DNA from: Agathobacter sp.
GTDB lineage: Bacteria > Bacillota > Clostridia > Lachnospirales > Lachnospiraceae
Length of the DNA: 64,000 bases
Assembly: GCA_017409825.1 (NCBI GenBank)
Contig: JAFQRZ010000029.1
Location: 18,199 to 82,198, forward strand
Reading direction: 5' to 3'
Shown here: positions 1 to 64,000 of the stretch, piece by piece
Layout of the letters: each line of letters opens with the position of its first letter
Position numbering within the stretch: position 1 is the first letter of the stretch
Program-made: the position numbers and the translations under genes
Notes under the pieces: generated by a model
Seen by the model: the letters and a program-made list of their open reading frames with translations, nothing else
Told to the model about the DNA's origin: nothing
The model's database searches: none

Positions 1-555
1 GACTTAGATACGGATGAAGATGCGTACCACAAACGTGTGCTGGGTTTTATCTCGGAGTTTTTGCTTTTGGTATGGGTGCGTGTAAATCAGTTGAAGGTTT
101 ATGAATGTAAGGTAGGTATGCTTGGAGAAAAGGCAGAAACGCGAGAATTAAAAGAGCGATTGGCGGAGTATTTCCGCGGGAAAGATATCGAAGGTGCGAT
201 GCAGTATTTTATGCAGGTAAAAACAGCCCGACCGGATGTGATGATGGAAGCATCTGACGTGACAGGAGAATTACGCCTTTGCATGCAAATTATCGTGACT
301 GCGGGAAAAGAGCAGGCTACATACGGGCGGAGTGTGTTGGATAGAGAAAATGATTTTCGCAGACTGATTGCCTTGTTTACAGAACTGAACAACGTGATAT
401 ATCGAAAGCATCATGGCGGGATGACGCTTGCAGATGAGGTTTTTTTGAAAGAAAATACGATTTCAGAGCTGGCTTTGGAAGTGGCAGAAGCGGTATATGC
501 TTCTATTGCAAGAGCCAGAGAAACATCACCGGAATTTTGGGAAAGAAGGAAATAA
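1..555 (+). CDS. C-terminal part of a DUF4422-like (putative glycosyltransferase) protein
   Basis: The reading frame is open from the first base, so this is the 3' part of a gene that starts outside the window; the GTG at 37 is internal. The first residues (YHKRVLGFISEFLL followed by VWV) resemble the end of DUF4422 domains, which occur in surface-polysaccharide genes. This is from memory of the pattern and is tentative. The remaining 130 or so residues are charged and helical with no motif I recognise. The stop lies 2 nt before the ATG of the HD gene, so the two are probably co-transcribed. Without the N-terminus no function can be assigned firmly. Confidence 0.5.
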   Translation, partial: DLDTDEDAYHKRVLGFISEFLLLVWVRVNQLKVYECKVGMLGEKAETRELKERLAEYFRGKDIEGAMQYFMQVKTARPDVMMEASDVTGELRLCMQIIVTAGKEQATYGRSVLDRENDFRRLIALFTELNNVIYRKHHGGMTLADEVFLKENTISELALEVAEAVYASIARARETSPEFWERRK

Positions 556-557
556 AT

Positions 558-1211
558 ATGTTATATGCAGAAATTCGAAAAAATGAAGAGGTGAAGGAAC
601 TTCTAAAGAAAGGGAATGCTAATTTGCGTGTGTTGGGCTTTACGGACCATTCAGAAGCACATACCACAGTTGTGGCAGATCGTGCCGCGATGATTTTGGA
701 AAAGTTTGGATATACGGCACATGAGCAGGAATTGGCACGAATTGCTGGCTATATGCATGATATTGGGAATGCAATTAATCGTAAGAATCATGCGGAATAT
801 GGTGGTTTGCTTGCAAATGATATTCTAAAAGCGTATGATTTGTCCATTGAAGATAGAATCACCATTGTTTCAGCAATTAGCAATCATGACGAGTCGACAG
901 GACGTGCGATGGATGCGATTTCGGCAGCGCTTATTATTGCGGACAAGACGGATGTACGCCGCAATCGTGTGCGGGATGAAATCAAAGACTTTGATATTCA
1001 TGATCGTGTAAATTATGCAGTTGTTGGGACGAATCTCAAGATTGATGTAGAAAACAAGGTGATTTCGCTCAATTTGCAGATTGATGAAGAATACTGCAAT
1101 ATGTATGATTACTTTGAGATTTTTCTTGGGCGTATGATGATGTGTCGTAATGCAGCAGCGATGCTCGGCGCAGAATTTAAGCTCAAAGCAAATGGAATCA
1201 AGATACTTTAG
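558..1211 (+). CDS. HD-domain phosphohydrolase
   Basis: A 217-residue cytosolic protein. The HD metal-binding pattern is visible: His31 and His35 in HSEAH, the His67-Asp68 pair in YMHDIGN, a further SNHDE around residue 110, and a later Asp in IADKTD. HD proteins are metal-dependent phosphohydrolases, often acting on nucleotides; the substrate here is unknown. ATG 558 is chosen because GAAGGAAA precedes it and the longer frame starting at 537 lies inside the upstream gene. It sits between a DUF4422-like gene and a nucleotidase/kinase fusion in one tight operon, which fits a nucleotide-handling role by inference. Confidence 0.85.
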   Translation: MLYAEIRKNEEVKELLKKGNANLRVLGFTDHSEAHTTVVADRAAMILEKFGYTAHEQELARIAGYMHDIGNAINRKNHAEYGGLLANDILKAYDLSIEDRITIVSAISNHDESTGRAMDAISAALIIADKTDVRRNRVRDEIKDFDIHDRVNYAVVGTNLKIDVENKVISLNLQIDEEYCNMYDYFEIFLGRMMMCRNAAAMLGAEFKLKANGIKIL

Positions 1212-1228
1212 AAACGAGGAAGATAGAG

Positions 1229-2290
1229 ATGTTAAGACCAAAGATTGGCTTGGATTGGGATGATGTAACTGCACCATTCAATAGTATCGCCATCAATATG
1301 GCAAATGAAAAATATCAGTATGAGAATCCACTTCGGCTGGAAGAAATTACAAGCTGGGAAAATACAGGACGAACAAGCGTAATCAAAGAATTTTATCAGT
1401 GCGAGGAGCTGTATAAACGCCAGGTCGTAACAGAAAAGACCAAGAAATGCGTTCGCAAGCTGATGGAAATCGCAGATGTATACTTTATCACAGCCGCATA
1501 TCCACAGTTTATGGGTATTCGTGCGGCACAGATTTTGGAGGCATTTCCAGAGCTACCACCTGAAAATATCATCTTGGGAAATGCGAAAAATCTCGTGCAG
1601 TTTGATATTATTTTAGATGATGCGATTCACAATGTATTGGAATCTCCAGCGACCTATCCGGTTTTGATGCGCAAGCCATGGAACTGGAAGATGACAGGAC
1701 TTTTGTCTGTGAATAATATGAGTGATTTCGTACATCTAGTGAAGCAGATTATGAATGCAGCAATGCATAGAACACAGGAAGTCAAAGTACCATCGGTACT
1801 TGCTTTGGTTGGTCCTTCTGGTTCAGGCAAGAGCCGTATTGCCAAGGAGCTTCGCACAGACGCCCGTTTCGAAAGTCCGTTGACGTATTGTACCAAGAAA
1901 TCCAAGAAGCACAACTATCTTTCGGAAGCAGAGTTTGCACAGCAGGAATTCTTTGAAAAGACCCGTTATGCAGGCATTCAGTATGGCACGAAGAAAGAGG
2001 ACATTCAGGCTGTTTTGGATCGTGGACATTTTGCAGTCATGCCACTGGATATGTGCGGGGCGATTGCGATGAAACGCCATTTCCCAACAGCGATTATTTA
2101 TATCAATAAGGATAAAGAAGCCTTGATACAGGATATCGTTGAAAGTGATTATACGACAGAAGAAAAGACACTAAGACTTCTTTCCATCGATGCAGAAAAG
2201 CGGAATCGCGAGATTTGTGACTATGTGATTGACAATACAAAGGGCTATGGTGGAGAGCAGATTTTGGAAATAATCTTTGGAGAAAAGTAG
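1229..2290 (+). CDS. Fused 5'(3')-deoxyribonucleotidase-like HAD domain and guanylate-kinase-like P-loop domain
   Basis: A 353-residue two-domain protein. Residues 1-175 look like the NT5C type HAD fold: the acidic nucleophile motif LDWDDVT at 8-14 and a later FDIILDD at 125-131. Residues 188-353 start with a Walker A loop GPSGSGKS (195-202) and continue like the guanylate kinase family, with a FFEKTRYAG segment and a C-terminal IDNTKG. Combining a nucleotide phosphatase with a nucleotide kinase in one chain is unusual; the P-loop half may transfer or sense phosphate. It follows the HD phosphohydrolase by 17 nt. Domain calls are good, the physiological reaction is unknown. Confidence 0.8.
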   Translation: MLRPKIGLDWDDVTAPFNSIAINMANEKYQYENPLRLEEITSWENTGRTSVIKEFYQCEELYKRQVVTEKTKKCVRKLMEIADVYFITAAYPQFMGIRAAQILEAFPELPPENIILGNAKNLVQFDIILDDAIHNVLESPATYPVLMRKPWNWKMTGLLSVNNMSDFVHLVKQIMNAAMHRTQEVKVPSVLALVGPSGSGKSRIAKELRTDARFESPLTYCTKKSKKHNYLSEAEFAQQEFFEKTRYAGIQYGTKKEDIQAVLDRGHFAVMPLDMCGAIAMKRHFPTAIIYINKDKEALIQDIVESDYTTEEKTLRLLSIDAEKRNREICDYVIDNTKGYGGEQILEIIFGEK

Positions 2291-2964
2291 TGAAAAACAA
2301 AAAAATTTTTATTACGGACAATGAATGGTTTGAAACAGGAGCATTGAAAAATCCCCTTTCTACTTTGGATTGTGAATTAGAAGAATATTATCCAGAATTA
2401 TTTTCTGTGAATTACGATACAAAACTTCTGGCGACGAGTCCACCTACGAAAAATGAAGAGGACTTCTATATGTATAATGGTTATAGGGAGCAATATGGAA
2501 CCTATGATTTGAGTGCTTTGGATGATAGGATTCAAGAGACTGGTGCAAAGAATATTTTACTGAATGGATTCACACAGGAACTATTTGAGTATATAGTTCC
2601 CCTTATCAAGGATACAGTTGAGATTATATATTTCTTCAAATGTCCAAAGATAGCAAATTTAAGTGTATTATCACAATTTTCAAATCTCAAATGTGTTCAT
2701 ATTTTTTATAATAATTCTTTAACAGAACTTTGGGATATGAAAGATAATACAAAGTTAAAAGTGATTTCATTTACTCATATTACAAAATTAAGTAGTATTG
2801 AAGAACTTAAGCATTCTTTTGTAAAGTATGTACATATAGACAGTGCAGATAATTATGGCCGTACGAAGCCAGCTCTGTTTGAGGTTCCTGAATTAGAAGA
2901 AATGCCACATATTCGTTATTTGTCAATTAATTTTACACGTTGTAAAATAAAAAAGAGTCGTTAG
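2290..2964 (+). CDS. Leucine-rich-repeat-like protein of unknown function
   Basis: A 224-residue protein starting at GTG 2290, whose first base overlaps the stop of the preceding kinase fusion. The middle has regularly spaced hydrophobic strands (ANLSVLSQFSNLKCVHIF and TKLKVISFTHITKLSSIEEL) suggestive of degenerate leucine-rich repeats. The end is odd: the last residues KKSR and the stop are encoded by the arm and loop of the terminator hairpin at 2949-2978, so the gene may be truncated. The region is more AT-rich than the genes before it. I do not recognise a specific family. Confidence 0.55.
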   Translation: MKNKKIFITDNEWFETGALKNPLSTLDCELEEYYPELFSVNYDTKLLATSPPTKNEEDFYMYNGYREQYGTYDLSALDDRIQETGAKNILLNGFTQELFEYIVPLIKDTVEIIYFFKCPKIANLSVLSQFSNLKCVHIFYNNSLTELWDMKDNTKLKVISFTHITKLSSIEELKHSFVKYVHIDSADNYGRTKPALFEVPELEEMPHIRYLSINFTRCKIKKSR

Positions 2965-2978
2965 TACGACTCTTTTTT
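2949..2978. terminator. Bidirectional terminator between convergent genes
   Basis: A perfect 12-bp stem (A-rich GAGTCG arm, 6-nt loop TTAGTA, CGACTC with T-run) symmetrical in both directions. The loop carries the stop codons of both converging genes: TAG of the plus gene and TAA of the minus gene overlap there. Confidence 0.85.
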
Positions 2979-3905
2979 GCATTCTGGAAGCTGTGAAAGT
3001 ATTACTGCAGCAAAAACCAAGCCGCATCCGATGAATTCTTTGGTTGAAAGCACTTCTTTTAAAATTACCCATCCCGTTAACGTAGCAAATACAGATTCCA
3101 AACTCATGATAAGTGAGGCAACTGTAGGTGCAAGATGTTTTTGACCGATAATCTGAAAGGTATATGCAACTCCGCTGGATAATATGCCTGCATAAAGAAG
3201 AGGGATAGCTGCACCGAGGATATCCTCCCACGTTGGAAGTGCATGAAATAGCATACAAACACCGGATAAAACAGCAGTAACGAAAAATTGTACCATGCTA
3301 AGTGCGATACAGTTTACCTTAGGAGCGAAATAATCTACAGCAGTAATTTGTATGGTAAAGAAAAACGCACAGAGCAAAAGATAAATATCTCCGATTTCTA
3401 AAACAAAGGTTTCGTTTTTCATGCACAGTAGGTATAAACCAATCATGGCGAGGATGACACCGCACCAGATTTGCAGTGGAAGTTTCTTTTTGAAGAAAAG
3501 TCCAAGCAGTGGAACAAGCACGATATAAAGCGTGGTAATAAAAGCCGACTTGCCTACGGTAGAGGTTTCAATCCCCATTTGCTGGAAATTGGAAGCCAGG
3601 CAAAGGGCAGTGCCACAGAGGATGCCACCGAGGAGTAAGTCCTTGGTAAATACCGATTTTAAGGCAGATGCTGGTGAAGTGTTACAATAAACATCGTTTT
3701 GAACACTGTTCACACCTTCCTTTTTTGTGCATACCTGCCATAACAAAACTGGGATTAAAGCAAACACACCGATGAAATTTCGGATGCAGTTAAAGGAAAA
3801 TGCATCCAGGTGATTGGTTCCCATACTCTGAGCCACAAAGGTAGTTCCCCAGATGAATGAGCCGATAAGTAAAAGGGTTGCCCCCTTCATTGGATTTTTA
3901 TGCAT
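2961..3905 (-). CDS. EamA/DMT-family membrane transporter
   Basis: A 314-residue, very hydrophobic protein with about ten membrane segments in two similar halves, the layout of drug/metabolite transporters with two EamA domains. Near the N-terminus is GSFIWGTTFVAQS, typical of the family, and the second half has the usual GxAYTFQIIGQKHLAPTVAS-like stretch before a conserved glutamate (SLES). Substrates of this family are diverse (amino acids, metabolites), so none is proposed. The gene stands alone, transcribed toward the terminator it shares with the preceding operon. Start at 3905 has an upstream AGAAAGAAGA ribosome binding site. Confidence 0.85.
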   Translation of the reverse strand: MHKNPMKGATLLLIGSFIWGTTFVAQSMGTNHLDAFSFNCIRNFIGVFALIPVLLWQVCTKKEGVNSVQNDVYCNTSPASALKSVFTKDLLLGGILCGTALCLASNFQQMGIETSTVGKSAFITTLYIVLVPLLGLFFKKKLPLQIWCGVILAMIGLYLLCMKNETFVLEIGDIYLLLCAFFFTIQITAVDYFAPKVNCIALSMVQFFVTAVLSGVCMLFHALPTWEDILGAAIPLLYAGILSSGVAYTFQIIGQKHLAPTVASLIMSLESVFATLTGWVILKEVLSTKEFIGCGLVFAAVILSQLPECKKESY

Positions 3906-4067
3906 AAATCATTCTTCTTTCTATATTTTAAATGAACGTTCCTATTGTATGAGATAAAGAACTTTTTTTCAAGAGAAAGTGTACAATTATAACTTGTTTT
4001 TCTAGGAAAACGGGTATAAAATTATAGGTAACTAGTAAATAAATACCAAAAAGGAGAAGTGTATATT

Positions 4068-5045
4068 ATGTTTACAAAAATGATTAACATCTTAAAAGAA
4101 AACCCAAGAAAAATCGTTTTCCCAGAAGGAAGCGATCCACGTATCTTGGAAGCATCTGCTAGATTACTTGCAGATGGCATTCTTACTCCAATCTTAGTTG
4201 GAAACAAAGAAGAAATCGAAGCAGCTGCAGCAGCTGGCAATTTCGATATCACAGGTGCAGAAATCATCGATCCAGCGAACTACGACGGATTCGAAGAAAT
4301 GGTTGATATGTACTGTGAACTTCGTAAGAAAAAAGGTGTTACACCAGAAGAAGCTCGTAAAGTTTTATCAGCTTCTAACTACTTCGGAACAATGCTTGTA
4401 AAAATGGGCAAAGCTGAAAGCTTACTTGGTGGAGCAACATACTCTACAGCTGATACAGTTCGTCCAGCATTACAGCTTATCAAAACAAAACCAGGCAACA
4501 CAATCGTATCTTCTTGCTTCATCTTGGCTCGTCCAGATGGCAATGGCGGAAATGAATTATTAGCAATGGGTGACTGTGCTATCAATTTATTCCCAACAGA
4601 TGACGAATTAGTAGAAATCGCTGGCGAAACAGCAAAATGTGCTGAAATCTTCGGTATCGATCCTAAGGTTGCATTCCTTAGCTACTCAACACTTGGCTCA
4701 GGAAAAGGCGAAGCAGTTGACAAAGTTCGTTCAGCAGCGAACAAAGCAAAAGAAAGATATCCAGAACTCGCTATCGATGGCGAATTACAGTTCGACGCAG
4801 CAGTTTCTCCAACAGTTGCTAAGACAAAATGTCCAGATAGCAAGGTAGCAGGACAGGCTAACACATTCGTATTCCCTGACATCAATGCTGGTAACATCGG
4901 TTACAAGATTGCACAGAGACTTGGTGGATTCGATGCTTATGGCCCAATTCTTTTAGGATTAAATGCACCAATCAACGACTTATCTCGTGGATGTAATGCA
5001 GAAGAAGTTTACGCAATGGCTATTATTACAGCAGCTCTTGCATAA
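4068..5045 (+). CDS. pta: Phosphate acetyltransferase
   Basis: A 325-residue protein that matches the short, catalytic-domain-only Pta form. It converts acetyl-CoA and phosphate to acetyl phosphate and CoA in fermentative acetate and ATP formation. Visible family blocks include KIVFPEGSDPRILEA near the N-terminus, LLGGATYSTADTVRPALQ, SSCFILA and AGQANTFVFPDINAGNIGYK near the C-terminus. ATG 4068 is chosen over the upstream GTG because AAAAAGGAG lies at correct spacing. Codons look strongly biased, consistent with high expression. The usual partner ackA is not in the window; the gene ends at its own terminator. Confidence 0.95.
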   Translation: MFTKMINILKENPRKIVFPEGSDPRILEASARLLADGILTPILVGNKEEIEAAAAAGNFDITGAEIIDPANYDGFEEMVDMYCELRKKKGVTPEEARKVLSASNYFGTMLVKMGKAESLLGGATYSTADTVRPALQLIKTKPGNTIVSSCFILARPDGNGGNELLAMGDCAINLFPTDDELVEIAGETAKCAEIFGIDPKVAFLSYSTLGSGKGEAVDKVRSAANKAKERYPELAIDGELQFDAAVSPTVAKTKCPDSKVAGQANTFVFPDINAGNIGYKIAQRLGGFDAYGPILLGLNAPINDLSRGCNAEEVYAMAIITAALA

Positions 5046-5082
5046 TCTGCAATATATTTTAAATCTTCATTTTTGATTCAGA

Positions 5083-5119
5083 AGCCAGTTTCTACTGTAA
5101 AGTAGAGACTGGCTTTTTT
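5083..5119 (+). terminator. Rho-independent terminator of pta
   Basis: A 14-bp perfect stem (AGCCAGTTTCTACT pairing with AGTAGAGACTGGCT) with a GTAA tetraloop and a T-run, 38 bases after the pta stop. Confidence 0.9.
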
Positions 5120-5229
5120 GCTTTTCATTTTATACAATTTTCTTTACCATGCTATGCATTGACTTTCTAAAACGAGAGGAATATACTAGCTTTTGGTGCG
5201 AAAAAATATAATAAAATACGAAAGAAGGA

Positions 5230-6588
5230 ATGAAAATGTTAGCACAAATTTTTGCCGTAGTGATTTTTATTGCGATGTTTGTACTGATCGTAACGGAAAT
5301 TGTGGAGAGACACATTGTTTCATTGGTAAGTGCTCTTCTTACCATGGTTTTGGTGTTTGGCGTAGGAATGCACAGCATGGAAGCAGTGTGGGAGACTTTA
5401 AATATTAGTAGTATTTTTTCGCCAGGGTTCTGGTATGCGGGAGCAGCATCCCATGGAAGCGCAGCCGGAATTAACTGGGAAACCATCGTATTTATCTTTG
5501 GTATGATGGTTATGGTAGAAGGCATGGCTCATGTAGGCTTCTTCCGATGGTTATGTATGCGTATTGCAAAGATGGTAAAATATCAGATTGTACCTATTTT
5601 CTTTACATTCATGATATTATCTTTTATTCTTGCCATGTTTATTGATAGTATCACGGTTATCTTGTTCTTGGCAGCAGTAACCATTGAGTTAGCAGTACTT
5701 TTGAAATTCAATCCAGTTCCAATGATTTTGGCTGAGATTTTCTGCGCGAACTTAGGTGGTTCTGCAACCATGTGTGGTGACCCACCAAACATTATTATTG
5801 GTACATCTTTGGGATATTCATTTATGGATTTCGTAATGAATACCGGTGTGATGGCATTCGTATCGTTGATTTTTGTACTTGTTTATTTCTATCTTGTGTT
5901 CAAAAAAGATTTGGTAAGCAAAGCGGAAAACATGGATTATAGTACCTTGCCAACCCCAGAATCAGCGATTACAGATAAGAATGGATTTATTATTAGCACG
6001 ATTATTTTCCTTGTGACGGTTGTATTGCTGGTGACACATGCACAGACAGGGCTTACCGTTTCCACAATTGGTACATTAGTTGCAATTGTAACATTGGTTT
6101 TTTCTGGAAAAAATGCTATAATGTTATTAAAGAAGGTAGATTACAAAACGATTGGCTTTTTCATCGGTCTTTTCGTTGTAATTGGTGGTTTGGAGCAGAC
6201 AGGAATCTTAGAAATCGTTGCAGGTTTCATCGGACAGATTAGTGGCGGAAATATCATGGTTATGATTGCTATTATTCTCTGGTTGTCAGCGATTGCAAGT
6301 GCTATCGTAGATAATATTCCATTTGCAACTACAATGATTCCTATTATCAAGGCTTTGTCAGCAACTTATGGAGTAGATTTGTCAGTACTTGCATGGACCT
6401 TAGCAATGGGAACAGATATTGGTGGTAGTGCAACTCCAATTGGTGCTTCTGCAAACGTAGTAGGTATTGCGACGGCAGCTAGAGAAGGATATATCATTAA
6501 ATGGGGACCATATCTTAAGAAAATGGTGCCAGCAACAGTTATCGTAGTTCTGATTTCAATGGTAATTATCTACATGAGATACTTATAA
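5230..6588 (+). CDS. ArsB/NhaD-superfamily ion permease
   Basis: A 452-residue membrane protein with 11-12 hydrophobic helices and the re-entrant signature of the ion transporter superfamily: IDSITVILFLAA, then NLGGSATMCGDPPNIIIG, and in the second half DNIPFATTMIP and TDIGGSATPIGASANVVG. These NPPN/GxSANV-like loops occur in ArsB arsenite exporters, NhaD sodium/proton antiporters and SLC13-like carriers. Substrate cannot be decided; no ars genes are nearby. It is followed after 15 nt by a cytidylate-kinase-like gene, then a terminator, so the two form an operon. ATG 5230 and ATG 5236 are both possible starts. Confidence 0.85.
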   Translation: MKMLAQIFAVVIFIAMFVLIVTEIVERHIVSLVSALLTMVLVFGVGMHSMEAVWETLNISSIFSPGFWYAGAASHGSAAGINWETIVFIFGMMVMVEGMAHVGFFRWLCMRIAKMVKYQIVPIFFTFMILSFILAMFIDSITVILFLAAVTIELAVLLKFNPVPMILAEIFCANLGGSATMCGDPPNIIIGTSLGYSFMDFVMNTGVMAFVSLIFVLVYFYLVFKKDLVSKAENMDYSTLPTPESAITDKNGFIISTIIFLVTVVLLVTHAQTGLTVSTIGTLVAIVTLVFSGKNAIMLLKKVDYKTIGFFIGLFVVIGGLEQTGILEIVAGFIGQISGGNIMVMIAIILWLSAIASAIVDNIPFATTMIPIIKALSATYGVDLSVLAWTLAMGTDIGGSATPIGASANVVGIATAAREGYIIKWGPYLKKMVPATVIVVLISMVIIYMRYL

Positions 6589-6603
6589 GAGGGGGAACTT
6601 TTT

Positions 6604-7200
6604 ATGGAAAAACAGTTGATTATTGCTCTCGGAAGAGAAGTTGGTAGTGGTGGTCATGAGATTGCAGAAATACTGGCGAAACACTACAATATTCCACTTC
6701 TTGATAAAAATATTTTAGAAGAAATCGCAAAACAGAAAAATGTAGACGCTGCTGCTTTGAAGGATATAGACAAAAAATTTGTATTTCCATTGATTAACAG
6801 AAATGTTCGTGGATTTAGTAGCTCTATACAGGAAAATGTTTACTTACTGCAGTTTGAGTATTTGCAGGAAAAAGCAAAAGCTGGTGAATCCTTTGTAATC
6901 GTTGGCCGTTGTGGGGAAGATGTATTAAAAGAGTATGACTCTTTAGTATCTGTTTTCGTTTTAGGCGATAAAGAAGTGAAAAAAGAGCGTATCATGCAAA
7001 AATATAACAAGAACGAGTTTATGGCGGAACGCTTGATGCGTGAAAAGGATACCGAACGTAAATGCTACCACAATAGCTTCTGTGAAGGGAAATGGGGAGA
7101 TTCCAGAAACTATGATATTTCAGTGAATAGTAGTGTGCTGGGAATTGAAGAGACCGCAGAACTCTTAATTGATTTTATTGATAAAAAAAGAAACAAATAG
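6604..7200 (+). CDS. Cytidylate kinase-like protein
   Basis: A 198-residue P-loop-type protein of the cytidylate-kinase-like family common in Clostridia. The N-terminus IIALGREVGSGGHEIAE replaces a classical Walker A lysine loop with GREVGSGG, and LLDKNILEEIAKQ and FVIVGRCGEDVL follow as in relatives. The family's true substrate is not established; it is distinct from housekeeping cytidylate kinase. It is cytosolic and lies 15 nt after the ion permease, preceded by GAGGGGGAAC as ribosome binding site. Coupling to the transporter is only inferred from operon structure. Confidence 0.8.
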   Translation: MEKQLIIALGREVGSGGHEIAEILAKHYNIPLLDKNILEEIAKQKNVDAAALKDIDKKFVFPLINRNVRGFSSSIQENVYLLQFEYLQEKAKAGESFVIVGRCGEDVLKEYDSLVSVFVLGDKEVKKERIMQKYNKNEFMAERLMREKDTERKCYHNSFCEGKWGDSRNYDISVNSSVLGIEETAELLIDFIDKKRNK

Positions 7201-7207
7201 AGTATAG

Positions 7208-7244
7208 AAAGACGGACTTCGTAAATGTACGAAGTCCGTCTTTT
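7208..7244. terminator. Strong hairpin terminator, convergent genes
   Basis: A 13-bp perfect stem (GACGGACTTCGTA/TACGAAGTCCGTC), AATG loop, flanked by AAA and TTTT. It closes the permease-kinase operon and may serve the minus-strand gene coming from the right. Confidence 0.9.
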
Positions 7245-7273
7245 ATTGAGGAAATAAATAAGTATAAAATACA

Positions 7274-7972
7274 TTAAATCTGCGCAAAGTCGATAGAGAT
7301 TTCGCCTACTCCGCCGGTTACTTTGAGGTGATTTGGGCCGCTTCCGTAGGTTATGCCGTTTCCAGATGTAAATCCATTTACGCAGAGACGTCCGATGCCT
7401 TTTGCGATAGTTGCGGAGTAATCGTCCGGGGTACCGAGAAGCTGTAAATGGATTTCTCCAACGCCTGCAGTGATGTGGGAAGCTCCAGTAAGTGCTGCTT
7501 GAATGTGTATTTCTCCAGCACCAGAGGAGATATCTAGATTATTGATATGACCAGTGTCTATATGTACTTCACCAGCGCCACTTTCGATAGAGGCATGGTT
7601 GTATACGTTTAACTCTTTTGCATGAAATTCTCCTGCGCCCATTTTAAGGGATAATGCATTGGTAGTAAGAGAATCTGCATGGATTTCACTGGCACCTGTT
7701 GTAAGTGTAATTTTTTCAAATGCATGCTGGGCAGGAACAGTGATTCGAATAACAGGAGTATAGTCCTGTTTCTTGCCGAATAGTCGGATGTTTCCTTTTC
7801 GTTTATCATGAATATAGAGACAATCGCCTTCTTCTTTGATTTCAAAATCGTTTTCTGGGATGTTTTCACAAACAGCAGAAAATGTTTCGCCGGTCGTGAA
7901 TGTCATTTCTCCATAGTTTAAATTAATATTGATTTTTTTAATTTCATTTGTGATTGAGATAAGGTCGTTCAT
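7274..7972 (-). CDS. DUF4097-type beta-strand repeat protein
   Basis: A 232-residue protein without signal peptide or membrane segment. From about residue 75 the sequence is made of short repeating beta strands with periodic GAGEIH/GAGEVH/GVGEIH motifs (residues 105-175), the pattern of DUF4097 putative adhesin-like beta solenoids. Such proteins are often found with membrane sensors in Firmicutes, but here the gene stands alone in minus orientation between two plus operons. Start at 7972 has AAGGAAA upstream. The absence of a signal peptide argues against a secreted adhesin. Function unknown. Confidence 0.75.
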   Translation of the reverse strand: MNDLISITNEIKKININLNYGEMTFTTGETFSAVCENIPENDFEIKEEGDCLYIHDKRKGNIRLFGKKQDYTPVIRITVPAQHAFEKITLTTGASEIHADSLTTNALSLKMGAGEFHAKELNVYNHASIESGAGEVHIDTGHINNLDISSGAGEIHIQAALTGASHITAGVGEIHLQLLGTPDDYSATIAKGIGRLCVNGFTSGNGITYGSGPNHLKVTGGVGEISIDFAQI

Positions 7973-8134
7973 AAGTTGTTTCCTTTCGTAACTTTGTATA
8001 TGCTTACTTTAGCAGATATTTTTGCGAAATCAATAGTTCTAGGATAAGTGGTAAATTATATGCAGTAAGAGGTTTATTTTTGGAAGGAAAAGGAGTAAAA
8101 TAATAGAATAGTTTTAGGGAGAACAAGTAGTATC

Positions 8135-9508
8135 ATGAGTAACACAACGAAGAAAAGCACTGCCCTGACTGAGGGCTCGATTCCAAAGAAAATCATAGGT
8201 TTTGCAATTCCGCTCTTTCTGGGCAATCTGTTTCAGCAAATGTACAATATGGCGGACTCCCTTATCGTAGGAAATTTCCTAGGAGATGAAGCGCTTGCAT
8301 CGGTTACCTCTACAGGAAGTTTGATTTTCCTTTTGGTAGGTTTTTTCAATGGAACGGCCATGGGAGCGGGTGTTGTTATCGGCAGATATTTTGGTGCCAA
8401 GGATTATGAAAAAGTAAAGAAAGCAGTACATACCGATGTGGCGTTCGGGCTTATTGCAGGTGTGCTGATGACGATTATTGGGGTTTGTTTTACACCGACG
8501 ATACTGAGTTGGATGGGGACGCCAGCAGATGTATTTCCGCGTTCAGTGATGTACCTGCGGGTGTATTTCTGTGGTTCATTGGCATCGATTATGTATAACA
8601 TCTGCATGGGCATTTTACATGCGATTGGAGATAGCAAGCATCCACTGTACTATTTGATTTTCTCGTCTGTTGTAAACATATTATTAGACTTGATTTTCTG
8701 TGGTGTGTTTCGATTAGGCGTAGAATTTGCAGCATTGGCTACGATTATTGCACAGTTTTTAAGTGTTGTGCTTTGTATGAGTCGATTGATGCGTGTGGAT
8801 GAGGTATACCAGATTCGAATTCGGGAGGTTCGAATGGATACACAGTTGATAAAACAGATTATTAAAATTGGGTTGCCATCGGGAATCCAGAATTCGATTA
8901 TTTCACTAGCGAATATCGTCGTACAGTCAAATATTAATGCTTTTGGTACTGCGGCGATGGCAGGTTGCGGTTCGTACAGTAAACTAGAAGGCTTTGGATT
9001 CTTACCGATTACTTGTTTTACGATGGCGCTTACGACCTTTGTCAGCCAGAATCTTGGAGCGAAAGAATATGAGCGTGTGAAAAAAGGCACCGCATTTGGC
9101 ATCGGATGTACCTTGTTCTTGGCGGAAACAGTGGGGCTTTTGATTTTTGTGCTGGCACCTCACGTCATTGGTATTTTCGGTGGCGGTGCGGAGGCGATTG
9201 CTTATGGAGTCTTACAGGCGAAAACAGTTACCCTGTTTTATTTTTTACTGGCTTTTTCCCATGCAGCGGCTGCAATTATGCGAGGTGCAGGCAAATCAAC
9301 CGTTCCGATGTATGTCATGCTGATCTCCTGGTGTTTGATTCGAATCTCATATATTACAGTTGTTGGGACGTTGTTTGACAATATCCAATTGATTTTTATG
9401 GCATATCCAATAACTTGGACTATTAGTTCGGTGATTTTTTTGGTATACTTATGTAAGGCAGATTGGATGCACAATTTTGAAAGGCAGGAATTGAAAGAAT
9501 GCGCGTAG
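8135..9508 (+). CDS. MATE-family efflux transporter
   Basis: A 457-residue protein with twelve hydrophobic segments in two homologous halves, typical of multidrug and toxic compound extrusion carriers that export organic cations by sodium or proton antiport. Family blocks include [22 protein letters not shown] at helix 1 and [14 protein letters not shown] in the second half. ATG 8135 follows AGGGAGAA. Its last 10 bases overlap ispF, which uses a ribosome binding site inside this gene, so the two are translationally coupled although functionally unrelated. A second MATE gene lies at 54405. Confidence 0.9.
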
Positions 9509-10026
9509 GATTAGGATATGATGTTCACAAATTAGTAGAGGACAGAAAATTGATTTTAGGTGGAGTAGAGATTCCACATACATTAGGACTTTTGGGACAT
9601 TCGGATGCAGATGTATTAGTACATGCGATTATGGACGCTTTGCTTGGTGCAGCGGCACTTGGCGATATCGGAAAACATTTTCCAGATACAGATCCAGAAT
9701 ACAAAGGTGCTGACAGCATGAAGCTGATGGCACATGTGCGTGATTTAATCGAGGAAAAAGGATATGTAATTGAAAATATCGATGCAACGGTTATCGCTCA
9801 AAAGCCAAAGCTTCGCCCTTATATCGACCAGATGGAAGAAAATATTGCGAAAGTGCTTCGTATCGAACGAGACCAGATTAACGTAAAAGCCACGACGGAA
9901 GAAAGACTTGGTTTTACCGGTCGTGAAGAAGGTATGGCAGCACAGGCAATTTGTTCGCTTGCGACGATGTATGAAGCGAGTATGCCAGTAGGTTGTAATG
10001 GCGGCTGTGGTGGATGTCAAGAGTAA
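9499..10026 (+). CDS. ispF: 2-C-methyl-D-erythritol 2,4-cyclodiphosphate synthase with Cys-rich tail
   Basis: IspF forms the cyclic diphosphate intermediate of the non-mevalonate isoprenoid pathway. Zinc ligands Asp8 and His10 in GYDVHK, the [19 protein letters not shown] block, [13 protein letters not shown], and the late [16 protein letters not shown] are all present. The protein is 175 residues, about 15 more than the usual 155-160; the extra C-terminus ends in a glycine/cysteine tail [10 protein letters not shown] with three closely spaced cysteines. Overlap with the MATE gene and the following PIG-L gene suggests one transcript. No other isoprenoid gene is nearby. Confidence 0.95.
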
Positions 10027-10056
10027 GCAAAAGACAAGGCATAGAAGGTATAGTAT

Positions 10057-10830
10057 ATGGGACTTACAAAAGCGATTTTAAAATTTGCAGCACCACTTCC
10101 CAAAATTGAAGAACAGAAAAAATTCCTTTTTATTGGGCCTCATCCAGATGACATTGAAATTGGAGCAGGTGCAACTGCGGCCAAGCTGGTAGATATGGGG
10201 AAAGAGGTGCGTTTTTTGGTCTGCATAGATGGTAGATTTGGGACGGGGAATGCTCCAGAAGGTATTGATGGTGCCGAATTGGTCGCACTGCGACAGGAAG
10301 AGGCGAAGAATTCTGCGGCCATGCTAGGTGTGACAGACGTGCATTTCCTTAATTTAAAGGACGGCGGATTCTATGAGCAAAAAGAATTGATTTTAGGCAT
10401 CGCAAAAGAAGTAGGTGATTTCCAGCCTGATGTGATTTTTGCTCCAGATCCTTGTGTGACTAGCGAATGCCATATTGACCATTTGAATGTAGGAAATGCA
10501 GCAAAACAGATTGCGTATTTCGCTCCATATAAGGAAATTATGGCAGAATATGGAGCCGTTTCTGCTCCGGTGAAAGCATTGGCATATTATATGACTGCGA
10601 AACCGACGCAGTACGTTAAGACATCTGGTTACTTGCAGAAACAGTTAGATTCTATTTTTACATGTCACCTTAGTCAGTTCCCAGAAGGTTGTGGGGATGC
10701 GCAGTCGATTCCTTTGTACTTGAAATTACGAAGTATTGATTTTGGTATTCGGTCACTGAAAGGTTGTGCGGAAGGCTTTCGTGTATTGGGCGTGACGCAG
10801 ATGCATTGTTTGCCAGAGACAGGGAAATAG
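10057..10830 (+). CDS. PIG-L family (LmbE-like) deacetylase
   Basis: A 257-residue zinc hydrolase of the family that de-N-acetylates GlcNAc conjugates. The motif GPHPDDIEIG (residues 28-37) supplies metal ligands and the catalytic Asp; the second motif is visible as CHIDHLNVG near residue 142. No signal peptide, so a cytosolic substrate such as a bacillithiol-type precursor or sugar conjugate is possible, but I cannot name it. It lies 30 nt downstream of ispF and immediately upstream of the cysteine T-box transcript; a thiol link would be speculative. Confidence 0.85.
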   Translation: MGLTKAILKFAAPLPKIEEQKKFLFIGPHPDDIEIGAGATAAKLVDMGKEVRFLVCIDGRFGTGNAPEGIDGAELVALRQEEAKNSAAMLGVTDVHFLNLKDGGFYEQKELILGIAKEVGDFQPDVIFAPDPCVTSECHIDHLNVGNAAKQIAYFAPYKEIMAEYGAVSAPVKALAYYMTAKPTQYVKTSGYLQKQLDSIFTCHLSQFPEGCGDAQSIPLYLKLRSIDFGIRSLKGCAEGFRVLGVTQMHCLPETGK

Positions 10831-10836
10831 ATTCAC

Positions 10837-10865
10837 TTGACAAAATACAGTTTTCTGCATAAACT
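10837..10865 (+). promoter_or_regulatory. Promoter of the T-box/cysE operon
   Basis: TTGACA (10837-10842), 17-nt spacer, TAAACT (10860-10865). It directly precedes the T-box leader. Confidence 0.7.
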
Positions 10866-10879
10866 ATATTGTAAGTTTT

Positions 10880-11160
10880 GTTTTATATGAGAAAGGCTTG
10901 GAACGGAAAGAGTAGAAAGCTACGTAAAGCAAAAGAGAGAAGCGGTCACCGGCTGAAAGCCGCTTTGGTTTTACATTTCGAACGTGCATCCGGGAGCTGA
11001 CTTGGTGAAGCAAGTGCCTAGCCAGGTACGTATCGCATACGTTACGTGCGTTGAGGAAGTATACGAGAAGTGGGCTTAACCCCTTCAAGACGATACTTTG
11101 AATTAGAGTGGAACCACGGACTATCCCGTCTCTATAGAGGCAGGATAGTCCTTTCTTTTT
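10880..11160 (+). promoter_or_regulatory. T-box leader, probably tRNA-Cys responsive
   Basis: The leader has the T-box sequence GAGTGGAACCACGG at 11106-11119, followed by a terminator with a 9-bp stem GGACTATCC (11118-11126) / GGATAGTCC (11143-11151) and a T-run. The 5' side of the terminator overlaps the T-box, as required for the antiterminator switch. A candidate TGC (Cys) specifier lies at 10985-10987, in a bulge-like stretch after TTTCGAACG; it was chosen partly because the downstream genes are cysE and cysS. Uncharged tRNA-Cys is expected to allow read-through. The class is certain, the exact specifier less so. Confidence 0.88.
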
Positions 11161-11200
11161 CCGCGAATAAGCAGAGAGGAAGCAAAACAGGAGGTCGCTT

Positions 11201-11896
11201 ATGGGATTTATTCAGAACGTAAAAGAAGAAATTAATATTATACGCGAAAGAGACCCTGCAATTCACTCCAACTGGGAAGTGTTTTTATACCCTAGCTTTA
11301 AAGCAGTTATGATGTATCGAACTGCACATAAATGGTATGTAAATGGTCATTATTTCTGGGCGAGATGGTTGTCACAGAAAGCGGTACGGAAGACTGGGAT
11401 TGAGATTCATCCAGGTGCACAGATTGGAAGAGGTCTGTTTATTGACCATGGTTCTGGGGTTATTATAGGTGAGACTACGATTATTGGTGACAATTGTACC
11501 TTATACCAAGGAGTAACCTTAGGTGGTACAGGGAAAGAACAGGGCAAGCGTCATCCTACCCTTGGCAACAATGTCATGGTAAGTGCGGGTGCGAAGGTTT
11601 TAGGCTCTTTTACCATCGGTGACAATTGCAAAATTGGTGCAGGTAGTGTAGTATTGGAAGAGGTACCACCGAACTGTACCGTAGTGGGTATTCCAGGCCG
11701 TATTGTGAGAAGAAACAATGATAATGTTCCACAAGAACTATTAGACCATGATAATCTTCCTGACCCAATTCAGGATGAAATCGGTTGTCTGGAAATGAAT
11801 GAAGCCGAGCTTGGCAAACGAGTAGACAGTTTAGAACAGGAAATCGAGCAGTTAAAGACTTTGCTGGCTGTGACGGCTGGTAATATAACGAACTAG
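11201..11896 (+). CDS. cysE: Serine O-acetyltransferase
   Basis: A 231-residue cytosolic enzyme making O-acetylserine from serine and acetyl-CoA, the first step of cysteine synthesis. The N-terminal helical part is followed by a left-handed beta helix of hexapeptide repeats: GIEIHPGAQIGRGLFIDHGSG, VIIGETTIIGDN, YQGVTLGGTGK and KIGAGSVVLEEVP. The C-terminal 30 residues form a charged helix. AGGAGGT precedes ATG 11201. It is the first gene after the T-box and is followed by cysS after 13 nt, so cysteine supply and charging respond to the same tRNA signal. Confidence 0.95.
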   Translation: MGFIQNVKEEINIIRERDPAIHSNWEVFLYPSFKAVMMYRTAHKWYVNGHYFWARWLSQKAVRKTGIEIHPGAQIGRGLFIDHGSGVIIGETTIIGDNCTLYQGVTLGGTGKEQGKRHPTLGNNVMVSAGAKVLGSFTIGDNCKIGAGSVVLEEVPPNCTVVGIPGRIVRRNNDNVPQELLDHDNLPDPIQDEIGCLEMNEAELGKRVDSLEQEIEQLKTLLAVTAGNITN

Positions 11897-11909
11897 AGGA
11901 GACATAAAG

Positions 11910-13343
11910 ATGGAAAACAAATTTAAGTTTTACAACACATTAACAAGAAATATTGATACCGTTATCCCAAACGTAGAAGGCAAAATTTCTATGTATACCT
12001 GTGGACCAACGGTGTATCACTTTGCACATATTGGAAATCTTCGCAGCTACATCATGGAAGACGTATTGGAAAAATCACTTCGCTACGTGGGCTATGATGT
12101 AAAGCGTGTCATGAATATCACTGACGTTGGACACCTTTCCAGCGACGCAGATACAGGCGAAGACAAGATGTTAAAGGGTGCAAAGCGTGAAAATAAAACA
12201 GTTATGGAAATCGCACAGTTCTACACAGATGCATTTTTCAGCGATTGTGAGAAATTAAATATCAAACGTCCGGACGTCGTAGAGCCAGCAACCAACTGTA
12301 TTCCTGAATTTATTCACATGGTACAGGTATTGTTGGATAAAGGCTTTGCTTATGAAGCGGGTGGCAATGTATATTTCGATACCAGCAAATTAGAAGATTA
12401 TTATGTGTTCTCTTCTGCAGTAGAAAAGGAACAGCTTTTAGAAGGTGTTCGTGCAGATGTAGACGTGGATGATAATAAGAAAAACTCAAACGATTTCGTG
12501 CTTTGGTTTACAAAATCCAAATTCGAAGACCAGGCTTTGAAATGGGATAGTCCATGGGGTGTAGGTTACCCAGGCTGGCATATTGAATGCTCTTGCATCA
12601 GTATGAAGCATTTGGGCGAATATATGGATATTCACTGTGGTGGTGTGGACAATATTTTCCCACATCACACCAATGAAATCGCACAGTCAGAAAGCTTTAC
12701 CGGACATAAATGGTGTAATCACTGGTTCCATGTAAATCACTTGAATGACCAGTCTGGCAAGATGAGTAAATCCAAAGGAGACTTTCTGACCGTTTCTTTG
12801 ATTGAAAGCAAAGGATATAATCCACTTGTGTATCGTATGTTCTGCTTACAGTCACATTATCGTAAACCATTGGTATTCTCTTACGAAGCATTGGATAATA
12901 TGGTGGCTGCATATAATAAACTGGCAAAAAAAGTAGCTGAGCTTAAGAATGAGGGCGAAGTAGATAAAGAAGTATTTGCACAGTATAGAGCGAAATTCGA
13001 AGATGCACTTTGCAATGATTTGAATACATCGATGGCGATTACCGTGCTTTATGATGTTGTAAAAGCAGATACCAATGATGCAACGAAGCTTGCACTTATT
13101 AATGATTTTGATTATGTATTATCCTTAAATCTCTACGAAGAAGGCAAGAAACTTGCAGAAACACCAGAAAATGCAGGCGTAGATGCAGAATTAGAAGCAT
13201 TCGTTCTTGCAAAGATTGAGGAGCGTGCAGCAGCAAAGAAAGCAAAGGATTTTGCGACCGCAGATGCAATTCGTGATGAACTTCTCGCAAAAGGTGTTGC
13301 AATCAAAGACACCAGAGAAGGCGTAAAGTGGGAACTCGTTTAG
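11910..13343 (+). CDS. cysS: Cysteine--tRNA ligase
   Basis: A 477-residue class I aminoacyl-tRNA synthetase. Zinc-site Cys in MYTCGPTVY, the HIGH-type motif FAHIGNLR just after it, ECSCISM and FPHHTNEIAQSE around residues 229-258, and KMSKSKG (KMSKS loop) are all intact. The C-terminal anticodon-recognition region is normal in length and ends AIKDTREGVKWELV. AGAGGAGAC precedes the ATG. The mini-RNase III gene begins 17 nt after the stop; the order cysE-cysS-mrnC-rlmB-sigH is conserved in Firmicutes. Confidence 0.97.
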   Translation: MENKFKFYNTLTRNIDTVIPNVEGKISMYTCGPTVYHFAHIGNLRSYIMEDVLEKSLRYVGYDVKRVMNITDVGHLSSDADTGEDKMLKGAKRENKTVMEIAQFYTDAFFSDCEKLNIKRPDVVEPATNCIPEFIHMVQVLLDKGFAYEAGGNVYFDTSKLEDYYVFSSAVEKEQLLEGVRADVDVDDNKKNSNDFVLWFTKSKFEDQALKWDSPWGVGYPGWHIECSCISMKHLGEYMDIHCGGVDNIFPHHTNEIAQSESFTGHKWCNHWFHVNHLNDQSGKMSKSKGDFLTVSLIESKGYNPLVYRMFCLQSHYRKPLVFSYEALDNMVAAYNKLAKKVAELKNEGEVDKEVFAQYRAKFEDALCNDLNTSMAITVLYDVVKADTNDATKLALINDFDYVLSLNLYEEGKKLAETPENAGVDAELEAFVLAKIEERAAAKKAKDFATADAIRDELLAKGVAIKDTREGVKWELV

Positions 13344-13360
13344 AAGAGGATATACAGTTT

Positions 13361-13795
13361 ATGGAAATGAAGATTGATTCTTATATCAAAGAGCAATTCG
13401 GGATAAATAATGTAGACATCCGCACATATTCACCATTGGCACTGGCGTATATTGGAGATGGTATATTTGATTTGGTCATCCGTTCCCTTATTGTAGGGAA
13501 GGGAAATACCAAAGCCAGCCAGCTACATTATCAGACCAGTCATATTGTAAAGGCGGAGACGCAGGCAAAAATTATAGAAGCATTGGAACCTGAGCTGACA
13601 GAGGAAGAAGCGGATATTTACCGCAGAGGCCGCAATGCCAAATCCCCAACGATGGCAAAGAATGCCTCGATGGCAGATTATAGAAAAGCGACTGGGTTTG
13701 AAGCTCTGATGGGATATCTATATTTGAAGGATGAATTCCCTAGAGTGGTAGAACTGACGAAGCTTGGTATAGAACGAGCAAATATTACCATATAG
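13361..13795 (+). CDS. mrnC: Mini-ribonuclease 3
   Basis: A 144-residue RNase III catalytic domain without the double-stranded RNA-binding domain, as in the mini-III family that matures 23S rRNA ends. The catalytic signature is seen as YIGDGIFDLVIR near residue 30 and the second acidic cluster as ADYRKATGFEALMGYLYL at about 110. ATG 13361 follows AGAGGATATACAG; a GTG 33 nt earlier overlaps cysS and lacks a good ribosome binding site. Its position between cysS and rlmB is the classic Firmicutes context. Confidence 0.93.
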   Translation: MEMKIDSYIKEQFGINNVDIRTYSPLALAYIGDGIFDLVIRSLIVGKGNTKASQLHYQTSHIVKAETQAKIIEALEPELTEEEADIYRRGRNAKSPTMAKNASMADYRKATGFEALMGYLYLKDEFPRVVELTKLGIERANITI

Positions 13796-13802
13796 AGTGC
13801 GG

Positions 13803-13817
13803 TTGAACGATGTTCAA
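13803..13817. repeat. Short inverted repeat TTGAACGATGTTCAA
   Basis: A 6-bp inverted repeat with 3-nt centre in the mrnC-rlmB gap. A near-identical copy (TTGAACGGTGTTCAA) is at 54387-54401 before a MATE gene, and in both cases it begins GGTTGAAC. Confidence 0.5.
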
Positions 13818-13857
13818 TCACTGTGGATGAGTGCAATATGCACAATTTGGAGGAAAC

Positions 13858-14601
13858 ATGGGATACGAAGAAAACAAAATTGAAGGACGTAATGCGGTAT
13901 TAGAAGCCTTTCGTTCTGGAAAAACCATTGATAAATTATTTGTATTAGATGGCTGTCAGGATGGACCAATCAAATCCATCACAAGAGAAGCGAGAAAGGG
14001 CGACACCATCATCAATTATGTAAACAAGGAGCGTCTGGATCAGATTTCTGAAACAGGAAAGCACCAGGGTGTAATTGCAATTTCTGCAGCGTATGACTAT
14101 GCAGAAGTAGAAGATATTTTGGCGAATGCAGAAAAGAAGGGCGAAGCACCATTTATTATTATCTTGGATGGTATTGAGGACCCACACAATTTGGGAGCAA
14201 TTATTCGTACTGCAAATCAAGCTGGAGCACATGGCATCATTATTCCCAAACGCCGTGCGGTAGGACTTACACCTACGGTAGCTAGAACATCGGCGGGGGC
14301 GATTAACTATACACCAGTTGCGAAGGTAACGAATATTACCCAGACCATCAAGGATTTGAAAGACAAGGGCATGTGGTTCGTTTGTGCAGATATGGATGGC
14401 ACGCCAATGTATGATTTGAATCTGACAGGTTCGATTGGTCTTGTCATCGGAAATGAGGGAGACGGCGTTAGCAAGCTCGTGAAGGAAAATTGTGATATGG
14501 TTGCTACGATTCCGATGAAAGGGGATATCGATTCCCTGAACGCATCTGTTGCAACTGGCGTTTTGGCTTATGAAATTGTGCGTCAGAGACTTGGAAAGTA
14601 G
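13858..14601 (+). CDS. rlmB: 23S rRNA 2'-O-ribose methyltransferase, TrmH/RlmB type
   Basis: A 247-residue SPOUT methyltransferase. The N-terminal substrate-binding domain starts IEGRNAVLEAF, and the C-terminal knot has the three family motifs: PHNLGAIIRTA, LVIGNEGDGVS and IPMKGDIDSLNASVATGVL. Relatives methylate G2251 of 23S rRNA. GGAGG lies 8 nt before ATG 13858; the longer frame starting at 13831 has no such site. It belongs to the cysE-to-sigH operon. Confidence 0.93.
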   Translation: MGYEENKIEGRNAVLEAFRSGKTIDKLFVLDGCQDGPIKSITREARKGDTIINYVNKERLDQISETGKHQGVIAISAAYDYAEVEDILANAEKKGEAPFIIILDGIEDPHNLGAIIRTANQAGAHGIIIPKRRAVGLTPTVARTSAGAINYTPVAKVTNITQTIKDLKDKGMWFVCADMDGTPMYDLNLTGSIGLVIGNEGDGVSKLVKENCDMVATIPMKGDIDSLNASVATGVLAYEIVRQRLGK

Positions 14602-14608
14602 GATATTG

Positions 14609-15208
14609 ATGAATTACAAAGATTTTACGGACGAAGAGCTGATAGAAAAGCTCCGTGCGGGTGATGCAGAAATTACAGATTATATCATGGAAAAATACAA
14701 GCCATTGGTGCGAAAAAAGACCAATGCCATGTATTTAATCGGCGGCGATACCGAGGACCTGATACAGGAAGGTATGATAGGACTGTTTAAAGCGGTAAGA
14801 GACTTTAATCCAGAAAAAGAAGTGAGCTTTTTCTCATTTGCCGAAATGTGTATCAGCCGTCAGTTATATTCTGCGCTAGAGGCATCCAATCGCAAGAAGC
14901 ATATACCGCTCAATACCTATATTTCTTTTTCGAATCAGGATGAGGCGGATGGAATCAATTTGGAACAGATGATTACAGAGCAGACCATCAGTCCAGAGCA
15001 GATGCTGATTGAACAGGAAGGGAAAAAAGAATTTTTCGATAAATTAGAAGAAAAATTGAGCCCAATGGAAAGAAAAGTGTTATACTTATACTTAGAAGGA
15101 AGTAGTTACACACAAATTGCCGAACAGATGGGAAAATCTGCTAAGTCGATTGATAATACGTTGCAGAGAATTCGAGGAAAGATTAAAGTATTAAAGGATG
15201 ACATGTAA
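14609..15208 (+). CDS. sigH: RNA polymerase sigma factor, SigH type
   Basis: A 199-residue sigma-70 family protein. Region 2 is visible as YLIGGDTEDLIQEGMIGLFKAVRDFN and FFSFAEMCISRQLYSAL, and region 4 as LSPMERKVLYLYLEGSSYTQIAEQMGKSAKSIDNTLQRIR, a helix-turn-helix. SigH directs early sporulation and stationary-phase genes in Bacillus and Clostridium; its place after rlmB is the conserved one. ATG 14609 is 7 nt after the rlmB stop, with TAGGA as ribosome binding site. In this group the sporulation role cannot be confirmed from the window. Confidence 0.92.
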   Translation: MNYKDFTDEELIEKLRAGDAEITDYIMEKYKPLVRKKTNAMYLIGGDTEDLIQEGMIGLFKAVRDFNPEKEVSFFSFAEMCISRQLYSALEASNRKKHIPLNTYISFSNQDEADGINLEQMITEQTISPEQMLIEQEGKKEFFDKLEEKLSPMERKVLYLYLEGSSYTQIAEQMGKSAKSIDNTLQRIRGKIKVLKDDM

Positions 15209-15252
15209 TGTGTCGATATATAAGATATATTTAGAAGAAAGGGGGAGCGAAC

Positions 15253-15924
15253 ATGGAATTTAGCCGTGAGGGAAACAACATTATTCGCTGCGTGATTTCG
15301 GAAGAAGAAATTGAAGAATTAGGCTATACCATTGATGACATTATCAGCAATGGTGCACGTACACAGCAGTTTATGAATCAGATTTTTGATTTGGCAGAGC
15401 AGGAATTTGATACGAAATTCGAACTAGGCATAAAATCCGTGCGTGCCGACATTATGCCAGATCACACAATATCGCTGACCTTTTCCGAACATCCGGGAAC
15501 GGAAGGTGTCATGGATCATATTAAGGATATTGTAAATGGTCTGTTGAGTACGATTCCGAAACAAAAATGGGATGAAATAAAAGGAATGAAGGATTCTGGA
15601 GCTGGTATTGCAGAAAGCAAGCCAGATAGTGCGTTAAAGATTATCGTTCTGTTTGTATTTGAGGAGTTAGATATCCTGATGCGTTATGCAAAGCAGGTAA
15701 AGGTAGAACAAATTCCGTTTAACCAGCTATATAAATTTGATGGATTATATTTCTTAATGATGGATATGACAGATGCAAATGAAGGAGATGTGAAGAAGCT
15801 TTCTGCACTTACCGATGAATATGCAGCAGATATTTTCGTTGGAGCAGAGAAGAGAGCTTTTATCTATGAGCATGGAAAAGAAATCCTGAAAGAAAGAGCG
15901 ATAGAGCAGTTACGAGAAATATAG
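15253..15924 (+). CDS. mecA: Adaptor protein MecA
   Basis: A 223-residue protein with the MecA layout: an N-terminal substrate-binding part beginning MEFSREGNNIIRCVISEEEIEELGY, an acidic linker, and a C-terminal ClpC-binding domain with VFEELDILMRYAKQV. MecA proteins deliver substrates to the ClpCP protease; competence factor control is known from Bacillus. GAAAGGGGGAGCG precedes ATG 15253. It lies 44 nt after sigH and ends at a terminator, probably the last gene of the operon. Confidence 0.88.
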   Translation: MEFSREGNNIIRCVISEEEIEELGYTIDDIISNGARTQQFMNQIFDLAEQEFDTKFELGIKSVRADIMPDHTISLTFSEHPGTEGVMDHIKDIVNGLLSTIPKQKWDEIKGMKDSGAGIAESKPDSALKIIVLFVFEELDILMRYAKQVKVEQIPFNQLYKFDGLYFLMMDMTDANEGDVKKLSALTDEYAADIFVGAEKRAFIYEHGKEILKERAIEQLREI

Positions 15925-15949
15925 TTTAATTTGATTTAAACCTAAAAAG

Positions 15950-15985
15950 ACCCGACCACCTATGTGGTCGGGTTTGTTGTTTATG
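15950..15985 (+). terminator. Terminator after mecA
   Basis: A 10-bp stem ACCCGACCAC/GTGGTCGGGT around a CTAT loop, followed by TTGTTGTTT. It separates the plus operon from the converging cheC-cheY pair. Confidence 0.85.
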
Positions 15986-15990
15986 TAGGA

Positions 15991-16353
15991 TTAGCTTAAA
16001 ACTTTTTTAATGGATTCAATTACACGGTCAGCCTGGAATGGTTTTACGATGAAGTCTTTTGCTCCGGACTGGATAGCTTCGATAACCATTGACTGCTGTC
16101 CCATAGCAGAACACATGATACATAATGCACTTGGGTCTGCTGCTTTGATATCCTTTAATGCTGCAATACCATCTTTGTTTGGCATTGTGATATCAAGTGT
16201 TACAAGGTCAGGTTTTAATTCGTTGTATTTTGCAAGTGCTTCTACACCGTCAGCAGCTTCGCCGCAAACTTCAAAACCACCTTTTGTAAGGATATCTTTG
16301 AGCATCATTCTCATGAATGCCGCATCGTCTACTACTAAAATTCTCTGTGCCAT
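15991..16353 (-). CDS. cheY: Chemotaxis response regulator CheY
   Basis: A 120-residue single receiver domain. Acidic pocket residues in LVVDDAAFMR, the phospho-acceptor Asp in PDLVTLDITMPNKDG, the conserved Ser/Thr in IMCSAMG and the Lys in DFIVKPF are present. It lacks an output domain, so it acts by binding, as CheY does at the flagellar switch. It lies directly downstream of cheC in the same operon, one base apart, which pairs the regulator with its phosphatase. Confidence 0.93.
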   Translation of the reverse strand: MAQRILVVDDAAFMRMMLKDILTKGGFEVCGEAADGVEALAKYNELKPDLVTLDITMPNKDGIAALKDIKAADPSALCIMCSAMGQQSMVIEAIQSGAKDFIVKPFQADRVIESIKKVLS

Positions 16354-16354
16354 T

Positions 16355-16933
16355 TTATATGCCCTCCTGGTCTAAAATCTGTTTTACAATACTTAATGGG
16401 TATAATTGCCAAATTGTACTATTGATTAGTCCGTCTACGGTTAAACGGAAAGTTACTTTTACAATGTCAGTGCCATTGCATAATTCGTCAGGAATAACGA
16501 ATGTGGTTTTATACTGAGAGTTAATCAGTGGAAAACCAATGTCTGTAGGTTTATGTAAGAGCTCAGACATGGATGTAGCAATTCGACCACACATCTGGTT
16601 CATAGCTTCGGAAATTGCTGAGATGGTGATTTCGTCAAATTCCATTCCTGTAGTGTCACCATTGCCCCCCATCATAAGGTTCGCAATGATAAGTGCATCC
16701 TGTTCCTTCAGGATCATAAGATTGGTTCCGTCCAAGCCTTTGGTGTATGGAACCTTAACCAAGATACGCTCTGGTTTAATCAGATTCTCTTCTTTGTCAA
16801 GAACTTCAACCACAGGCGTAGTGATGTTGGTTGGTCGATTGATAATCAAACTAAGTGCAGTAGCAGCATTACCTGTACAGATATTGGCTACTTCACCGAT
16901 GATATCAGCTTGTTTTTTTGTTATCCCTTCCAT
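16355..16933 (-). CDS. cheC: CheC-type CheY-P phosphatase
   Basis: A 192-residue protein with both CheC active-site motifs of the form [DS]-x3-E-x2-N-x22-P: DIIGEVAN near residue 9 and SAISEAMN near residue 110, each with a Pro 23 residues after the Asn. There is no FliN domain, which distinguishes it from FliY. CheC dephosphorylates CheY-P and may bind CheD; no cheD is seen here. ATG 16933 is preceded by GGAGG; a longer frame upstream has no translation signal. An extended -10 promoter lies upstream. Confidence 0.88.
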   Translation of the reverse strand: MEGITKKQADIIGEVANICTGNAATALSLIINRPTNITTPVVEVLDKEENLIKPERILVKVPYTKGLDGTNLMILKEQDALIIANLMMGGNGDTTGMEFDEITISAISEAMNQMCGRIATSMSELLHKPTDIGFPLINSQYKTTFVIPDELCNGTDIVKVTFRLTVDGLINSTIWQLYPLSIVKQILDQEGI

Positions 16934-16967
16934 TGTATTCCTCCATAGTACCTTTATCCTAACATAC

Positions 16968-16973
16968 ATTATA
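16968..16973 (-). promoter_or_regulatory. Extended -10 element of cheC-cheY
   Basis: On the minus strand TGCTATAAT is present, with TTCCAT 17 nt upstream as a weak -35. It is a housekeeping-type promoter; I see no SigD-like TAAA/GCCGATAA. Confidence 0.55.
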
Positions 16974-17086
16974 GCAAACAAGTGAAAAATATGGAAGAAA
17001 ATTATTTTATTTTTTGCTGTTTTTTGTATTGAATGTGGTACAATAGAAAAAAAAGAGGACAGTACACCAATAAAAGGAGTCAATTT

Positions 17087-18997
17087 ATGGGTGAATTAAC
17101 ATATTTAGAAGCACAAAGACGTGGAAAAAAAGAACAGAAAAAATGCTTGCTATTGGGACGTTTCCCATACTTGCCAGTATTGGATGAGATTCTGACACAA
17201 CAGAATATTTTGACAGAACAGAATCTCGGATTAGTACATATTCCACTAGACCATGTGGTTGGTACTAGCACAAAAGGAAGAACCTATGCATTTGCAGCGA
17301 ATTTTATGCCAATCTTAGATGAGCAGTCTGAATTTGCATACAAATGGGAGGCACTGGCGGATGCTCAGTTAAGCGAAGGGATTCGAGACCCAATCAAAGT
17401 ATATGAATTCATGAACCGTTTTTATGTCGTAGAGGGCAATAAACGTGTTAGTGTTTTGAAATATTTCGGAGCAGATAAAATTGCAGCTTATGTAACGCGA
17501 AAGATACCTGCACCTTCCGAGGATTTGGATATTAAGCTTTATTATGAGTTTATGAAATTTAATGAGGCGACAGGACTAAATACGGTAGAGTTTACCCGAT
17601 TAGGCTGTGCGAATAAGCTGCTGGATTTGGTCGGTGCAGAGATACCATGGGATGACAAAACCAAAGAAGATTTCCGTGGGGTACACTTCCGTTTTTCAAA
17701 AGCATTCGAGCAGTGCGGTGGGAATCACCTGCCAATCACAGTCGGAGATGCACTGAATGCGTTCCTAAAGGTGTATAGCTATGAAGAGGTATTAGCTATG
17801 ACACCACAGGAATACAATTCCAACGTATCGAAATGTTGGAAAGAATTCCTAGTGCTTACGGAAAAAAATCGAGTAGACCTGGTATTGGATCCAAAGGAAG
17901 CCAGTGGAAGAAAATCGCTGTTCAGCTATTTAATACCAAGCTCATCCAAGAAGTTTACAGTTGCATTTTTATATCCAAAGTCAGCAGAAGAATCGAATTG
18001 GACCTATGCACATGATTTGGGACGTAGTTATTTGGAAGAGACCTTCCCAGAGCAGATTAGTACGATTTGTGTGAATCACGTAGATGCAGAGAATATTGAA
18101 GAAGTATTGGCGGATGTGGTAGAAAAGGGTGCGAGTATCGTGTTCGAGGTTGGTGTGGAAATGATGGAGCCATCCTTGAAATTTGCGGTAGAGCATCCAG
18201 AGATAACCATCTTGAACTGTTCCTTAAATACACCGCACAAAAATATCCGTACGTACTATGCACGTATGTATGAGGCGAAATTCATTTCGGGAATGATTGC
18301 TGGTGCAATGGCAGAAAATGACAGGATTGCTTATGTGGCGGATTATCCGATTTATGGTATGATTGCAAATATCAATGCATTTGCACTTGGTGCCGCTTGT
18401 GTAAATCCACGTGCGAAGGTGTATTTGGATTGGTCGACAAGAAAAGACCATGACCTGGATTATTTCCTTACTATGAATGATATTCACTATGTATCCAATC
18501 AGGATATGATTCGTCCAATCAACCCGACCAGAGAATATGGGTTGTATCGGTATGAAAATGGGGAAGCGACCAACCTTGTAATGCCAGTTTGGAACTGGGG
18601 TATTTACTATGAGAAACTGATTCAGGGAATTTTGGCAGGTACCTATCAGTCGGAAGATGAAGGCGAAGCGAAGGCGTTAAATTACTGGTGGGGTATGTCA
18701 GCAGGAGTGATTGACCTTGTATATTCGAAACACGTTCCATTAGGTGTCAAACGTTTGGCAGAGCACATGGAATACGATATCAGTGTAGGGGATGTGGTCC
18801 CATTCTATGGTGAAATTCGTGCACAGGATGGTACACTCAAAAACAATGCGGGCGAAGCTATGAGCCCGGAAGACATCATGAAAATGGATTATTTGGTAGA
18901 AAATGTGGAGGGTGACATTCCATCCATTGATTTACTAAAGGAAAAGGCGAAACCAATTGTAGAGTTGAAGGGTGTAGAGGAACAGAAGGAAGATTAG
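17087..18997 (+). CDS. Cytosolic ParB-like plus BMP (PnrA-like) domain fusion
   Basis: A 636-residue protein. Residues 95-140 (IRDPIKVYEFMNRFYVVEGNKR and VSVLKYFG) resemble the ParB-like fold. From about residue 285 the sequence follows the BMP/PnrA basic membrane lipoprotein family, which binds nucleosides (KKFTVAFLYPKSAEESNWTYAHDLGRSY in two parts, then SGMIAGAMAENDRIAYVADYP). No signal peptide or lipobox is present, so it cannot be a normal ABC binding protein; an intracellular ligand sensor is likelier. AAAAGGAG precedes ATG 17087 and TGGTACAAT (17037-17045) is an extended -10. A metallophosphoesterase gene follows after 4 nt. Confidence 0.75.
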   Translation: MGELTYLEAQRRGKKEQKKCLLLGRFPYLPVLDEILTQQNILTEQNLGLVHIPLDHVVGTSTKGRTYAFAANFMPILDEQSEFAYKWEALADAQLSEGIRDPIKVYEFMNRFYVVEGNKRVSVLKYFGADKIAAYVTRKIPAPSEDLDIKLYYEFMKFNEATGLNTVEFTRLGCANKLLDLVGAEIPWDDKTKEDFRGVHFRFSKAFEQCGGNHLPITVGDALNAFLKVYSYEEVLAMTPQEYNSNVSKCWKEFLVLTEKNRVDLVLDPKEASGRKSLFSYLIPSSSKKFTVAFLYPKSAEESNWTYAHDLGRSYLEETFPEQISTICVNHVDAENIEEVLADVVEKGASIVFEVGVEMMEPSLKFAVEHPEITILNCSLNTPHKNIRTYYARMYEAKFISGMIAGAMAENDRIAYVADYPIYGMIANINAFALGAACVNPRAKVYLDWSTRKDHDLDYFLTMNDIHYVSNQDMIRPINPTREYGLYRYENGEATNLVMPVWNWGIYYEKLIQGILAGTYQSEDEGEAKALNYWWGMSAGVIDLVYSKHVPLGVKRLAEHMEYDISVGDVVPFYGEIRAQDGTLKNNAGEAMSPEDIMKMDYLVENVEGDIPSIDLLKEKAKPIVELKGVEEQKED

Positions 18998-19001
18998 GGG
19001 A

Positions 19002-19592
19002 ATGAAGATATTATTTATGTCTGATGAGGAGTCAAAAGAGTATTGGGATTTTTTCCGTAGAGAAGCCTTTGAAGGAATTGATCTGATTGTTTCCTGTGGA
19101 GATTTGGAGGCGGAGTATCTAAGCTTCCTTACCACGATGACATCCATTCCAGTTTTGTATGTCAAAGGCAATCACGATTATAAATATGATACACGTCCGC
19201 CAGAAGGCTGCATTTGTATCGAAGATGATGTCTTTGAATTTGAAGGGGTGCGTTTCGTAGGATTAGGTGGCTCGTACCGCTATAAGGAAGGTGGAAACCA
19301 GTTCACTGAAGATGAGATGCGAAAGCGGGTGCGACGTCTTTGGTTCAAGTTGCTTCGAAAGAAGGGCTTTGACGTGCTGGTTACCCACGCACCAGCCTAC
19401 GGAGTGAATGATGGGGAGGATTTGCCACATAGGGGCTTTGAAGCCTTTGGAGAACTTATCCAGAAATACAATCCGAAATATTTTGTTCATGGACATGTAC
19501 ATATGAATTACGGACGTCAGTATCCAAGAGAGGATGTACTGGGGGAAACAAAGGTGATTAATGCGTATAATCACTATATTGTAGAATTATAA
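19002..19592 (+). CDS. Calcineurin-like metallophosphoesterase
   Basis: A 196-residue single-domain protein. Motif GDLEAEYL replaces the usual GDx2 metal site, GNHDYK gives the GNHD motif, VTHAP and GHVHMNYG give the later histidines; the first DxH motif is weak (SDEESKE). Probably a two-metal phosphodiesterase of unknown substrate. It is 4 nt downstream of the ParB-BMP gene with AGGGGAATG overlapping the start, so translation is coupled and both products may act on the same ligand, which is inference. Confidence 0.8.
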   Translation: MKILFMSDEESKEYWDFFRREAFEGIDLIVSCGDLEAEYLSFLTTMTSIPVLYVKGNHDYKYDTRPPEGCICIEDDVFEFEGVRFVGLGGSYRYKEGGNQFTEDEMRKRVRRLWFKLLRKKGFDVLVTHAPAYGVNDGEDLPHRGFEAFGELIQKYNPKYFVHGHVHMNYGRQYPREDVLGETKVINAYNHYIVEL

Positions 19593-19615
19593 AATGAAAC
19601 GTAATAAGGATAAGA

Positions 19616-19642
19616 AAAAGCCCTCGATATTCGAGGGCTTTT
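19616..19642. terminator. Bidirectional terminator, phosphoesterase and tRNA-Thr
   Basis: AAAAGCCCTCGA/TCGAGGGCTTTT palindrome with a 3-nt centre; works from both sides. Confidence 0.85.
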
Positions 19643-19644
19643 AA

Positions 19645-19716
19645 GCTACTAACGGGAGTCGGACCCGTGACCTCTACATTACCAATGTAGCGCTCTACCA
19701 CCTGAGCTATAGTAGC
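19645..19716 (-). tRNA. tRNA-Thr (GGT)
   Basis: On the minus strand a 72-nt cloverleaf: acceptor GCTACTA/TAGTAGC, D-arm GCTCAGGTGGTAGAGC, anticodon stem CTACA/TGTAG with loop TTGGTAA (anticodon GGT), T-arm ACGGGTCCGACTCCCGT. CCA is not encoded. Confidence 0.95.
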
Positions 19717-19746
19717 ATTTATAAAGTTGACCGAGTCAACTGTTAA

Positions 19747-19775
19747 ATTATACTATGCAAAAAGCAAAATGTCAA
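19747..19775 (-). promoter_or_regulatory. Promoter of tRNA-Thr
   Basis: Minus strand TTGACA (19770-19775), exactly 17 nt, TATAAT (19747-19752): a consensus promoter. The initial transcribed region contains TTGAC-CGAG-GTCAA like sequence. Confidence 0.85.
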
Positions 19776-19792
19776 CTGAAATTTGCATGGAA

Positions 19793-20599
19793 TTAGGATT
19801 TATAAATCGACATAATTTGTTTTACATAGTTCTGTGTTTCTTCAAACGGTGGGATGCCACCATATTCTTCGACACGATTTGGACCGGCATTGTAGCCAGC
19901 AAGTGCGTATTCGATATTTCCATCAAACTGCTTCAATAAAGAGGCGAGGAATTTTGCACCGCCCATAATATTTTGTTCTGCATCATAGGCATCTGTCACG
20001 CCTAAATATTCTGCTGATTTTGGCATGAGCTGCATTACGCCCATAGCACCAGACTTACTGGTAACGTCTGGACGGAAACGAGACTCTGCATACGCTACGC
20101 ATTTCAGCAGTTTTACATCAATATCATAGGTTTCGGCAGCTTTTGCGAAATATTGGTTGAGTTCGTCGCTACATGCCAGTGGACCATCATTTGGAACTGT
20201 GCTTGTTGAACCATGATTCTTGGTGGATTCGCTTTGAATCGGTGTATTTTCGCCAGGTGTCGTGCTGGTTGCAGGCTTGGTAATCGTAGGTGTTACCGGT
20301 GGTACATGAACCTTGAGTGGTGCGCCTGGATTCCAGTCGTCGGTAGGAACTGGTGATTGGATGTTCGCACCGAGTGTACTACGGAAGCGCATAATGGCAG
20401 CCGCATCTACAGAATCAGGATTGACAGAACCTGTAGCACTTTCCTTTACCATGGCATCGATAGTCATAGCCTTCAAAGCGGTTTGATTGAGTACCAAAAC
20501 GTCCTGAAAGGATTTTTCCTCTGGGATATTGGTAATCGTAGTCTTGCCACTGGTATCAACAGATGAAGTTGGAACATAACTGCTAACTTTAATTTTCAT
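19793..20599 (-). CDS. Lytic transglycosylase (SLT domain)
   Basis: A 268-residue protein whose C-terminal 110 residues form a goose-type SLT domain: catalytic Glu in AYAESRFRP, then SKSGAMGVMQLMPKSA, NIMGGAKFLASLL and AGYNAGPNRVEEYGG. The N-terminal 150 residues are low-complexity, rich in Thr, Ser and Pro, with no signal peptide, as in flagellar or cell-wall SLT proteins exported with help of other systems. It would cleave peptidoglycan glycan strands. It stands alone between tRNA-Thr and lysA. Confidence 0.85.
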   Translation of the reverse strand: MKIKVSSYVPTSSVDTSGKTTITNIPEEKSFQDVLVLNQTALKAMTIDAMVKESATGSVNPDSVDAAAIMRFRSTLGANIQSPVPTDDWNPGAPLKVHVPPVTPTITKPATSTTPGENTPIQSESTKNHGSTSTVPNDGPLACSDELNQYFAKAAETYDIDVKLLKCVAYAESRFRPDVTSKSGAMGVMQLMPKSAEYLGVTDAYDAEQNIMGGAKFLASLLKQFDGNIEYALAGYNAGPNRVEEYGGIPPFEETQNYVKQIMSIYKS

Positions 20600-20783
20600 T
20601 CTTTTCTCTTTCTGTAAAATCTTAATACATTACATAATTTATATCGGCACAAAAGCAATTTTGGATTATACCCTATAATTATAAGAAGTATAACATAAAA
20701 GTCTCTTGAAATAAACGCAAACTTGTTGTAGTCTAAGAAAGTATTATTTTGTCACATAATATGTGGCTTAAAGGAGAATCTAG

Positions 20784-22049
20784 ATGAAAAAATTACCTTT
20801 TGTAACAAAAGAACAGGTGGAAGAAATAGTAAAAACATATCCGACTCCATTTCATCTTTATGATGAAGCAGGGATTCGTGCGAATGCGAAAGCGGTAAAG
20901 GAAGCCTTCGCATGGAATAAAGGATTTCGTGAATATTTTGCAGTGAAGGCAACACCAAACCCATTTTTGATTGATATTTTGAAGGAATATGATTTCGGAT
21001 GCGATTGTTCATCCATGACAGAGCTTATGATGGCAAAAGCGTGCGGAATGGATGGAGAACACATCATGTTCTCTTCCAATGAGACACCATTAGAGGAGTT
21101 TGCTTACGCAAATGAATTAGGTGCTATCATCAATTTGGATGATTTCACACATATCCAGTGTCTCGAAGATACTTTGGGCTATATTCCAGAAACGATTAGC
21201 TGCCGTTACAATCCAGGCGGTGTGTTTGCCATGAGCAATGGTATCATGGACAACCCTGGCGATTCGAAATATGGTATGACAAGAGAGCAGCTTTTCGATG
21301 CATTTAAACTTTTGAAGGAAAAGGGAGCAAAAAAATTCGGTATTCATGCTTTCCTTGCCAGCAATACAGTAACGAATGAATATTATCCTAAGTTGGCGCG
21401 TCAGTTGTTTGAATTGGTGGTAGAGCTTCAGAAGGAAACGGGCTGTCATATCGCATTTGTAAATCTTTCTGGCGGCGTTGGCGTACCTTATACACCAGAT
21501 CAGGAACCAAACGACATCTATGCGATTGGAGAAGGCGTTCATCAGGCATTTGACGAAGTATTAGTTCCAGCAGGTATGGGTGATGTGGCGATTTATGCAG
21601 AGATGGGCCGTTTCATGATGGCGCCTTATGGCTGCCTCGTAACACAGGCAATCCACGAAAAACACATCTACAAGGAATATATCGGGGTAGATGCTTGTGC
21701 AGTAAACCTTATGCGTCCAGCAATGTATGGTTCCTACCATCATATTACTGTACTTGGCAAAGAAGAGGCGCCATGCACAGAAACTTACGATGTCGTAGGT
21801 TCTCTCTGTGAAAACAATGATAAATTTGCTATCGACCGCAAGCTTCCTAAGATTGATAAGGGGGATTACCTCGTCATTCATGACACAGGAGCCCACGGCT
21901 TCTCTATGGGCTACAGCTACAATGGCAAACTTAAATCAGCAGAGCTTTTATTACAGGAGGATGGCAGCGTGAAAATGATTCGTCGTGCAGAAACACCAGC
22001 GGATTATTTTGCAACGTTTGATTGCTTTGAATATAAGTTTGAGAAATAA
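20784..22049 (+). CDS. lysA: Diaminopimelate decarboxylase
   Basis: A 421-residue PLP enzyme of the alanine racemase-fold decarboxylases, converting meso-diaminopimelate to lysine. The PLP lysine is Lys55 in FAVKATPNP; GGVGVPYTPDQEP, EMGRFMMAPYG and GSLCENNDKFA (substrate Cys) follow. It diverges somewhat from short LysA forms in the N-terminal part but all key residues are there. AAAGGAGAATC precedes the ATG. The gene ends at a terminator that also marks the left edge of the phage-tail locus. Confidence 0.88.
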   Translation: MKKLPFVTKEQVEEIVKTYPTPFHLYDEAGIRANAKAVKEAFAWNKGFREYFAVKATPNPFLIDILKEYDFGCDCSSMTELMMAKACGMDGEHIMFSSNETPLEEFAYANELGAIINLDDFTHIQCLEDTLGYIPETISCRYNPGGVFAMSNGIMDNPGDSKYGMTREQLFDAFKLLKEKGAKKFGIHAFLASNTVTNEYYPKLARQLFELVVELQKETGCHIAFVNLSGGVGVPYTPDQEPNDIYAIGEGVHQAFDEVLVPAGMGDVAIYAEMGRFMMAPYGCLVTQAIHEKHIYKEYIGVDACAVNLMRPAMYGSYHHITVLGKEEAPCTETYDVVGSLCENNDKFAIDRKLPKIDKGDYLVIHDTGAHGFSMGYSYNGKLKSAELLLQEDGSVKMIRRAETPADYFATFDCFEYKFEK

Positions 22050-22075
22050 AAAAAGCACCTTATGGTGCTTTTTTT
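22047..22075 (+). terminator. Terminator of lysA
   Basis: AGCACC-TTAT-GGTGCT flanked by A7 and T7; the lysA stop codon overlaps its left A-run. Confidence 0.9.
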
Positions 22076-22087
22076 GATATAAAGTAC

Positions 22088-22101
22088 TACCATATATGGT
22101 A
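22088..22101. promoter_or_regulatory. Perfect palindrome TACCATATATGGTA
   Basis: A 14-bp palindrome just beyond the ImmA-like gene at the left border. Related sequences precede accessory genes at 27356-27369 and 31531-31544, which suggests a shared DNA-binding protein. Confidence 0.5.
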
Positions 22102-22105
22102 CTAC

Positions 22106-22336
22106 TTAGGTAGAATGTGCCGCTCTTTCTAACAGGTTCACAGAGCATTCTTTCTCAAAATCGTTATTACATATATGAGCCATAGCGTGTAAAAATTTTT
22201 GCTGCTGTTGTTCCTGCGATAATGTAGATTCAATCAGAATGGTGTAGCTGCCATCTTCGTTTGGCACTACTGCTTCCTTCACAGGCCCATGAAATTCAAT
22301 CAAGCGGACCTGATAATCAACATTATAGAGTAGCAT
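22106..22336 (-). CDS. Small ImmA/IrrE-like protein with altered HExxH motif
   Basis: A 76-residue protein resembling the short metallopeptidase partners of Clostridia phage repressors: an acidic strand NEDGSYTILIES, then a helix where HExxH is expected but HAMAHI is found, then NNDFEKE. The two zinc histidines remain while the catalytic Glu is Ala. Its ATG overlaps the repressor stop codon by one base, so it is translationally coupled to the repressor. In ImmA systems the peptidase cleaves the repressor on induction; here an inactive binding partner is more likely. Family assignment is by motif only. Confidence 0.6.
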   Translation of the reverse strand: MLLYNVDYQVRLIEFHGPVKEAVVPNEDGSYTILIESTLSQEQQQQKFLHAMAHICNNDFEKECSVNLLERAAHST

Positions 22337-22704
22337 TAATCGATATTCCCCTGTTCCTTTCTTTTTAAGGCAAGTAACATACTGTGAATGGTCTGTAAAT
22401 CCTCCGGACTAGAGTCTCTAGCCGCATCAAAAAGCACACGAAGCTCTTTGTTTTCGAAAATAGCCTGAGCTACTTTCACAGTCTCATCGTTTAAATAATA
22501 GGTTTCTGATTCTTCTTCGCCAGTTCGTAAGTATTCCACAGAAACACCTAGAAAATCCGCGATCTTTGAAAGTTTATCATTCTTAGGATTACTTCTTCCA
22601 GATTTCCAATCAGAAAAAGTAGATTTCGTAATGCCAGTAGCCCTTACTATATCGGCATCTTTTAATCCTTTTGCATCTCGTATCTTGCAATAAATTTCAT
22701 ACAT
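22336..22704 (-). CDS. HTH (XRE/CI-like) repressor of the tail locus
   Basis: A 122-residue protein: an N-terminal helix-turn-helix (residues 1-60; DADIVRATGITKSTFSDWKSGR with SKIADFLGVSVEYL) and a short acidic helical C-terminus without an S24 autocleavage domain. ATG 22704 follows GGGGGAATATC; an upstream extension would enter the operator region. It is divergent from the tail operon and next to four GTTCGGAAATC-like operators. Lack of a LexA-type peptidase domain means induction must use another route, perhaps the ImmA-like partner. Confidence 0.88.
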   Translation of the reverse strand: MYEIYCKIRDAKGLKDADIVRATGITKSTFSDWKSGRSNPKNDKLSKIADFLGVSVEYLRTGEEESETYYLNDETVKVAQAIFENKELRVLFDAARDSSPEDLQTIHSMLLALKRKEQGNID

Positions 22705-22750
22705 GATATTCCCCCATCTAAAAAAAGTTTTAAAATCCGTATAAAAATGA

Positions 22751-22779
22751 TTGACAAGTTCTGAAATCCAAACTATTAT
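22751..22779 (+). promoter_or_regulatory. Early rightward promoter with operator
   Basis: TTGACA (22751-22756), 17 nt, TATTAT (22774-22779). The operator-like GTTCTGAAATC (22758-22768) lies inside the spacer and a second site GTTCGGAAATC (22791-22801) just downstream, so repressor binding would block this promoter. Confidence 0.8.
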
Positions 22780-22790
22780 AAATACACAAG

Positions 22791-22801
22791 GTTCGGAAAT
22801 C
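22791..22801 (+). promoter_or_regulatory. Repressor operator GTTCGGAAATC
   Basis: The best match of four related sites. It lies downstream of the rightward -10 and within the leader of the leftward transcript. Confidence 0.7.
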
Positions 22802-22825
22802 AAAACAAATCTATCTAGCAAATAT

Positions 22826-22854
22826 ATTATAACTGATTTCCGAACTTATATCAA
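22826..22854 (-). promoter_or_regulatory. Leftward repressor promoter with operator
   Basis: Minus strand TTGATA (22849-22854), 17 nt, TATAAT (22826-22831). An exact GTTCGGAAATC lies in the spacer (22835-22845, read on the minus strand), giving autoregulation. A partial site GTTCGGAAGG (22861-22870) overlaps the ribosome binding site of the OB-fold gene. Confidence 0.8.
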
Positions 22855-22881
22855 GAAAAAGTTCGGAAGGGAGTGAATTTG

Positions 22882-23502
22882 GTGAATAATCAAACAGAAA
22901 ACAATCAAGTTACCTTAGTCGGTCATATTGCATCTGGTTTTACCTTTAGTCATGAAGTATATGGGGAAGGGTTTTACCTGCTGGAGGTCGACGTGAAGCG
23001 ATTATCAGGAGCCACGGATAAGATTCCAGTTATGGTCTCAGAGCGTCTAGTGGATGTAAGCCAGGAGTATTGTGGGGAAGCAGTATACCTGATAGGACAG
23101 TTTCGTTCGTTTAACAAACAGGGAGAAAACAAAAAGCATCTCATGTTATATGTGTTTGCGAGAGAATTTTTATTCTTGGATAAGCCAGATGCTGTAGATG
23201 AGCAGAACCATATTATATTGGATGGATATATCTGTAAAGAGGTGTTATATCGAAAAACGCCACAGGATAGAGAAATTGCAGATGTATTAGTAGCTGTAAA
23301 TCGTTCATACGGGAAATCAGACTATATCCCATGCATTATTTGGGGAAGAAATGCTCAGTTTATTGCGAATTTTCCAGCAGGCACCCATGTGCAGCTTTGG
23401 GGTAGGGTTCAAAGCCGAGAATACCTCAAAAGAAAAAATGAGAACGAGACAGAACAACGTGTAGCCTATGAAGTGTCTGTGAGCAAGGTTAATTTACCTT
23501 AG
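22882..23502 (+). CDS. OB-fold single-strand-binding-like protein
   Basis: A 206-residue protein with two apparent OB-fold halves: residues 8-95 (VTLVGHIASGFTFSHEV, later VYLIGQFRSF) and 105-206 (HIILDGYICKEVLYRKTP, later VQLWGRVQSREYLK). Such tandem SSB/PriB-like proteins occur in early regions of clostridial prophages. GTG 22882 is chosen because AAGGGAG ends 8 nt upstream; GTG 22873 abuts that site. It is the first gene of the rightward operon. With no replication genes nearby, its role may be regulatory or repair-related, which is inference. Confidence 0.7.
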   Translation: MNNQTENNQVTLVGHIASGFTFSHEVYGEGFYLLEVDVKRLSGATDKIPVMVSERLVDVSQEYCGEAVYLIGQFRSFNKQGENKKHLMLYVFAREFLFLDKPDAVDEQNHIILDGYICKEVLYRKTPQDREIADVLVAVNRSYGKSDYIPCIIWGRNAQFIANFPAGTHVQLWGRVQSREYLKRKNENETEQRVAYEVSVSKVNLP

Positions 23503-23515
23503 AAATGGAGGTCAA

Positions 23516-23968
23516 ATGGTTCTGACAAGACAGGTATTAGAAGATTATCAAAAATTGGGGCGTGAAATTGCCCGAATTAATAAAAAACTCGATTATTATG
23601 CAAATACCCCATTGAAAGCCCAACATGGTATCGTAAAAGGTTCTACAAAAGGCTTTCCATACACGGAACGTCGTATTGAGGTAGGAGCCCCTAGCATCGC
23701 AGACACGAAGCAGCGGGAGCAAAAGGTGAGAGAACTGATGATTCAGCTTGGCAATAGGAAAAAGGAGTATGAGCAACTGAAATTTGATATCGATATCGAG
23801 ATAGAAGAGATAGAAGATATGGAAATGCGTCAGATATTGCAGTATAGATACATAGATGAAATGACAATCGCGGAAATAGGAGAATCCATCGGCTATGACC
23901 GAAGCACCATCTCCAAAAAAATAGACCGATTCCTAGACAAACAGGTTTCCCCCACTTCACATTTATAG
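23516..23968 (+). CDS. ArpU/sigma-like phage late activator
   Basis: A 150-residue protein. The N-terminal 100 residues are a charged coiled coil; the C-terminus has a sigma region 4-like helix-turn-helix (LQYRYIDEMTIAEIGESIGYDRSTISKKI). Proteins of this layout sit at the end of the early region of Firmicutes phages and switch on late genes. TGGAGGTC precedes ATG 23516. The tail genes start about 50 nt later, so the promoter it acts on is probably in the 23960-24000 stretch, where I see no housekeeping consensus. Confidence 0.75.
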   Translation: MVLTRQVLEDYQKLGREIARINKKLDYYANTPLKAQHGIVKGSTKGFPYTERRIEVGAPSIADTKQREQKVRELMIQLGNRKKEYEQLKFDIDIEIEEIEDMEMRQILQYRYIDEMTIAEIGESIGYDRSTISKKIDRFLDKQVSPTSHL

Positions 23969-24020
23969 TGTGCTAGGATGACTATTGTAAAGAATTATGT
24001 TTAGAGAGGAGGTGACGGAC

Positions 24021-24419
24021 ATTCTTAGCGTAAGAGAGTTGATATACACACGATTAACCCAAAGACTTCTGGAAGACGAGGGCGCACCTTATACCGCAGA
24101 AACATTACATCTGACGGAAACAAAAAAAGGTGTACCTACAGAGTTTCCAGCCTTGCACATAGATTTTATCGGTGAAACGAGTACTGCAGGAGATTTGGAA
24201 AAGACACAACAGAATGCGATTATTTCGACCATCGAATTAAAAGCATATTCCGATACATCGCTTGGAGAGGCAAGCGAAATTTTAGATAAAGCAGGTGATG
24301 TGATGATTGCCATGGGCTACTCTGTGATTCAGGGGCCAGAAGATGTATCAGACACAAACCATGCCAAATCGGTACGTTTCCGCCGAACCATTGGAGACGA
24401 AGATATCAAATATTTATAA
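24021..24419 (+). CDS. Tail terminator/minor tail protein, possible ATT start
   Basis: About 132 residues, of the size and position of siphophage tail terminator proteins just upstream of the tail tube gene. Strand-rich middle (EFPALHIDFIGE, IISTIELKAYSD) and a helix DKAGDVMIAMGY fit that family. The start is unusual: a strong AGAGGAGGTGA (24005-24015) is spaced 8 nt from an ATT codon at 24021, while the ATG at 23997 has no ribosome binding site and the in-frame GTG at 24012 overlaps the AGGAGG. ATT initiation is proposed; the alternative adds 8 residues. Confidence 0.65.
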   Translation: MLSVRELIYTRLTQRLLEDEGAPYTAETLHLTETKKGVPTEFPALHIDFIGETSTAGDLEKTQQNAIISTIELKAYSDTSLGEASEILDKAGDVMIAMGYSVIQGPEDVSDTNHAKSVRFRRTIGDEDIKYL

Positions 24420-24446
24420 AAATCAAGAATTAGGAGGTAATTTAAC

Positions 24447-24941
24447 ATGGCAAGTACAAGTTATTTAGCAAGAGTAATTATTAAGGAGCACACAGACACA
24501 GGAGCAACTACAGATTTCACAGGAAATTACAAATTATTGATCAAAGCAAAATCAATTCCAGCACCTGTATCTGCACCAAACACAGTAGAAAGCACTACTC
24601 TCGAAGATGATACACAGACCTTTGAAATGGGCATCAAGACATCTGACAAGAGAGAAGTCAAAGGTAATCTTGAAAAAGAATACTTACAGGCAATTAACGA
24701 AATGGCTGGTAAGAAAATCGACATCATCCACATGTATGGTACAGACGGTGTCGGCGGCGTAGCGAAATACGCTTATGTAGGACAGGTAGTAGCTACTCCA
24801 GATGAAGTAGGCGGAAATGATGAAATCATCGGCATGACAGCAACTATCATTCCAAACACCGTAGCAGTAGAATGTACCGACGAATATGTCGTAACAGACA
24901 ACAAAGACGGCACATTCACTGTAGCAAAAGCAAATGCGTAA
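24447..24941 (+). CDS. Major tail tube protein
   Basis: A 164-residue protein with the short strand-rich layout of siphophage tail tube subunits, in the expected position between the tail terminator and the tail chaperones. Features include PNTVESTTLEDDTQTFEMG, characteristic of clostridial tail tube proteins, and a C-terminal DGTFTV strand. AGGAGGTAA precedes ATG 24447, and codon choice suggests high expression. A single tube protein without a neighbouring sheath gene indicates a non-contractile tail. Confidence 0.85.
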   Translation: MASTSYLARVIIKEHTDTGATTDFTGNYKLLIKAKSIPAPVSAPNTVESTTLEDDTQTFEMGIKTSDKREVKGNLEKEYLQAINEMAGKKIDIIHMYGTDGVGGVAKYAYVGQVVATPDEVGGNDEIIGMTATIIPNTVAVECTDEYVVTDNKDGTFTVAKANA

Positions 24942-24999
24942 ATCAGCATAAGGGAGACAGGAAATGTCTCCCTTTTCTCAAAAAGGAGGAGAGCATACA

Positions 25000-25440
25000 A
25001 TGTATAAACTTAAAATGAAAGACAAAGAATACGAGATTAAATTCGGATATAAGCCAACCCTGAAAGCCAACCTGATTTCACGCATGATTCAGGCTGGCAG
25101 TAATGTTTCCCAGCAGGGAGAAGGCAGTGAGACCCTTTTGCAGGTAGAAGAAATGCTGCTGCTCATTCCAGAAATCATTCTGGTAGGATTGCAGAAAAAC
25201 CATAAGGATGAATTTGGATATGATTATGACACCGACGAAGGCAAGACGACTGCCTTGGACAAGGTTTTCGATATGATGGACGACTACTTCGAGGAAGAAA
25301 GTGCAGACATTCTCCAGTTGTACAATGATTTGCAGAACGAGATGTTGAGCGAGGGTTTTTTAAAGAGTATGTTCCAGAGGGAAATGGCGGAACAGAAGAA
25401 AGCGAACAAGAAGAATACCAAGAAAACTCCTCAGAATTAA
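25000..25440 (+). CDS. Tail assembly chaperone G
   Basis: A 146-residue protein translated in the zero frame. Mostly helical and acidic with a basic C-terminus (QKKANKKNTKKT), typical of the first tail assembly chaperone of siphophages. ATG 25000 has AAAGGAGGAG upstream. The slippery heptamer T-TTT-TTA at 25356-25362 lets a fraction of ribosomes move to the -1 frame and make the longer GT product (see the entry at 25329). The chaperones bind the tape measure during tail assembly and are not in the mature particle. Confidence 0.85.
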   Translation: MYKLKMKDKEYEIKFGYKPTLKANLISRMIQAGSNVSQQGEGSETLLQVEEMLLLIPEIILVGLQKNHKDEFGYDYDTDEGKTTALDKVFDMMDDYFEEESADILQLYNDLQNEMLSEGFLKSMFQREMAEQKKANKKNTKKTPQN

Positions 25441-25838
25441 ACTGGTCCACCTATGTAGCTGAAATAAGACCGTATTGGCTGATGGTGACGAAAGGATATG
25501 GTTTCTCCATCCACGATATTGATTGTGCATGTCCAGCGGACTTGGAACCATACGCACAGGCTCACAAAATGGAGCTCAAGGGAAATGATAACATGGCATG
25601 GATGTATTGTGGTAATTATGTCCTCAGTGCGATATCGGTCGCGTTAGAACACTGCCTGGCAGGCAGCAAGGCGAGATCAGAATATTTAAAAGAACCAGTT
25701 CTGACACGGCTTGGGGAATATGATGGTCTCACACAGGCAGAAATTGACGAAAGAGAGCTCCGAAAAATGCTTCTCGCAGAGAAACAGTGGCAGATGGTGG
25801 GCGATAGGAGTCATTTGTCGAAGACGGAATTGAAATAA
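25329..25838 (+). CDS. Tail chaperone T extension, expressed as GT by -1 frameshift
   Basis: This frame is open from 25329 and overlaps the end of G by over 100 nt; it has no plausible ribosome binding site at its first ATG (25482). The overlap contains T-TTT-TTA at 25356-25362, in register with the G frame, a classical slippery heptamer. A shift there would yield a 279-residue GT protein spanning 25000-25838. The T part has SELNWSTYVAEIRPYWLMVTKG and a helical C-terminus. This mirrors lambda G/GT; the actual shift rate is unknown. Confidence 0.82.
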   Translation, partial: FAERDVERGFFKEYVPEGNGGTEESEQEEYQENSSELNWSTYVAEIRPYWLMVTKGYGFSIHDIDCACPADLEPYAQAHKMELKGNDNMAWMYCGNYVLSAISVALEHCLAGSKARSEYLKEPVLTRLGEYDGLTQAEIDERELRKMLLAEKQWQMVGDRSHLSKTELK

Positions 25839-25867
25839 GGCATCTACTTAGGTAGGTGTCTTTTTAT
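25839..25867 (+). terminator. Hairpin T1 after the chaperones
   Basis: GGCATCTAC/GTAGGTGTC stem with two wobble pairs and T5. It belongs to a hairpin family (GACATCTA.. TAGGTGTC) also found at 28031, 31375 (half) and 32632, always flanking the tape-measure genes or their accessory cassettes. Confidence 0.7.
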
Positions 25868-25945
25868 ACAAGATTATCTTCACCCCATTCACAACTTTGG
25901 TAGTGTTGAGAAAATTACGAAATGGTTGAAATAAAAACAGATAAA
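25868..25945 (+). repeat. Cassette repeat copy 1 (TTCACCCCATTCACA family)
   Basis: After T1 comes ATACAAGATTATCTTCACCC followed by CATTCACAAC and GAGAAAATTACG. The same order of elements recurs at 27261 and 31382, each time ahead of an accessory membrane-protein gene. Confidence 0.6.
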
Positions 25946-25981
25946 TAAAAATATACAAACTTTTAAGAGGAGAAATTCAAT

Positions 25982-26725
25982 ATGAGTAAGAAAAATGAAA
26001 CGGTAGATGGTGCTAAAGAACCAATTTTTAAAAGGTGGTGGTTTTGGGTAATCGTTGTAGCACTTGTATTTGGTAGAGGCGGAAATTCAGGAGATGACAA
26101 GGATACCCAGATTTCTAATAATTCTTCGAAAAATAGTGAAAGCCAAATGGAAGATAAAAATAGTGAAAGCCAAGTGGTAGATAAAAATAGTGAAAGCCAA
26201 GTGGTAGATAAAAATAGTGAAAGCCAAGCGGCAGATAATAATAGTTCTAATCAGGATGCGACAGATAAAGAAGCGAGTACAAATGAATCAAGTTTAACAA
26301 TGGGTCAGAGAAATGCTTTGAAAAAAGCGAAAAGCTATTTGCAAGTCATGGATTTTTCCTATAAGGGATTGTTAGAACAGTTAAAATATGAAGGTTTTAC
26401 GACAGAAGAAGCAACTTTTGCGGTAGATAATTGCGGTGCTGACTGGAAGAAACAGGCATTAGAAAAAGCAAAAGATTATTTGGACACTATGGCTTTTTCT
26501 TATAAAGGATTGTTAGAACAGTTAGAATATGAGGGTTTTACAAACGAGGAAGCTACATATGGTGTGAACAATTGTGGGGCGAACTGGAAGGAACAGGCCG
26601 CTAAAAAGGCAAAGGATTATTTAGATATAATGTCTTTTTCGAGAGAAGGGTTAATTGAGCAGCTTGAATACGAAGGTTTTACGGCAGAAGAAGCAGAATA
26701 TGGTGTTACAGCTATAGGTTATTAA
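25982..26725 (+). CDS. Membrane-anchored Ltp-repeat protein, candidate self-immunity
   Basis: A 247-residue protein. Residues 18-35 (RWWFWVIVVALVFG) are a membrane anchor; no lipobox Cys is present. Residues 50-92 are a Ser/Asn/Asp spacer built from a 27-nt tandem repeat. The C-terminal 140 residues hold three copies of about 46 residues with the pattern ALxKAKxYLxxMxFSYKGLLEQL and EGFTxEEAxxxVxNCG. This matches the Ltp repeat of the TP-J34 exclusion lipoprotein, which blocks DNA injection by acting on the tape measure protein. It lies upstream of the tape-measure genes in AT-rich DNA. Self-protection is inferred; AGAGGAG precedes the ATG. Confidence 0.8.
   Translation: MSKKNETVDGAKEPIFKRWWFWVIVVALVFGRGGNSGDDKDTQISNNSSKNSESQMEDKNSESQVVDKNSESQVVDKNSESQAADNNSSNQDATDKEASTNESSLTMGQRNALKKAKSYLQVMDFSYKGLLEQLKYEGFTTEEATFAVDNCGADWKKQALEKAKDYLDTMAFSYKGLLEQLEYEGFTNEEATYGVNNCGANWKEQAAKKAKDYLDIMSFSREGLIEQLEYEGFTAEEAEYGVTAIGY
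26131..26241 (+). repeat. 27-nt tandem repeat in the Ltp-repeat gene
   Basis: About four copies of a unit beginning AATAGTGAAAGCCAA and ending GTGGTAGATAAA, in frame, encoding NSESQ-VVDK. The copies differ by few bases, so the linker length can change by slippage. Confidence 0.85.
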
Positions 26726-27428
26726 TTGTTGAAAAATTATTATCCAATATGGTATGCATGCTTTTATATTATGTGATATGATTTTTTATGATAAGCAATT
26801 ATATATTGATAAAATTGTACTTAAGGAGAGGTATATGGATAGTAATGAATTAGATGCAATCGCGAAAGAAGTGCATATGAGTTATTATAGTAAGGGAAAG
26901 TTTGGAAAAGATCGAGAAGAGATTAAAGAGATATGTTAGCGGACCGGAGTTGATAAAGAAAGGCAATTGAAAAGATTAAACACCCATATGGAACTGGAAT
27001 AAATTATAGAGGTCCTGTTCCAAAGAAGCGTTGTCCAAAATGCCGAAGTGAAAAATTTCATGCGTTCGTACATGAAGAGGTAATTAGAGAGGGAATAGTA
27101 AAGACACATACTTCTTTAAATTTGAATCCATTCAAACCATTCACAATTTTTAATCATAGGCCAAAAGTTATCAGAAAACCTATAACGAAACAAGTAAGCA
27201 AGTTTGTTTGTGATAATTGTGGAGAAATCTTTTAGATATTAATACTATTTGTAGCTATGTTTTCACCCCATTCACAGATTAGGTATGTTAAAATATATAG
27301 TGTAAAAAAGTACGCAAAACATAGCTTTGGGTATAGGCATAAAAAATACAAATATTACCATATTCGGTATGCAAATACTTTTCTAATGTGTTATAATTCC
27401 TTAAAAATAAGGAAAGGAGAAAAATCTT
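26726..27428 (+). pseudogene. Gap with broken zinc-ribbon gene
   Basis: This gap has no intact gene. From ATG 26835 (AAGGAGAGG before it) a frame MDSNELDAIAKEV runs to a TAG at 26939; in another frame, without start, 26951-27235 encodes HPYGTGINYRGPVPKKRCPKC and ends FVCDNCGEIF, a four-cysteine zinc ribbon. Together they look like one gene broken by frameshift and stops. The remainder is the promoter/repeat region before the next lipoprotein gene (TTCACCCCATTCACA at 27261, palindrome at 27356, TATAAT at 27392). Confidence 0.55.
27356..27397 (+). promoter_or_regulatory. Cassette promoter with TACCATATTCGGTA operator
   Basis: The palindrome-like TACCATATTCGGTA (27356-27369) lies immediately upstream of the -35 position and TATAAT (27392-27397) follows. 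The same arrangement with identical spacing is at 31531-31572. Confidence 0.65.
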
Positions 27429-27986
27429 ATGAAAAGAAAATTAATACTTGTATTTGTTCTATGCATGTGCTTTTTAGTAGGCTGTGGCGGAAATGATGAC
27501 GAGAAAGATAAGGGGAAAAATACAGAAACGAAGCAGGAGAGTGAAGTAGATACAGAAGCAGAAAAAATTGCGAATATGACAGAGGAAGAGTATAAAGCGT
27601 ACTGTGAGGTAATGTATAATAAAGAAATTTTTGAAAGAGATGATATAGAGGGAAAACATATCAAAATATATGGTTTTATTGCTGGAAAATATCGATATAC
27701 AGATTCATCTACATTTGGAATGGTAATAAATGATTTAACGAAAAAATATGATTTGGATACGAAGTATCTTGACCTTGGAGTTGCTCATGAGGGAAAAGGA
27801 AGTTATGCTGGAGATGGCGTGTATCTGTTATTTGATAATGAAGGTGATTTGTCTATTGATGACTACGAAAGTGGATTGGAGATTATTGTATATGGTGAAG
27901 TAGTTCAATGTTGGAATGGACCATTTGTTATTCCGAAATATATAGAAATATCAGAAATTGCGTTTCCTCATTTAGAAATGAAATAG
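27429..27986 (+). CDS. Lipoprotein with OB-fold-like domain
   Basis: A 185-residue lipoprotein: signal peptide with hydrophobic core LILVFVLCMCF and lipobox LVGC (Cys18), then an acidic linker, then a strand-rich domain (HIKIYGFIAGKYRY, EIIVYGEVVQCW) resembling the tRNA_anti-like OB-fold of DUF domains in surface lipoproteins. AAGGAGAAAA precedes the ATG. It has its own promoter and sits directly upstream of the large tape-measure gene. A surface-exposed exclusion or immunity role is suggested by position only. Confidence 0.7.
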   Translation: MKRKLILVFVLCMCFLVGCGGNDDEKDKGKNTETKQESEVDTEAEKIANMTEEEYKAYCEVMYNKEIFERDDIEGKHIKIYGFIAGKYRYTDSSTFGMVINDLTKKYDLDTKYLDLGVAHEGKGSYAGDGVYLLFDNEGDLSIDDYESGLEIIVYGEVVQCWNGPFVIPKYIEISEIAFPHLEMK

Positions 27987-28030
27987 AGTAAATGTGAATT
28001 AAAATAGAAAATAAGGAATTTAATTAAGAA

Positions 28031-28058
28031 GACATCTATTTAGGTAGATGTCTTTTTT
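28031..28058 (+). terminator. Hairpin T2 just before tape measure 1
   Basis: GACATCTA (28031-28038) and TAGATGTC (28045-28052) with T6. It would terminate the lipoprotein transcript and would need read-through for tail-operon transcription to continue. Confidence 0.75.
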
Positions 28059-28090
28059 ATATGTCAAGAATTAAGAAAGAAGGTGAAAAA

Positions 28091-31000
28091 ATGGCAGAGA
28101 GCATTGACAAAAAGCAATTAGAAGAGATTACAGAAGAAATGACAAATGCACTCAATGCGACAAGTAAATTGCAAGAAGAGGTAAGTGATTTAAATACTAC
28201 TGTGAAAAAAATAGACATTAGTAAGCTGAGTGATATGACGGATGCTTTAGTACAAAGTAGGGATGCCGCAAAAGAAGCGTCAAATAATTCATCAGGACTA
28301 GTTACTGCTATGGAAAAGCTTTCTCAGAAGATGCCAAATATTAAAACAGCGGTGGATAAGATTACGCAATCTGTACCAAATATCAAGACAGTAATTGATG
28401 GTATTTCAAAAAAATTACCAGATGTGAAGAAAACGATGGAGAATATTTACAAGGCGACAGAAAGTACAGAAGAATATTTCAAGTCATTTAATTACTATAC
28501 AGATACTTTCGGTGAAATTGCGTCGAAGTGGGATAAAGATTTTGAAACCTATGGGTCAGAAAATGCAAAGAAATATTCTAATACGTTTGTTCAGCAGATG
28601 AATGAAAGTTTAGGCAAATTATCTGGAATGAAAGTAAGTCTGTCGGTAGATATGGAAAGTGGTATTTTAACAGAAAGTGGCATGAAAGACTTGGGATTAA
28701 ATGTTCAGGAGGTGACACAATTTGTTGCAGAGTTCGCTTCTATCTCAAATTCAATGGGGCAGACAGGGGATGTTTCTCTTGCAATTGCTGATGTATTTAC
28801 CAAGTTAGCAGGAGATTTGTCGTCGTATTTTAATGTTGATTACAGTACAATAATGGAGGATTTACAAAACGCTCTCTTAGGACAGACCGATGCATTAGAG
28901 GAATATAGAATTAATCTATCTGATGTCCAATTACAAACATTAGCCTATGAATATGGGATTGAAAAGTCGGTAGAGGATATGACTCAGGCAGAAAAAGCAC
29001 AGTTAAAAATGATTGCGATTCTAAAGCAGTCAGATGCGTATTGGGGAAATTTGGCAGATACTATAAATACACCAGCAAATACATTCCGCGAATTAGCGAA
29101 CAACTGTAAAGAAGTAGTTACAGTATTTGGACAGTTATTTATGCCTGTTTTAGAGCAGATACTACCATTTGTTGATGGTGTTGTTATTGCAATAGGAAAT
29201 CTTTTAACAAGTATCGCTGGATTTTTTGGAATAAAAGTCAACATGGATGATATGGGCATTGGAACAGATGGCGCATCCGCTGAACTAGAAGCAAATCATG
29301 GTGGAGAAACTGCTTATACAATAGAATACAATAGTTCTTTTAGCCTTGCAGATGGTTTCTTAGAAGAAGTGTCGCTATATGAGGAAGTTTGGAATCAGGC
29401 GTATGAAAATATGAATAAGAAATCTCAGGAATGGGCAGATAAGGTAGATACGTTCTTCGGACCAGTGAAATCCATTTTCTCAAGCTTGGCAATTGGGGAT
29501 TATGTCAGTGTTGGAGAAAACGTAGGATTACTTGCAATTAGTATCATGGATTTCTTTAAAAATGCGATTGATAGTGTAGATTGGCAGGCAGTTGGAGAAA
29601 AGATAGGGGAATTCCTTGAAGGAATAAATTGGACAGAAGTATTCTCTTCTATTGGTGAGTTAGTAGGTGAAGCAATTGGTTCAGCATTTGAAGTCTTAGG
29701 TAGTATTTTCGATGCTGCACCTTTGGAAACAGGAATTGTGACAGCGATTGGTCTTATCAAATGGACTGGATTAGGGAAGGCAATCTCATCAGGTAGTTTA
29801 TTCAAGAGTTTAGCTACATTGTTTTCAGGGCAATTGCTAGAAGGGAATGGCTTTTTCTCAAAACTGGGAAATGCATTCGCATTGACAATTGGTGATGCAG
29901 GTGATTTTGGCGACGCGTTAATAACAGAGTTCGAAGGATTGGGTGGCATAGTTAAGATTGTGACGGCTGTTGGGTCAAAGATAAGACAGGTCGTTAGCGA
30001 AATAGGTACAGGTATGAGGGATTTCCTTTCTGTGATTAGGTTGGTTTTGAGAGCAGTTGCAGAAAAGGTGGGGGCTCTTATACCTAAAATTGTAGGTGAA
30101 ATGACATCTGCCCTTAGTAAAGCAGGTGTATTTATTAAGTCCATTATAACATTCCTCCAACCATTTGCAGCTGCAATTGCAAGTGTAGTAGTAATTATAG
30201 CAGGTATCGCTTTCGCAGTGAGCAATTTTGTTACAATGTTCCAAGAGGGCTTTAGCTGGGTAAATGAAGCTATCATGCTTGTTGGAATTGCACTTGCTGC
30301 TGTGGGGGCAATATTTTTAGGGGCGCCTGCGTTAGTTTCTGGTATTGTAGCTGGTATTGTAGCAGTAGTAGCGACCCTAGTGGTGATAATTAAAGAAAAC
30401 TGGAATGAAATATGTGCATTTATCTCAAGTGCAATAGGTTTGATTGGTGAAATGTTTGTGCTATGGGGAGTTGGTATCGTAAATAATTTTAAAGCAGTTG
30501 TTTCGATTATTGGATCGGTACTAAAAGAATTATGGAATTCCATCAAAGCAATATTTGAATCTCTAAAAACTATTTTTTGCGGATTCATTGAATTTATAAC
30601 AGGAGTTTTTAGTCTAGATTGGAAAAAAGCATGGAATGGACTGGTTAATATTTTTTCTGGAATATTTGGGACTATTAAAAATGTTTTAATAATGCCATTG
30701 AATGCTGTGATTGCATTGATTGAAACATTAGTTAATAAGATTATTGGAGGATGGAATTCTCTCGTAAAAGCTCTTAATAAATTCAGTATTGATATCCCAA
30801 GTTGGGTACCTGAAATAGGTGGAAAGAAATTTGGTATAAATATAAAAACGGCATCTACAATTACGATTCCACGTTTTGCCTCCGGTGGATTCCCAGAAGA
30901 TGGTTGGTTCCGTGCGAGCCACGGTGAAATCATGGGTCGATTTGACAATGGACAGTCAGTAGTTGCCAATAATATGCAGATTACGGAGGGGATTGCTCGA

Positions 31001-31174
31001 GGCGTAAGAGAAGCAGTTTCGGGAGTTTTAATTCCATACTTAGCGGATATTGCGGATAGTTCAAGGAGAACTGCAAATAAGGATTTTACTGTTGCTAGTA
31101 GGGATGTATTCGAAGCTGTAAGAGCCGAATCAAGCAATTATACACGAAGAACGGGTGAATTAGCTTTTATTTAG
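28091..31174 (+). CDS. Tape measure protein 1
   Basis: A 1027-residue protein, the longest in the locus. The N-terminal third is coiled coil rich in helical heptads; the middle (residues 600-800) contains strongly hydrophobic segments such as FAAAIASVVVIIAGIAFAV and LVSGIVAGIVAVVATLVVII, typical of tape measure proteins that enter the target membrane. The C-terminus has FASGGFPEDGWFRASHGEIM, a hallmark of clostridial tape measures. AAGAAGGTGAAAA precedes ATG 28091. Length sets tail length in siphophages. The C-terminal 98 nt repeat is shared with tape measure 2. Confidence 0.9.
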   Translation: MAESIDKKQLEEITEEMTNALNATSKLQEEVSDLNTTVKKIDISKLSDMTDALVQSRDAAKEASNNSSGLVTAMEKLSQKMPNIKTAVDKITQSVPNIKTVIDGISKKLPDVKKTMENIYKATESTEEYFKSFNYYTDTFGEIASKWDKDFETYGSENAKKYSNTFVQQMNESLGKLSGMKVSLSVDMESGILTESGMKDLGLNVQEVTQFVAEFASISNSMGQTGDVSLAIADVFTKLAGDLSSYFNVDYSTIMEDLQNALLGQTDALEEYRINLSDVQLQTLAYEYGIEKSVEDMTQAEKAQLKMIAILKQSDAYWGNLADTINTPANTFRELANNCKEVVTVFGQLFMPVLEQILPFVDGVVIAIGNLLTSIAGFFGIKVNMDDMGIGTDGASAELEANHGGETAYTIEYNSSFSLADGFLEEVSLYEEVWNQAYENMNKKSQEWADKVDTFFGPVKSIFSSLAIGDYVSVGENVGLLAISIMDFFKNAIDSVDWQAVGEKIGEFLEGINWTEVFSSIGELVGEAIGSAFEVLGSIFDAAPLETGIVTAIGLIKWTGLGKAISSGSLFKSLATLFSGQLLEGNGFFSKLGNAFALTIGDAGDFGDALITEFEGLGGIVKIVTAVGSKIRQVVSEIGTGMRDFLSVIRLVLRAVAEKVGALIPKIVGEMTSALSKAGVFIKSIITFLQPFAAAIASVVVIIAGIAFAVSNFVTMFQEGFSWVNEAIMLVGIALAAVGAIFLGAPALVSGIVAGIVAVVATLVVIIKENWNEICAFISSAIGLIGEMFVLWGVGIVNNFKAVVSIIGSVLKELWNSIKAIFESLKTIFCGFIEFITGVFSLDWKKAWNGLVNIFSGIFGTIKNVLIMPLNAVIALIETLVNKIIGGWNSLVKALNKFSIDIPSWVPEIGGKKFGINIKTASTITIPRFASGGFPEDGWFRASHGEIMGRFDNGQSVVANNMQITEGIARGVREAVSGVLIPYLADIADSSRRTANKDFTVASRDVFEAVRAESSNYTRRTGELAFI
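30905..31002 (+). repeat. 98-nt perfect repeat, copy 1
   Basis: Identical to 33985-34082. It codes for the WFRASHGEIMGRFDNGQSV region and the following residues near the C-terminus of both tape-measure proteins. Flanking sequences diverge sharply, which points to recent recombination or strong conservation. Confidence 0.95.
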
Positions 31175-31602
31175 TGAAAAGCTGTTTACAGAATAAAGTA
31201 GACAGCAATTATTATGAAAATTGTGATCTGCGATTGACAGATTATGTAAAGACTGATAAAACAATTAGCTTTGGTTATGAGGTTGTTTTTCGAAAATAGC
31301 ATACAATATGTCCTAAATGATATGAGAAAAACGTTTTATTTAAGTGTATAAACTGTGATTAAGATTATGATTTAGCAGGTGTCTTTTTATATGCAGGATT
31401 ATTTTCACTTCATTCACAATCGAAAGATGCTAAAATATATAGTGTAAGAAAGTGTGCAAGAGTAAATTCTATTTTGTGACTCTGATAGCGTGCTAAAAAT
31501 CTCTTTTAGACCATAAAAATTTAGAATTATTACCATATTTGGTAGTAATATAAGAAAAGAATGTGGTATAATTCTTTTAAAACAAGAATGGAGGAGGAAG
31601 GT
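31175..31602 (+). promoter_or_regulatory. Inter-cassette region with remnants and promoter
   Basis: No intact gene. 31177-31299 is open without a start codon (ends TISFGYEVVFRK), and 31308-31372 reads in part CPK...VLFKCINCD, a decayed zinc-ribbon like that of the 27.0-27.2 kb remnant. At 31375-31385 is the right half of the T hairpin (AGCAGGTGTCTTTTT), at 31390-31450 the TTCACTTCATTCACA cassette repeat with AAATATATAGTGTAA, at 31531-31544 TACCATATTTGGTA, and at 31567-31572 TATAAT with extended TG. Confidence 0.6.
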
Positions 31603-32586
31603 ATGGAAGAAGAAATTAAGAAAAAACCATATGGAATATGGTCTTTAGTTCTTGGAATAATTAGTATAGTGCTTTTCCTTAATGTTTCGTGGCTTGCACT
31701 TCTTACGAGTATAGCGGGAATTGTTTTGGGAGTATTAGGAGTATCAAATGGAAAGAAAGGTATATCAATTGCTGGTCTTATTTGTTCTGCGATTCCTGCA
31801 CTGATTTTCTTTGTAATGATGTTAATAGTTATAGCTGGAAGTGGAACGTATACTCCTGACACAGAAAACTCAGAAGCGGATGAAGTAATTTACTTGCAAG
31901 ATTCTGAAATTGATAATGCATATGCTTCACCAGATAGTTATGCGGGAAAGTATATTGCTATTGGTGGTATAGTATTTGGAGAACCAGAAATTCATGAAGA
32001 CCAAGTATATTTCCAAATGTATGGAGATGCAGTGAATAATGAGAAAAATACAATAGTGCGTTTTATTGGACAGGTAGACGTATCGGCTGGTGATTATGTT
32101 AAGGTAGAGGGGAAGATTGTAGGTTCGACGGAATATAAGAATATGCTTGGTGGAACTTTAACTGCATTGTTAATTGAGACAAAGAGTGTGACTGAAAGTA
32201 CTTATATTGAATGTTGTTCACCAACCATCAAAGAAGTGGTATTAGACAAAACAATTGATCAATATGGTTATGCTGTTACTGTGAACAAGATAGAGTTTGC
32301 GGAAGCGGAAACGAGATTATACTTAACTGTAACCAACAATGGAAAAGATAATTTTAGTGTTTATCCATTTAAAATCAAAATTGTTCAAAACCAGAAGCAA
32401 TATGAATATAAATTCAACTTTGATGCGGATTATGAAGAACTCCAGACGGATTTACTGCCAGACACAAGCTCATCTGGTATTATAGTATTTCCACCAATGG
32501 ATCCAGAGATGGGGTTGAAAATTTACTGTAAAGGAAGTTGTGATGATTGGTCTGTTGATTTAGAAGACTATGTGTTTGAATATTAG
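31603..32586 (+). CDS. DUF4190-type membrane protein with OB-fold and beta domains
   Basis: A 327-residue protein. Residues 8-75 hold two hydrophobic hairpin segments in DUF4190 style (YGIWSLVLGIISIVLF, IAGIVLGVLGVSNGKKG, ALIFFVMMLIVIAGSG). Residues 100-200 form an OB-fold-like region (AGKYIAIGGIVFGEPE), and the C-terminus a beta sandwich like DUF4352 (KIEFAEAETRLYLTVTNNGK). ATG 31603 follows GGAGGAGGAAGG. It lies directly upstream of tape measure 2 behind the same promoter type as the 27.4 kb lipoprotein, making it the second candidate exclusion/immunity gene. Confidence 0.72.
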   Translation: MEEEIKKKPYGIWSLVLGIISIVLFLNVSWLALLTSIAGIVLGVLGVSNGKKGISIAGLICSAIPALIFFVMMLIVIAGSGTYTPDTENSEADEVIYLQDSEIDNAYASPDSYAGKYIAIGGIVFGEPEIHEDQVYFQMYGDAVNNEKNTIVRFIGQVDVSAGDYVKVEGKIVGSTEYKNMLGGTLTALLIETKSVTESTYIECCSPTIKEVVLDKTIDQYGYAVTVNKIEFAEAETRLYLTVTNNGKDNFSVYPFKIKIVQNQKQYEYKFNFDADYEELQTDLLPDTSSSGIIVFPPMDPEMGLKIYCKGSCDDWSVDLEDYVFEY

Positions 32587-32631
32587 TAAATTTAAGAAAG
32601 CTAAAGTAAAATAAGGCATTCGACAGTGAAA

Positions 32632-32660
32632 AGACATCTACAAACGTAGGTGTCTTTTTT
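32632..32660 (+). terminator. Hairpin T4 before tape measure 2
   Basis: AGACATCTAC (32632-32641) / GTAGGTGTCT (32646-32655) with T-run; same family and same place relative to the ATG as T2 (about 35-40 nt upstream). Confidence 0.75.
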
Positions 32661-32691
32661 ACACTCAAAATTTAGAAGGAAGGTGACAGAA

Positions 32692-34254
32692 ATGAGTAAA
32701 AACATGAATCAACTTTCGAATAGGACGATGGTTGAAATGATTAGGATGAATGATGCAATAGGAAAAAATGTAACTAAAATGGATAGAGCATTTGCATCGC
32801 TTTATAGTACTACTTTAAAATGTGGAGAAATATGGATGAAAACGGAGGAGAATATTAGCAATCTCACACTACAACTTGAAATAAGTTTAGTAAGTACATT
32901 TGAAACATTAGAGAAAATATCAGGAGAAATGTTGGATGATTTTCTTAGCACAGCGGAAAATGTGGACAAATTAGTTTCTAAGCTTGATGAATTTGTTGCA
33001 AAAATAGAAATACCTTCAATGGCAGTTGGAGGAGAAGAAAGTAGTAGTGGTGGTTTTCTTGAAAAGGAGTTAGCGGAGACAGTCGAAAATGGAATAGACA
33101 TAAGTGATAGCATTAATCAATTGGAACCTTATATTCAAGAAAAGTTAGAAGATTGGTTGGAGATTGATGATGATGATATTCCATTATTATCTATGTTTTC
33201 TAAGCTCGCATTAGCATTCTATTACAATCTGGGAAAAGAATATGGAGAATTACTAAATAATGTTCATGAAGTAGGAGAAGAAGCTAGGGAGAGCAGTGGA
33301 AAAGGTGTGATGGATAAGGCTGCATTATATCTATATGATACAGAAAAGGTTAATACAGAAGTTCAGCAAGCACAAGTAGATGTTTTGGGAGAAAAAATAT
33401 CTGGTCTGACGGATAAAGTAAAATTATTTCAACAGGAAACGACTACCGCAAATGATACGATAACGCAATCTTATGCAGATATGATTACTGGAATCGGAAA
33501 AAAAGTTGAAACATATCAAACAGATATCCAAGCTGCCAATGATGCAGTAACCCAATCTTATGCAGAAATGTTTTCAAATATGGGAACGAATGTAGCGACT
33601 TGGTGGACAGAAGATGTTTCACCGTGGTTTACTGCAGAAAAATGGCAAGAACTTGCAAGTGGTATGCAAATAGGATTATTCAATAAGTGGTTAGAAACAG
33701 AATTATGGTGGGATGAAAACGGAGAATTGTCTGAAATTACGGTAGGGCTTTCCGACTTCCTAACAGAAACAATGGAAAAATGGCAAGAACTTCACTATTG
33801 GTGGAAGAATGATAAAAAAGGATTGGATGATTTAAAACTTGGAATAAAAATACCTAAGTTTAAAATAACCTTTGATGCGAAAGATGATTATGCTGATATT
33901 TTTAAGTTGTTTGGCTTAAATGGGACACCCAAATTCTCATTTGTATACAAAAAATACGCCACTGGCGGTTTCCCAGAAGATGGCTGGTTCCGTGCGAGCC
34001 ACGGTGAAATCATGGGTCGATTTGACAATGGACAGTCAGTAGTTGCCAATAATATGCAGATTACGGAGGGGATTGCTCGAGGGGTAAGGAATGCGAACTC
34101 AGAGCAAAACGCTCTTCTAAGAGAGCAGAATGCTCTTTTAAGACAGATTCTTGCGAAGGACACAGGGATTTCCACGAGAGCTGTTTTTGAGGCCGTGCGA
34201 AGTGAAAACCGGGATTACATTAATAGAAATGGGGAGAGTGCATTTGCATTTTAA
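32692..34254 (+). CDS. Tape measure-like protein 2 (short)
   Basis: A 520-residue protein, half the length of tape measure 1. The first 330 residues are charged coiled coil with an internal repeat TQSYADMITGIGKKVETYQ / TQSYAEMFSNMGTNVATW; no long hydrophobic segments are visible. The C-terminus carries GGFPEDGWFRASHGEIMGRF and then a distinct ending (EQNALLREQNALLRQILA). AAGGAAGGTGAC precedes ATG 32692. It may be an alternative tape measure, a duplicated C-terminal module on a new N-terminus, or a dedicated tip protein. Its 5' flank copies that of tape measure 1. Confidence 0.75.
   Translation: MSKNMNQLSNRTMVEMIRMNDAIGKNVTKMDRAFASLYSTTLKCGEIWMKTEENISNLTLQLEISLVSTFETLEKISGEMLDDFLSTAENVDKLVSKLDEFVAKIEIPSMAVGGEESSSGGFLEKELAETVENGIDISDSINQLEPYIQEKLEDWLEIDDDDIPLLSMFSKLALAFYYNLGKEYGELLNNVHEVGEEARESSGKGVMDKAALYLYDTEKVNTEVQQAQVDVLGEKISGLTDKVKLFQQETTTANDTITQSYADMITGIGKKVETYQTDIQAANDAVTQSYAEMFSNMGTNVATWWTEDVSPWFTAEKWQELASGMQIGLFNKWLETELWWDENGELSEITVGLSDFLTETMEKWQELHYWWKNDKKGLDDLKLGIKIPKFKITFDAKDDYADIFKLFGLNGTPKFSFVYKKYATGGFPEDGWFRASHGEIMGRFDNGQSVVANNMQITEGIARGVRNANSEQNALLREQNALLRQILAKDTGISTRAVFEAVRSENRDYINRNGESAFAF
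33985..34082 (+). repeat. 98-nt perfect repeat, copy 2
   Basis: Identical to 30905-31002, at the equivalent codons of tape measure 2. See the first copy for its meaning. Confidence 0.95.
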
Positions 34255-34275
34255 ATGAATGATTAGGAGGTATAT

Positions 34276-34686
34276 ATGGCATTTAACGGATATTTATTAA
34301 AGATGGGAGAGGATATATTTCCTCTCTTTTTTGTTTTCAAAGAAAGCTACAAAGTAGTACCAAACAGAAGAGTGGATTTAGATAGTTCTAGGAATGCAAA
34401 TGGGAAATTGCAGAGAAATGTATTGGACCATATGCCTAGCACGATCTCTTTCCAAACAAAACCGATGTGGAATGACGAATTAAATGAGATGATGTCATTC
34501 ATTCGCAGTCATTTCTCGGTCGAGAAAGAAAAGAAGATGATTCTGGAATATTACTGTCCAGATACCGATGACTACAAGACTGGGGAGTTCTATGTTCCAG
34601 ATATAGAGTACTCTATCAGTCGAGTTGATTTGGAGAACAACAAAATTTTTTACAATGGATTCCAACTTGAGTTCATTGAATACTAA
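34276..34686 (+). CDS. Distal tail-type protein (DUF6711-like)
   Basis: A 136-residue protein beginning MAFNGYLLKMGEDIFP, with a tryptophan/proline-rich middle (TISFQTKPMWNDELNEMM) and a C-terminal strand pair ending GFQLEFIEY. Proteins of this length between tape measure and tail-tip gene act as distal tail hubs in clostridial siphophages; assignment rests on position and pattern. AGGAGGTATAT precedes the ATG. AAAGGAGGTGG of the next gene follows its stop after only a few bases. Confidence 0.7.
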   Translation: MAFNGYLLKMGEDIFPLFFVFKESYKVVPNRRVDLDSSRNANGKLQRNVLDHMPSTISFQTKPMWNDELNEMMSFIRSHFSVEKEKKMILEYYCPDTDDYKTGEFYVPDIEYSISRVDLENNKIFYNGFQLEFIEY

Positions 34687-34701
34687 GAAAGGAGGTGGAT
34701 T

Positions 34702-36825
34702 ATGCTTAATGTTTCGAAAGAATTGAAAGAAGCCTTTTTAAGTGCTGAGCAGAAGAATTTAGTATTGACCTTTGATGATGGAACAGTGATTGACAATGAA
34801 GATATAGCATCGGAGAGCATGGAATTAGAGCAAACGCTCTGTGATAGTGATGAACTGAAGTTTGGGAAAGTATCAAGTGCCTGTTTTAAGACAAAAATTG
34901 CTGCATCAACCAAGAGGTACAAGAACCTTTGGTTCAATGCAAGTATTGGTGTAGGCGAATATGAGATACAGCTTGGTAGATTTAAGGTTTATACCGATAA
35001 CATGACTTCTGATCGCTTATATCGAGAGATTGTGGCGTATGATAGTTTGTTCTGGGCGACGAATACAGATGTTACAGAATGGTACAACGGACTTGCCTTC
35101 CCTATTTCGCAGAAAGCATTTAGAGATAGTTTGTTTGCGTATTTAGGAATCGAGCAAGAAAGTGTAGAGTTGCCAAATGATAGCATTTCTTTTCAGCGTA
35201 CTGTGGATGCTGAAAATCTAACAGGGCTGACTGTATTACAAAAGTTATGCGAGCTGAATGCAGCATGGGGTGTTATCAATAATGCGGGTAAGTTCAAATA
35301 TGTGCATATGCGAACCCATGAACATGATGCTTTATATCCAAGCGACGATTTATATCCAAGTGACAATGTATACCCTGATGATATTTACGATGATAGATTG
35401 TCAAAAGCGGATTATTACCAGGGATCATTAACGTATAAGGAGTTTGATGTACAATCTATTTCAAAGGTCACGATTAGAGAAGATTCCGAAGATGTAGGAT
35501 ATTCATACGGTGTGGATGGAAATACCTACGTCGTAGAAGGGAACTTCTTGTTGTATGGTGCGACAGCCGCTACATTACAGATGGTTACTAAGAATTTTTA
35601 CGAGTATGCCAGCTATCTGGATTACACTCCGTCACAACTCAAATGTAAAGGCGCACCTTGGAGAGAAGTAGGGGATTTGCTTAGAGTAATTGCAGATAAG
35701 CGAGTGCTCACAGTTCCTATCTTCAACCGCCAGTTAAATGGTATAACTGCTTTAAATGATACCTATATTGCTAGGGGGGCAGAGACCTGTGGCGAAATGA
35801 AAAACAGTCCTACTGAGCAGCTAAAACAGTTGCAGAGCAAAACAAATAAGCTGACACGTACGCTGGATGAAACGAGGTCAGAGATGCAGAAGTTTGAAAC
35901 TGATGTAAATGGACAGTTAAATAGTATGTCCAGTACTATTTCTCAAACTGCAGAAAAAATTTCACTTGACGTTTCTAAGAGCTTGGAGAATTACTCAACC
36001 AAAGAAGAAATGAATAGTGCTATACAAGTTAAGGCTGATAAGATTAGTTTAGAGGTTGGTAAAAAGGTTGGAAATAATGAAGTTATTTCTGCAATTAATC
36101 AGACTGCAGAAGATATAACTATTGATGCAAGTAAAATAAATCTTCGTGGAGTTGTTACTGCGAATAATTATTTTAAGATAAATGAAGAGGGTTCTATGGA
36201 ATCCACTGGCGGTAAGATTGCAAATTGGGATATTAAGTCGGATTACTTAGGTTCATATGGAGAGGCTGCTGACACATTATTTTTGTCACAAAATGGTAAA
36301 AATGCGTATATAAATGCATTAAATGCTTCAAAAGACTGTAATATTTATGCTAAAGGAAATTTTGCGGTAGATACAACCGGAGTGGCTTATATGACTAATG
36401 CTAATATCAGTGGTGTGCTTACAGCTGGTAAAGGTTCCTCTCTTGGAGGATTTTCTGTAGATGATGATTCGCTATTTTCGGGAAAATGGGGAAATCATAC
36501 AATGCCAGATGTTTTCATGTGCACTGGTGCACCTGGTTCATATTATGTCGGCGATGAGTTAGTTACGGGTTTAGCATTTGGTGCTGGAGGAAAATTCGGT
36601 GTAACTAAGAATGGCGCTTTATATTCAAAAAATGGCAACATTGGCGGGTTCGACATTAATGGTTCATATCTAGGTGGTGCAGCAAATACAGGCGGTTATG
36701 TTGTTGCATTTTATCCAAAAGGAACTCCATTAGATGGAACTACTTTCTTTTTGGTGATTTATAAAGACAGTGTCTATGGTGATGCTGTTGGTGGGATTTG
36801 TTTATCAGGATGGAGAACTCTATAG
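34702..36825 (+). CDS. Tail tip / endopeptidase-type tail protein (Tal-like)
   Basis: A 707-residue protein. The first 380 residues follow the gp27-like hub of siphophage tail-associated proteins (LKEAFLSAEQKNLVLTF, LGRFKVYTDNMTSDRLYREIVAYDS, LTGLTVLQKLCELNAAWGVI). Then a coiled coil (370-460; LKQLQSKTNKLTRTLDETRSEMQ), then a repetitive strand-rich C-terminus with GGFSVDD and GGFDINGSYLGG units. It probably forms the tip that contacts the cell wall. The end (GDAVGGICLSGWRTL) is abrupt and may be a truncated version. AAAGGAGGTGG precedes the ATG. Confidence 0.8.
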   Translation: MLNVSKELKEAFLSAEQKNLVLTFDDGTVIDNEDIASESMELEQTLCDSDELKFGKVSSACFKTKIAASTKRYKNLWFNASIGVGEYEIQLGRFKVYTDNMTSDRLYREIVAYDSLFWATNTDVTEWYNGLAFPISQKAFRDSLFAYLGIEQESVELPNDSISFQRTVDAENLTGLTVLQKLCELNAAWGVINNAGKFKYVHMRTHEHDALYPSDDLYPSDNVYPDDIYDDRLSKADYYQGSLTYKEFDVQSISKVTIREDSEDVGYSYGVDGNTYVVEGNFLLYGATAATLQMVTKNFYEYASYLDYTPSQLKCKGAPWREVGDLLRVIADKRVLTVPIFNRQLNGITALNDTYIARGAETCGEMKNSPTEQLKQLQSKTNKLTRTLDETRSEMQKFETDVNGQLNSMSSTISQTAEKISLDVSKSLENYSTKEEMNSAIQVKADKISLEVGKKVGNNEVISAINQTAEDITIDASKINLRGVVTANNYFKINEEGSMESTGGKIANWDIKSDYLGSYGEAADTLFLSQNGKNAYINALNASKDCNIYAKGNFAVDTTGVAYMTNANISGVLTAGKGSSLGGFSVDDDSLFSGKWGNHTMPDVFMCTGAPGSYYVGDELVTGLAFGAGGKFGVTKNGALYSKNGNIGGFDINGSYLGGAANTGGYVVAFYPKGTPLDGTTFFLVIYKDSVYGDAVGGICLSGWRTL

Positions 36826-36858
36826 TTATTCAATAAAGTGCAAAAATTAATAATGTAA

Positions 36859-36898
36859 GGCTGCCATGCATCATCAATCAACGCATGACAGTCTTTTT
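36859..36898 (+). terminator. Terminator-like hairpin between tip and fibre genes
   Basis: GGCTGCCATGC pairs with GCATGACAGTC (two wobbles) before TTTTT. It splits structural genes from the fibre module and could attenuate fibre expression. Confidence 0.65.
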
Positions 36899-36918
36899 CT
36901 ATAAGGAGGTAGCAAAAA

Positions 36919-38361
36919 ATGCAAAAATTATATTCAAGAATAAATTGGGAAAACGAACCTAGTACAAACACAGCGATAAATGAAGATAACCTAAATAAGA
37001 TGGATTATGCATTAGATCAGATTGACAATAGGGTTGTGAGTTTATCAGGATATGAAACACGAGCAGCGCAAAGTGAGGCGAATGCGACGGCTCGGGCGTT
37101 AGAGGCTAATGAAAAAGCAGAATTGGCAGGACAGCAGTCATTGATGGCGGAGTCGTATACACACGGCGGAACTGGTTTAAGAGAAAATGAAACGGTGGAT
37201 AATGCTCAATACTATTTAGAACAGGCAAAACAGATATCTCAGTCGATGAATGGACTTGTGCCTATGGGAACCATTGCATTTGCAGATTTATCTGCGACGA
37301 AAAATCAAGTGTCAAAATATATGTTTAATATATCCGACAGCTTTGTTACAGATGCAACATTTAAGGAAGGTGTCGGACACAGTTTTCCAGCGGGAACGAA
37401 TGTATACCGCACAAATGACGGATATTGGGACTGTTTAGCTGGTTCATTCCAGACACCAAATGGAGATACGAAAGATAATATAGTGACGTTTACTCAAGCT
37501 TCCGTCAGAAGTAATATTGCTTCTGGCGAGAAGTTCTCGGTAATGTTTGGAAAGATTGCAAAGTTTTTTACTGACTTAAAAGCAGTGGCATTTAGTGGTA
37601 GCTATACTGATTTGAGCAACAAACCTACGATTCCAACAAAAGTTTCACAGCTTACAAATGACAGTGGTTTTAAAACAACAGACACAACCTACGGTGTAGT
37701 ATCAACAACAAGCAATGGACTATGTCCTAAGAGAAGTGGTACAACTACAAAATTCCTTCGCGATGATGGAACATGGGCAGTGCCTCCAGATACCAATACA
37801 GTATATACTCATCCAACAACTGCTGGAAACAAACATATCCCAGCAGGTGGTTCAAGTGGACAGATTTTAAGATGGAGTGCTGCTGGTACTGCTGCTTGGG
37901 GAGCTGATAGCAATACAACATACAGTGCGGCTACAACAAGTGCGAATGGTCTTATGACGGCTGCGATGGTTACTAAATTAAATGGTATTGCTACAGGAGC
38001 TACAAATTTTGATGGAAGTTGGGATGGCTCTAATTACAGTTATTATTTCAAGTTTACTGATGGTACTCTAATTTGTGTTAAAGGTGTCACTACAACTGTA
38101 GCTATTAATATTGCATGGGGTAGCATATATCAAAGCCCAGAAATATCATTGGGTACATGGGCATATTCTTTTGCATCAAATCCTTATGTTGTTCTTTGTC
38201 CATATTTTTCTTTATCTGCTTCTGCAAAATATACGTCATGGGGAGCACAGGCAGGAAATGTTACTACATCAAGTGCTGGGACTACATATTTACATAGACC
38301 TGTATCTACTGTTTCTGCATCATATACGATAGATGTTATTGGTATTGGTAGATGGAAGTAA
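36919..38361 (+). CDS. Tail fibre / receptor-binding protein
   Basis: A 480-residue fibre. The N-terminus LYSRINWENEPSTNTAIN and following NLNKMDYALDQ are the conserved attachment module of clostridial fibres; residues 50-110 are Ala/Glu-rich coiled coil; then comes SYTDLSNKPTIPTKVSQL and two repeats with TTTKFLRDDGTWAVP and GQILRWSAAGTAAW. The C-terminal 120 residues (FDGSWDGSNYSYYF to the end VIGIGRWK) are probably the receptor-binding tip and decide target range. AAGGAGGTAGC precedes the ATG. Confidence 0.85.
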   Translation: MQKLYSRINWENEPSTNTAINEDNLNKMDYALDQIDNRVVSLSGYETRAAQSEANATARALEANEKAELAGQQSLMAESYTHGGTGLRENETVDNAQYYLEQAKQISQSMNGLVPMGTIAFADLSATKNQVSKYMFNISDSFVTDATFKEGVGHSFPAGTNVYRTNDGYWDCLAGSFQTPNGDTKDNIVTFTQASVRSNIASGEKFSVMFGKIAKFFTDLKAVAFSGSYTDLSNKPTIPTKVSQLTNDSGFKTTDTTYGVVSTTSNGLCPKRSGTTTKFLRDDGTWAVPPDTNTVYTHPTTAGNKHIPAGGSSGQILRWSAAGTAAWGADSNTTYSAATTSANGLMTAAMVTKLNGIATGATNFDGSWDGSNYSYYFKFTDGTLICVKGVTTTVAINIAWGSIYQSPEISLGTWAYSFASNPYVVLCPYFSLSASAKYTSWGAQAGNVTTSSAGTTYLHRPVSTVSASYTIDVIGIGRWK

Positions 38362-38377
38362 AGGAGGATAATATTTA

Positions 38378-39262
38378 ATGAAAATAAAATACAATAATAT
38401 GGTTGAATTTTACAATATTGATGATTTTAATGTTATAAATTTCGAAAGGACTCGTTTATTTGGTGTTAACATTCCTGAAAACACTTCTGGATTTGATATA
38501 TATGATGATGATGAAAATTTATTACATTCATGTCAAAATCATAACGTAGTTTATGAAGTCGGTGAAGATTTTGTAGAATATACAAATGATACTTACACAT
38601 ATTATATATATTATTTATACGATAATAATAATTTTGTTACAGACATTTTTTCTTCTTGGCATGATTCGATGGATAATGGTATATTAGTTGATTATGGAAA
38701 AGGTAAAAAATATGCAAAACCAACCACAGACCTCATCTTTATAGATAAGGATGGTTTTTATAATTACAAAGTGGTAGATGGTAAGATAATTGAAATAACA
38801 GTTGAAGAAAAAGATGTAATGAAAGCTGAGAGGGCCATCGAAGCAGATAAGGCTTCTAAGCTTGCTTTCGAAAATAATAAAATTGACAAGATTAAAGAAT
38901 CCAAGGATTTATTAGCTTTGTATTTAGAAAATCATCCTCTCGTATCAAAATGTCATAATGGAATGGAAGCAAGGTACAACGTTACGTTGGAAAAACAGAG
39001 TTTGATGACGAGTCATTATGCTACATACAGCATCGAGAAGGAATTAGGTGCAAATCCAGTACTAAAATGGAATTCTACAGGTGCAGAATACGAAGAATGG
39101 ACCGAAGAAGAATTTGTTTCGCTGATGTTGGAAATAAAAGCCTATGTAGAGCCATTAGTAACTTTGCAACAGAGTTATGAAGTACAGATTAGAAATTGTA
39201 TTACACAGGAAGAATTAGATGCAATTGGGATCATGTATGAAGTATATGGGATTACGGAATGA
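38378..39262 (+). CDS. Fibre-associated accessory protein
   Basis: A 294-residue protein right after the fibre gene. The first 140 residues are strand-rich and very AT-rich (poly Asn/Asp/Tyr such as YIYYLYDNNNFV); the rest is helical with a conserved-looking end WTEEEFVSLMLEIKAYVEP. The helical C-terminus resembles DUF4376-like or fibre-assembly proteins of phages. It may be a chaperone or a second tip protein. AAAGGAGGATAAT precedes the ATG. I do not recognise the family with certainty. Confidence 0.55.
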   Translation: MKIKYNNMVEFYNIDDFNVINFERTRLFGVNIPENTSGFDIYDDDENLLHSCQNHNVVYEVGEDFVEYTNDTYTYYIYYLYDNNNFVTDIFSSWHDSMDNGILVDYGKGKKYAKPTTDLIFIDKDGFYNYKVVDGKIIEITVEEKDVMKAERAIEADKASKLAFENNKIDKIKESKDLLALYLENHPLVSKCHNGMEARYNVTLEKQSLMTSHYATYSIEKELGANPVLKWNSTGAEYEEWTEEEFVSLMLEIKAYVEPLVTLQQSYEVQIRNCITQEELDAIGIMYEVYGITE

Positions 39263-39290
39263 AAGTAAATAAGATAGAGAGGTAAAGTAT

Positions 39291-39716
39291 ATGAACAGCA
39301 TAAAAGCAACTGTATTAACACTATTCGGAACCTTGGGCACATTTATCTTCAAACATCTTCTCGGCGGATGGACAGAGGATTTATTTACTCTGTTATCCAT
39401 GATGGGAGTGGATTTCTGTCTTGGATTGCTCATTGCAGCAGTGTGGAAAAAGAGCAGCAAGTCAGAAACAGGGGCACTCAACAGCTATTCCGCGTGGAGA
39501 GGTTTATGTAGAAAAGGAGGAACATTGTTGGTGGTGATGATTGCCTATCGATTAGATGTAACTTTAGGCGTAGACTATATCAAAACAGGAGTTGTACTTG
39601 CGTTTATCGCAAATGAAACGATTTCGATTATGGAGAACCTCGGCATTATGGGGATTCCATTACCAAATGTATTAACAAGAGCAATTGAAGTATTGCAGGA
39701 AAAGAAGGGAGAATAA
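39291..39716 (+). CDS. Phage holin
   Basis: A 141-residue membrane protein of the toxin secretion/phage lysis holin type: hydrophobic segment ATVLTLFGTLGTFIFKHLLGG, the TLLSMMGVDFCLGLLIAAVW-like helix, a basic loop, and a late helix LVVMIAYRLDV. Holins open the membrane so the amidase can reach the wall, which here would release particles. AGAGAGGTAAAG precedes the ATG. It is followed by the amidase after 2 nt. Confidence 0.9.
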   Translation: MNSIKATVLTLFGTLGTFIFKHLLGGWTEDLFTLLSMMGVDFCLGLLIAAVWKKSSKSETGALNSYSAWRGLCRKGGTLLVVMIAYRLDVTLGVDYIKTGVVLAFIANETISIMENLGIMGIPLPNVLTRAIEVLQEKKGE

Positions 39717-39718
39717 TT

Positions 39719-40522
39719 ATGGCAAATAAAGAACTTACAATCTGCTTAGATGCAGGTCATTATGGCAAATATAATCAGAGTCCGGCGGTGAGGTCATACT
39801 ATGAATCGGATATGGTTTGGAAGCTACATTTGCTCCAGAAGAAATATCTGGAACAATACGGATTCAAGGTAATTACAACAAGGGATAATCAAGCGACGGA
39901 TTTAGCATTATATACAAGGGGTGCAACCGCAAAGGGTTGTGCTCTTTTTATTTCGAATCATTCCAACGCGGTCGGTTCCTATGTGAACGATTCGGTAGAT
40001 TATGTTTCGGTATATCGTTTGTATGATGATACGACAACGAATTGTGATGATATCAGCAAGGAAATTGCAGAAACACTTGCACCTGTGATTGCGGAGCAGA
40101 TGGGTGTTTCCCAAGGTTACCGAGTGGTTACACGCAAGTCGGATAATGACAGAAATGGTGATGGTATCTTGAATGACAATTATTATGGCGTTTTAAATGG
40201 TGCGAGAGCAGTAAATGTGCCTGGCATGATTCTGGAACATTCCTTTCATACCAATACTAGAATTACGAACTGGCTTTTGGACGATAGTAATTTGGACAAG
40301 CTGGCACAAGCAGAAGCAGCAGCTATTGCGAAATATTTTGGCATGACGAAACAGGAAGAAAACGAGGAGAAGATTGAGGCGGAAAAAGATGCCGCAGATG
40401 AAGTATTGTATCGCGTACAGGTCGGTGCATATCGTGTGAGAGCAAATGCAGAGGCACAGCTCGCAAGGGTGAAAGCAGCAGGTTTTGATGCTTTTATTAC
40501 GACTGTGAAGGTGGATGCATAG
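39719..40522 (+). CDS. N-acetylmuramoyl-L-alanine amidase with SPOR domain
   Basis: A 267-residue endolysin. Residues 1-200 are an Amidase_3 domain: zinc His in LDAGHYGKYNQ, a second zinc-site Glu region YYESDMVWK, His in FISNHSNAV, and the catalytic Glu in ILEHSFHTN. The C-terminal 45 residues (YRVQVGAYRVRANAEAQL and GFDAFITTV) are a SPOR repeat that binds peptidoglycan. No signal peptide, so it depends on the holin. It is the last gene of the tail locus. Confidence 0.93.
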   Translation: MANKELTICLDAGHYGKYNQSPAVRSYYESDMVWKLHLLQKKYLEQYGFKVITTRDNQATDLALYTRGATAKGCALFISNHSNAVGSYVNDSVDYVSVYRLYDDTTTNCDDISKEIAETLAPVIAEQMGVSQGYRVVTRKSDNDRNGDGILNDNYYGVLNGARAVNVPGMILEHSFHTNTRITNWLLDDSNLDKLAQAEAAAIAKYFGMTKQEENEEKIEAEKDAADEVLYRVQVGAYRVRANAEAQLARVKAAGFDAFITTVKVDA

Positions 40523-40533
40523 GGGGAGTAAGT

Positions 40534-40560
40534 TTCAAGGCCGAAAAATTCGGCCTTGAA
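40534..40560. terminator. Hairpin at the right edge of the tail locus
   Basis: A 12-bp perfect stem TTCAAGGCCGAA/TTCGGCCTTGAA with an AAA loop. The downstream T tract is weak (AAATAAAATTTT) but the stem is strong. Confidence 0.7.
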
Positions 40561-40574
40561 AAATAAAATTTTAC

Positions 40575-40603
40575 TTGCATTCCAAGTAGTCTTATGCTAA
40601 TAT
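40575..40603 (+). promoter_or_regulatory. Promoter of tRNA-Leu
   Basis: TTGCAT (40575-40580), 17 nt, TAATAT (40598-40603), ending 21 bases before the tRNA. Confidence 0.75.
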
Positions 40604-40624
40604 AGATACGTTCGATACGAACGA

Positions 40625-40707
40625 GCAGGAGTGGCGGAATGGCAGACGCATCAGACTCAAAATCTGACGAGGGCGACCTCGTGTGGGTTCAAGTCCCATC
40701 TCCTGCA
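40625..40707 (+). tRNA. tRNA-Leu (CAA)
   Basis: An 83-nt class II tRNA: acceptor GCAGGAG/CTCCTGC plus discriminator A, anticodon stem CAGA/TCTG around loop CTCAAAA (anticodon CAA), a variable arm CGAGGGCGACCTCG, T-arm GTGGGTTCAAGTCCCAT. CCA is not encoded. Confidence 0.95.
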
Positions 40708-40717
40708 TGAAATGAGA

Positions 40718-40752
40718 GACTCAGACGAAAACGTCTGGGTCTTTTCTTTTTT
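40718..40752 (+). terminator. Terminator of tRNA-Leu
   Basis: GACTCAGACG-AAAA-CGTCTGGGTC with TTTTCTTTTTT. Confidence 0.85.
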
Positions 40753-40802
40753 ATGTAATGTGTTATAATAAACGAAACGTTTTAGAAAGTGAGAGTAAAT
40801 TT

Positions 40803-41981
40803 ATGAAGCGAAAATTAAACTACTTACTAATGATAATGGCATTGCTCACGGTAATCTTAGTAGGGTGTGGAAATAGTGCAAGTAGCGGAAATAGTCAAGC
40901 TACAGAAAATACACAGGAAAGCGAAAAGGTATGTGAGCACGTTTACACGGAAGCTACCTGTGAAACACCTTCGTACTGTACATTGTGTAGAGAAGTCAAT
41001 GGCGAGGCATTGGGACATACGTTAACAGAAGCGACCTGTACCGAACCAGCGGTTTGTAGTGTGTGTGGTGAAACAGAGGGCGAGGCATTAGGACATAGCT
41101 TCACAGAGGCGACCTGTGCAGCACCAGCGACTTGTAGTGTATGTGGTGCGACGGAAGGCAGTGCCAAAGAGCATAGCTTTACGGCGGCGACCTGTACCAC
41201 TCCAGCGACTTGTAGTGTATGCGGTGCAACAAGTGGCGATGCCAAAGGACATAGCTATTCAGGAGCGACCTGCACCACTCCAGCGACCTGTAGTGTATGT
41301 GGAGCAACCGGTAGTTACGGTGGACACAGTTACCAAGATGGCGTATGTGTACATTGTGGAAAGACGAGTCCAGCTAGTACAGCAATTAATTTAACGGCTT
41401 CTATGGATACTGCTTTGTTTATCGGAGACTCTAGAACAGAGGGCCTCAGATTGTATACGAAAGAATATACAGGTACAGCGGACTTTTTCTCAGCAACCAG
41501 TTCATCGGCAAGTGGAATTTTGAATGGTGCAAGGGTGGATGTTGCTGGTGTAGGAAATGTTTCGCTTTCTGAACTCCTTGATCAGGTAAGATATGACAAA
41601 GTGTATATCATGCTTGGTATCAATGAAGCAGGAAATGGGCCATCGGTAATTGCTCAAAAAACAAAGCAGCTTGTGGATTTGATTCAGCAGAAGCAGCCGG
41701 GTACTGTAGTTTTCATCATGGCAAACCTATATGTTAGCTCAGGGTACTCTAGCAGCCGTCCTGTTTTTGCAACATCCAATATGAGTGCAATCAATGCAGC
41801 TCAGGGAGCATTGGCAAATGGGCAGGATATTTTCTATTTGGATGCAAATCCGATGTTTGTAGATGGAAATGGAGACTTATCTACCGCATATTCCAGTGAT
41901 GGATGTCATTTAAATAAAGCCGCTTGTAAAACATTTGCTGCGTGGATTATTGAACAGACCAAATCACTGTTAGGACTATAA
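40803..41981 (+). CDS. SGNH-hydrolase lipoprotein with cysteine-rich repeats
   Basis: A 392-residue lipoprotein: signal peptide and lipobox LVGC (Cys21), then six tandem units of 20-24 residues with the pattern ATCxxPATCSVCGATxGxAxGHS, ending CVHCGKT, and a C-terminal SGNH/GDSL esterase-like domain (FIGDSRTEGLRL as block I with Ser, GINEAG as block III, DGCHLN with the Asp and His). The repeats have paired Cys and His residues that could bind metal or form disulfides outside the cell. Possible role: deacylation of wall polymers. ATG 40803 follows GAAAGTGAG. Confidence 0.85.
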   Translation: MKRKLNYLLMIMALLTVILVGCGNSASSGNSQATENTQESEKVCEHVYTEATCETPSYCTLCREVNGEALGHTLTEATCTEPAVCSVCGETEGEALGHSFTEATCAAPATCSVCGATEGSAKEHSFTAATCTTPATCSVCGATSGDAKGHSYSGATCTTPATCSVCGATGSYGGHSYQDGVCVHCGKTSPASTAINLTASMDTALFIGDSRTEGLRLYTKEYTGTADFFSATSSSASGILNGARVDVAGVGNVSLSELLDQVRYDKVYIMLGINEAGNGPSVIAQKTKQLVDLIQQKQPGTVVFIMANLYVSSGYSSSRPVFATSNMSAINAAQGALANGQDIFYLDANPMFVDGNGDLSTAYSSDGCHLNKAACKTFAAWIIEQTKSLLGL

Positions 41982-41990
41982 AGCTTACAG

Positions 41991-42032
41991 AAAGGCTGTC
42001 GGCAAATATTAATTTGTCGATGGTCTTTTTTA
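41991..42032 (+). terminator. Terminator of the SGNH gene
   Basis: AAAGGCTGTCGGCAAAT pairs imperfectly with ATTTGTCGATGGTCTTT, followed by a T-run. Confidence 0.65.
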
Positions 42033-42033
42033 C

Positions 42034-42063
42034 TTGACAAAAGTTATCATATATGATAACTTT
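42034..42063 (+). promoter_or_regulatory. Promoter overlapped by a 24-bp palindrome
   Basis: TTGACA (42034-42039) with TAACTT 17 nt later (42057-42062). The spacer and -10 are covered by the perfect palindrome of 12-nt halves AAAGTTATCATA/TATGATAACTTT at 42040-42063, the likely binding site of the HTH protein below. Confidence 0.75.
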
Positions 42064-42100
42064 AGAGCATAGCTCGGTTCGAAAATAGGAGAATAGTGTA

Positions 42101-42316
42101 TTGAGTAAATTGACTTCGCCCAGAGAAGATGTGGTGCGCCAGTTGAAGGAAGTGCGAAAAGCGGAGGGAATGACGCAGGAGCATTTGGCAGAGCTGGTAG
42201 GCACGAAGAAATCGAACATTTCTCGTTTGGAAAGTGGGCGTTATAATCCAAGTTTGGACTTTCTGGTGAAGGTGGCAGATGGACTTGGGAAACAGATTTC
42301 AGTGAAAGTAATGTAA
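42101..42316 (+). CDS. XRE-type HTH regulator
   Basis: A 71-residue DNA-binding protein, all helix-turn-helix (MTQEHLAELVGTKKSNISRLE, then SLDFLVKVADGLGKQISVKV). The C-terminal strand after the HTH is like HigA-type antitoxins. Start is TTG 42101 after AGGAG (42088-42092); no ATG is in frame early enough. The palindromic operator over its promoter suggests autorepression. The next gene (42347) is co-oriented with its own GGAGG. Confidence 0.75.
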   Translation: MSKLTSPREDVVRQLKEVRKAEGMTQEHLAELVGTKKSNISRLESGRYNPSLDFLVKVADGLGKQISVKVM

Positions 42317-42346
42317 GAAACAGTCATGTAGGAGGTACGGGGTGTC

Positions 42347-42631
42347 ATGGCGACGATTAAGAAATTGGGAAATTTTACAGGAAATGATATTGAGTTGTGT
42401 AGAACGACGAATGAGAATGCAGGGATTTTGACCGTGCAGGCGTTGATGGATGCACGCATTCCGTTTACGAGAAACTCGAAGAGAATTCCCTTTTTTAAAA
42501 GAGAGCAGTTTAATGGTGCGAAAGAGTTTATGGTGATTAGCATCAATCCACACAGATATGGTCAGGCGAGACGTGTCATTGACCAAATTGACAGTTTGTA
42601 TCGTAGAAGATTGGTTTTGTCCAATTATTAA
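42347..42631 (+). CDS. Small basic protein of unknown function
   Basis: A 94-residue protein, basic, without signal peptide or membrane segment; AILTVQALMDARIPFTRNSK and FKREQFNGAKEFMVISINPHRYGQARRVID are its recognisable blocks. It follows the HTH gene by 30 nt with AGGAGGTAC as ribosome binding site, so the two probably share the autoregulated transcript. I do not recognise it; a toxin role is conceivable but no RelE/HigB or PIN motif is seen. Confidence 0.6.
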   Translation: MATIKKLGNFTGNDIELCRTTNENAGILTVQALMDARIPFTRNSKRIPFFKREQFNGAKEFMVISINPHRYGQARRVIDQIDSLYRRRLVLSNY

Positions 42632-42748
42632 GTGAAATTTAACCAATATATCGAAAGAAATAATTTTAAAATGTGAGCAGATATGGTAGAATGAAATCTA
42701 GTGTATCTGCTCCTTTTGTATTTGGGACAGATTTGGAAGGAAGAAGAA

Positions 42749-44506
42749 ATGAGAAAAGAGAAGGAAAAATTCCTTGAAGAAGAGGAACTGGATCAAACGA
42801 CACGACGTATGCTTACGATACTTCGTGTGCTAATTTTTACGATTGTGCCGATTGTTTTGTTTTATTTAATGGAGGCATTTGAGCATAATGCGTTTGAGGA
42901 AGTACGAAGCTTGGCACAGCTATATAATATATTTTTGTTTGAGTTGATTGCGTGGCTGCTGTTTTTTATTACGGGAAGTGGAAGGCTTGCGCTTCGTATT
43001 GAGACGGTAATCGCACTGGTGTATGGATTAGTAAATCATTATGTGATGGCATTTCGCTCGACGCCATTGGTGCCATGGGACATTTTTTCGATAAAGACGG
43101 CCGCTAGTGTAGCGGGAAACTATGATTTTACACCGACGAAAGAGCTTTTACTAGTGTGTGGTGGATTTGTATTGCTATTTCTATTGTTGCATTTTGTGAA
43201 GTTGAAGTTTCCGTATGGTGTGTTTTTGCGGATTATTCCAACCATCTGTATTGGTTTGGTGCTGTGTACCTTTGTCAATCTGCTTTGGGATGAGGACTTT
43301 CAGACGGACAGTTATTTGTATCCATTTTTGTTTACACCAGCTCATATGACAAAGGTAAATGGAATGGCAGTAACTTTTGCGATGGATATGGCTTTTGTGT
43401 ATGTAGACAAACCGACGGGATATAGTGTGGAACGAGCAGAGTCGATATTAAAAGAGTATACGACCGAATATGTAGAAGAACTACAGGAGGAACAGCCAAA
43501 TATCATTGTTGTGATGAATGAGGCGTTTTCAGATTTGTCTGTGTTGGGAGATTTTGAGGTAAATGAGGATTATATGCCTTTCATCCACTCCTTGCAGCAA
43601 GGGCATGAGAATACCGTGACGGGAAATCTGACCGTTTCGGTTTGTGGTGGAAACACTGCGAATACCGAATTTGAGTTTTTAACAGGACATACGATGGATT
43701 ATTTCCCAGTAGGAAGTATTCCATATCAGCAGTATATTAGTGGGGAGATACCTTCCCTCGCAAGCCAGCTGGCGGATTTAGGCTATGCTACTTACGGGAT
43801 GCACCCTTATAATGCATCTGGCTGGAAGCGAAATGAGGTATATCCTTGGTTAGGTTTCCAGGAATCGTATTTCTTATTTGATTTTTCGAATCGTTATTAC
43901 ATTCGCGATTATGTCAGTGATAAGACGGCATACCAGAAAATTATCAATACCTTTGAGGACAAAGAAGAAGGAAAGCCAGCATTCATTTTTGAAGTGACGA
44001 TGCAGAACCATGGAGGCTATACAGAAGAACACGATAATTTCATAGCTGACATTCATGCAGAGGATTTGAACAGTGTTCAATTAGACCAGTATCTTTCCTT
44101 GATGAAGGTTTCGGACCAGGAATTTGAGAAATTAGTGGATTACTTCCGTATGGAAGAGGAAAAGACCATTCTTGTGTTTTTCGGGGACCATCAGCCAAGT
44201 GATTCGGTGGTGAGACCAATTTTGCGTTGGAATGGTGTGAACACAGTGAATATGAGTGTAGAACAGGCGCAGCTTCGTTATGTGGTTCCGTATGTGATCT
44301 GGGCAAACTATGATATCGAGGAAGAGATGGAAGCCGATACAGATATCAGCTTTTTGGCGGCAAATCTGTTAGAAAGAGCAGAGATGCCAACGACAGCTTA
44401 TCAGAATTTCCTTTTGGAATTAGAAAAGAATCCAGATTCAGAAAAACTGCTGAATCAGTATGAAGTACTGCAGTATTATTATATGTTTGATTATCAGGAA
44501 GAGTAA
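42749..44506 (+). CDS. LTA synthase-family sulfatase-fold transferase
   Basis: A 585-residue protein: five N-terminal membrane helices (residues 30-210), then an extracellular sulfatase-fold domain with the metal-ligand VMNEAFSDLS, catalytic Thr in CGGNTANTEFEFLTG, and FFGDHQPSD near the end. This is the LtaS layout that polymerises glycerol-phosphate from phosphatidylglycerol. ATG 42749 follows GGAAGGAAGAAG. YfhO-like and GT2 genes follow within an operon, as for teichoic acid decoration. Polymer identity cannot be told. Confidence 0.85.
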   Translation: MRKEKEKFLEEEELDQTTRRMLTILRVLIFTIVPIVLFYLMEAFEHNAFEEVRSLAQLYNIFLFELIAWLLFFITGSGRLALRIETVIALVYGLVNHYVMAFRSTPLVPWDIFSIKTAASVAGNYDFTPTKELLLVCGGFVLLFLLLHFVKLKFPYGVFLRIIPTICIGLVLCTFVNLLWDEDFQTDSYLYPFLFTPAHMTKVNGMAVTFAMDMAFVYVDKPTGYSVERAESILKEYTTEYVEELQEEQPNIIVVMNEAFSDLSVLGDFEVNEDYMPFIHSLQQGHENTVTGNLTVSVCGGNTANTEFEFLTGHTMDYFPVGSIPYQQYISGEIPSLASQLADLGYATYGMHPYNASGWKRNEVYPWLGFQESYFLFDFSNRYYIRDYVSDKTAYQKIINTFEDKEEGKPAFIFEVTMQNHGGYTEEHDNFIADIHAEDLNSVQLDQYLSLMKVSDQEFEKLVDYFRMEEEKTILVFFGDHQPSDSVVRPILRWNGVNTVNMSVEQAQLRYVVPYVIWANYDIEEEMEADTDISFLAANLLERAEMPTTAYQNFLLELEKNPDSEKLLNQYEVLQYYYMFDYQEE

Positions 44507-44508
44507 GA

Positions 44509-47112
44509 ATGAGTGAAAAAATCGTAGCATTGTTGAAGAAAAATTGGATATGGAGTGTGCTGGCATTTGGGATTCCATTTGTGGTGAGTGTGATTATCTG
44601 TGCCGCAGCGGGAATTTATCCGTTTGGAGATAATTGTATCCTGCATGTGGATATGTATCACCAGTATTGTCCATTTTTTATGGAAATGCAGGAAAAACTG
44701 ACGAGTGGTGGAAGTTTTCTTTATTCCTGGAATTTAGGCTTAGGCTCCGATTTTGTGGCGCTTTATGCATATTATCTGGCAAGTCCGCTGAACTGGCTGT
44801 TATTGCTTTGCCCAAAGGGGTTGGTGATAGAGTTTATGACAGTGACTATCTGGATTAAGATTGCATTGGCGGGATTATTTTTCTTCTGGTATTTGAGAGA
44901 GCATTTCCAATTAATTGGTAAAGATGGCAAGTATCATACGAATACGGTGCTTCCAGCTTTGGTTTTTTCTACGGCTTATGCGTTTTCTGGTTTCGTAGCG
45001 ACTTATAGCTGGAATATCATGTGGATGGATTCGATTGCATTGGCGCCGCTGATTATCTTAGGATTGGAGCTTTTGGTGAAAAAGAATAAACCAGCCTTGT
45101 ATTATGTGACTTTGGCACTTTCCATCCTTTGTAATTTTTATATTTCATTGATTATTTGCATTTTCCTTGTGCTTTATTTTGTGATTTTGTTCTTTGAGCA
45201 GAAAAAAGGAAAATTTATGGCTTGCGTACGTTTCGCATGGTATTCGCTTTTGGCGGGAGGAACAGGTGCGATACTTCTAATTCCAGAAGCTAAGGTATTA
45301 AGCTATGCGGAATCGGCAGATGCAAGCTTTCCAGAAGCGGTAGAGTGGTACTTTGGAATCATAGAGGAATTGTCGCGTCTTTGTACAACAGCGACACCGT
45401 ATACGGGCAATGACCACTGGCCAAATCTATATTGTGGTGCATTTACGGTGCTTTTGGTGCTGATGTATGTGTTAAATAAGCAAATCAACTGGAAGGAGAA
45501 GCTTCCGAGAGTGCTCATGTTGGTGCTGTTTATTCTTAGCTTTGCGAATAACTATTTGGATTATTTCTGGCATGGGCTTCGTTTTCCAAATTCATTGCCA
45601 GGCAGACAGTCCTTCCTTTTTATCTTTATGATGCTAGTAATTGGATATGAGACACTGCTCAAACGCAAAGGAAGCCGCATTTGGCATGCGGTCGTTGCAA
45701 TGGCACTTACATTTGCGGTGTTAATCGCTGGCGGTGTAAAAACGGATGCCAGCATTACAGATTCCCTCGCATTTATTTTGAGCGGAATTTTCATTGCGGC
45801 GTATGGAATATGCTTTGTGTTGCATCAAATTGGAACGAAACAGATTCGTACGATGATGAAAAGCTTTGCTTTTGGGCTAGCGATGGGCGAAGTCATTTTA
45901 AATATGGCGATTACAGGTTTTTACTCTTTAGATCGAACTGCGTATCTGGCGAAAATGGAAGATTACCATGAACTTTTGGATTTTGCAGAAATGGATGCCA
46001 ATTTGGAGGCGGAAAATGGTGCGATGACCTTTTATCGTGTGGAGGATTACGAGCGTAAGACGAAAAATGATGATTGTTTATATGGATACCCATCTGGAAC
46101 GATTTTTTCTTCGCTTATGAATATTGAGGTGAGCCATTTTTATCAGAGCTTGTATATGGAAGGTGGCAGAAATTACTATTGCTATAATGGTGCGACACCA
46201 GTGATTTCGTCTATGCTTTCGATGAAATACATGCTTTCTGACAATGATATGGGCAGCAACGCACTGCGTCAGCTCATCGCTACGTCAGGAGAATACTATT
46301 TATATGAAAATAAATACTGTCTGCCACTTGGATTTATGATGCATGAAGACGTGATTGATAAGTGGTATTATGAATCAGGACAAAAGGTTAGCCATATCAA
46401 TCGATTGGTACATGCACTTGGCTCCAATGGAAATACTCTGTATAAAGCAGACGCGACGATGGAGGTAGAGGAAGGCACGACGACGATTACAGTGGCAGAA
46501 GATGGTATTTACTACGCAAATTATGAGACCTGTGGTGCCGACAATTTGAATATCCAAATCAATGGCGGGCCGATTACCCGTTATAACAAAACGACACACC
46601 GATATTTGTTTGAATTAGGGGAATGTCAGGCGGGAGATCAGATTACGATTACCAATAGTAAGTCAGAGGAAATTACGTTTACGGTTTATAAATTGAATTT
46701 GAAGGCTGTGGAGGAGGCGTATGAAGCGCTAAGTCAACAGACGATGGTGACGGAAACGTACAACGATACTTCCATCAAAGGTAGTATTGATGTAAAAGAA
46801 GCGGGTAGATTGATTTTGTCCATTCCAAACGAAGAAGGCTGGACACTTTATGTCGATGGAAAAGAAACTGAAATTTTAGATTTCAAAGATACATTTATTA
46901 GTGTATACTTAGAGGAAGGGCATCATGACATTGAACTCAAGTATATGACCCCTGGTCTGGTGATTGGTGCTGTCATAAGTGTCGTATGCATTTGCTTATT
47001 CGTGTTTACGATGTTAGGACGCAAAATGTGGGAACAGAGAAACACTTCTCCACAAAAAGAAATCGCTGTAGCTGCAGAAACGACAGGAGAAATCAATGAA
47101 AAAGTTGATTAG
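44509..47112 (+). CDS. YfhO-family membrane protein
   Basis: An 867-residue protein with about twelve to fourteen membrane helices and a C-terminal beta domain (residues 650-800) before a last helix. Family blocks: PFGDNCILHVDMYHQYCPFF near the N-terminus and SWNLGLGSDFVALYAYYLASP next. YfhO proteins are GT-C-like and in Bacillus work with CsbB to move and attach GlcNAc to lipoteichoic acid. It starts 2 nt after the LTA synthase and overlaps the GT2 gene by 17 nt, reinforcing that role. Confidence 0.88.
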   Translation: MSEKIVALLKKNWIWSVLAFGIPFVVSVIICAAAGIYPFGDNCILHVDMYHQYCPFFMEMQEKLTSGGSFLYSWNLGLGSDFVALYAYYLASPLNWLLLLCPKGLVIEFMTVTIWIKIALAGLFFFWYLREHFQLIGKDGKYHTNTVLPALVFSTAYAFSGFVATYSWNIMWMDSIALAPLIILGLELLVKKNKPALYYVTLALSILCNFYISLIICIFLVLYFVILFFEQKKGKFMACVRFAWYSLLAGGTGAILLIPEAKVLSYAESADASFPEAVEWYFGIIEELSRLCTTATPYTGNDHWPNLYCGAFTVLLVLMYVLNKQINWKEKLPRVLMLVLFILSFANNYLDYFWHGLRFPNSLPGRQSFLFIFMMLVIGYETLLKRKGSRIWHAVVAMALTFAVLIAGGVKTDASITDSLAFILSGIFIAAYGICFVLHQIGTKQIRTMMKSFAFGLAMGEVILNMAITGFYSLDRTAYLAKMEDYHELLDFAEMDANLEAENGAMTFYRVEDYERKTKNDDCLYGYPSGTIFSSLMNIEVSHFYQSLYMEGGRNYYCYNGATPVISSMLSMKYMLSDNDMGSNALRQLIATSGEYYLYENKYCLPLGFMMHEDVIDKWYYESGQKVSHINRLVHALGSNGNTLYKADATMEVEEGTTTITVAEDGIYYANYETCGADNLNIQINGGPITRYNKTTHRYLFELGECQAGDQITITNSKSEEITFTVYKLNLKAVEEAYEALSQQTMVTETYNDTSIKGSIDVKEAGRLILSIPNEEGWTLYVDGKETEILDFKDTFISVYLEEGHHDIELKYMTPGLVIGAVISVVCICLFVFTMLGRKMWEQRNTSPQKEIAVAAETTGEINEKVD

Positions 47113-48040
47113 TATCGTGGTTCCGATGTATAATGAGGAATCTACATTAGAAATTTTGTATGATGAATTAAATAAAGTGATTTGGGCAATGCCGGAGTAT
47201 TCCTTTGAATATGTATTTGTAAACGACGGTTCCAAGGACAAGACCTTAAGCATATTGAAGGACTTGGCAGAAAAGGATGAGAAAGTAACGTATGTGTCTT
47301 TTTCCCGTAACTTTGGGAAAGAAGCAGCACTTTTGGCGGGTTTACAAACGGCCAAGGGGGATATGGTAGCAACGATGGATGCAGATTTGCAGGATCCACC
47401 AGCTTTGCTCCCAGAGATGGTGGCTTATGTAGAATCTGGTGAATACGATAATGCTGCGACCCGTCGTGTTTCCCGAAAAGGAGAACCAGTCATTCGAAGC
47501 TTTTTTGCTCGTATGTTCTATAAATTGATGCGTCACATGACGGACATCAATATTGTGGATGGAGCGAGAGATTATCGTGTGATGAGTCGTCCGATGGTGG
47601 ACAGTATCCTTTCTTTGCAGGAATACAATCGTTTCTCAAAAGGGATTTTTGCCTGGGTAGGATTTGAGACGAAATGGATTGAGTTCGAAAATGTAGAACG
47701 TTCTGCTGGAGAAACGAAGTGGAATTTCTGGAAATTATTGCGATATTCGGTAGAAGGAATCGTAAGCTTTTCCAATACGCCGATTAATGTAGCGTCCTAT
47801 TTGGGATTGATTTTGACTGGACTATCCGCAGTTGCACTGTTTTTTATCGTAGGCAGAGCGTTGATGTTTGGAGATCCTGTGGCGGGCTGGCCTTCCACGG
47901 CGAGTATCATTACCTTTATTGGAGGCGTACAGCTTTTCGTGATGGGCGTCATGGGACAGTATATTTCCAAAACTTACATGGAGGTAAAACGCCGTCCGCA
48001 TTATATAATTAAAGAGAGTAATTTAAAAGGAGATAAATAA
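47096..48040 (+). CDS. Polyprenyl-phosphate glycosyltransferase, CsbB/GtrB-like GT2
   Basis: A 314-residue GT2 enzyme with two C-terminal helices (YLGLILTGLSAVALFFIVG and FIGGVQLFVMGVMGQYIS). DxD motif in TMDADLQDPP, nucleotide-binding VFVNDGSKDKT, and RDYRVMSRP fit GtrB/CsbB enzymes that load a sugar on undecaprenyl phosphate. It overlaps the YfhO-like gene by 17 nt and probably provides it with the lipid-linked sugar. The metY gene begins at the next base after its stop. Confidence 0.9.
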   Translation: MKKLISIVVPMYNEESTLEILYDELNKVIWAMPEYSFEYVFVNDGSKDKTLSILKDLAEKDEKVTYVSFSRNFGKEAALLAGLQTAKGDMVATMDADLQDPPALLPEMVAYVESGEYDNAATRRVSRKGEPVIRSFFARMFYKLMRHMTDINIVDGARDYRVMSRPMVDSILSLQEYNRFSKGIFAWVGFETKWIEFENVERSAGETKWNFWKLLRYSVEGIVSFSNTPINVASYLGLILTGLSAVALFFIVGRALMFGDPVAGWPSTASIITFIGGVQLFVMGVMGQYISKTYMEVKRRPHYIIKESNLKGDK

Positions 48041-49318
48041 ATGAAAAGAGAGACTATGTGTATCCAGGCTGGATACGAACCAAAAAACGGTGAATCACGT
48101 ATGATTCCAATTGTACAGAGTACAACCTTTAAATATGACACAAGTGAAGATATGGGTAAATTATTCGATTTGGAAGCAAGCGGATATTTTTATTCTCGTC
48201 TTCAGAACCCAACAAACGACTATGTAGCAGCGAAAATCTGTGCCTTAGAAGGCGGTACAGCAGCAATGCTTACATCTTCTGGACAGGCAGCTAGCTTCTT
48301 CTCTATCTTTAATATTTGTGGAAATGGGGACCATGTAGTATGTTCTTCTACCATCTATGGCGGAACCTATAACCTGTTTGCAGTTACAATGAAACGTATG
48401 GGTATCGAATTTACTTTCGTAGATCCAGACTGCTCAGATGAAGAATTGGAAGCTGCATTCCAGCCAAATACAAAGGCTGTTTTCGGTGAAACCATTGCGA
48501 ATCCAGCACTTATCGTATTTGATATCGAACGCTTCGCAAATGCGGCACATGCACATGGTGTTCCACTCATCGTTGACAATACATTTGCAACACCTATCAA
48601 CTGCCGTCCAATTGAATGGGGTGCAGATATCGTAATCCATTCTACAACCAAATATTTAGATGGACACGATGCGACAGTAGGTGGCTGTATCGTAGATTCT
48701 GGTAAATTTGACTGGATGGCTCATGCAGACAAATTCCCAGGACTCACTACTCCAGATGATTCTTACCATGGAGTAACTTATGCAGAAAAATTCGGTTTGG
48801 AAGGTGCTTTCATCACGAAAGCAACCGCACAGCTCATGCGTGACCTTGGTGCAATCCAGTCGCCTATGAATGCATACCTTTTGAATCTTGGTATCGAATC
48901 TCTTCATGTACGTATGCCACGTCATTGTGAAAATGCGCAGAAGGTAGCAGAATTCTTGGAAGCACATGACTGTGTGACATGGGTAAATTATCCAGGTCTT
49001 CCAGGCAATAAATACTATGAAAGAGCACAGAAATATATGCCAAATGGAACCTGTGGTGTCATTTCGTTCGGCGTAAAAGGCGGCAGACCAGCGGCTGAAA
49101 AATTCATGAAAGAGCTTAAGGTTGCCATGATTGCAACTCACGTAGCTGATGCACATACCTGCGTACTTCACCCAGCATCTGCAACACACCGCCAGATGAA
49201 CGATGAAGAATTAATTGCAGCAGGTGTAGGTCCAGACCTTATCCGTCTTTCTGTAGGTATCGAAAATGTAGAGGATATCCTTGCGGATGTAGCACAGGCG
49301 TTGGAAGCTTGCAAGTAA
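48041..49318 (+). CDS. metY: O-acetylhomoserine aminocarboxypropyltransferase
   Basis: A 425-residue PLP enzyme of the Cys/Met metabolism family that makes homocysteine from O-acetylhomoserine and sulfide. Blocks: YSRLQNPTNDYVAAKICALEGG, LIVDNTFATP, PLP lysine in IHSTTKYLDGHD and RLSVGIENVEDI. The long, YfhO-independent length and MGxxxxIQSPMNAYLL match MetY rather than MetB/MetC. AAAAGGAGATAAATA precedes the ATG. It touches the GT2 gene, and ends at a terminator. Confidence 0.9.
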   Translation: MKRETMCIQAGYEPKNGESRMIPIVQSTTFKYDTSEDMGKLFDLEASGYFYSRLQNPTNDYVAAKICALEGGTAAMLTSSGQAASFFSIFNICGNGDHVVCSSTIYGGTYNLFAVTMKRMGIEFTFVDPDCSDEELEAAFQPNTKAVFGETIANPALIVFDIERFANAAHAHGVPLIVDNTFATPINCRPIEWGADIVIHSTTKYLDGHDATVGGCIVDSGKFDWMAHADKFPGLTTPDDSYHGVTYAEKFGLEGAFITKATAQLMRDLGAIQSPMNAYLLNLGIESLHVRMPRHCENAQKVAEFLEAHDCVTWVNYPGLPGNKYYERAQKYMPNGTCGVISFGVKGGRPAAEKFMKELKVAMIATHVADAHTCVLHPASATHRQMNDEELIAAGVGPDLIRLSVGIENVEDILADVAQALEACK

Positions 49319-49341
49319 TAATACTTCCCTAGAATAGATGT

Positions 49342-49371
49342 AAAGCTGTCGCGTTGCGGCAGCTTTTTTTA
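49342..49371 (+). terminator. Terminator of metY
   Basis: AAAGCTGTCGC-GTT-GCGGCAGCTTTTTTT: stem of about 9 bp with one wobble and T7. Confidence 0.85.
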
Positions 49372-49420
49372 TGTCGGAATCCTGTTATTAGGTAAAATGA
49401 AAAATTAGGGTAAAAAACAG

Positions 49421-49494
49421 TTGACAACTTTCCTTGTCAATGATATATTGTGTTTGACAAGTAAAGTTGTCAAATTAAAAAAGAAACTTGTCAA
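49421..49494 (+). promoter_or_regulatory. Promoter with TTGACAA/TTGTCAA operators
   Basis: TTGACA (49421-49426), 17 nt, TATATT (49444-49449). Two inverted repeats TTGACAA-N6-TTGTCAA (49421-49440, 49454-49473) and a half-site TTGTCAA (49488-49494) overlap and follow it. The operon encodes its own HTH protein at 50099, the likely ligand of these sites. Confidence 0.8.
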
Positions 49495-49515
49495 ACGGTT
49501 TTTCGGAGGTTTGAA

Positions 49516-50112
49516 ATGGGTAAAATAAAGGAATCCGTAAAGGAAGTATTAGCGATAGAAGATGCATACACGTTCGCAGAAGTAAGCAAACGAAAAGCGA
49601 AGAAGATTTTTGATGATGCCCAGCTACAAGAGAAAGTGCTTTCCGTGCTACAAAACAAAGGGAAAGTATTTGCGACGCAGGAGAAGAAAGAGATCGTCTG
49701 CTATTACATATTTGAGCGAGTAAATTGGGAGGAGTCTTCGAAGGAAGAGAGCAAAAACAAGAAAGAATCGTATGCCTACAAGCTGGTAGAGGTTTATTGG
49801 GCGACAGAGAAGCAATGGAAAGACTCTTTTGAAAACTCGATTCGAGCAAATTTGAAAGAATATATCGAGCTTGGAATGGCAGAAGCTGTTATTTGGGGTG
49901 AAGATGTTTATGTACTGGATAAACAAAAGAAAGACTTCAATATTACCGGAATTATCATAGGTGCATTGCTAGGCTTGTCATTTACCTATTCTATGGATAA
50001 TTGGACACTTGGAATTCCAATGATTCTCATGTGGGCAATGGTTTTTAATATGATTTTTAATGCAGAAGCGACGAAATTAGTAAAGAGGGGGGAAGAGGAT
50101 GCCACTACATAA
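49516..50112 (+). CDS. Membrane protein with coiled N-terminal domain, unknown
   Basis: A 198-residue protein: residues 1-140 are soluble and charged, residues 142-180 hold two short membrane helices (ITGIIIGALLGLSFTYS and LGIPMILMWAMVFNMIF). No catalytic motif is seen. Upstream GGAGGTTTGAA gives the ribosome binding site. It is the first gene of an operon with an XRE regulator, DUF3169 and an ABC exporter, and its last bases overlap the regulator start. I do not recognise its family. Confidence 0.65.
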   Translation: MGKIKESVKEVLAIEDAYTFAEVSKRKAKKIFDDAQLQEKVLSVLQNKGKVFATQEKKEIVCYYIFERVNWEESSKEESKNKKESYAYKLVEVYWATEKQWKDSFENSIRANLKEYIELGMAEAVIWGEDVYVLDKQKKDFNITGIIIGALLGLSFTYSMDNWTLGIPMILMWAMVFNMIFNAEATKLVKRGEEDATT

Positions 50113-50314
50113 TCATTTGAAGGAGTATCGAGCCAAGCTGAATGTGAATCAGCAGGAGATGGGGGCCTTGGTTGGCACCAGCCGGCAGACCATCAGTCAG
50201 ATAGAGCGAGGCGATTATTCGCCATCCGTTACCTTGGCACTTAAGATTGCTAAGGTGTGCGGAGCAACGGTAGAAGAAATATTCGAGTACGAGGAGGATG
50301 GTACAGATGAGTAA
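50099..50314 (+). CDS. XRE-family regulator of the ABC operon
   Basis: A 71-residue helix-turn-helix protein (QQEMGALVGTSRQTISQIERGDYSPSVTLALKIAKVCG) ending acidic. Such small regulators accompany DUF3169 and ABC genes in Firmicutes. GAGGGGGGAAGAGG precedes ATG 50099, within the end of the previous gene. The TTGACAA inverted repeats at the operon promoter are its likely operators. Confidence 0.88.
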   Translation: MPLHNHLKEYRAKLNVNQQEMGALVGTSRQTISQIERGDYSPSVTLALKIAKVCGATVEEIFEYEEDGTDE

Positions 50315-51086
50315 AACGAAGAAAGAAAAGACAGATAAAAAGATTTTTATAAAATGGATTTTAGCATTTTTAGTAGGTGTCGTTGGTGGATTTTTCAGTA
50401 GACCAGTGTTGGAATGGTTTAAAATTGCAACTAGCGGAATTGAATTTAATATGGAATTTTTGATGTATTTGGCGACAGCTCTTTTCTTGCTGGTAAATAT
50501 GGTAGGAGTAGGGATTTCTTATGTTTTTTATAAAAAAGCGAAGAAAATGACTGAAGATTGGGATGAAGACAATGAGGATGTGCTAGATGATATCGAAAAT
50601 AAATTAGATATTGCAATGCTTCCAATTGCAATCATGACCAGCGTAAATTATTTTCTTTTTGGACTTACTACTTACATAGGATTGGTTCTTATGAAGGGAC
50701 AGGGACAGCTTCGAGCATTTGTATCGCTGATGGATATCGCAATTTTCGTAGTTGCACTTTTCACTTTCGTTGCATTGCAAAAGAAATGTATTGATTTAAC
50801 GAAGCAGTTAAATCCAGAGAAAAAGGGAAATGTTTTCGATAAGAATTTTAGCAAGGAATGGCTTGCAAGCTGTGATGAAGCACAACAGCTTATGATTTAC
50901 AAAGCATCGTACGCCGCATATAAAAGTGCAGGAGGTGTATGTCAGATTTTATGGCTGGTAACCATCATTGGAATGATGTCGTTTAACACAGGCTTATTAC
51001 CAGTTTTTTGCGTAAGTACGATTATGCTGGTAATGCAGATTGCATATTTTATGGAAGCGAAAAAAATGGAACGAGGAAAGAAATAA
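50307..51086 (+). CDS. DUF3169-family membrane protein
   Basis: A 259-residue protein with about six membrane segments (IKWILAFLVGVVGGFF, FLMYLATALFLLVNMVGVG, YFLFGLTTYIGLVLM, LMDIAIFVVALFTFVAL, LWLVTIIGMMSFNTGLL, FCVSTIMLVMQIAYFM). DUF3169 proteins commonly lie next to a small XRE regulator, as here. GAGGAGG lies 10 nt before ATG 50307, and the gene overlaps the regulator by 8 nt. Biochemical role unknown. Confidence 0.82.
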   Translation: MSKTKKEKTDKKIFIKWILAFLVGVVGGFFSRPVLEWFKIATSGIEFNMEFLMYLATALFLLVNMVGVGISYVFYKKAKKMTEDWDEDNEDVLDDIENKLDIAMLPIAIMTSVNYFLFGLTTYIGLVLMKGQGQLRAFVSLMDIAIFVVALFTFVALQKKCIDLTKQLNPEKKGNVFDKNFSKEWLASCDEAQQLMIYKASYAAYKSAGGVCQILWLVTIIGMMSFNTGLLPVFCVSTIMLVMQIAYFMEAKKMERGKK

Positions 51087-51097
51087 AGGAGTACAAA

Positions 51098-51877
51098 ATG
51101 GAACAGAGAGTAATAGTAAAAGCAGCAGGTCTTCGTAAGACCTTCAAGCTGTCCAAGAAACAACAGACGATTCAAAAAACGAAGGACAAAGTAAAGGTGG
51201 CAGTCGATGGACTGGATTTTGAAGCCTACGAAGGTGAAATCTTCGGTATTTTGGGACCAAACGGTGCAGGGAAGACAACTACACTTCGTATGTTGTCGAC
51301 CTTAATTAAGCCAGATGGCGGGGATGCATGGATTGATGGCTCCAGTGTCGTTTCCAATCCAGAAGAAGTGCGTGGGAAGATTGGATTTTTAACCAGTGAG
51401 TTAAAATTAGAGGATTTCTTTACACCAAATTATTTGTTTGACTTTTTCTCAGAACTGCATGGAGTAGCTCCAGAAGTAAGAGATGCCAGAAAGAAAGCAA
51501 TGTTTGAACGCTTTGGCATTGATGAATTTGCAGAGGTAAAGGTAGCCAATATGTCTACAGGTATGAAGCAGAAAACTTCCCTTGTGATTTCACTGGTGCA
51601 TGATCCAGATATCATTATTTTTGATGAGCCAACGAATGGATTGGATGTACTTACCGCGAGAGTGGTAACGGATTACTTAAAAGAATTAAAGGAACGAGGC
51701 AAGACAATCCTTTTGTCTACTCATATTTTCAGCCTTGTAGAAAAGCTTTGTGACAGAGTAGGTATTGTTATGGATGGCAGAATGGTGCTTAGTGATACGT
51801 TAGAAAATTTGACAAAAGACGGTGATTTAGAAGATAAATTCTTTGAAATCTGTGCAGAAATGGAGGCAAACAAATGA
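51098..51877 (+). CDS. ABC transporter ATP-binding protein (NatA-like)
   Basis: A 259-residue ATPase: Walker A GPNGAGKTTT, signature NMSTGMKQK (an STGMK variant of LSGGQ, common in NatA types), Walker B IIIFDEPTNGLD and the switch His in LSTHIF. ATG 51098 with AAAGGAG upstream is preferred; a 30-codon extension overlaps DUF3169. The permease overlaps its stop by 4 nt. Together they form a heteromeric exporter like NatAB for sodium or peptides; substrate unknown. Confidence 0.9.
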   Translation: MEQRVIVKAAGLRKTFKLSKKQQTIQKTKDKVKVAVDGLDFEAYEGEIFGILGPNGAGKTTTLRMLSTLIKPDGGDAWIDGSSVVSNPEEVRGKIGFLTSELKLEDFFTPNYLFDFFSELHGVAPEVRDARKKAMFERFGIDEFAEVKVANMSTGMKQKTSLVISLVHDPDIIIFDEPTNGLDVLTARVVTDYLKELKERGKTILLSTHIFSLVEKLCDRVGIVMDGRMVLSDTLENLTKDGDLEDKFFEICAEMEANK

Positions 51878-53046
51878 AGAGTGATTTAATTACAATTATT
51901 AAAAAAGAATTTGCCCGTTTCTTCGGGGATAAGAGAATGGTAGCAACGGCGCTTTTGCCAGGTGTGCTGATTTATGTAATGTATTCGTTCATGGGAAGCA
52001 GTATGACGGAAATGTATGAACCAGACGATGACTATGTCTATGAAATCAATATCGTAAATATGCCACAGTCGTTGGCTTTCTTGGAAGAAGTAGAGGAAGT
52101 GGAAATTTCCAAGATTGAGGCAAAAGAAGCAGATGCAGTAAAAGATGCAATTCGTGAAGATGAAGCAGATATTTTGGTAGTATTTCCAGAGAATTTCGAT
52201 GTAGAAATGCTTAGCTATGATGTGATGACAGCTACGACACCTGCTCCAAATGTAGAAATTTATTATAATTCTGCGGATACAGAATCTAGCAGTGCATACA
52301 GTATCATGCATGAAACCTTAAACCAGTATGAGCAGGCATTTGCAAACAAGTTTGATATTTGTCAGGGTGATAAGGAGTATGATTTGGCATCTGACGAAGA
52401 TGTTTCTGCAATGATTATCTCTATGGTTATGCCAATGCTGGTGCTTATGATGTTATTCACAGGATGTCTTTCTGCTTCGGCAGAATCAATTGCTGGCGAA
52501 AAAGAACGTGGAACGATTGCAACATTACTCGTTACACCAATGAAACGTAGAGATTTGGCATTAGGTAAAATGATTAGCCTTAGTGTAATCGGTTTGTTTA
52601 GTGGTATTTCTAGCTTCGCAGGTATTATGCTTTCTCTTCCAAAACTGATGGGTGGCTTAGAAGATGTGAAATTTGGCTATGATGTGGCAGATTATGGAGT
52701 GCTTTTACTTGTTATCGTTGCAACTACACTACTGATTGTTGGTATGATTTCCATTATTTCTGCTTTTGCAAAATCTGTAAAGGAAGCAAGCAACATGGCA
52801 ACTCCGCTGATGCTGGTAGTAACACTTACAGGCGTTACGAATATGATGGGAAATGGAATGCCACAGGAGTGGTATTGGTATCTGATTCCAATTTATAACA
52901 CAACGCAGTGTATGAATGGCGTATTCTCGATGGATTATCAGATGCTCCCAGTGGTGATCACATGTATCGCAAATGTAGTATATTCTGGCGTGCTTGTAGT
53001 TGTGCTTACCAAGATGTTTGGTAGTGAAAGAATTATGTATACATAA
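51874..53046 (+). CDS. ABC-2 type permease (NatB-like)
   Basis: A 390-residue permease: first helix at residues 20-40, a large extracellular part (residues 45-165), then five helices with the ABC-2 signature SAESIAGEKERGTIATLLVTPM. ATGA overlap with the ATPase shows tight coupling. It matches NatB-type subunits. The operon ends at a strong terminator shortly after. Confidence 0.9.
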   Translation: MKSDLITIIKKEFARFFGDKRMVATALLPGVLIYVMYSFMGSSMTEMYEPDDDYVYEINIVNMPQSLAFLEEVEEVEISKIEAKEADAVKDAIREDEADILVVFPENFDVEMLSYDVMTATTPAPNVEIYYNSADTESSSAYSIMHETLNQYEQAFANKFDICQGDKEYDLASDEDVSAMIISMVMPMLVLMMLFTGCLSASAESIAGEKERGTIATLLVTPMKRRDLALGKMISLSVIGLFSGISSFAGIMLSLPKLMGGLEDVKFGYDVADYGVLLLVIVATTLLIVGMISIISAFAKSVKEASNMATPLMLVVTLTGVTNMMGNGMPQEWYWYLIPIYNTTQCMNGVFSMDYQMLPVVITCIANVVYSGVLVVVLTKMFGSERIMYT

Positions 53047-53052
53047 ATAAAG

Positions 53053-53094
53053 GGGAGGTCGTACAAATATCCTTTTGTACGACCTCCCTTTTTT
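53053..53094 (+). terminator. Terminator of the ABC operon
   Basis: A 14-bp perfect stem GGGAGGTCGTACAA/TTGTACGACCTCCC, ATATCCTT loop, T6. Confidence 0.92.
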
Positions 53095-53174
53095 ATGTGG
53101 ATATTAGAATTTGTAAATTTATGTATTCTAGTTTATAATGTCTATTAGAATTGTATTGTAAGGAGGACTCCTCT

Positions 53175-53399
53175 ATGATTTGTCCGTATTGTGAAGAGAA
53201 AATGCAAGAAGGCTGGATTGACCAGTATCAGACGTATGGGTTATATTGGACACCAAATGAAGAACGAGGATTCCTAGAAAGTATTATAGATCCACATGAT
53301 ATAAGATTAACTTCACTTGCACATGGAGGAAGATTGATAGTATACCATTGTGAGAAATGTAGAAAGTTTGTCATTGATGAAAATGATATCGAGGTATAA
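53175..53399 (+). CDS. Small zinc-ribbon protein (PF20097-like)
   Basis: A 74-residue protein with Cys pairs CPYCEE at the start and CEKCRK near the end, a typical zinc ribbon of PF20097 proteins. Middle: GLYWTPNEERGF. AAGGAGGACTCC precedes ATG 53175. Its stop overlaps the P1 peptidase start, so co-translation is likely. Binding partner unknown. Confidence 0.75.
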   Translation: MICPYCEEKMQEGWIDQYQTYGLYWTPNEERGFLESIIDPHDIRLTSLAHGGRLIVYHCEKCRKFVIDENDIEV

Positions 53400-54379
53400 T
53401 GATGAGCGATTGGAAAGAAATCAGTTTACATGAGATAAAGGGGATTAAAATCGGGCATGCACAGAATGAGGAGCATGCGACAGGTTGTACCGTAATCCTG
53501 CCAGAGAAGAAAGCAATCTGTGGTGTAGATGTTCGTGGTGGCGGTCCAGCTTCCAGAGAAAACCAGCTCCTCAATCCATTGATGAGCAATGATGGTGTCA
53601 ATGCAGTGCTTTTAAGCGGTGGAAGTGCCTTTGGTTTAGATGCCGCAGGTGGTGTGATGCGTTATTTGGAAGGTAAAGGACGTGGTGTAAAGGTAGGAGA
53701 TGCGATTGTTCCTATTGTGGTAGGTTCCTGCATTTTTGACTTGGGATGCGTGGATGGAAAAGTACGTCCTGATGCTTCTATGGGTTATGCAGCCTGTTTG
53801 AATAGTGAAGAAAATATAGAACGAAACGGAAACGTAGGTGCTGGTATGGGTGCGACCGTTGGAAAACTACATGGTGCAGATTTTTCTATGAAATCAGGCC
53901 TCGGTTGCTATGCCGTACAGGCTGGAATGCTTCAAGTAGGGGCTATCGTAGCGGTAAATGCCATTGGTGATGTATTCGAGATGGATTCCCAGAAGCAGTT
54001 GGCAGGGCTTATGAATAAAGAGAAGACAGGTATGATTTCCAGTGAGGAAGAAGCCGTAAAACTGTTACAGTTGGCGAGTATGTTTTCTTTAAATACAACG
54101 ATTGCTTGTATCGTAACGAATGCCAAGTTGGATAAAGCGGAAATGAACAAAGTCGCAGCGATGGCAAGCAATGGTATCGCACGAACCATTCGTCCAGTGA
54201 ATACTTCCATGGATGGAGATTCGGTATATGCTTTGGCGACGGGAAAAGTAAAGTCCAGTGCAGATGTTGTAGGTACGCTAGCGGCCCATGTACTTGGCAA
54301 GGCAATTAACCGCGCGGTTCTGGAAACAGATGAAATCTACGATATGAAATCAGCGAAAACATTTTTGGGAATAGAATAA
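53399..54379 (+). CDS. P1-family (DmpA-like) aminopeptidase
   Basis: A 326-residue hydrolase of the self-processing DmpA family. Blocks: GIKIGHAQNEEHATGCTVILP, VRGGGPASREN, LSGGSAFGLDAAGGVMRYLEG, and the autocleavage/catalytic Thr in LNTTIACIVTNAKL. It should cleave beta-amino or D-aminopeptides after chain processing. Two ATGs in tandem (53399 and 53402) are possible; the first overlaps the zinc-ribbon stop. It lies 7 nt ahead of the inverted repeat before the MATE gene. Confidence 0.85.
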   Translation: MMSDWKEISLHEIKGIKIGHAQNEEHATGCTVILPEKKAICGVDVRGGGPASRENQLLNPLMSNDGVNAVLLSGGSAFGLDAAGGVMRYLEGKGRGVKVGDAIVPIVVGSCIFDLGCVDGKVRPDASMGYAACLNSEENIERNGNVGAGMGATVGKLHGADFSMKSGLGCYAVQAGMLQVGAIVAVNAIGDVFEMDSQKQLAGLMNKEKTGMISSEEEAVKLLQLASMFSLNTTIACIVTNAKLDKAEMNKVAAMASNGIARTIRPVNTSMDGDSVYALATGKVKSSADVVGTLAAHVLGKAINRAVLETDEIYDMKSAKTFLGIE

Positions 54380-54386
54380 ATAGAGG

Positions 54387-54401
54387 TTGAACGGTGTTCA
54401 A
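54387..54401. repeat. Short inverted repeat TTGAACGGTGTTCAA
   Basis: Second copy of the 13803 repeat. It lies between a GAGG ribosome-binding sequence and the ATG at 54405, so as a hairpin it would shorten the distance between the two. Confidence 0.55.
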
Positions 54402-54404
54402 ATT

Positions 54405-55766
54405 ATGAAAACGGCAGAAACTATGACACAATACGATAAAATGACGAAAACCCCCTTGGTAAAACTCATCGTTTCCTTAGGGATACCAACGACGATTTCT
54501 ATGTTGGTAACAAGTTTATATAATATGGCGGATACCTACTTTGTAGGTACACTGGGAGAGAGTCCGCAGGCAGCCACGGGGATTCTGTTTACCTTGCAAG
54601 CAATTATCCAGGCGGTTGCATTTATGCTGGGGCAGGGCTCAGGCACTTTGGTTTCCAAATCATTGGCAGAACGCAACAAAGACGAGGCGTCTGAATATGT
54701 ATCGACAGGGTTCTTTTCTGGATTGGCATTTGGTACAGTATTTATGGTATTGGGCTTATTGTTTTTAAATCCACTTCTTAGATTTCTCGGAAGTACGGAA
54801 ACTATTTTGCCTTATGCAAGACAGTATGGTGCTTGCGTGCTCCTTAGCTGTCCAATCGTAATGGGTTCTTTCGTTTTGAATAACAACTTACGATATGAGG
54901 GTAAGTCATTTTATTCCATGATTGGCTTGGTGTCAGGTGGAATCATTAATATTTTCCTGGACTACTTATTGGTTATCGTATTTGAATGGGGTGTGCTTGG
55001 TGCTGGTATAGCAACGGCTACATCTCAAACCATTAGTTTTAGCATTTTGCTATACTTTTTCCTAAAAATGGGAGAAAGTAAGATTCGTATTTCTTCCTTG
55101 AGTAGAAAAGCCAATACATACTTCACTATTATGAAAGTGGGTTTCCCAGCCTTGGTACGTCAGGGGCTAGCATCCTTCTCTGGTGGTCTTTTGAACAATG
55201 TAACACGACCATTTGGAGATGCTGCCATTGCAGCAATGAGTGTTGCAAACCGTTTCAGTATGTTTGTTATGTGCGTGGGACTTGGTATCGGTCAGGGCTA
55301 TCAGCCTGTGGCAGCCTTTAACTATCAGGCGAAGCATTATGACCGTGTGAAACGTGGCTTGCTAGCTACAATGGCGATTGGATTTTGTATGGTAGCTTGT
55401 CTTGCCATTCCAAGTGTTATTTTTGCGGAGCATATCGTATATGCATTCCAGAAAAGTCCAGCAGTTATGGAAGTTGGCGTATTGCCACTGCGTGCGGCGT
55501 GTATCGGTTCCATGTTTTTACCGTTCTCGATTCCAGTAAATATGCTGTATCAGAGTACCAGACAGGTTAAAGCATCGACATTTTTATCTATGATGCGTAA
55601 CGGACTGATGTTTATACCGACACTTTTGATTACGACGCATTTCTGGGGGCTTTTGGGTGTGCAGATTTCACAGCCAATGGCAGACATTATGACAGCCTTT
55701 GCGAGTATACCATTTGTGGTGACATTCCTGCGAAAGAAATTTGCAGATCAAATAAAAACAGAATAG
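54405..55766 (+). CDS. MATE-family efflux transporter
   Basis: A 453-residue, twelve-helix carrier (VSLGIPTTISMLVTSLYNMADTYFVG at helix 1; AAIAAMSVANRFSMFVMCVGLGIGQGYQPVAAFN in the second half). It differs from the first MATE at 8135 and is nearer to the DinF/MepA group by appearance. The start ATG 54405 lacks a close ribosome binding site: GAGG is 18 nt upstream, with the 15-nt inverted repeat between. It follows the P1 peptidase on the same transcript. Confidence 0.88.
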   Translation: MKTAETMTQYDKMTKTPLVKLIVSLGIPTTISMLVTSLYNMADTYFVGTLGESPQAATGILFTLQAIIQAVAFMLGQGSGTLVSKSLAERNKDEASEYVSTGFFSGLAFGTVFMVLGLLFLNPLLRFLGSTETILPYARQYGACVLLSCPIVMGSFVLNNNLRYEGKSFYSMIGLVSGGIINIFLDYLLVIVFEWGVLGAGIATATSQTISFSILLYFFLKMGESKIRISSLSRKANTYFTIMKVGFPALVRQGLASFSGGLLNNVTRPFGDAAIAAMSVANRFSMFVMCVGLGIGQGYQPVAAFNYQAKHYDRVKRGLLATMAIGFCMVACLAIPSVIFAEHIVYAFQKSPAVMEVGVLPLRAACIGSMFLPFSIPVNMLYQSTRQVKASTFLSMMRNGLMFIPTLLITTHFWGLLGVQISQPMADIMTAFASIPFVVTFLRKKFADQIKTE

Positions 55767-55776
55767 TATGTATATT

Positions 55777-55811
55777 GAAATATGAGAGGGGCGAATAACC
55801 CCTCTATTTCA
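55777..55811. terminator. Hairpin between convergent MATE and small-protein genes
   Basis: GAAATATGAGAGGGG pairs with CCCCTCTATTTC (one bulge), loop CGAATAA. It follows the MATE stop; the T tract is weak on both sides. Confidence 0.6.
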
Positions 55812-55890
55812 ATTTAACAAAAGCAGATAGCTAATCTCCCCCAGGACCATCTTTACGAGGTCGTGTAGATTCCGGGAGTGGTTCTACAGC

Positions 55891-56040
55891 TCAGCGACAG
55901 TCTTTTGTGCTGTCTTTATAGCTATCCTTGTAACTGTCTTTTGAAGCATTTTTGCTACTTTCGGAATAGCTGTTTCTTAAGTTGTTGTTCTGATTTTTGT
56001 TCTGGTTGTTTTTGTTGTTCTGATTATTTTTGTTTGCCAT
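55891..56040 (-). CDS. Small Asn/Lys/Gln-rich protein
   Basis: A 49-residue minus-strand frame that would be missed by length filters: starts MANKNNQNNKNNQNK, then SYSESSKNASKD and repeated SYKDSYKDSTKD, ends CR. ATG 56040 is preceded by GAAAGGAAGGTG, a very good ribosome binding site. Composition is like small spore or surface polypeptides of Clostridia (Asn/Gln-rich N-terminus, Ser/Lys repeats). It lies between two plus-strand genes. Expression is not proven but the translation signal is strong. Confidence 0.65.
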   Translation of the reverse strand: MANKNNQNNKNNQNKNQNNNLRNSYSESSKNASKDSYKDSYKDSTKDCR

Positions 56041-56195
56041 GATATACACCTTCCTTTCGAGATTAGAATGTGTATTTGCGAAAAAAAGATACGAGGAGAA
56101 AACTGTAAATTTTTATTTGAAAATATCATATATTATGAAAAATTGGGAAACATAGTATACAGAAATAATCGCGTAATTTGCGAGGAGGAGATACT

Positions 56196-57572
56196 ATGTC
56201 AAAACCATTTGGATTAAAAGATAAGATTGGATATTTAATGGGAGACATCGGAAATGATTTTACATTTGTGCTGTCTTCCACTTTTTTACTCAAATTTTAT
56301 ACGGATGTGATGGGTGTGCCAGCGGCAGTAGTCGGAACGATTATTATGATTTCACGTTTCGTAGATGCATTTACAGATGTTGCGATGGGGAGAATCTGTG
56401 ATAAAAGCCCGACGACAGGGCACGGAAAGTTCAAGCCTTGGATTCGTAGGATGTGCTTGCCGGTAGCACTTTCCTCGTTTTTGATTTATCAAAGCAGTCT
56501 GGCAGAGATGTCTTTGGGATTTAAGATAGGATATTTGTTTGTGACTTATATATTATGGGGTTCTTTTTTGTACACGGCCATCAATATTCCGTACGGTTCC
56601 ATGGCATCGGCGATTTCTGCGGAACCTGGGGACAGACAGTCGCTGTCAACTTACCGAAGTATCGGTGCTACCTTTGCCAGTGTGCTGGTAGGTGCCGTCA
56701 TTCCCTTAATTGCCTATGAAGAGGTAAACGGAATTATGGTGTTGAATGGAAAAATATTTACGACTATCGCAGGTGTGTTTTCGATTTGTGCGATTGTGTC
56801 TTATTTGATTTGTTATAGCCTGGTGACGGAACGTGTGCATATTCCGTCGAATGTAGAAAAGAAGGAAGACAATAACGTCATTGCCATGCTTCGAAATGCA
56901 TTTACCAATAAGGCGCTGATTTCGATTATCGCGGCATCTATCGTGATGCTGTTGGCGCAGATGACCTTGCAATCCATGGCGAATTATGTGTTCCCGATTT
57001 ACTATGGTAATACCACTGCACAATCGATATCAATGGTAATTATGCTGGCGGGATCACTTTTGATTGCTGCGATAGCAAAACCGATTTCATTACGTTTCGG
57101 AAAGGCGGAGGTAGCCGTAGTTTCCAGTTTTGCGGCAGCAGCAGTTTGTCTGCTTTTGTATGTGGTGCGTCCACAGAATGTATGGGTATATGTAATTTTA
57201 CAGGGATTGTGTTGGATGTCACTGGGGGTATTTAGCATGATTTCCTGGGCTCTTATTACGGATGTCATTGATTATTCGGAAATCAAAAATGGGATTCGAG
57301 AAGATGGCTCGGTATATGCACTGTATTCTTTTGCTAGAAAGCTCGGACAAGCAGGTGCAGCAGGATTAGTGGGAGCCTTGCTTACTGCTATCGGATATTC
57401 CGATACAACAGTGGTAGAAGCGGGTGTCAGAGAAGGAATCTTCAATATCTCAACCCTTGTACCAGCCGTCGGCTTTGCTCTCCTCGGCGTCATCCTCTGG
57501 TTCTGGTATCCACTCCATAAGAAGCAGGTCGAAGAGAACGTAGAAAAACTAAAACAATCCCACAACCGATAG
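56196..57572 (+). CDS. GPH-family sugar:cation symporter (MelB-like)
   Basis: A 458-residue, twelve-helix transporter with the MelB-type blocks: FGLKDKIGYLMGDIGNDFTF at the start, VDAFTDVAMGRICDKSPTTGHGKFKPWI and IPYGSMASAISAEPGDRQSLSTYR. These symporters take up glycosides such as galactosides, glucuronides or pentosides. AGGAGG lies 10 nt before ATG 56196. It converges with the GH2 glycosidase gene, suggesting uptake plus hydrolysis of the same sugar. Confidence 0.9.
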   Translation: MSKPFGLKDKIGYLMGDIGNDFTFVLSSTFLLKFYTDVMGVPAAVVGTIIMISRFVDAFTDVAMGRICDKSPTTGHGKFKPWIRRMCLPVALSSFLIYQSSLAEMSLGFKIGYLFVTYILWGSFLYTAINIPYGSMASAISAEPGDRQSLSTYRSIGATFASVLVGAVIPLIAYEEVNGIMVLNGKIFTTIAGVFSICAIVSYLICYSLVTERVHIPSNVEKKEDNNVIAMLRNAFTNKALISIIAASIVMLLAQMTLQSMANYVFPIYYGNTTAQSISMVIMLAGSLLIAAIAKPISLRFGKAEVAVVSSFAAAAVCLLLYVVRPQNVWVYVILQGLCWMSLGVFSMISWALITDVIDYSEIKNGIREDGSVYALYSFARKLGQAGAAGLVGALLTAIGYSDTTVVEAGVREGIFNISTLVPAVGFALLGVILWFWYPLHKKQVEENVEKLKQSHNR

Positions 57573-57659
57573 ACGAAGCAGTTAGCGAAAATTTATTCAA
57601 ATTCCTCTTGTGGAATAGCAGAATCGCACAGTAATTTATATTTTTAATCCCAAAAGTAA

Positions 57660-57732
57660 GACCGCCCCTCAATTTATTCATTTAGAAGCCTTATGTCAAT
57701 ACAGCGATAAATGAATAAATTGAGGGGCGGTC
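57660..57732. terminator. 24-bp inverted repeat between convergent genes
   Basis: Arms 57660-57683 and 57709-57732 are perfect 24-nt complements (GACCGCCCCTC.. with TGAGGGGCGGTC), loop 25 nt. Its length and perfection are above normal for a terminator; the AT half adjoins the loop. Confidence 0.7.
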
Positions 57733-57767
57733 GTGTTATTTAGAAAAACTAAATTGCTAAGCTATTA

Positions 57768-60008
57768 TTATGCAAGAGGAATCTGATTTAATTTTTCATT
57801 GATTGCAAGGAGCTGTTCCTTAGTAACTGCTGGAGCACCTTCCTGTTTTGGAAGCATTCCAAGGAGACGAAGAATTGTGAAGCTGCCAAGCATCTTGAAC
57901 ATATCACCGCTTAATTCTCCGCCAGCAGCAGCTGCTGCAGCTGGTCCCATCATAGAAGTCATGAATTCGCCAAAGATCTGCATACCGGCTGGCTGTTTCA
58001 TAATTTCTTCTAACTTGGTGTTAAGTGACATATATCCTTCTACTTCTGTGATATCGAACCAGTTGAGGATAGCACCCTGTTCTTTTAATCTGTAGTCGTT
58101 GTTGAATTCAGCAACTTTGCGGATGAAGCTTTCATCTTTCTGGTCGCCAGCTACAGCAACGAGTGTTGTTTCGCCTTTGTTTGGAACCTGGAAGTAGAAG
58201 AAGTGATCTTCTGCTGTAACTTTTCCAAGACTTTCGCCATTTGCGAAGAGTTCTACCTCTGGAAGGTTAGAGTAAACAGTTACTTTTGTAACGTCTTCTA
58301 CACGGTCTACATAGCGTTTTCCACAGATATGTACGAATGGGTCGTCAGATAACCAAGCTTTGTAAGCATAGAAGGAGTCTTTCTTGTATTTTCTATCAAA
58401 TGTAACAAGCCCCTTGTGGTTCTGTCCGTTTTCGCCACCTTCGTTACGTGAGTCAGCACCGAAGTCAAACATATTCCATACATGGGTAGCCCACATGTAT
58501 TTTCTTGAGAAGAGCTGTTTGATGAGTTCTTCGTGGTAGTATGCCTGATATTCTTCTGTGTAGTCACCCTGCTGTGGGTCAGATGTATGCCAGTTCAAAG
58601 CTTCACAACCGTATTCCGAACATCCAACTGGAAGGTTAGGATATTTCGCATGGAATTCGTCGAACCAAGGACCATTGTCTGCTGTAGTACCACCGTACCA
58701 TCCGAAGTAGTGGTTCCAAGATACGGTATCTGGAATCTGTACATAAGGGTCATCCATTGGACACATAGATACGATAGCGATAGTTGTTTTACGTGTTGGG
58801 TCCATTTCATGACATAAGTCATTTAAGATATTGTGGTTTTCTAATAAATCATCGCTAGAACCCTGCATACTAATTTCGTTTGAGAGACCCCAAACTACGA
58901 TAGATGGATGGTTGTAGTTCTGAGTGATAAGTTCTTTCATCTGAGAGATGGTGTTTTCACGACCATTTGGCATGTGGTTTGAAATATAAGGAATTTCAGC
59001 CCAGATTACCATACCTCTTTCATCACAGAGATCATAGAAATACTGATCATGCTGATAATGAGCAAGACGGATAGTAGTAGCACCTACTTCGCAGATAAGG
59101 TCCATATCTTCGTCATGATGTTCTGGAAGAAGAGCATTACCGATGCCCCATCTATCCTGATGACGAGATACACCACGAAGTGGATATTCTTCACCGTTTA
59201 AGATGAAACCATTCTGTGGGTCGATTTCATAAGTACGGCAACCGAAACGTGTTGCTACGTTATCAAGAACGTTTTCGCCATCTACTAAGCAAACCTCTGC
59301 TGAGTAAAGATATGGGTCTTTACGTCCATGCCAACGATGTACGTTTTTGATGCGGAAGGTAACGCTTGTCTCATCGGCTGCTACTTTGTCAGCTGCAACA
59401 ACATTGCCTTCTTTATCTTTCAATGTGTACATAAGTTCCTGGCCAGCTTTCGCATTTGTTAAGTAAACATCTACTTTAACAGTTGCATCATCGCCGTCGA
59501 TTTCAGGAGTAACTGCGATACCAGGGCCACCATAGTAGTCAAGGTCGAAGTGAGATTCGCTAACAGCTACGATATTTACGTTACGATAGAGACCACCATA
59601 GAAGGTGAAGTCAGCCATCTGAGGGTAAACTGTATCGTTTGCAGCGTTGTCAACTTCAACTACGATAAGAGATTTGTCTGTTAATTTGTCTGTTACGTTT
59701 ACTCTCCATGTAGAGTATCCGCCATGGTGTACAGCAACTTCTTCACCATTGATATAAACCTTAGCAGAAGAGTTTGCACCGTTAAATTCTAAGTAGTACT
59801 GGTCAGCTTTTGGTAAGTCAGCCTTTTCTACTTCTTTTGCATAGTAAGCAGTTCCGCGGTAAAGGTCATTGCCCCCGTCCTGACCATCGATGTCATTCCA
59901 GGTATGTGGTAATGTAACCCAGTACCATTTTTCAGGCATTGTCTTAGGTGCTTCAGAAGCATCTTTGGTGAATGCCCATTTTGTGTTGAGATTGTAAATC
60001 TGTCTCAT
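57768..60008 (-). CDS. GH2 glycoside hydrolase (beta-galactosidase-like) with C-terminal extension
   Basis: A 746-residue enzyme. Sugar-binding and Ig-like domains occupy residues 1-290 (LPHTWNDIDGQDGGNDLYRG, TFYGGLYRNVNI); the catalytic barrel has RGVSRHQDRWGIGNA, RLAHYQHDQYFYDLCDERGM, acid/base Glu in GLSNEIS, and the nucleophile Glu in CSEYGCEA. The last 80 residues form an extra helical region (EIMKQPAGMQIFGEF, then Ala/Met-rich) beyond the usual fold. GGAGGA precedes the ATG at 60008. No signal peptide, so it acts on imported sugar, fitting the convergent GPH symporter. Confidence 0.9.
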   Translation of the reverse strand: MRQIYNLNTKWAFTKDASEAPKTMPEKWYWVTLPHTWNDIDGQDGGNDLYRGTAYYAKEVEKADLPKADQYYLEFNGANSSAKVYINGEEVAVHHGGYSTWRVNVTDKLTDKSLIVVEVDNAANDTVYPQMADFTFYGGLYRNVNIVAVSESHFDLDYYGGPGIAVTPEIDGDDATVKVDVYLTNAKAGQELMYTLKDKEGNVVAADKVAADETSVTFRIKNVHRWHGRKDPYLYSAEVCLVDGENVLDNVATRFGCRTYEIDPQNGFILNGEEYPLRGVSRHQDRWGIGNALLPEHHDEDMDLICEVGATTIRLAHYQHDQYFYDLCDERGMVIWAEIPYISNHMPNGRENTISQMKELITQNYNHPSIVVWGLSNEISMQGSSDDLLENHNILNDLCHEMDPTRKTTIAIVSMCPMDDPYVQIPDTVSWNHYFGWYGGTTADNGPWFDEFHAKYPNLPVGCSEYGCEALNWHTSDPQQGDYTEEYQAYYHEELIKQLFSRKYMWATHVWNMFDFGADSRNEGGENGQNHKGLVTFDRKYKKDSFYAYKAWLSDDPFVHICGKRYVDRVEDVTKVTVYSNLPEVELFANGESLGKVTAEDHFFYFQVPNKGETTLVAVAGDQKDESFIRKVAEFNNDYRLKEQGAILNWFDITEVEGYMSLNTKLEEIMKQPAGMQIFGEFMTSMMGPAAAAAAGGELSGDMFKMLGSFTILRLLGMLPKQEGAPAVTKEQLLAINEKLNQIPLA

Positions 60009-60127
60009 GTTGTAAAAATCCTCCTTTTTCTTTCCTTTTCTTTAAAAAGTTTTATGCAATCATTATAACAAAACTTAGCAATAATTACTATACGAAATTG
60101 AAATTTTCTGTTATAATATCAATAACG

Positions 60128-60143
60128 TGCACAATTGTGTGCA
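60128..60143. promoter_or_regulatory. Operator-like inverted repeat in divergent promoter region
   Basis: TGCACA-ATTG-TGTGCA just downstream of TATAAT (60113-60118) and upstream of the MalY gene; it lies between the divergent GH2 and MalY genes and could be a repressor site. Confidence 0.5.
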
Positions 60144-60162
60144 AATTGCGGAGGAAAATAAG

Positions 60163-61371
60163 ATGAAATACGATTTTACAACGATTATGAATCGTGGTGG
60201 AAGAAATACCATGGCTGTGGATGGTTATGGTGCAATGACACAGGGGATTGCCATCAAAGAGGGAGTTGAGCCAATTCCAATGTGGGTTGCAGATATGAGT
60301 TTTGCGACAGTGCCTACTGTTCCACAACAGATTATCGAGCGTGTGAACCATCCAGAATACGGTTACTTTATAACACCAGACGAATATTATAATTCCATTA
60401 TTGAATGGCATGAAAAACGTAATGGTGTAACAGGCCTTACCAGAGAATGCATCGAATACGAGAATAGTGTATTAGGCGGTGTCGCTTCTGCACTTAGTGT
60501 ATTGTGTTCTAAGGGAGATAAGGTTTTAATCCATAAACCTACTTATATCGGATTTACTATGACACTGAAGAATAATGGTTACGATATTATTCATAGCGAA
60601 TTAGTAAAAGACGAAAACGGCGTATATCGTATGGATTTTGAAGATATGGAAAAGAAGATTGTGGAACATAATATCCATACCACGATTTTCTGTTCGCCAC
60701 ATAACCCAACGGGTCGTGTATGGGAACGCTGGGAATTGGAAAAAGCGATGGAAATTTTCCAGAAGCATGATGTGATGGTTATCTGTGATGAAATCTGGTC
60801 AGACCTGATTTTGGCAGATTACAAACATATTCCATTACAGTCCATCAGCGAGGATGCAAAGATGCGTGTTATCGCAGAATATGCACCATCTAAGACCTTT
60901 AACTTAGCAGGTCTGGTAGGCAGCTACCATATTATTTACAATAAGTACTTGCGTGATCGTGTAAGAAAAGAGTCTTCCTTGGGTCATTATAATGCGGCGA
61001 ATCTTTTATCCGTACATGCTCTTATTGGTGCGTACAAGCCAGAAGGCTATGAATGGGTGGATGAGCTTTGTCAGGTGCTGACAGAGAATGTAAATTATGC
61101 ATGTGATTTCTTTACGAATGAATTTGAGGGAATCGAGATTTCAAAACCAGAAGGAACCTACATGATTTTTCCAGATTTTTCGAAGTGGCTGGAGAAGCAT
61201 GAAAGAACGATTGAAGAGGTATATGCAGCCGGCATTAAAGAAGGCGTTATCTGGCAGCCAGGTGTCGCATTCAATGGACCAAACTGCATTCGTATGAATC
61301 TCGCACTTCCACATAGGAAATTAGTGGAAGCGATGGATAGATTAAAGACAGCGATTAAAGGCTTGGAATAA
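60163..61371 (+). CDS. MalY/PatB-type PLP-dependent cystathionine beta-lyase
   Basis: A 402-residue class I aminotransferase-fold enzyme of the MalY/PatB group (IPMWVADMSFATVP, SPHNPTGRVW, VICDEIWSDLIL, PLP Lys in APSKTFNLAGLVGS, and the late GVAFNGPNCIRMNLALP). Members cleave cystathionine or cysteine C-S bonds; MalY also regulates. AGGAAAATAAG precedes ATG 60163; an earlier GTG overlaps the operator. It is divergent from the GH2 gene and may be transcribed with the next small gene. Confidence 0.88.
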   Translation: MKYDFTTIMNRGGRNTMAVDGYGAMTQGIAIKEGVEPIPMWVADMSFATVPTVPQQIIERVNHPEYGYFITPDEYYNSIIEWHEKRNGVTGLTRECIEYENSVLGGVASALSVLCSKGDKVLIHKPTYIGFTMTLKNNGYDIIHSELVKDENGVYRMDFEDMEKKIVEHNIHTTIFCSPHNPTGRVWERWELEKAMEIFQKHDVMVICDEIWSDLILADYKHIPLQSISEDAKMRVIAEYAPSKTFNLAGLVGSYHIIYNKYLRDRVRKESSLGHYNAANLLSVHALIGAYKPEGYEWVDELCQVLTENVNYACDFFTNEFEGIEISKPEGTYMIFPDFSKWLEKHERTIEEVYAAGIKEGVIWQPGVAFNGPNCIRMNLALPHRKLVEAMDRLKTAIKGLE

Positions 61372-61396
61372 GCTGGATGTGGAAAAGGAGACAATT

Positions 61397-61684
61397 ATGG
61401 CAAACGAAGAAATCTTAAAAGATGACGAAATGGTAGAATATGATACATTTACCTATGAGTTAAATGGCAAGACAATGGAATGGGCCATCACAGATGAGTT
61501 CGAATTTGAAGGCAAAAAATACATTGTATGCGCTGAGGTAGTAGGAGATGCACTCAGTGAAGAAGGTTTATATCTTTTCGAAAGTCTTTCTGACGACGGA
61601 GCAGAAATTACAGTAAGCAATATCAATTCAGAAGAAGAATATGACCGTGTGGTGGATGCATACTGTGCGATGAGCGAAGAATAG
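61397..61684 (+). CDS. DUF1292-type acidic protein
   Basis: A 95-residue, strongly acidic protein (YDTFTYELNGKTMEWAI, EGKKYIVCAEVVGD, LYLFESLSDDG), matching DUF1292, whose function is unknown. AAAAGGAGAC precedes ATG 61397. It lies 25 nt after the MalY-type gene and shares its direction. No catalytic residues are visible. Confidence 0.75.
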   Translation: MANEEILKDDEMVEYDTFTYELNGKTMEWAITDEFEFEGKKYIVCAEVVGDALSEEGLYLFESLSDDGAEITVSNINSEEEYDRVVDAYCAMSEE

Positions 61685-61766
61685 GAAAAGGATTTTAAGG
61701 GAAATAGGGTAGTAAAACAAATCGAAAAAGTAACCAATTTAACATATTTTTAAGGGGGTAATACCA

Positions 61767-63533
61767 ATGGTTGATTTGAAAGCAAAACCATATAACTTGT
61801 CAGACGAAGATATCAAATGGGTAGAAGAAACTATCGCGTCTTTGAATGATGAAGAAAAAGTAGGTCAGTTGTTTTTCCAGCTGACACAGTCAAAAGAAGA
61901 AGACTATATCAAAGATTTACTTGGAAAGTATCACTTAGGTGGATTACGTTACAATCCAGGCCGTCCAGATGAATTACAGAACCAGAACCGATATATTCAG
62001 AAATATTCTAAGGTTCCTGCATTCATCGCATGTAATACAGAAAAAGGTGGCGATGGTGCTACACCTGGAGGAACAGAAATCGGTGCTGGTATCAAAATCG
62101 GTGCTACAGGCAAAAAAGAATATGCTCGTGCACTTGGTAAAATGGCAAACGAAGAAGCAAAACTTATCGGTTGCAACATGGCATTTGCACCAGTAGTAGA
62201 TATTGCTTACAACTGGCAGAATACTGAAATTATTACCCGTGCATTTGGTAACGACCCAAAACGCGTGGCTGAAATGGGTGTTCAGTATTTGGAAGGTGCA
62301 CATGAATTAGGCGGATTTGCATGTGCTGCAAAACATTATCCAGGTAACGGTCTTGATTTTAGAGATGCACATCTTTCAAACAATATCAACGATATGTCTG
62401 TAGAAGAATGGGATGCTTCTTATGGCTATGTATACAAAGAACTCATCGATGCTGGTTTGGATGCAATTATGGGTGGACATATTATGATGCCTACTTATAC
62501 AAGAGCATTGAACCCAGATATCAAAGATGATGATATGATGCCAGCTACGTTATCTTATGACCTTATGACAACACTTCTTCGTGATAAATTAGGCTTCAAT
62601 GGTATGGTAGTAACAGATGCTTCTCATATGGTTGGTATGACAGACCGTATGAAACGTGTAGATATGCTTCCACTTGCAATCAATGCTGGTTGTGATATGT
62701 TCTTATTCTTCAATGATCCAGAAGAAGACTTCACAACAATGTACAATGCATACAAAAACGGAATCATTTCTGAAGAGCGTATGACAGAAGCTCTTACTAG
62801 AATCATCGGCTTAAAAGCGAAGATGGGGCTTCACAAGATGGATAAAGATGCTATGGTTCCTGGACCAGAAGCACTTGCTGGACTTGGTGCTCAGCAGTAC
62901 AAAGATATGCAGAAAGCAATTTCTGAAGATGCTATCACTCTTGTAAAATATAAAGACGAAGGTGTATTACCTATTACTCCAGAGAAATATAAGAGAGTAA
63001 TGATCGTAAACATCAAACCAGCAGCAGGCCCAATGGATGGCATTATGAAGTTGATGGGCTTCGGTGGTGGTCCAAGTGCTGCAGAAAAAGTAAAAGAGCG
63101 TCTCATTGCAAAAGGATTTGATGCATTTGTATACGAAAGTCCACTTGATGTAATGCAGAAGAAGATTGAAGCGGGTGAAAAACCTTCTATCGATATGTAC
63201 TTTGCTGGAAAGAATGCTATCGCAGATTTCGTAGCTGGACAGGATATCATTCTTACTGTATGTGATGTACAGAATGGTAGACCAGCATTTGGTATGTCAA
63301 AAGGTGGCGGAGAAATTCCATGGTATGTATTTGAACTTCCTGTAGTAGTAATCGGTGTAGGTGCTCCTACCATGCTTGCAGATATGCCACAGGCTCGTAC
63401 ATATATCAATGCATACGATAAATTAGATACCACACTTGACGCATTAGTAGAACAGCTTATGGCTGGTCCAGATGCATTCAAGGGTAAAGATCCTATCGAT
63501 AGCTTCTGTGGTCTCTTTGACGCAAGACTTTAA
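61767..63533 (+). CDS. GH3 beta-N-acetylhexosaminidase-like enzyme (NagZ type)
   Basis: A 588-residue GH3 protein. The barrel domain has the KH(Y)PG-type motif CAAKHYPGNGLDFRDAHLS with the His/Asp pair of NagZ enzymes, and the nucleophile Asp in GMVVTDASHMVGM. A second domain (residues 400-588) contains VIGVGAPTMLADMPQARTYINAY. There is no signal peptide; the substrate would be intracellular GlcNAc-containing muropeptides or glycosides. AGGGGGTAATACC precedes ATG 61767. High-frequency codons suggest good expression. Confidence 0.85.
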   Translation: MVDLKAKPYNLSDEDIKWVEETIASLNDEEKVGQLFFQLTQSKEEDYIKDLLGKYHLGGLRYNPGRPDELQNQNRYIQKYSKVPAFIACNTEKGGDGATPGGTEIGAGIKIGATGKKEYARALGKMANEEAKLIGCNMAFAPVVDIAYNWQNTEIITRAFGNDPKRVAEMGVQYLEGAHELGGFACAAKHYPGNGLDFRDAHLSNNINDMSVEEWDASYGYVYKELIDAGLDAIMGGHIMMPTYTRALNPDIKDDDMMPATLSYDLMTTLLRDKLGFNGMVVTDASHMVGMTDRMKRVDMLPLAINAGCDMFLFFNDPEEDFTTMYNAYKNGIISEERMTEALTRIIGLKAKMGLHKMDKDAMVPGPEALAGLGAQQYKDMQKAISEDAITLVKYKDEGVLPITPEKYKRVMIVNIKPAAGPMDGIMKLMGFGGGPSAAEKVKERLIAKGFDAFVYESPLDVMQKKIEAGEKPSIDMYFAGKNAIADFVAGQDIILTVCDVQNGRPAFGMSKGGGEIPWYVFELPVVVIGVGAPTMLADMPQARTYINAYDKLDTTLDALVEQLMAGPDAFKGKDPIDSFCGLFDARL

Positions 63534-63535
63534 TA

Positions 63536-63776
63536 AAATTCCGATTTAGTTAAGAATTAAGTTTTTCGATAAACTACGAAACGAGGCATTTGTATATATA
63601 AAATTCAGACACGTTTGCACTCTTCGCCTGCTCGTTGCGTTACTAAGTTCGTATCAAGTTGACACTTGCTACTCACTAAGTAACGACGGCAGCTCGAAAG
63701 GTCTGATATTTATATATATAAATGCCTCGTTTCTTACTCTATGGATATTCCCCAATTCGTAACTAAATCGGAATTT
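63536..63776. repeat. Long imperfect palindromic element
   Basis: Outer arms 63536-63558 and 63754-63776 match in 22 of 23 positions; inner arms 63578-63610 and 63701-63733 match over about 33 nt with three mismatches (GAAACGAGGCATTT.. and ..TCAGAC). The core (63620-63700) also pairs partly with itself. No gene is present. It could be a folded RNA, a MITE-like element or a termination region after the GH3 gene. Confidence 0.75.
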
Positions 63777-64000
63777 CTCTATAGAGGAGCCAAGTCGCAT
63801 ATTTACTGGTAAATTAGGTTTGTCTATATTGTATCTACAATTTCGAGAAGATGGACTCAGTTAGTTCCTCAAAAAGTAAGAAAAGCACAGGGAGCATATA
63901 TAAAAGGGGACCATTAGTGGCCCGTCGTTACTTAATGAACAGACCACAGTTTGTGGGCTGTGAATTTAGTAACGCAACGAGGACACTATGAGCGAAAGAC
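63777..64000. repeat. Non-coding right edge with partial copy of the palindrome core
   Basis: No gene is recognisable. CCGTCGTTACTTA (63918-63930) and TTAGTAACGCAACGAG (63969-63984) match, in reverse complement, sequences in the core of the element at 63630-63690. The window ends inside this repeated region. Confidence 0.6.

Follow-up and report, generated by a model that had tools for sequence, protein, structure and literature searches.

The analysed stretch of DNA, hereafter the window, comprises 64,000 nucleotides and harbours a tail-only gene cluster at 22106-40522 that resembles those of F-type tailocins and whose tape-measure protein (TMP) region is interrupted by cassettes. The cluster opens with two reverse-strand genes, one for a small, weakly ImmA/IrrE-like protein (22106-22336; PF06114, E 0.009, below the cut-off) and one for an HTH repressor (22336-22821; HTH_3, E 1.9e-9). 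All further features lie on the forward strand, starting with genes for a single-stranded DNA-binding protein (22873-23502; PRK05813, 286.8 bits versus a cut-off of 171) and a sigma-70 region 4-like protein (23516-23968; PF04545, 29.5 versus 24.1 bits), which is a candidate activator of the locus promoter. The tail tube (24447-24941; phrog_158, E 7.4e-6) and the first of two chaperone genes (25000-25440; phrog_183, E 1.9e-7) were recognized by family, while a tail gene at 23997-24419 and the second chaperone gene (25482-25838) have no family match and are named from their position and their conservation in relatives. Beyond the TMP region follow the tail-tip/fibre genes (34276-39262), i.e. a DUF6711 gene (34276-34686) and those at 34702-36825, 36919-38361 and 38378-39262, as well as the cluster's own lysis genes for a holin (39291-39716; PF05105) and an amidase (39719-40522; Amidase_3). 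A PHROG scan of 19 cluster proteins revealed no terminase, portal, capsid or integrase. TMP1 and the 34702-36825 product partially match minor head or virion structural families (best, phrog_1775, E 1.2e-9), which is read as tail-tip or coiled-coil similarity. Judged from its gene content, the locus encodes a headless phage tail, which probably serves as a weapon against related bacteria.

According to a preliminary description of the region, each TMP gene directly follows a gene for an envelope protein and an Ltp-repeat gene forms a third cassette. This arrangement holds for the most part and exceeds chance expectation. A lipoprotein gene (27429-27986), whose product has a leader ending in LVGC by eye and a variable ectodomain, directly precedes TMP1 (28091-31174, 1027 aa, with an alternative open start upstream, at 28061), a gene for an anchored protein (31603-32586) directly precedes TMP2 (32692-34254, 520 aa), and the Ltp-repeat gene is located at 25982-26725. 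Of the two proposed tape measures, TMP1 matches phrog_1535 (E 3e-35), whereas TMP2 is TMP-like at its C-terminus only: the two proteins have just the last ~105-115 aa in common (59% over 115 aa), and TMP2 shows neither a PHROG match nor a predicted membrane segment. An apparently decayed zinc-ribbon gene (by eye) is found at 26940-27236.

The three cassettes had further been described as starting with the same sequence, as independently promoted and as ending at the same hairpin; the first point is confirmed, and the other two apply in part. The box TTCACCCCATTCACA occurs exactly before the Ltp gene (25879-25893) and at 27262, and with two mismatches at 31404. By itself, this 15-base box is near background, with 11 genome-wide matches at up to two mismatches versus 7 in a reversed control. 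A longer promoter-like form, box-N9-TGNTARRAT, is found in the window only before the tail operon (23947-23979), in the lipoprotein cassette (27262-27294) and in the third cassette (31404-31436), with none in 100 shuffles, and a slightly looser pattern retrieves the same three sites and no others from the whole 2.8 Mb genome (reversed control, 0). Two cassettes do have an element of their own, but the tail operon carries the element too, and no matching -10 part accompanies the box of the Ltp gene. As the promoter is common to the tail operon, cassette expression may be confined to induced cells near lysis. The hairpin pattern, absent from 100 shuffles, is likewise limited to three sites of the window, two of which end a cassette, between the lipoprotein gene and TMP1 (28031-28057) and before TMP2 (32633-32659), whereas the third, a hairpin with a T run (25839-25865), follows the chaperone genes and precedes the Ltp gene. 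Morons have their own promoter and terminator and are constitutive in the lysogen; two of the three cassettes have a promoter-like element and a hairpin, but the former is common to the tail operon.

The Ltp-repeat protein belongs to a superinfection-exclusion family (PF07553, E 4.7e-53, 177.6 bits, three repeats; PHROG 4980, superinfection exclusion, E 3.9e-72), and its counterparts in both relatives considered below are 91% identical to the window copy. By eye, its N-terminus is hydrophobic and a canonical lipobox is not seen. The founder of the family, Ltp of Streptococcus thermophilus phage TP-J34, blocks injection by targeting the TMP of the incoming phage (PMC3952083; PMC10883804). The window protein resembles it in its three Ltp repeats, but TP-J34 Ltp is a lipoprotein encoded in a lysogeny module, whereas the window gene sits in the tail operon beside a TMP gene of a headless element and in its product such a lipobox is not seen by eye. 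Ltp is present in 36 of 396 family genomes. A general linkage of Ltp to TMP genes was rejected: in stretches from 34 genomes (G000 and G283 left out), BLAST with 23 TMP references detected a TMP in none of the 28 with a visible Ltp ORF, a survey in which several stretches stop at contig ends and distant TMPs could escape. Five of the 28 contain an integrase-like gene.

The protein encoded at 31603-32586 consists of a DUF4190-like membrane part, DUF4352 and an ectodomain with weak OB-like character. Its former naming as a DUF4190/OB protein needs to be relaxed, since DUF4190 (14.6 versus 35 bits) and the OB-fold (tRNA_anti-like, E 0.002) fall below their cut-offs, whereas DUF4352 lies above (26.8 versus 25.9 bits). 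Its anchor is 94% identical over 90 aa to that of a protein from genome G456 with another ectodomain, in line with the envelope genes as a whole, in which anchors are conserved and ectodomains variable. Four phage records match the protein, one of them in the ectodomain; the lipoprotein matched none. Relatives of the ectodomain occur as lipoproteins, encoded at a distance from TMP genes in prophage-like contigs (L137, L209). A relationship of this ectodomain to that of the window lipoprotein was rejected (hhalign probability 0.2), and its similarity to a 407-aa protein from L121 is not significant by BLAST (E 0.12), although phrog_5319 is matched by the L121 protein as well as by the L137 lipoprotein. 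PADLOC returned no match for eight proteins, comparison with solved structures gave no meaningful match, and family and defence searches for the lipoprotein and 31603 families found no member with a tested function.

Both relatives have the tail backbone in common with the window, but not the cassettes. They carry orphan units, in which an intact lipoprotein gene is followed by the start of a TMP only. All three of these TMP stubs end at the same junction, and their 3' halves are 81-93% identical among themselves. The border is modular, because in each of the three full TMPs the phrog_28918 profile starts 3-4 residues past this junction. Lipoprotein genes are gained and lost together with the 5' end of a TMP, as units with a single fixed junction, and several envelope genes are not followed by a TMP. 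Conceivably, the units constitute a store of alternative TMP starts, from which the full TMP would acquire a different N-terminus by recombination with a stub, the lipoprotein genes being carried along, as the common junction, the similar 3' halves and the modular border would allow. Two of the three stubs are frameshifted, while the lipoproteins ahead of all three are intact and one of them, orphan lipoprotein B, common to both relatives, is under purifying selection (omega 0.13, dS 0.57). This is the reverse of what such a store would need and makes it very improbable. The retention of lipoprotein genes in front of all three truncated TMPs would instead fit a protective role. Together with the zinc-ribbon gene and the odd TMP2, the stubs might also suggest the remnant of a prophage that is decaying, contains duplications and no longer has a function. 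Such decay is improbable in view of a tail tube that is 99% identical in both relatives (dN 0.003, dS 0.19-0.31), lysis genes with 96% identity to G456, and lipoprotein, Ltp and anchored genes that are open, with omega of 0.07-0.30 where measured. Besides its own genome, the lipoprotein has one relative among 397 family genomes (G374), whose position close to the start of a contig and next to a transposase-like ORF gives no context; in further matches from G015, the leader alone is in common at the place inspected (C25).

The TMPs themselves are 95-99% identical at the C-terminus and 76-80% at residues 131-380, but only 23-32% at residues 590-925, and their variable parts are each nearest to a different outside TMP. 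Their membrane region is therefore hypervariable and mosaic. The preliminary description had proposed possible killer/immunity pairs, for which an alignment of related loci was to serve as a check. The outcome named there as refuting, envelope genes that come and go independently of the TMP variant, was observed in part. Strict pairing by TMP start was not upheld: across five units, the type of lipoprotein shows no correlation with the TMP start (Mantel r -0.13, reached by 66% of 120 label permutations; the window segment extends 24 bases beyond the junction, which were treated as gaps), and type B lipoprotein precedes two different TMP starts. This test covers the TMP start only, as no envelope type was found twice beside a full TMP. 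At a coarser level, all five lipoprotein units have one class of TMP start and both DUF4190-anchor units have others, a split expected by chance once in 21 if the units were independent, which they are not. A class-level link between envelope type and TMP start is thus possible, whereas one dedicated immunity protein per TMP is not supported. What does persist is the tie of lipoprotein genes to TMP 5' ends. The TMP start of G456 has one clear outside relative among the TMPs compared, that of L136 (z 13.1; next 5.4; 27 other TMPs), which likewise adjoins a gene for a DUF4190 protein.

More broadly, Ltp, DUF4190 protein or lipoprotein genes occupy the gaps beside TMP in three of 24 unrelated tail loci and are absent from the other 21, and the tail-only locus of G335 has no envelope cassettes. 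The cassettes could be ordinary morons, i.e. surface or superinfection-exclusion genes directed against other phages, whose insertion is simply tolerated in the gaps next to TMP and whose products leave the locus' own TMP untargeted. The lipoproteins related to the 31603 ectodomain, the mostly TMP-distant Ltp genes of the family and the missing pairing at the TMP start speak for morons; the attachment of lipoprotein genes to TMP 5' ends at one junction (3/3 stubs) and the promoter that the cassettes have in common with the tail genes speak against them. On balance, this explanation appears rather unlikely.

Taken together, the locus is best explained, with a probability of roughly 0.55, as a domesticated headless siphophage tail, i.e. 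an F-type, monocin-like tailocin, with built-in exclusion or immunity proteins that would block TMP. The tail locus would have collected, around its TMP gene, cassettes for envelope-anchored proteins whose outer parts would lie outside the cytoplasmic membrane and presumably face outward. Most likely, these proteins would bind a TMP emerging from a docked tail and keep it from traversing the membrane, which would protect the producer, along with its kin, against released tails as well as against strains with related tails. Such a scheme presumes that a killing particle is produced and that the promoter is under the control of the sigma-like protein. It is supported by the Ltp family in the array, with a founder of known TMP target and 91% identity in both relatives, by the intact lipoproteins before cut stubs with purifying selection on lipoprotein B, by a promoter private to the locus, by conserved anchors with variable outer parts, by a hypervariable TMP membrane region, and by the three unrelated tail loci with such genes beside TMP. 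It is weakened by the absence of a correlation between the type of lipoprotein and the TMP start, by the scarcity of such genes near TMPs elsewhere (0/28 Ltp stretches, 21/24 TMP loci, G335), by the promoter common to the tail operon, and by the lack of a tested member in the searches with the lipoprotein and 31603 families. The envelope proteins may be protectors, as initially proposed; strict pairs are not supported. Only tentatively can the locus be viewed as a tailocin with TMP as polymorphic killing protein and an array of immunity proteins, some current and some orphan, moving in units with a TMP 5' end under a locus-private promoter, i.e. as a dedicated and transferable immunity.

CDI and Rhs toxin-immunity modules with orphans combine a conserved body with a variable active part, and their protective gene outlives incomplete modules. 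The window locus is similar in its conserved body, variable part and incomplete modules with a surviving candidate protective gene, but here this gene lies upstream, the N-terminus is displaced and cognate specificity was not found. In HK97, superinfection exclusion by the moron gp15 is overcome by the tail tube and TMP genes of HK022 (PMC10883804). A small membrane protein gene with a functional tie to TMP is the presumed common feature, whereas the tailocin-like locus of the window combines several cassettes and has its lipoprotein genes attached to TMP 5' ends. Listeria monocin, an F-type tailocin that does not kill its producer, has regulatory genes, a tail module, holin and endolysin and is headless, a gene content similar to that of the window locus; unlike at the window locus, an envelope-gene array is not mentioned in the accessible text (PMC6872733). 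An actinobacterial contractile system has a TMP-like effector with an adjacent immunity protein (PMC13277306). The two would agree in a TMP-derived effector that varies at its C-terminus, with a gene for protection next to it, but there this gene is downstream and the effector is thought to act on nucleic acids, whereas the window has non-contractile-type tail genes and envelope proteins encoded upstream. This pair, from 2026, was the nearest case in a literature search, which in the texts accessible found no such envelope-gene array in a tailocin. The escape of tailocin producers is usually ascribed to surface receptors, in Gram-negatives LPS (PMC12090994). If the proposed reading is true, the several candidate TMP blockers of this tailocin would represent a gene-encoded, transferable immunity, and such TMP-blocking immunity would account for the strong variation of the TMP membrane region.

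The tail genes belong to a cluster (22106–40522) that additionally encodes a repressor pair, a single-stranded DNA-binding protein, a sigma-70-region-4-like protein, a holin and an amidase. Its left neighbor (20784–22049) presumably encodes a diaminopimelate decarboxylase-like enzyme, and its right border, just past the amidase gene, is marked by a tRNA-Leu (anticodon caa, 40625–40707) that may be an old prophage attachment site. Because a PHROGs scan matched none of the 19 cluster proteins to terminase, portal, capsid or integrase families, the cluster reads as a headless, F-type tailocin-like siphophage tail that would be expected to form particles and kill. Tape measure protein TMP1 (28091–31174) and the 34702–36825 protein show partial matches to families annotated as minor head or virion structural proteins (1.2e-9 being the best E value), which can be read as tail-tip or coiled-coil similarity. 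The single-stranded DNA-binding protein (PRK05813, 22873–23502) sits in the regulatory part of this apparently headless, non-replicating element.

The pattern of envelope gene cassettes around the tape measures, as put forward in the preliminary description, is real. The tail chaperone genes are followed by a hairpin (25839) and then by the first cassette, with a 15-base box (25879) and the gene of an Ltp-repeat protein (25982–26725) of a superinfection-exclusion family. A promoter-like element (27262), a lipoprotein gene (27429–27986) and a hairpin (28031) then precede TMP1, and another such element (31404), the gene of an anchored protein (31603–32586) and a hairpin (32633) precede TMP2 (32692–34254), after which the tail-tip genes follow. 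TMP2 has neither a hydrophobic window nor a PHROG match; it could represent either a remnant or an accessory tape measure of short length. In the window, the hairpin pattern is confined to these three sites. It may belong to the tape measure rather than to the cassette, since a phage with head genes (L036) also carries a terminator-like hairpin of different sequence (7744–7856, by eye) between chaperone and tape measure genes, perhaps as an attenuator ahead of the latter. Between the Ltp and lipoprotein cassettes lies an apparently decayed zinc-ribbon gene (26940–27236, by eye) that resembles the end of intact zinc-ribbon proteins in two relatives, G456 and G015.

These two loci share the tail backbone with the window. 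G015, from the same genus, has the same decarboxylase gene upstream (98%). G456 is a 23,307-base IMG/VR contig, in which the gene following the amidase appears purine nucleoside phosphorylase-like (by eye), so that its flank is unlike that of the window. The repressor-to-chaperone proteins of both are 84–99% identical to those of the window; for G456, DUF6711 reaches 90%, holin and amidase 96% and the 34702 protein 66%. Among 62 genomes of the genus, the tail tube is matched in three: the own genome, G015 (99%) and G010 (34%). The Ltp protein is 91% identical to the window copy in both relatives; the other cassettes vary in kind and order. G456 encodes a zinc-ribbon protein, lipoprotein X, Ltp, lipoproteins B and A, each followed by a tape measure stub, a second lipoprotein X, a DUF4190-anchor protein, a full tape measure, a zinc-ribbon protein and DUF6711. 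In G015, a zinc-ribbon/TM protein, lipoprotein X, Ltp, a zinc-ribbon protein, lipoprotein B with a stub, lipoprotein C with a full tape measure, a zinc-ribbon protein and lipoprotein X extend to the contig end. Zinc-ribbon proteins adjoin the 3' end of the full tape measure in G015 (L067, reverse complement, 18613–19236) and G456 (L022, 9321–9944; double zinc ribbon PF12773); none follows TMP1 or TMP2 in the window.

The promoter-like element, box-N9-TGNTARRAT, occurs three times in the window (never in 100 shuffles), ahead of the lipoprotein, the 31603 protein and the tail operon (23947, where the sigma-like gene ends). A slightly looser pattern still retrieves only these copies from the own genome (2.8 Mb), three from G015 (2.0 Mb, 71% complete), all within its locus, and five from the G456 contig; its reversed control gives none. 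The Ltp genes of the window and G456 carry the box without the same −10 part, and the full match is absent at lipoprotein B of G456 and at the Ltp and X genes of G015. Upstream of the extended −10, the direct repeat TTCAC-N4-TTCAC looks like an activator site, for which the sigma-like protein would be the obvious candidate. Full-match cassette copies have TAAAAT as −10, versus TAGGAT in the three tail copies, and cassettes might therefore be more basally active than the tail operon.

Three stubs (290–375 nt) terminate at ...AAGGCGACWGAAAGC, followed by CATRTTTTCACCC, the start of the next cassette. In TMP1 and the G015 tape measure, this junction corresponds to residue 125, in that of G456 to residue 132. 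It is a natural module border, since the phrog_28918 match begins 3–4 residues past it in all three full tape measures. The reading frame is broken in two stubs (290 and 373 nt) and open in the third (375 nt); the lipoproteins ahead of all three are intact. Omega values (Nei-Gojobori) are 0.13 for lipoprotein B, an orphan in both loci (dS 0.57), 0.23 for A, 0.07–0.14 for X and 0.15–0.21 for Ltp. The anchors are retained and the outer parts vary, as leaders are 85–93% but ectodomains 51–87% identical (five pairs), and the 31603 protein matches its G456 counterpart at 94% over the first 90 residues, beyond which the two diverge and are not confidently alignable.

The three full tape measures share 33–65% identity in residues 1–130, 76–80% in residues 131–380, just 23–32% in residues 590–925 and 95–99% at the C-terminus. 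Eleven of their 15 hydrophobic windows fall in the variable part (one on its border). The nearest outside tape measure differs for each variable part: L120 for that of G015 (50% over 304 aa), L024/L025 for the last portion of that of TMP1 (42% over 139 aa) and L129/L133 for that of G456 (32–35%). In locus L121 (5965–12719), the tape measure gene is split by a GIY-YIG endonuclease-like ORF (by eye).

The further proposal that one envelope protein is paired with each tape measure found no support at the tape measure start. Across five lipoprotein/tape measure-start units, ectodomain identity did not correlate with identity of the tape measure 5' half (Mantel r −0.13, a value reached or exceeded in 66% of 120 permutations; Spearman −0.45, P 0.19), and lipoprotein B precedes two different starts, with 64% identity between their 5' halves. 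Both observations count against strict pairs there, and in this small set of three loci, compared at the tape measure start, the sequences so far do not support one-to-one pairs.

Of 41 loci compared, 24 were retained after removal of 15 near-duplicates and two without recognizable tape measure, and three of these encode signal or TM proteins of at least 150 aa in the gaps beside it. G283 (L121) has a 407-aa TM protein, an Ltp protein and a 367-aa protein after the tape measure, G053 (L126) a 156-aa lipoprotein-like protein between chaperone and tape measure, with other ORFs in between, and G010 (L136) a 314-aa DUF4190 protein directly 3' (35.5 bits vs. 35). N-terminal TM segments were also seen in small ORFs of head/tail operons (L036, L023, L121), in a chaperone-like ORF (L136) and in holins or genes beyond the lysis genes (L041, L044, L120, L134, L136). 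Ten of 22 viral contigs with Ltp were annotated; in one (L104), Ltp follows a tape measure-like ORF (by eye), and no such ORF was seen in the other nine. In the bacterial family, Ltp usually lies away from tape measures. Relatives of the 31603 ectodomain are encoded as lipoproteins close to an integrase-like gene in L137 and within a region of head genes in L209 (labels of these genes by eye). G335 belongs to a different genus; its tail tube is related (72%) and lies in a tail-only-looking locus (L120; G335:C41:30000-47000, reverse), with no head genes seen in 17 kb (by eye) and no envelope cassette beside the tape measure. Such a tail therefore does not need the cassette array.

According to published work, Ltp, whose gene resides in the lysogeny module and is transcribed in the prophage, targets the tape measure (PMC3952083), HK97 hybrids that carry the HK022 genes for tail tube and tape measure evade exclusion by gp15 (PMC10883804), and the membrane nuclease SNIPE associates with tape measures (PMC13190303). 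Tailocin self-resistance is ascribed to LPS not bound by the tailocin (PMC12090994), the parent strain of monocin is not killed by it (PMC6872733), and an actinobacterial contractile system with a tape measure-like effector and adjacent immunity protein has been described (PMC13277306). Taken together, the cassettes most likely serve exclusion or immunity acting on the tape measure in a tailocin.
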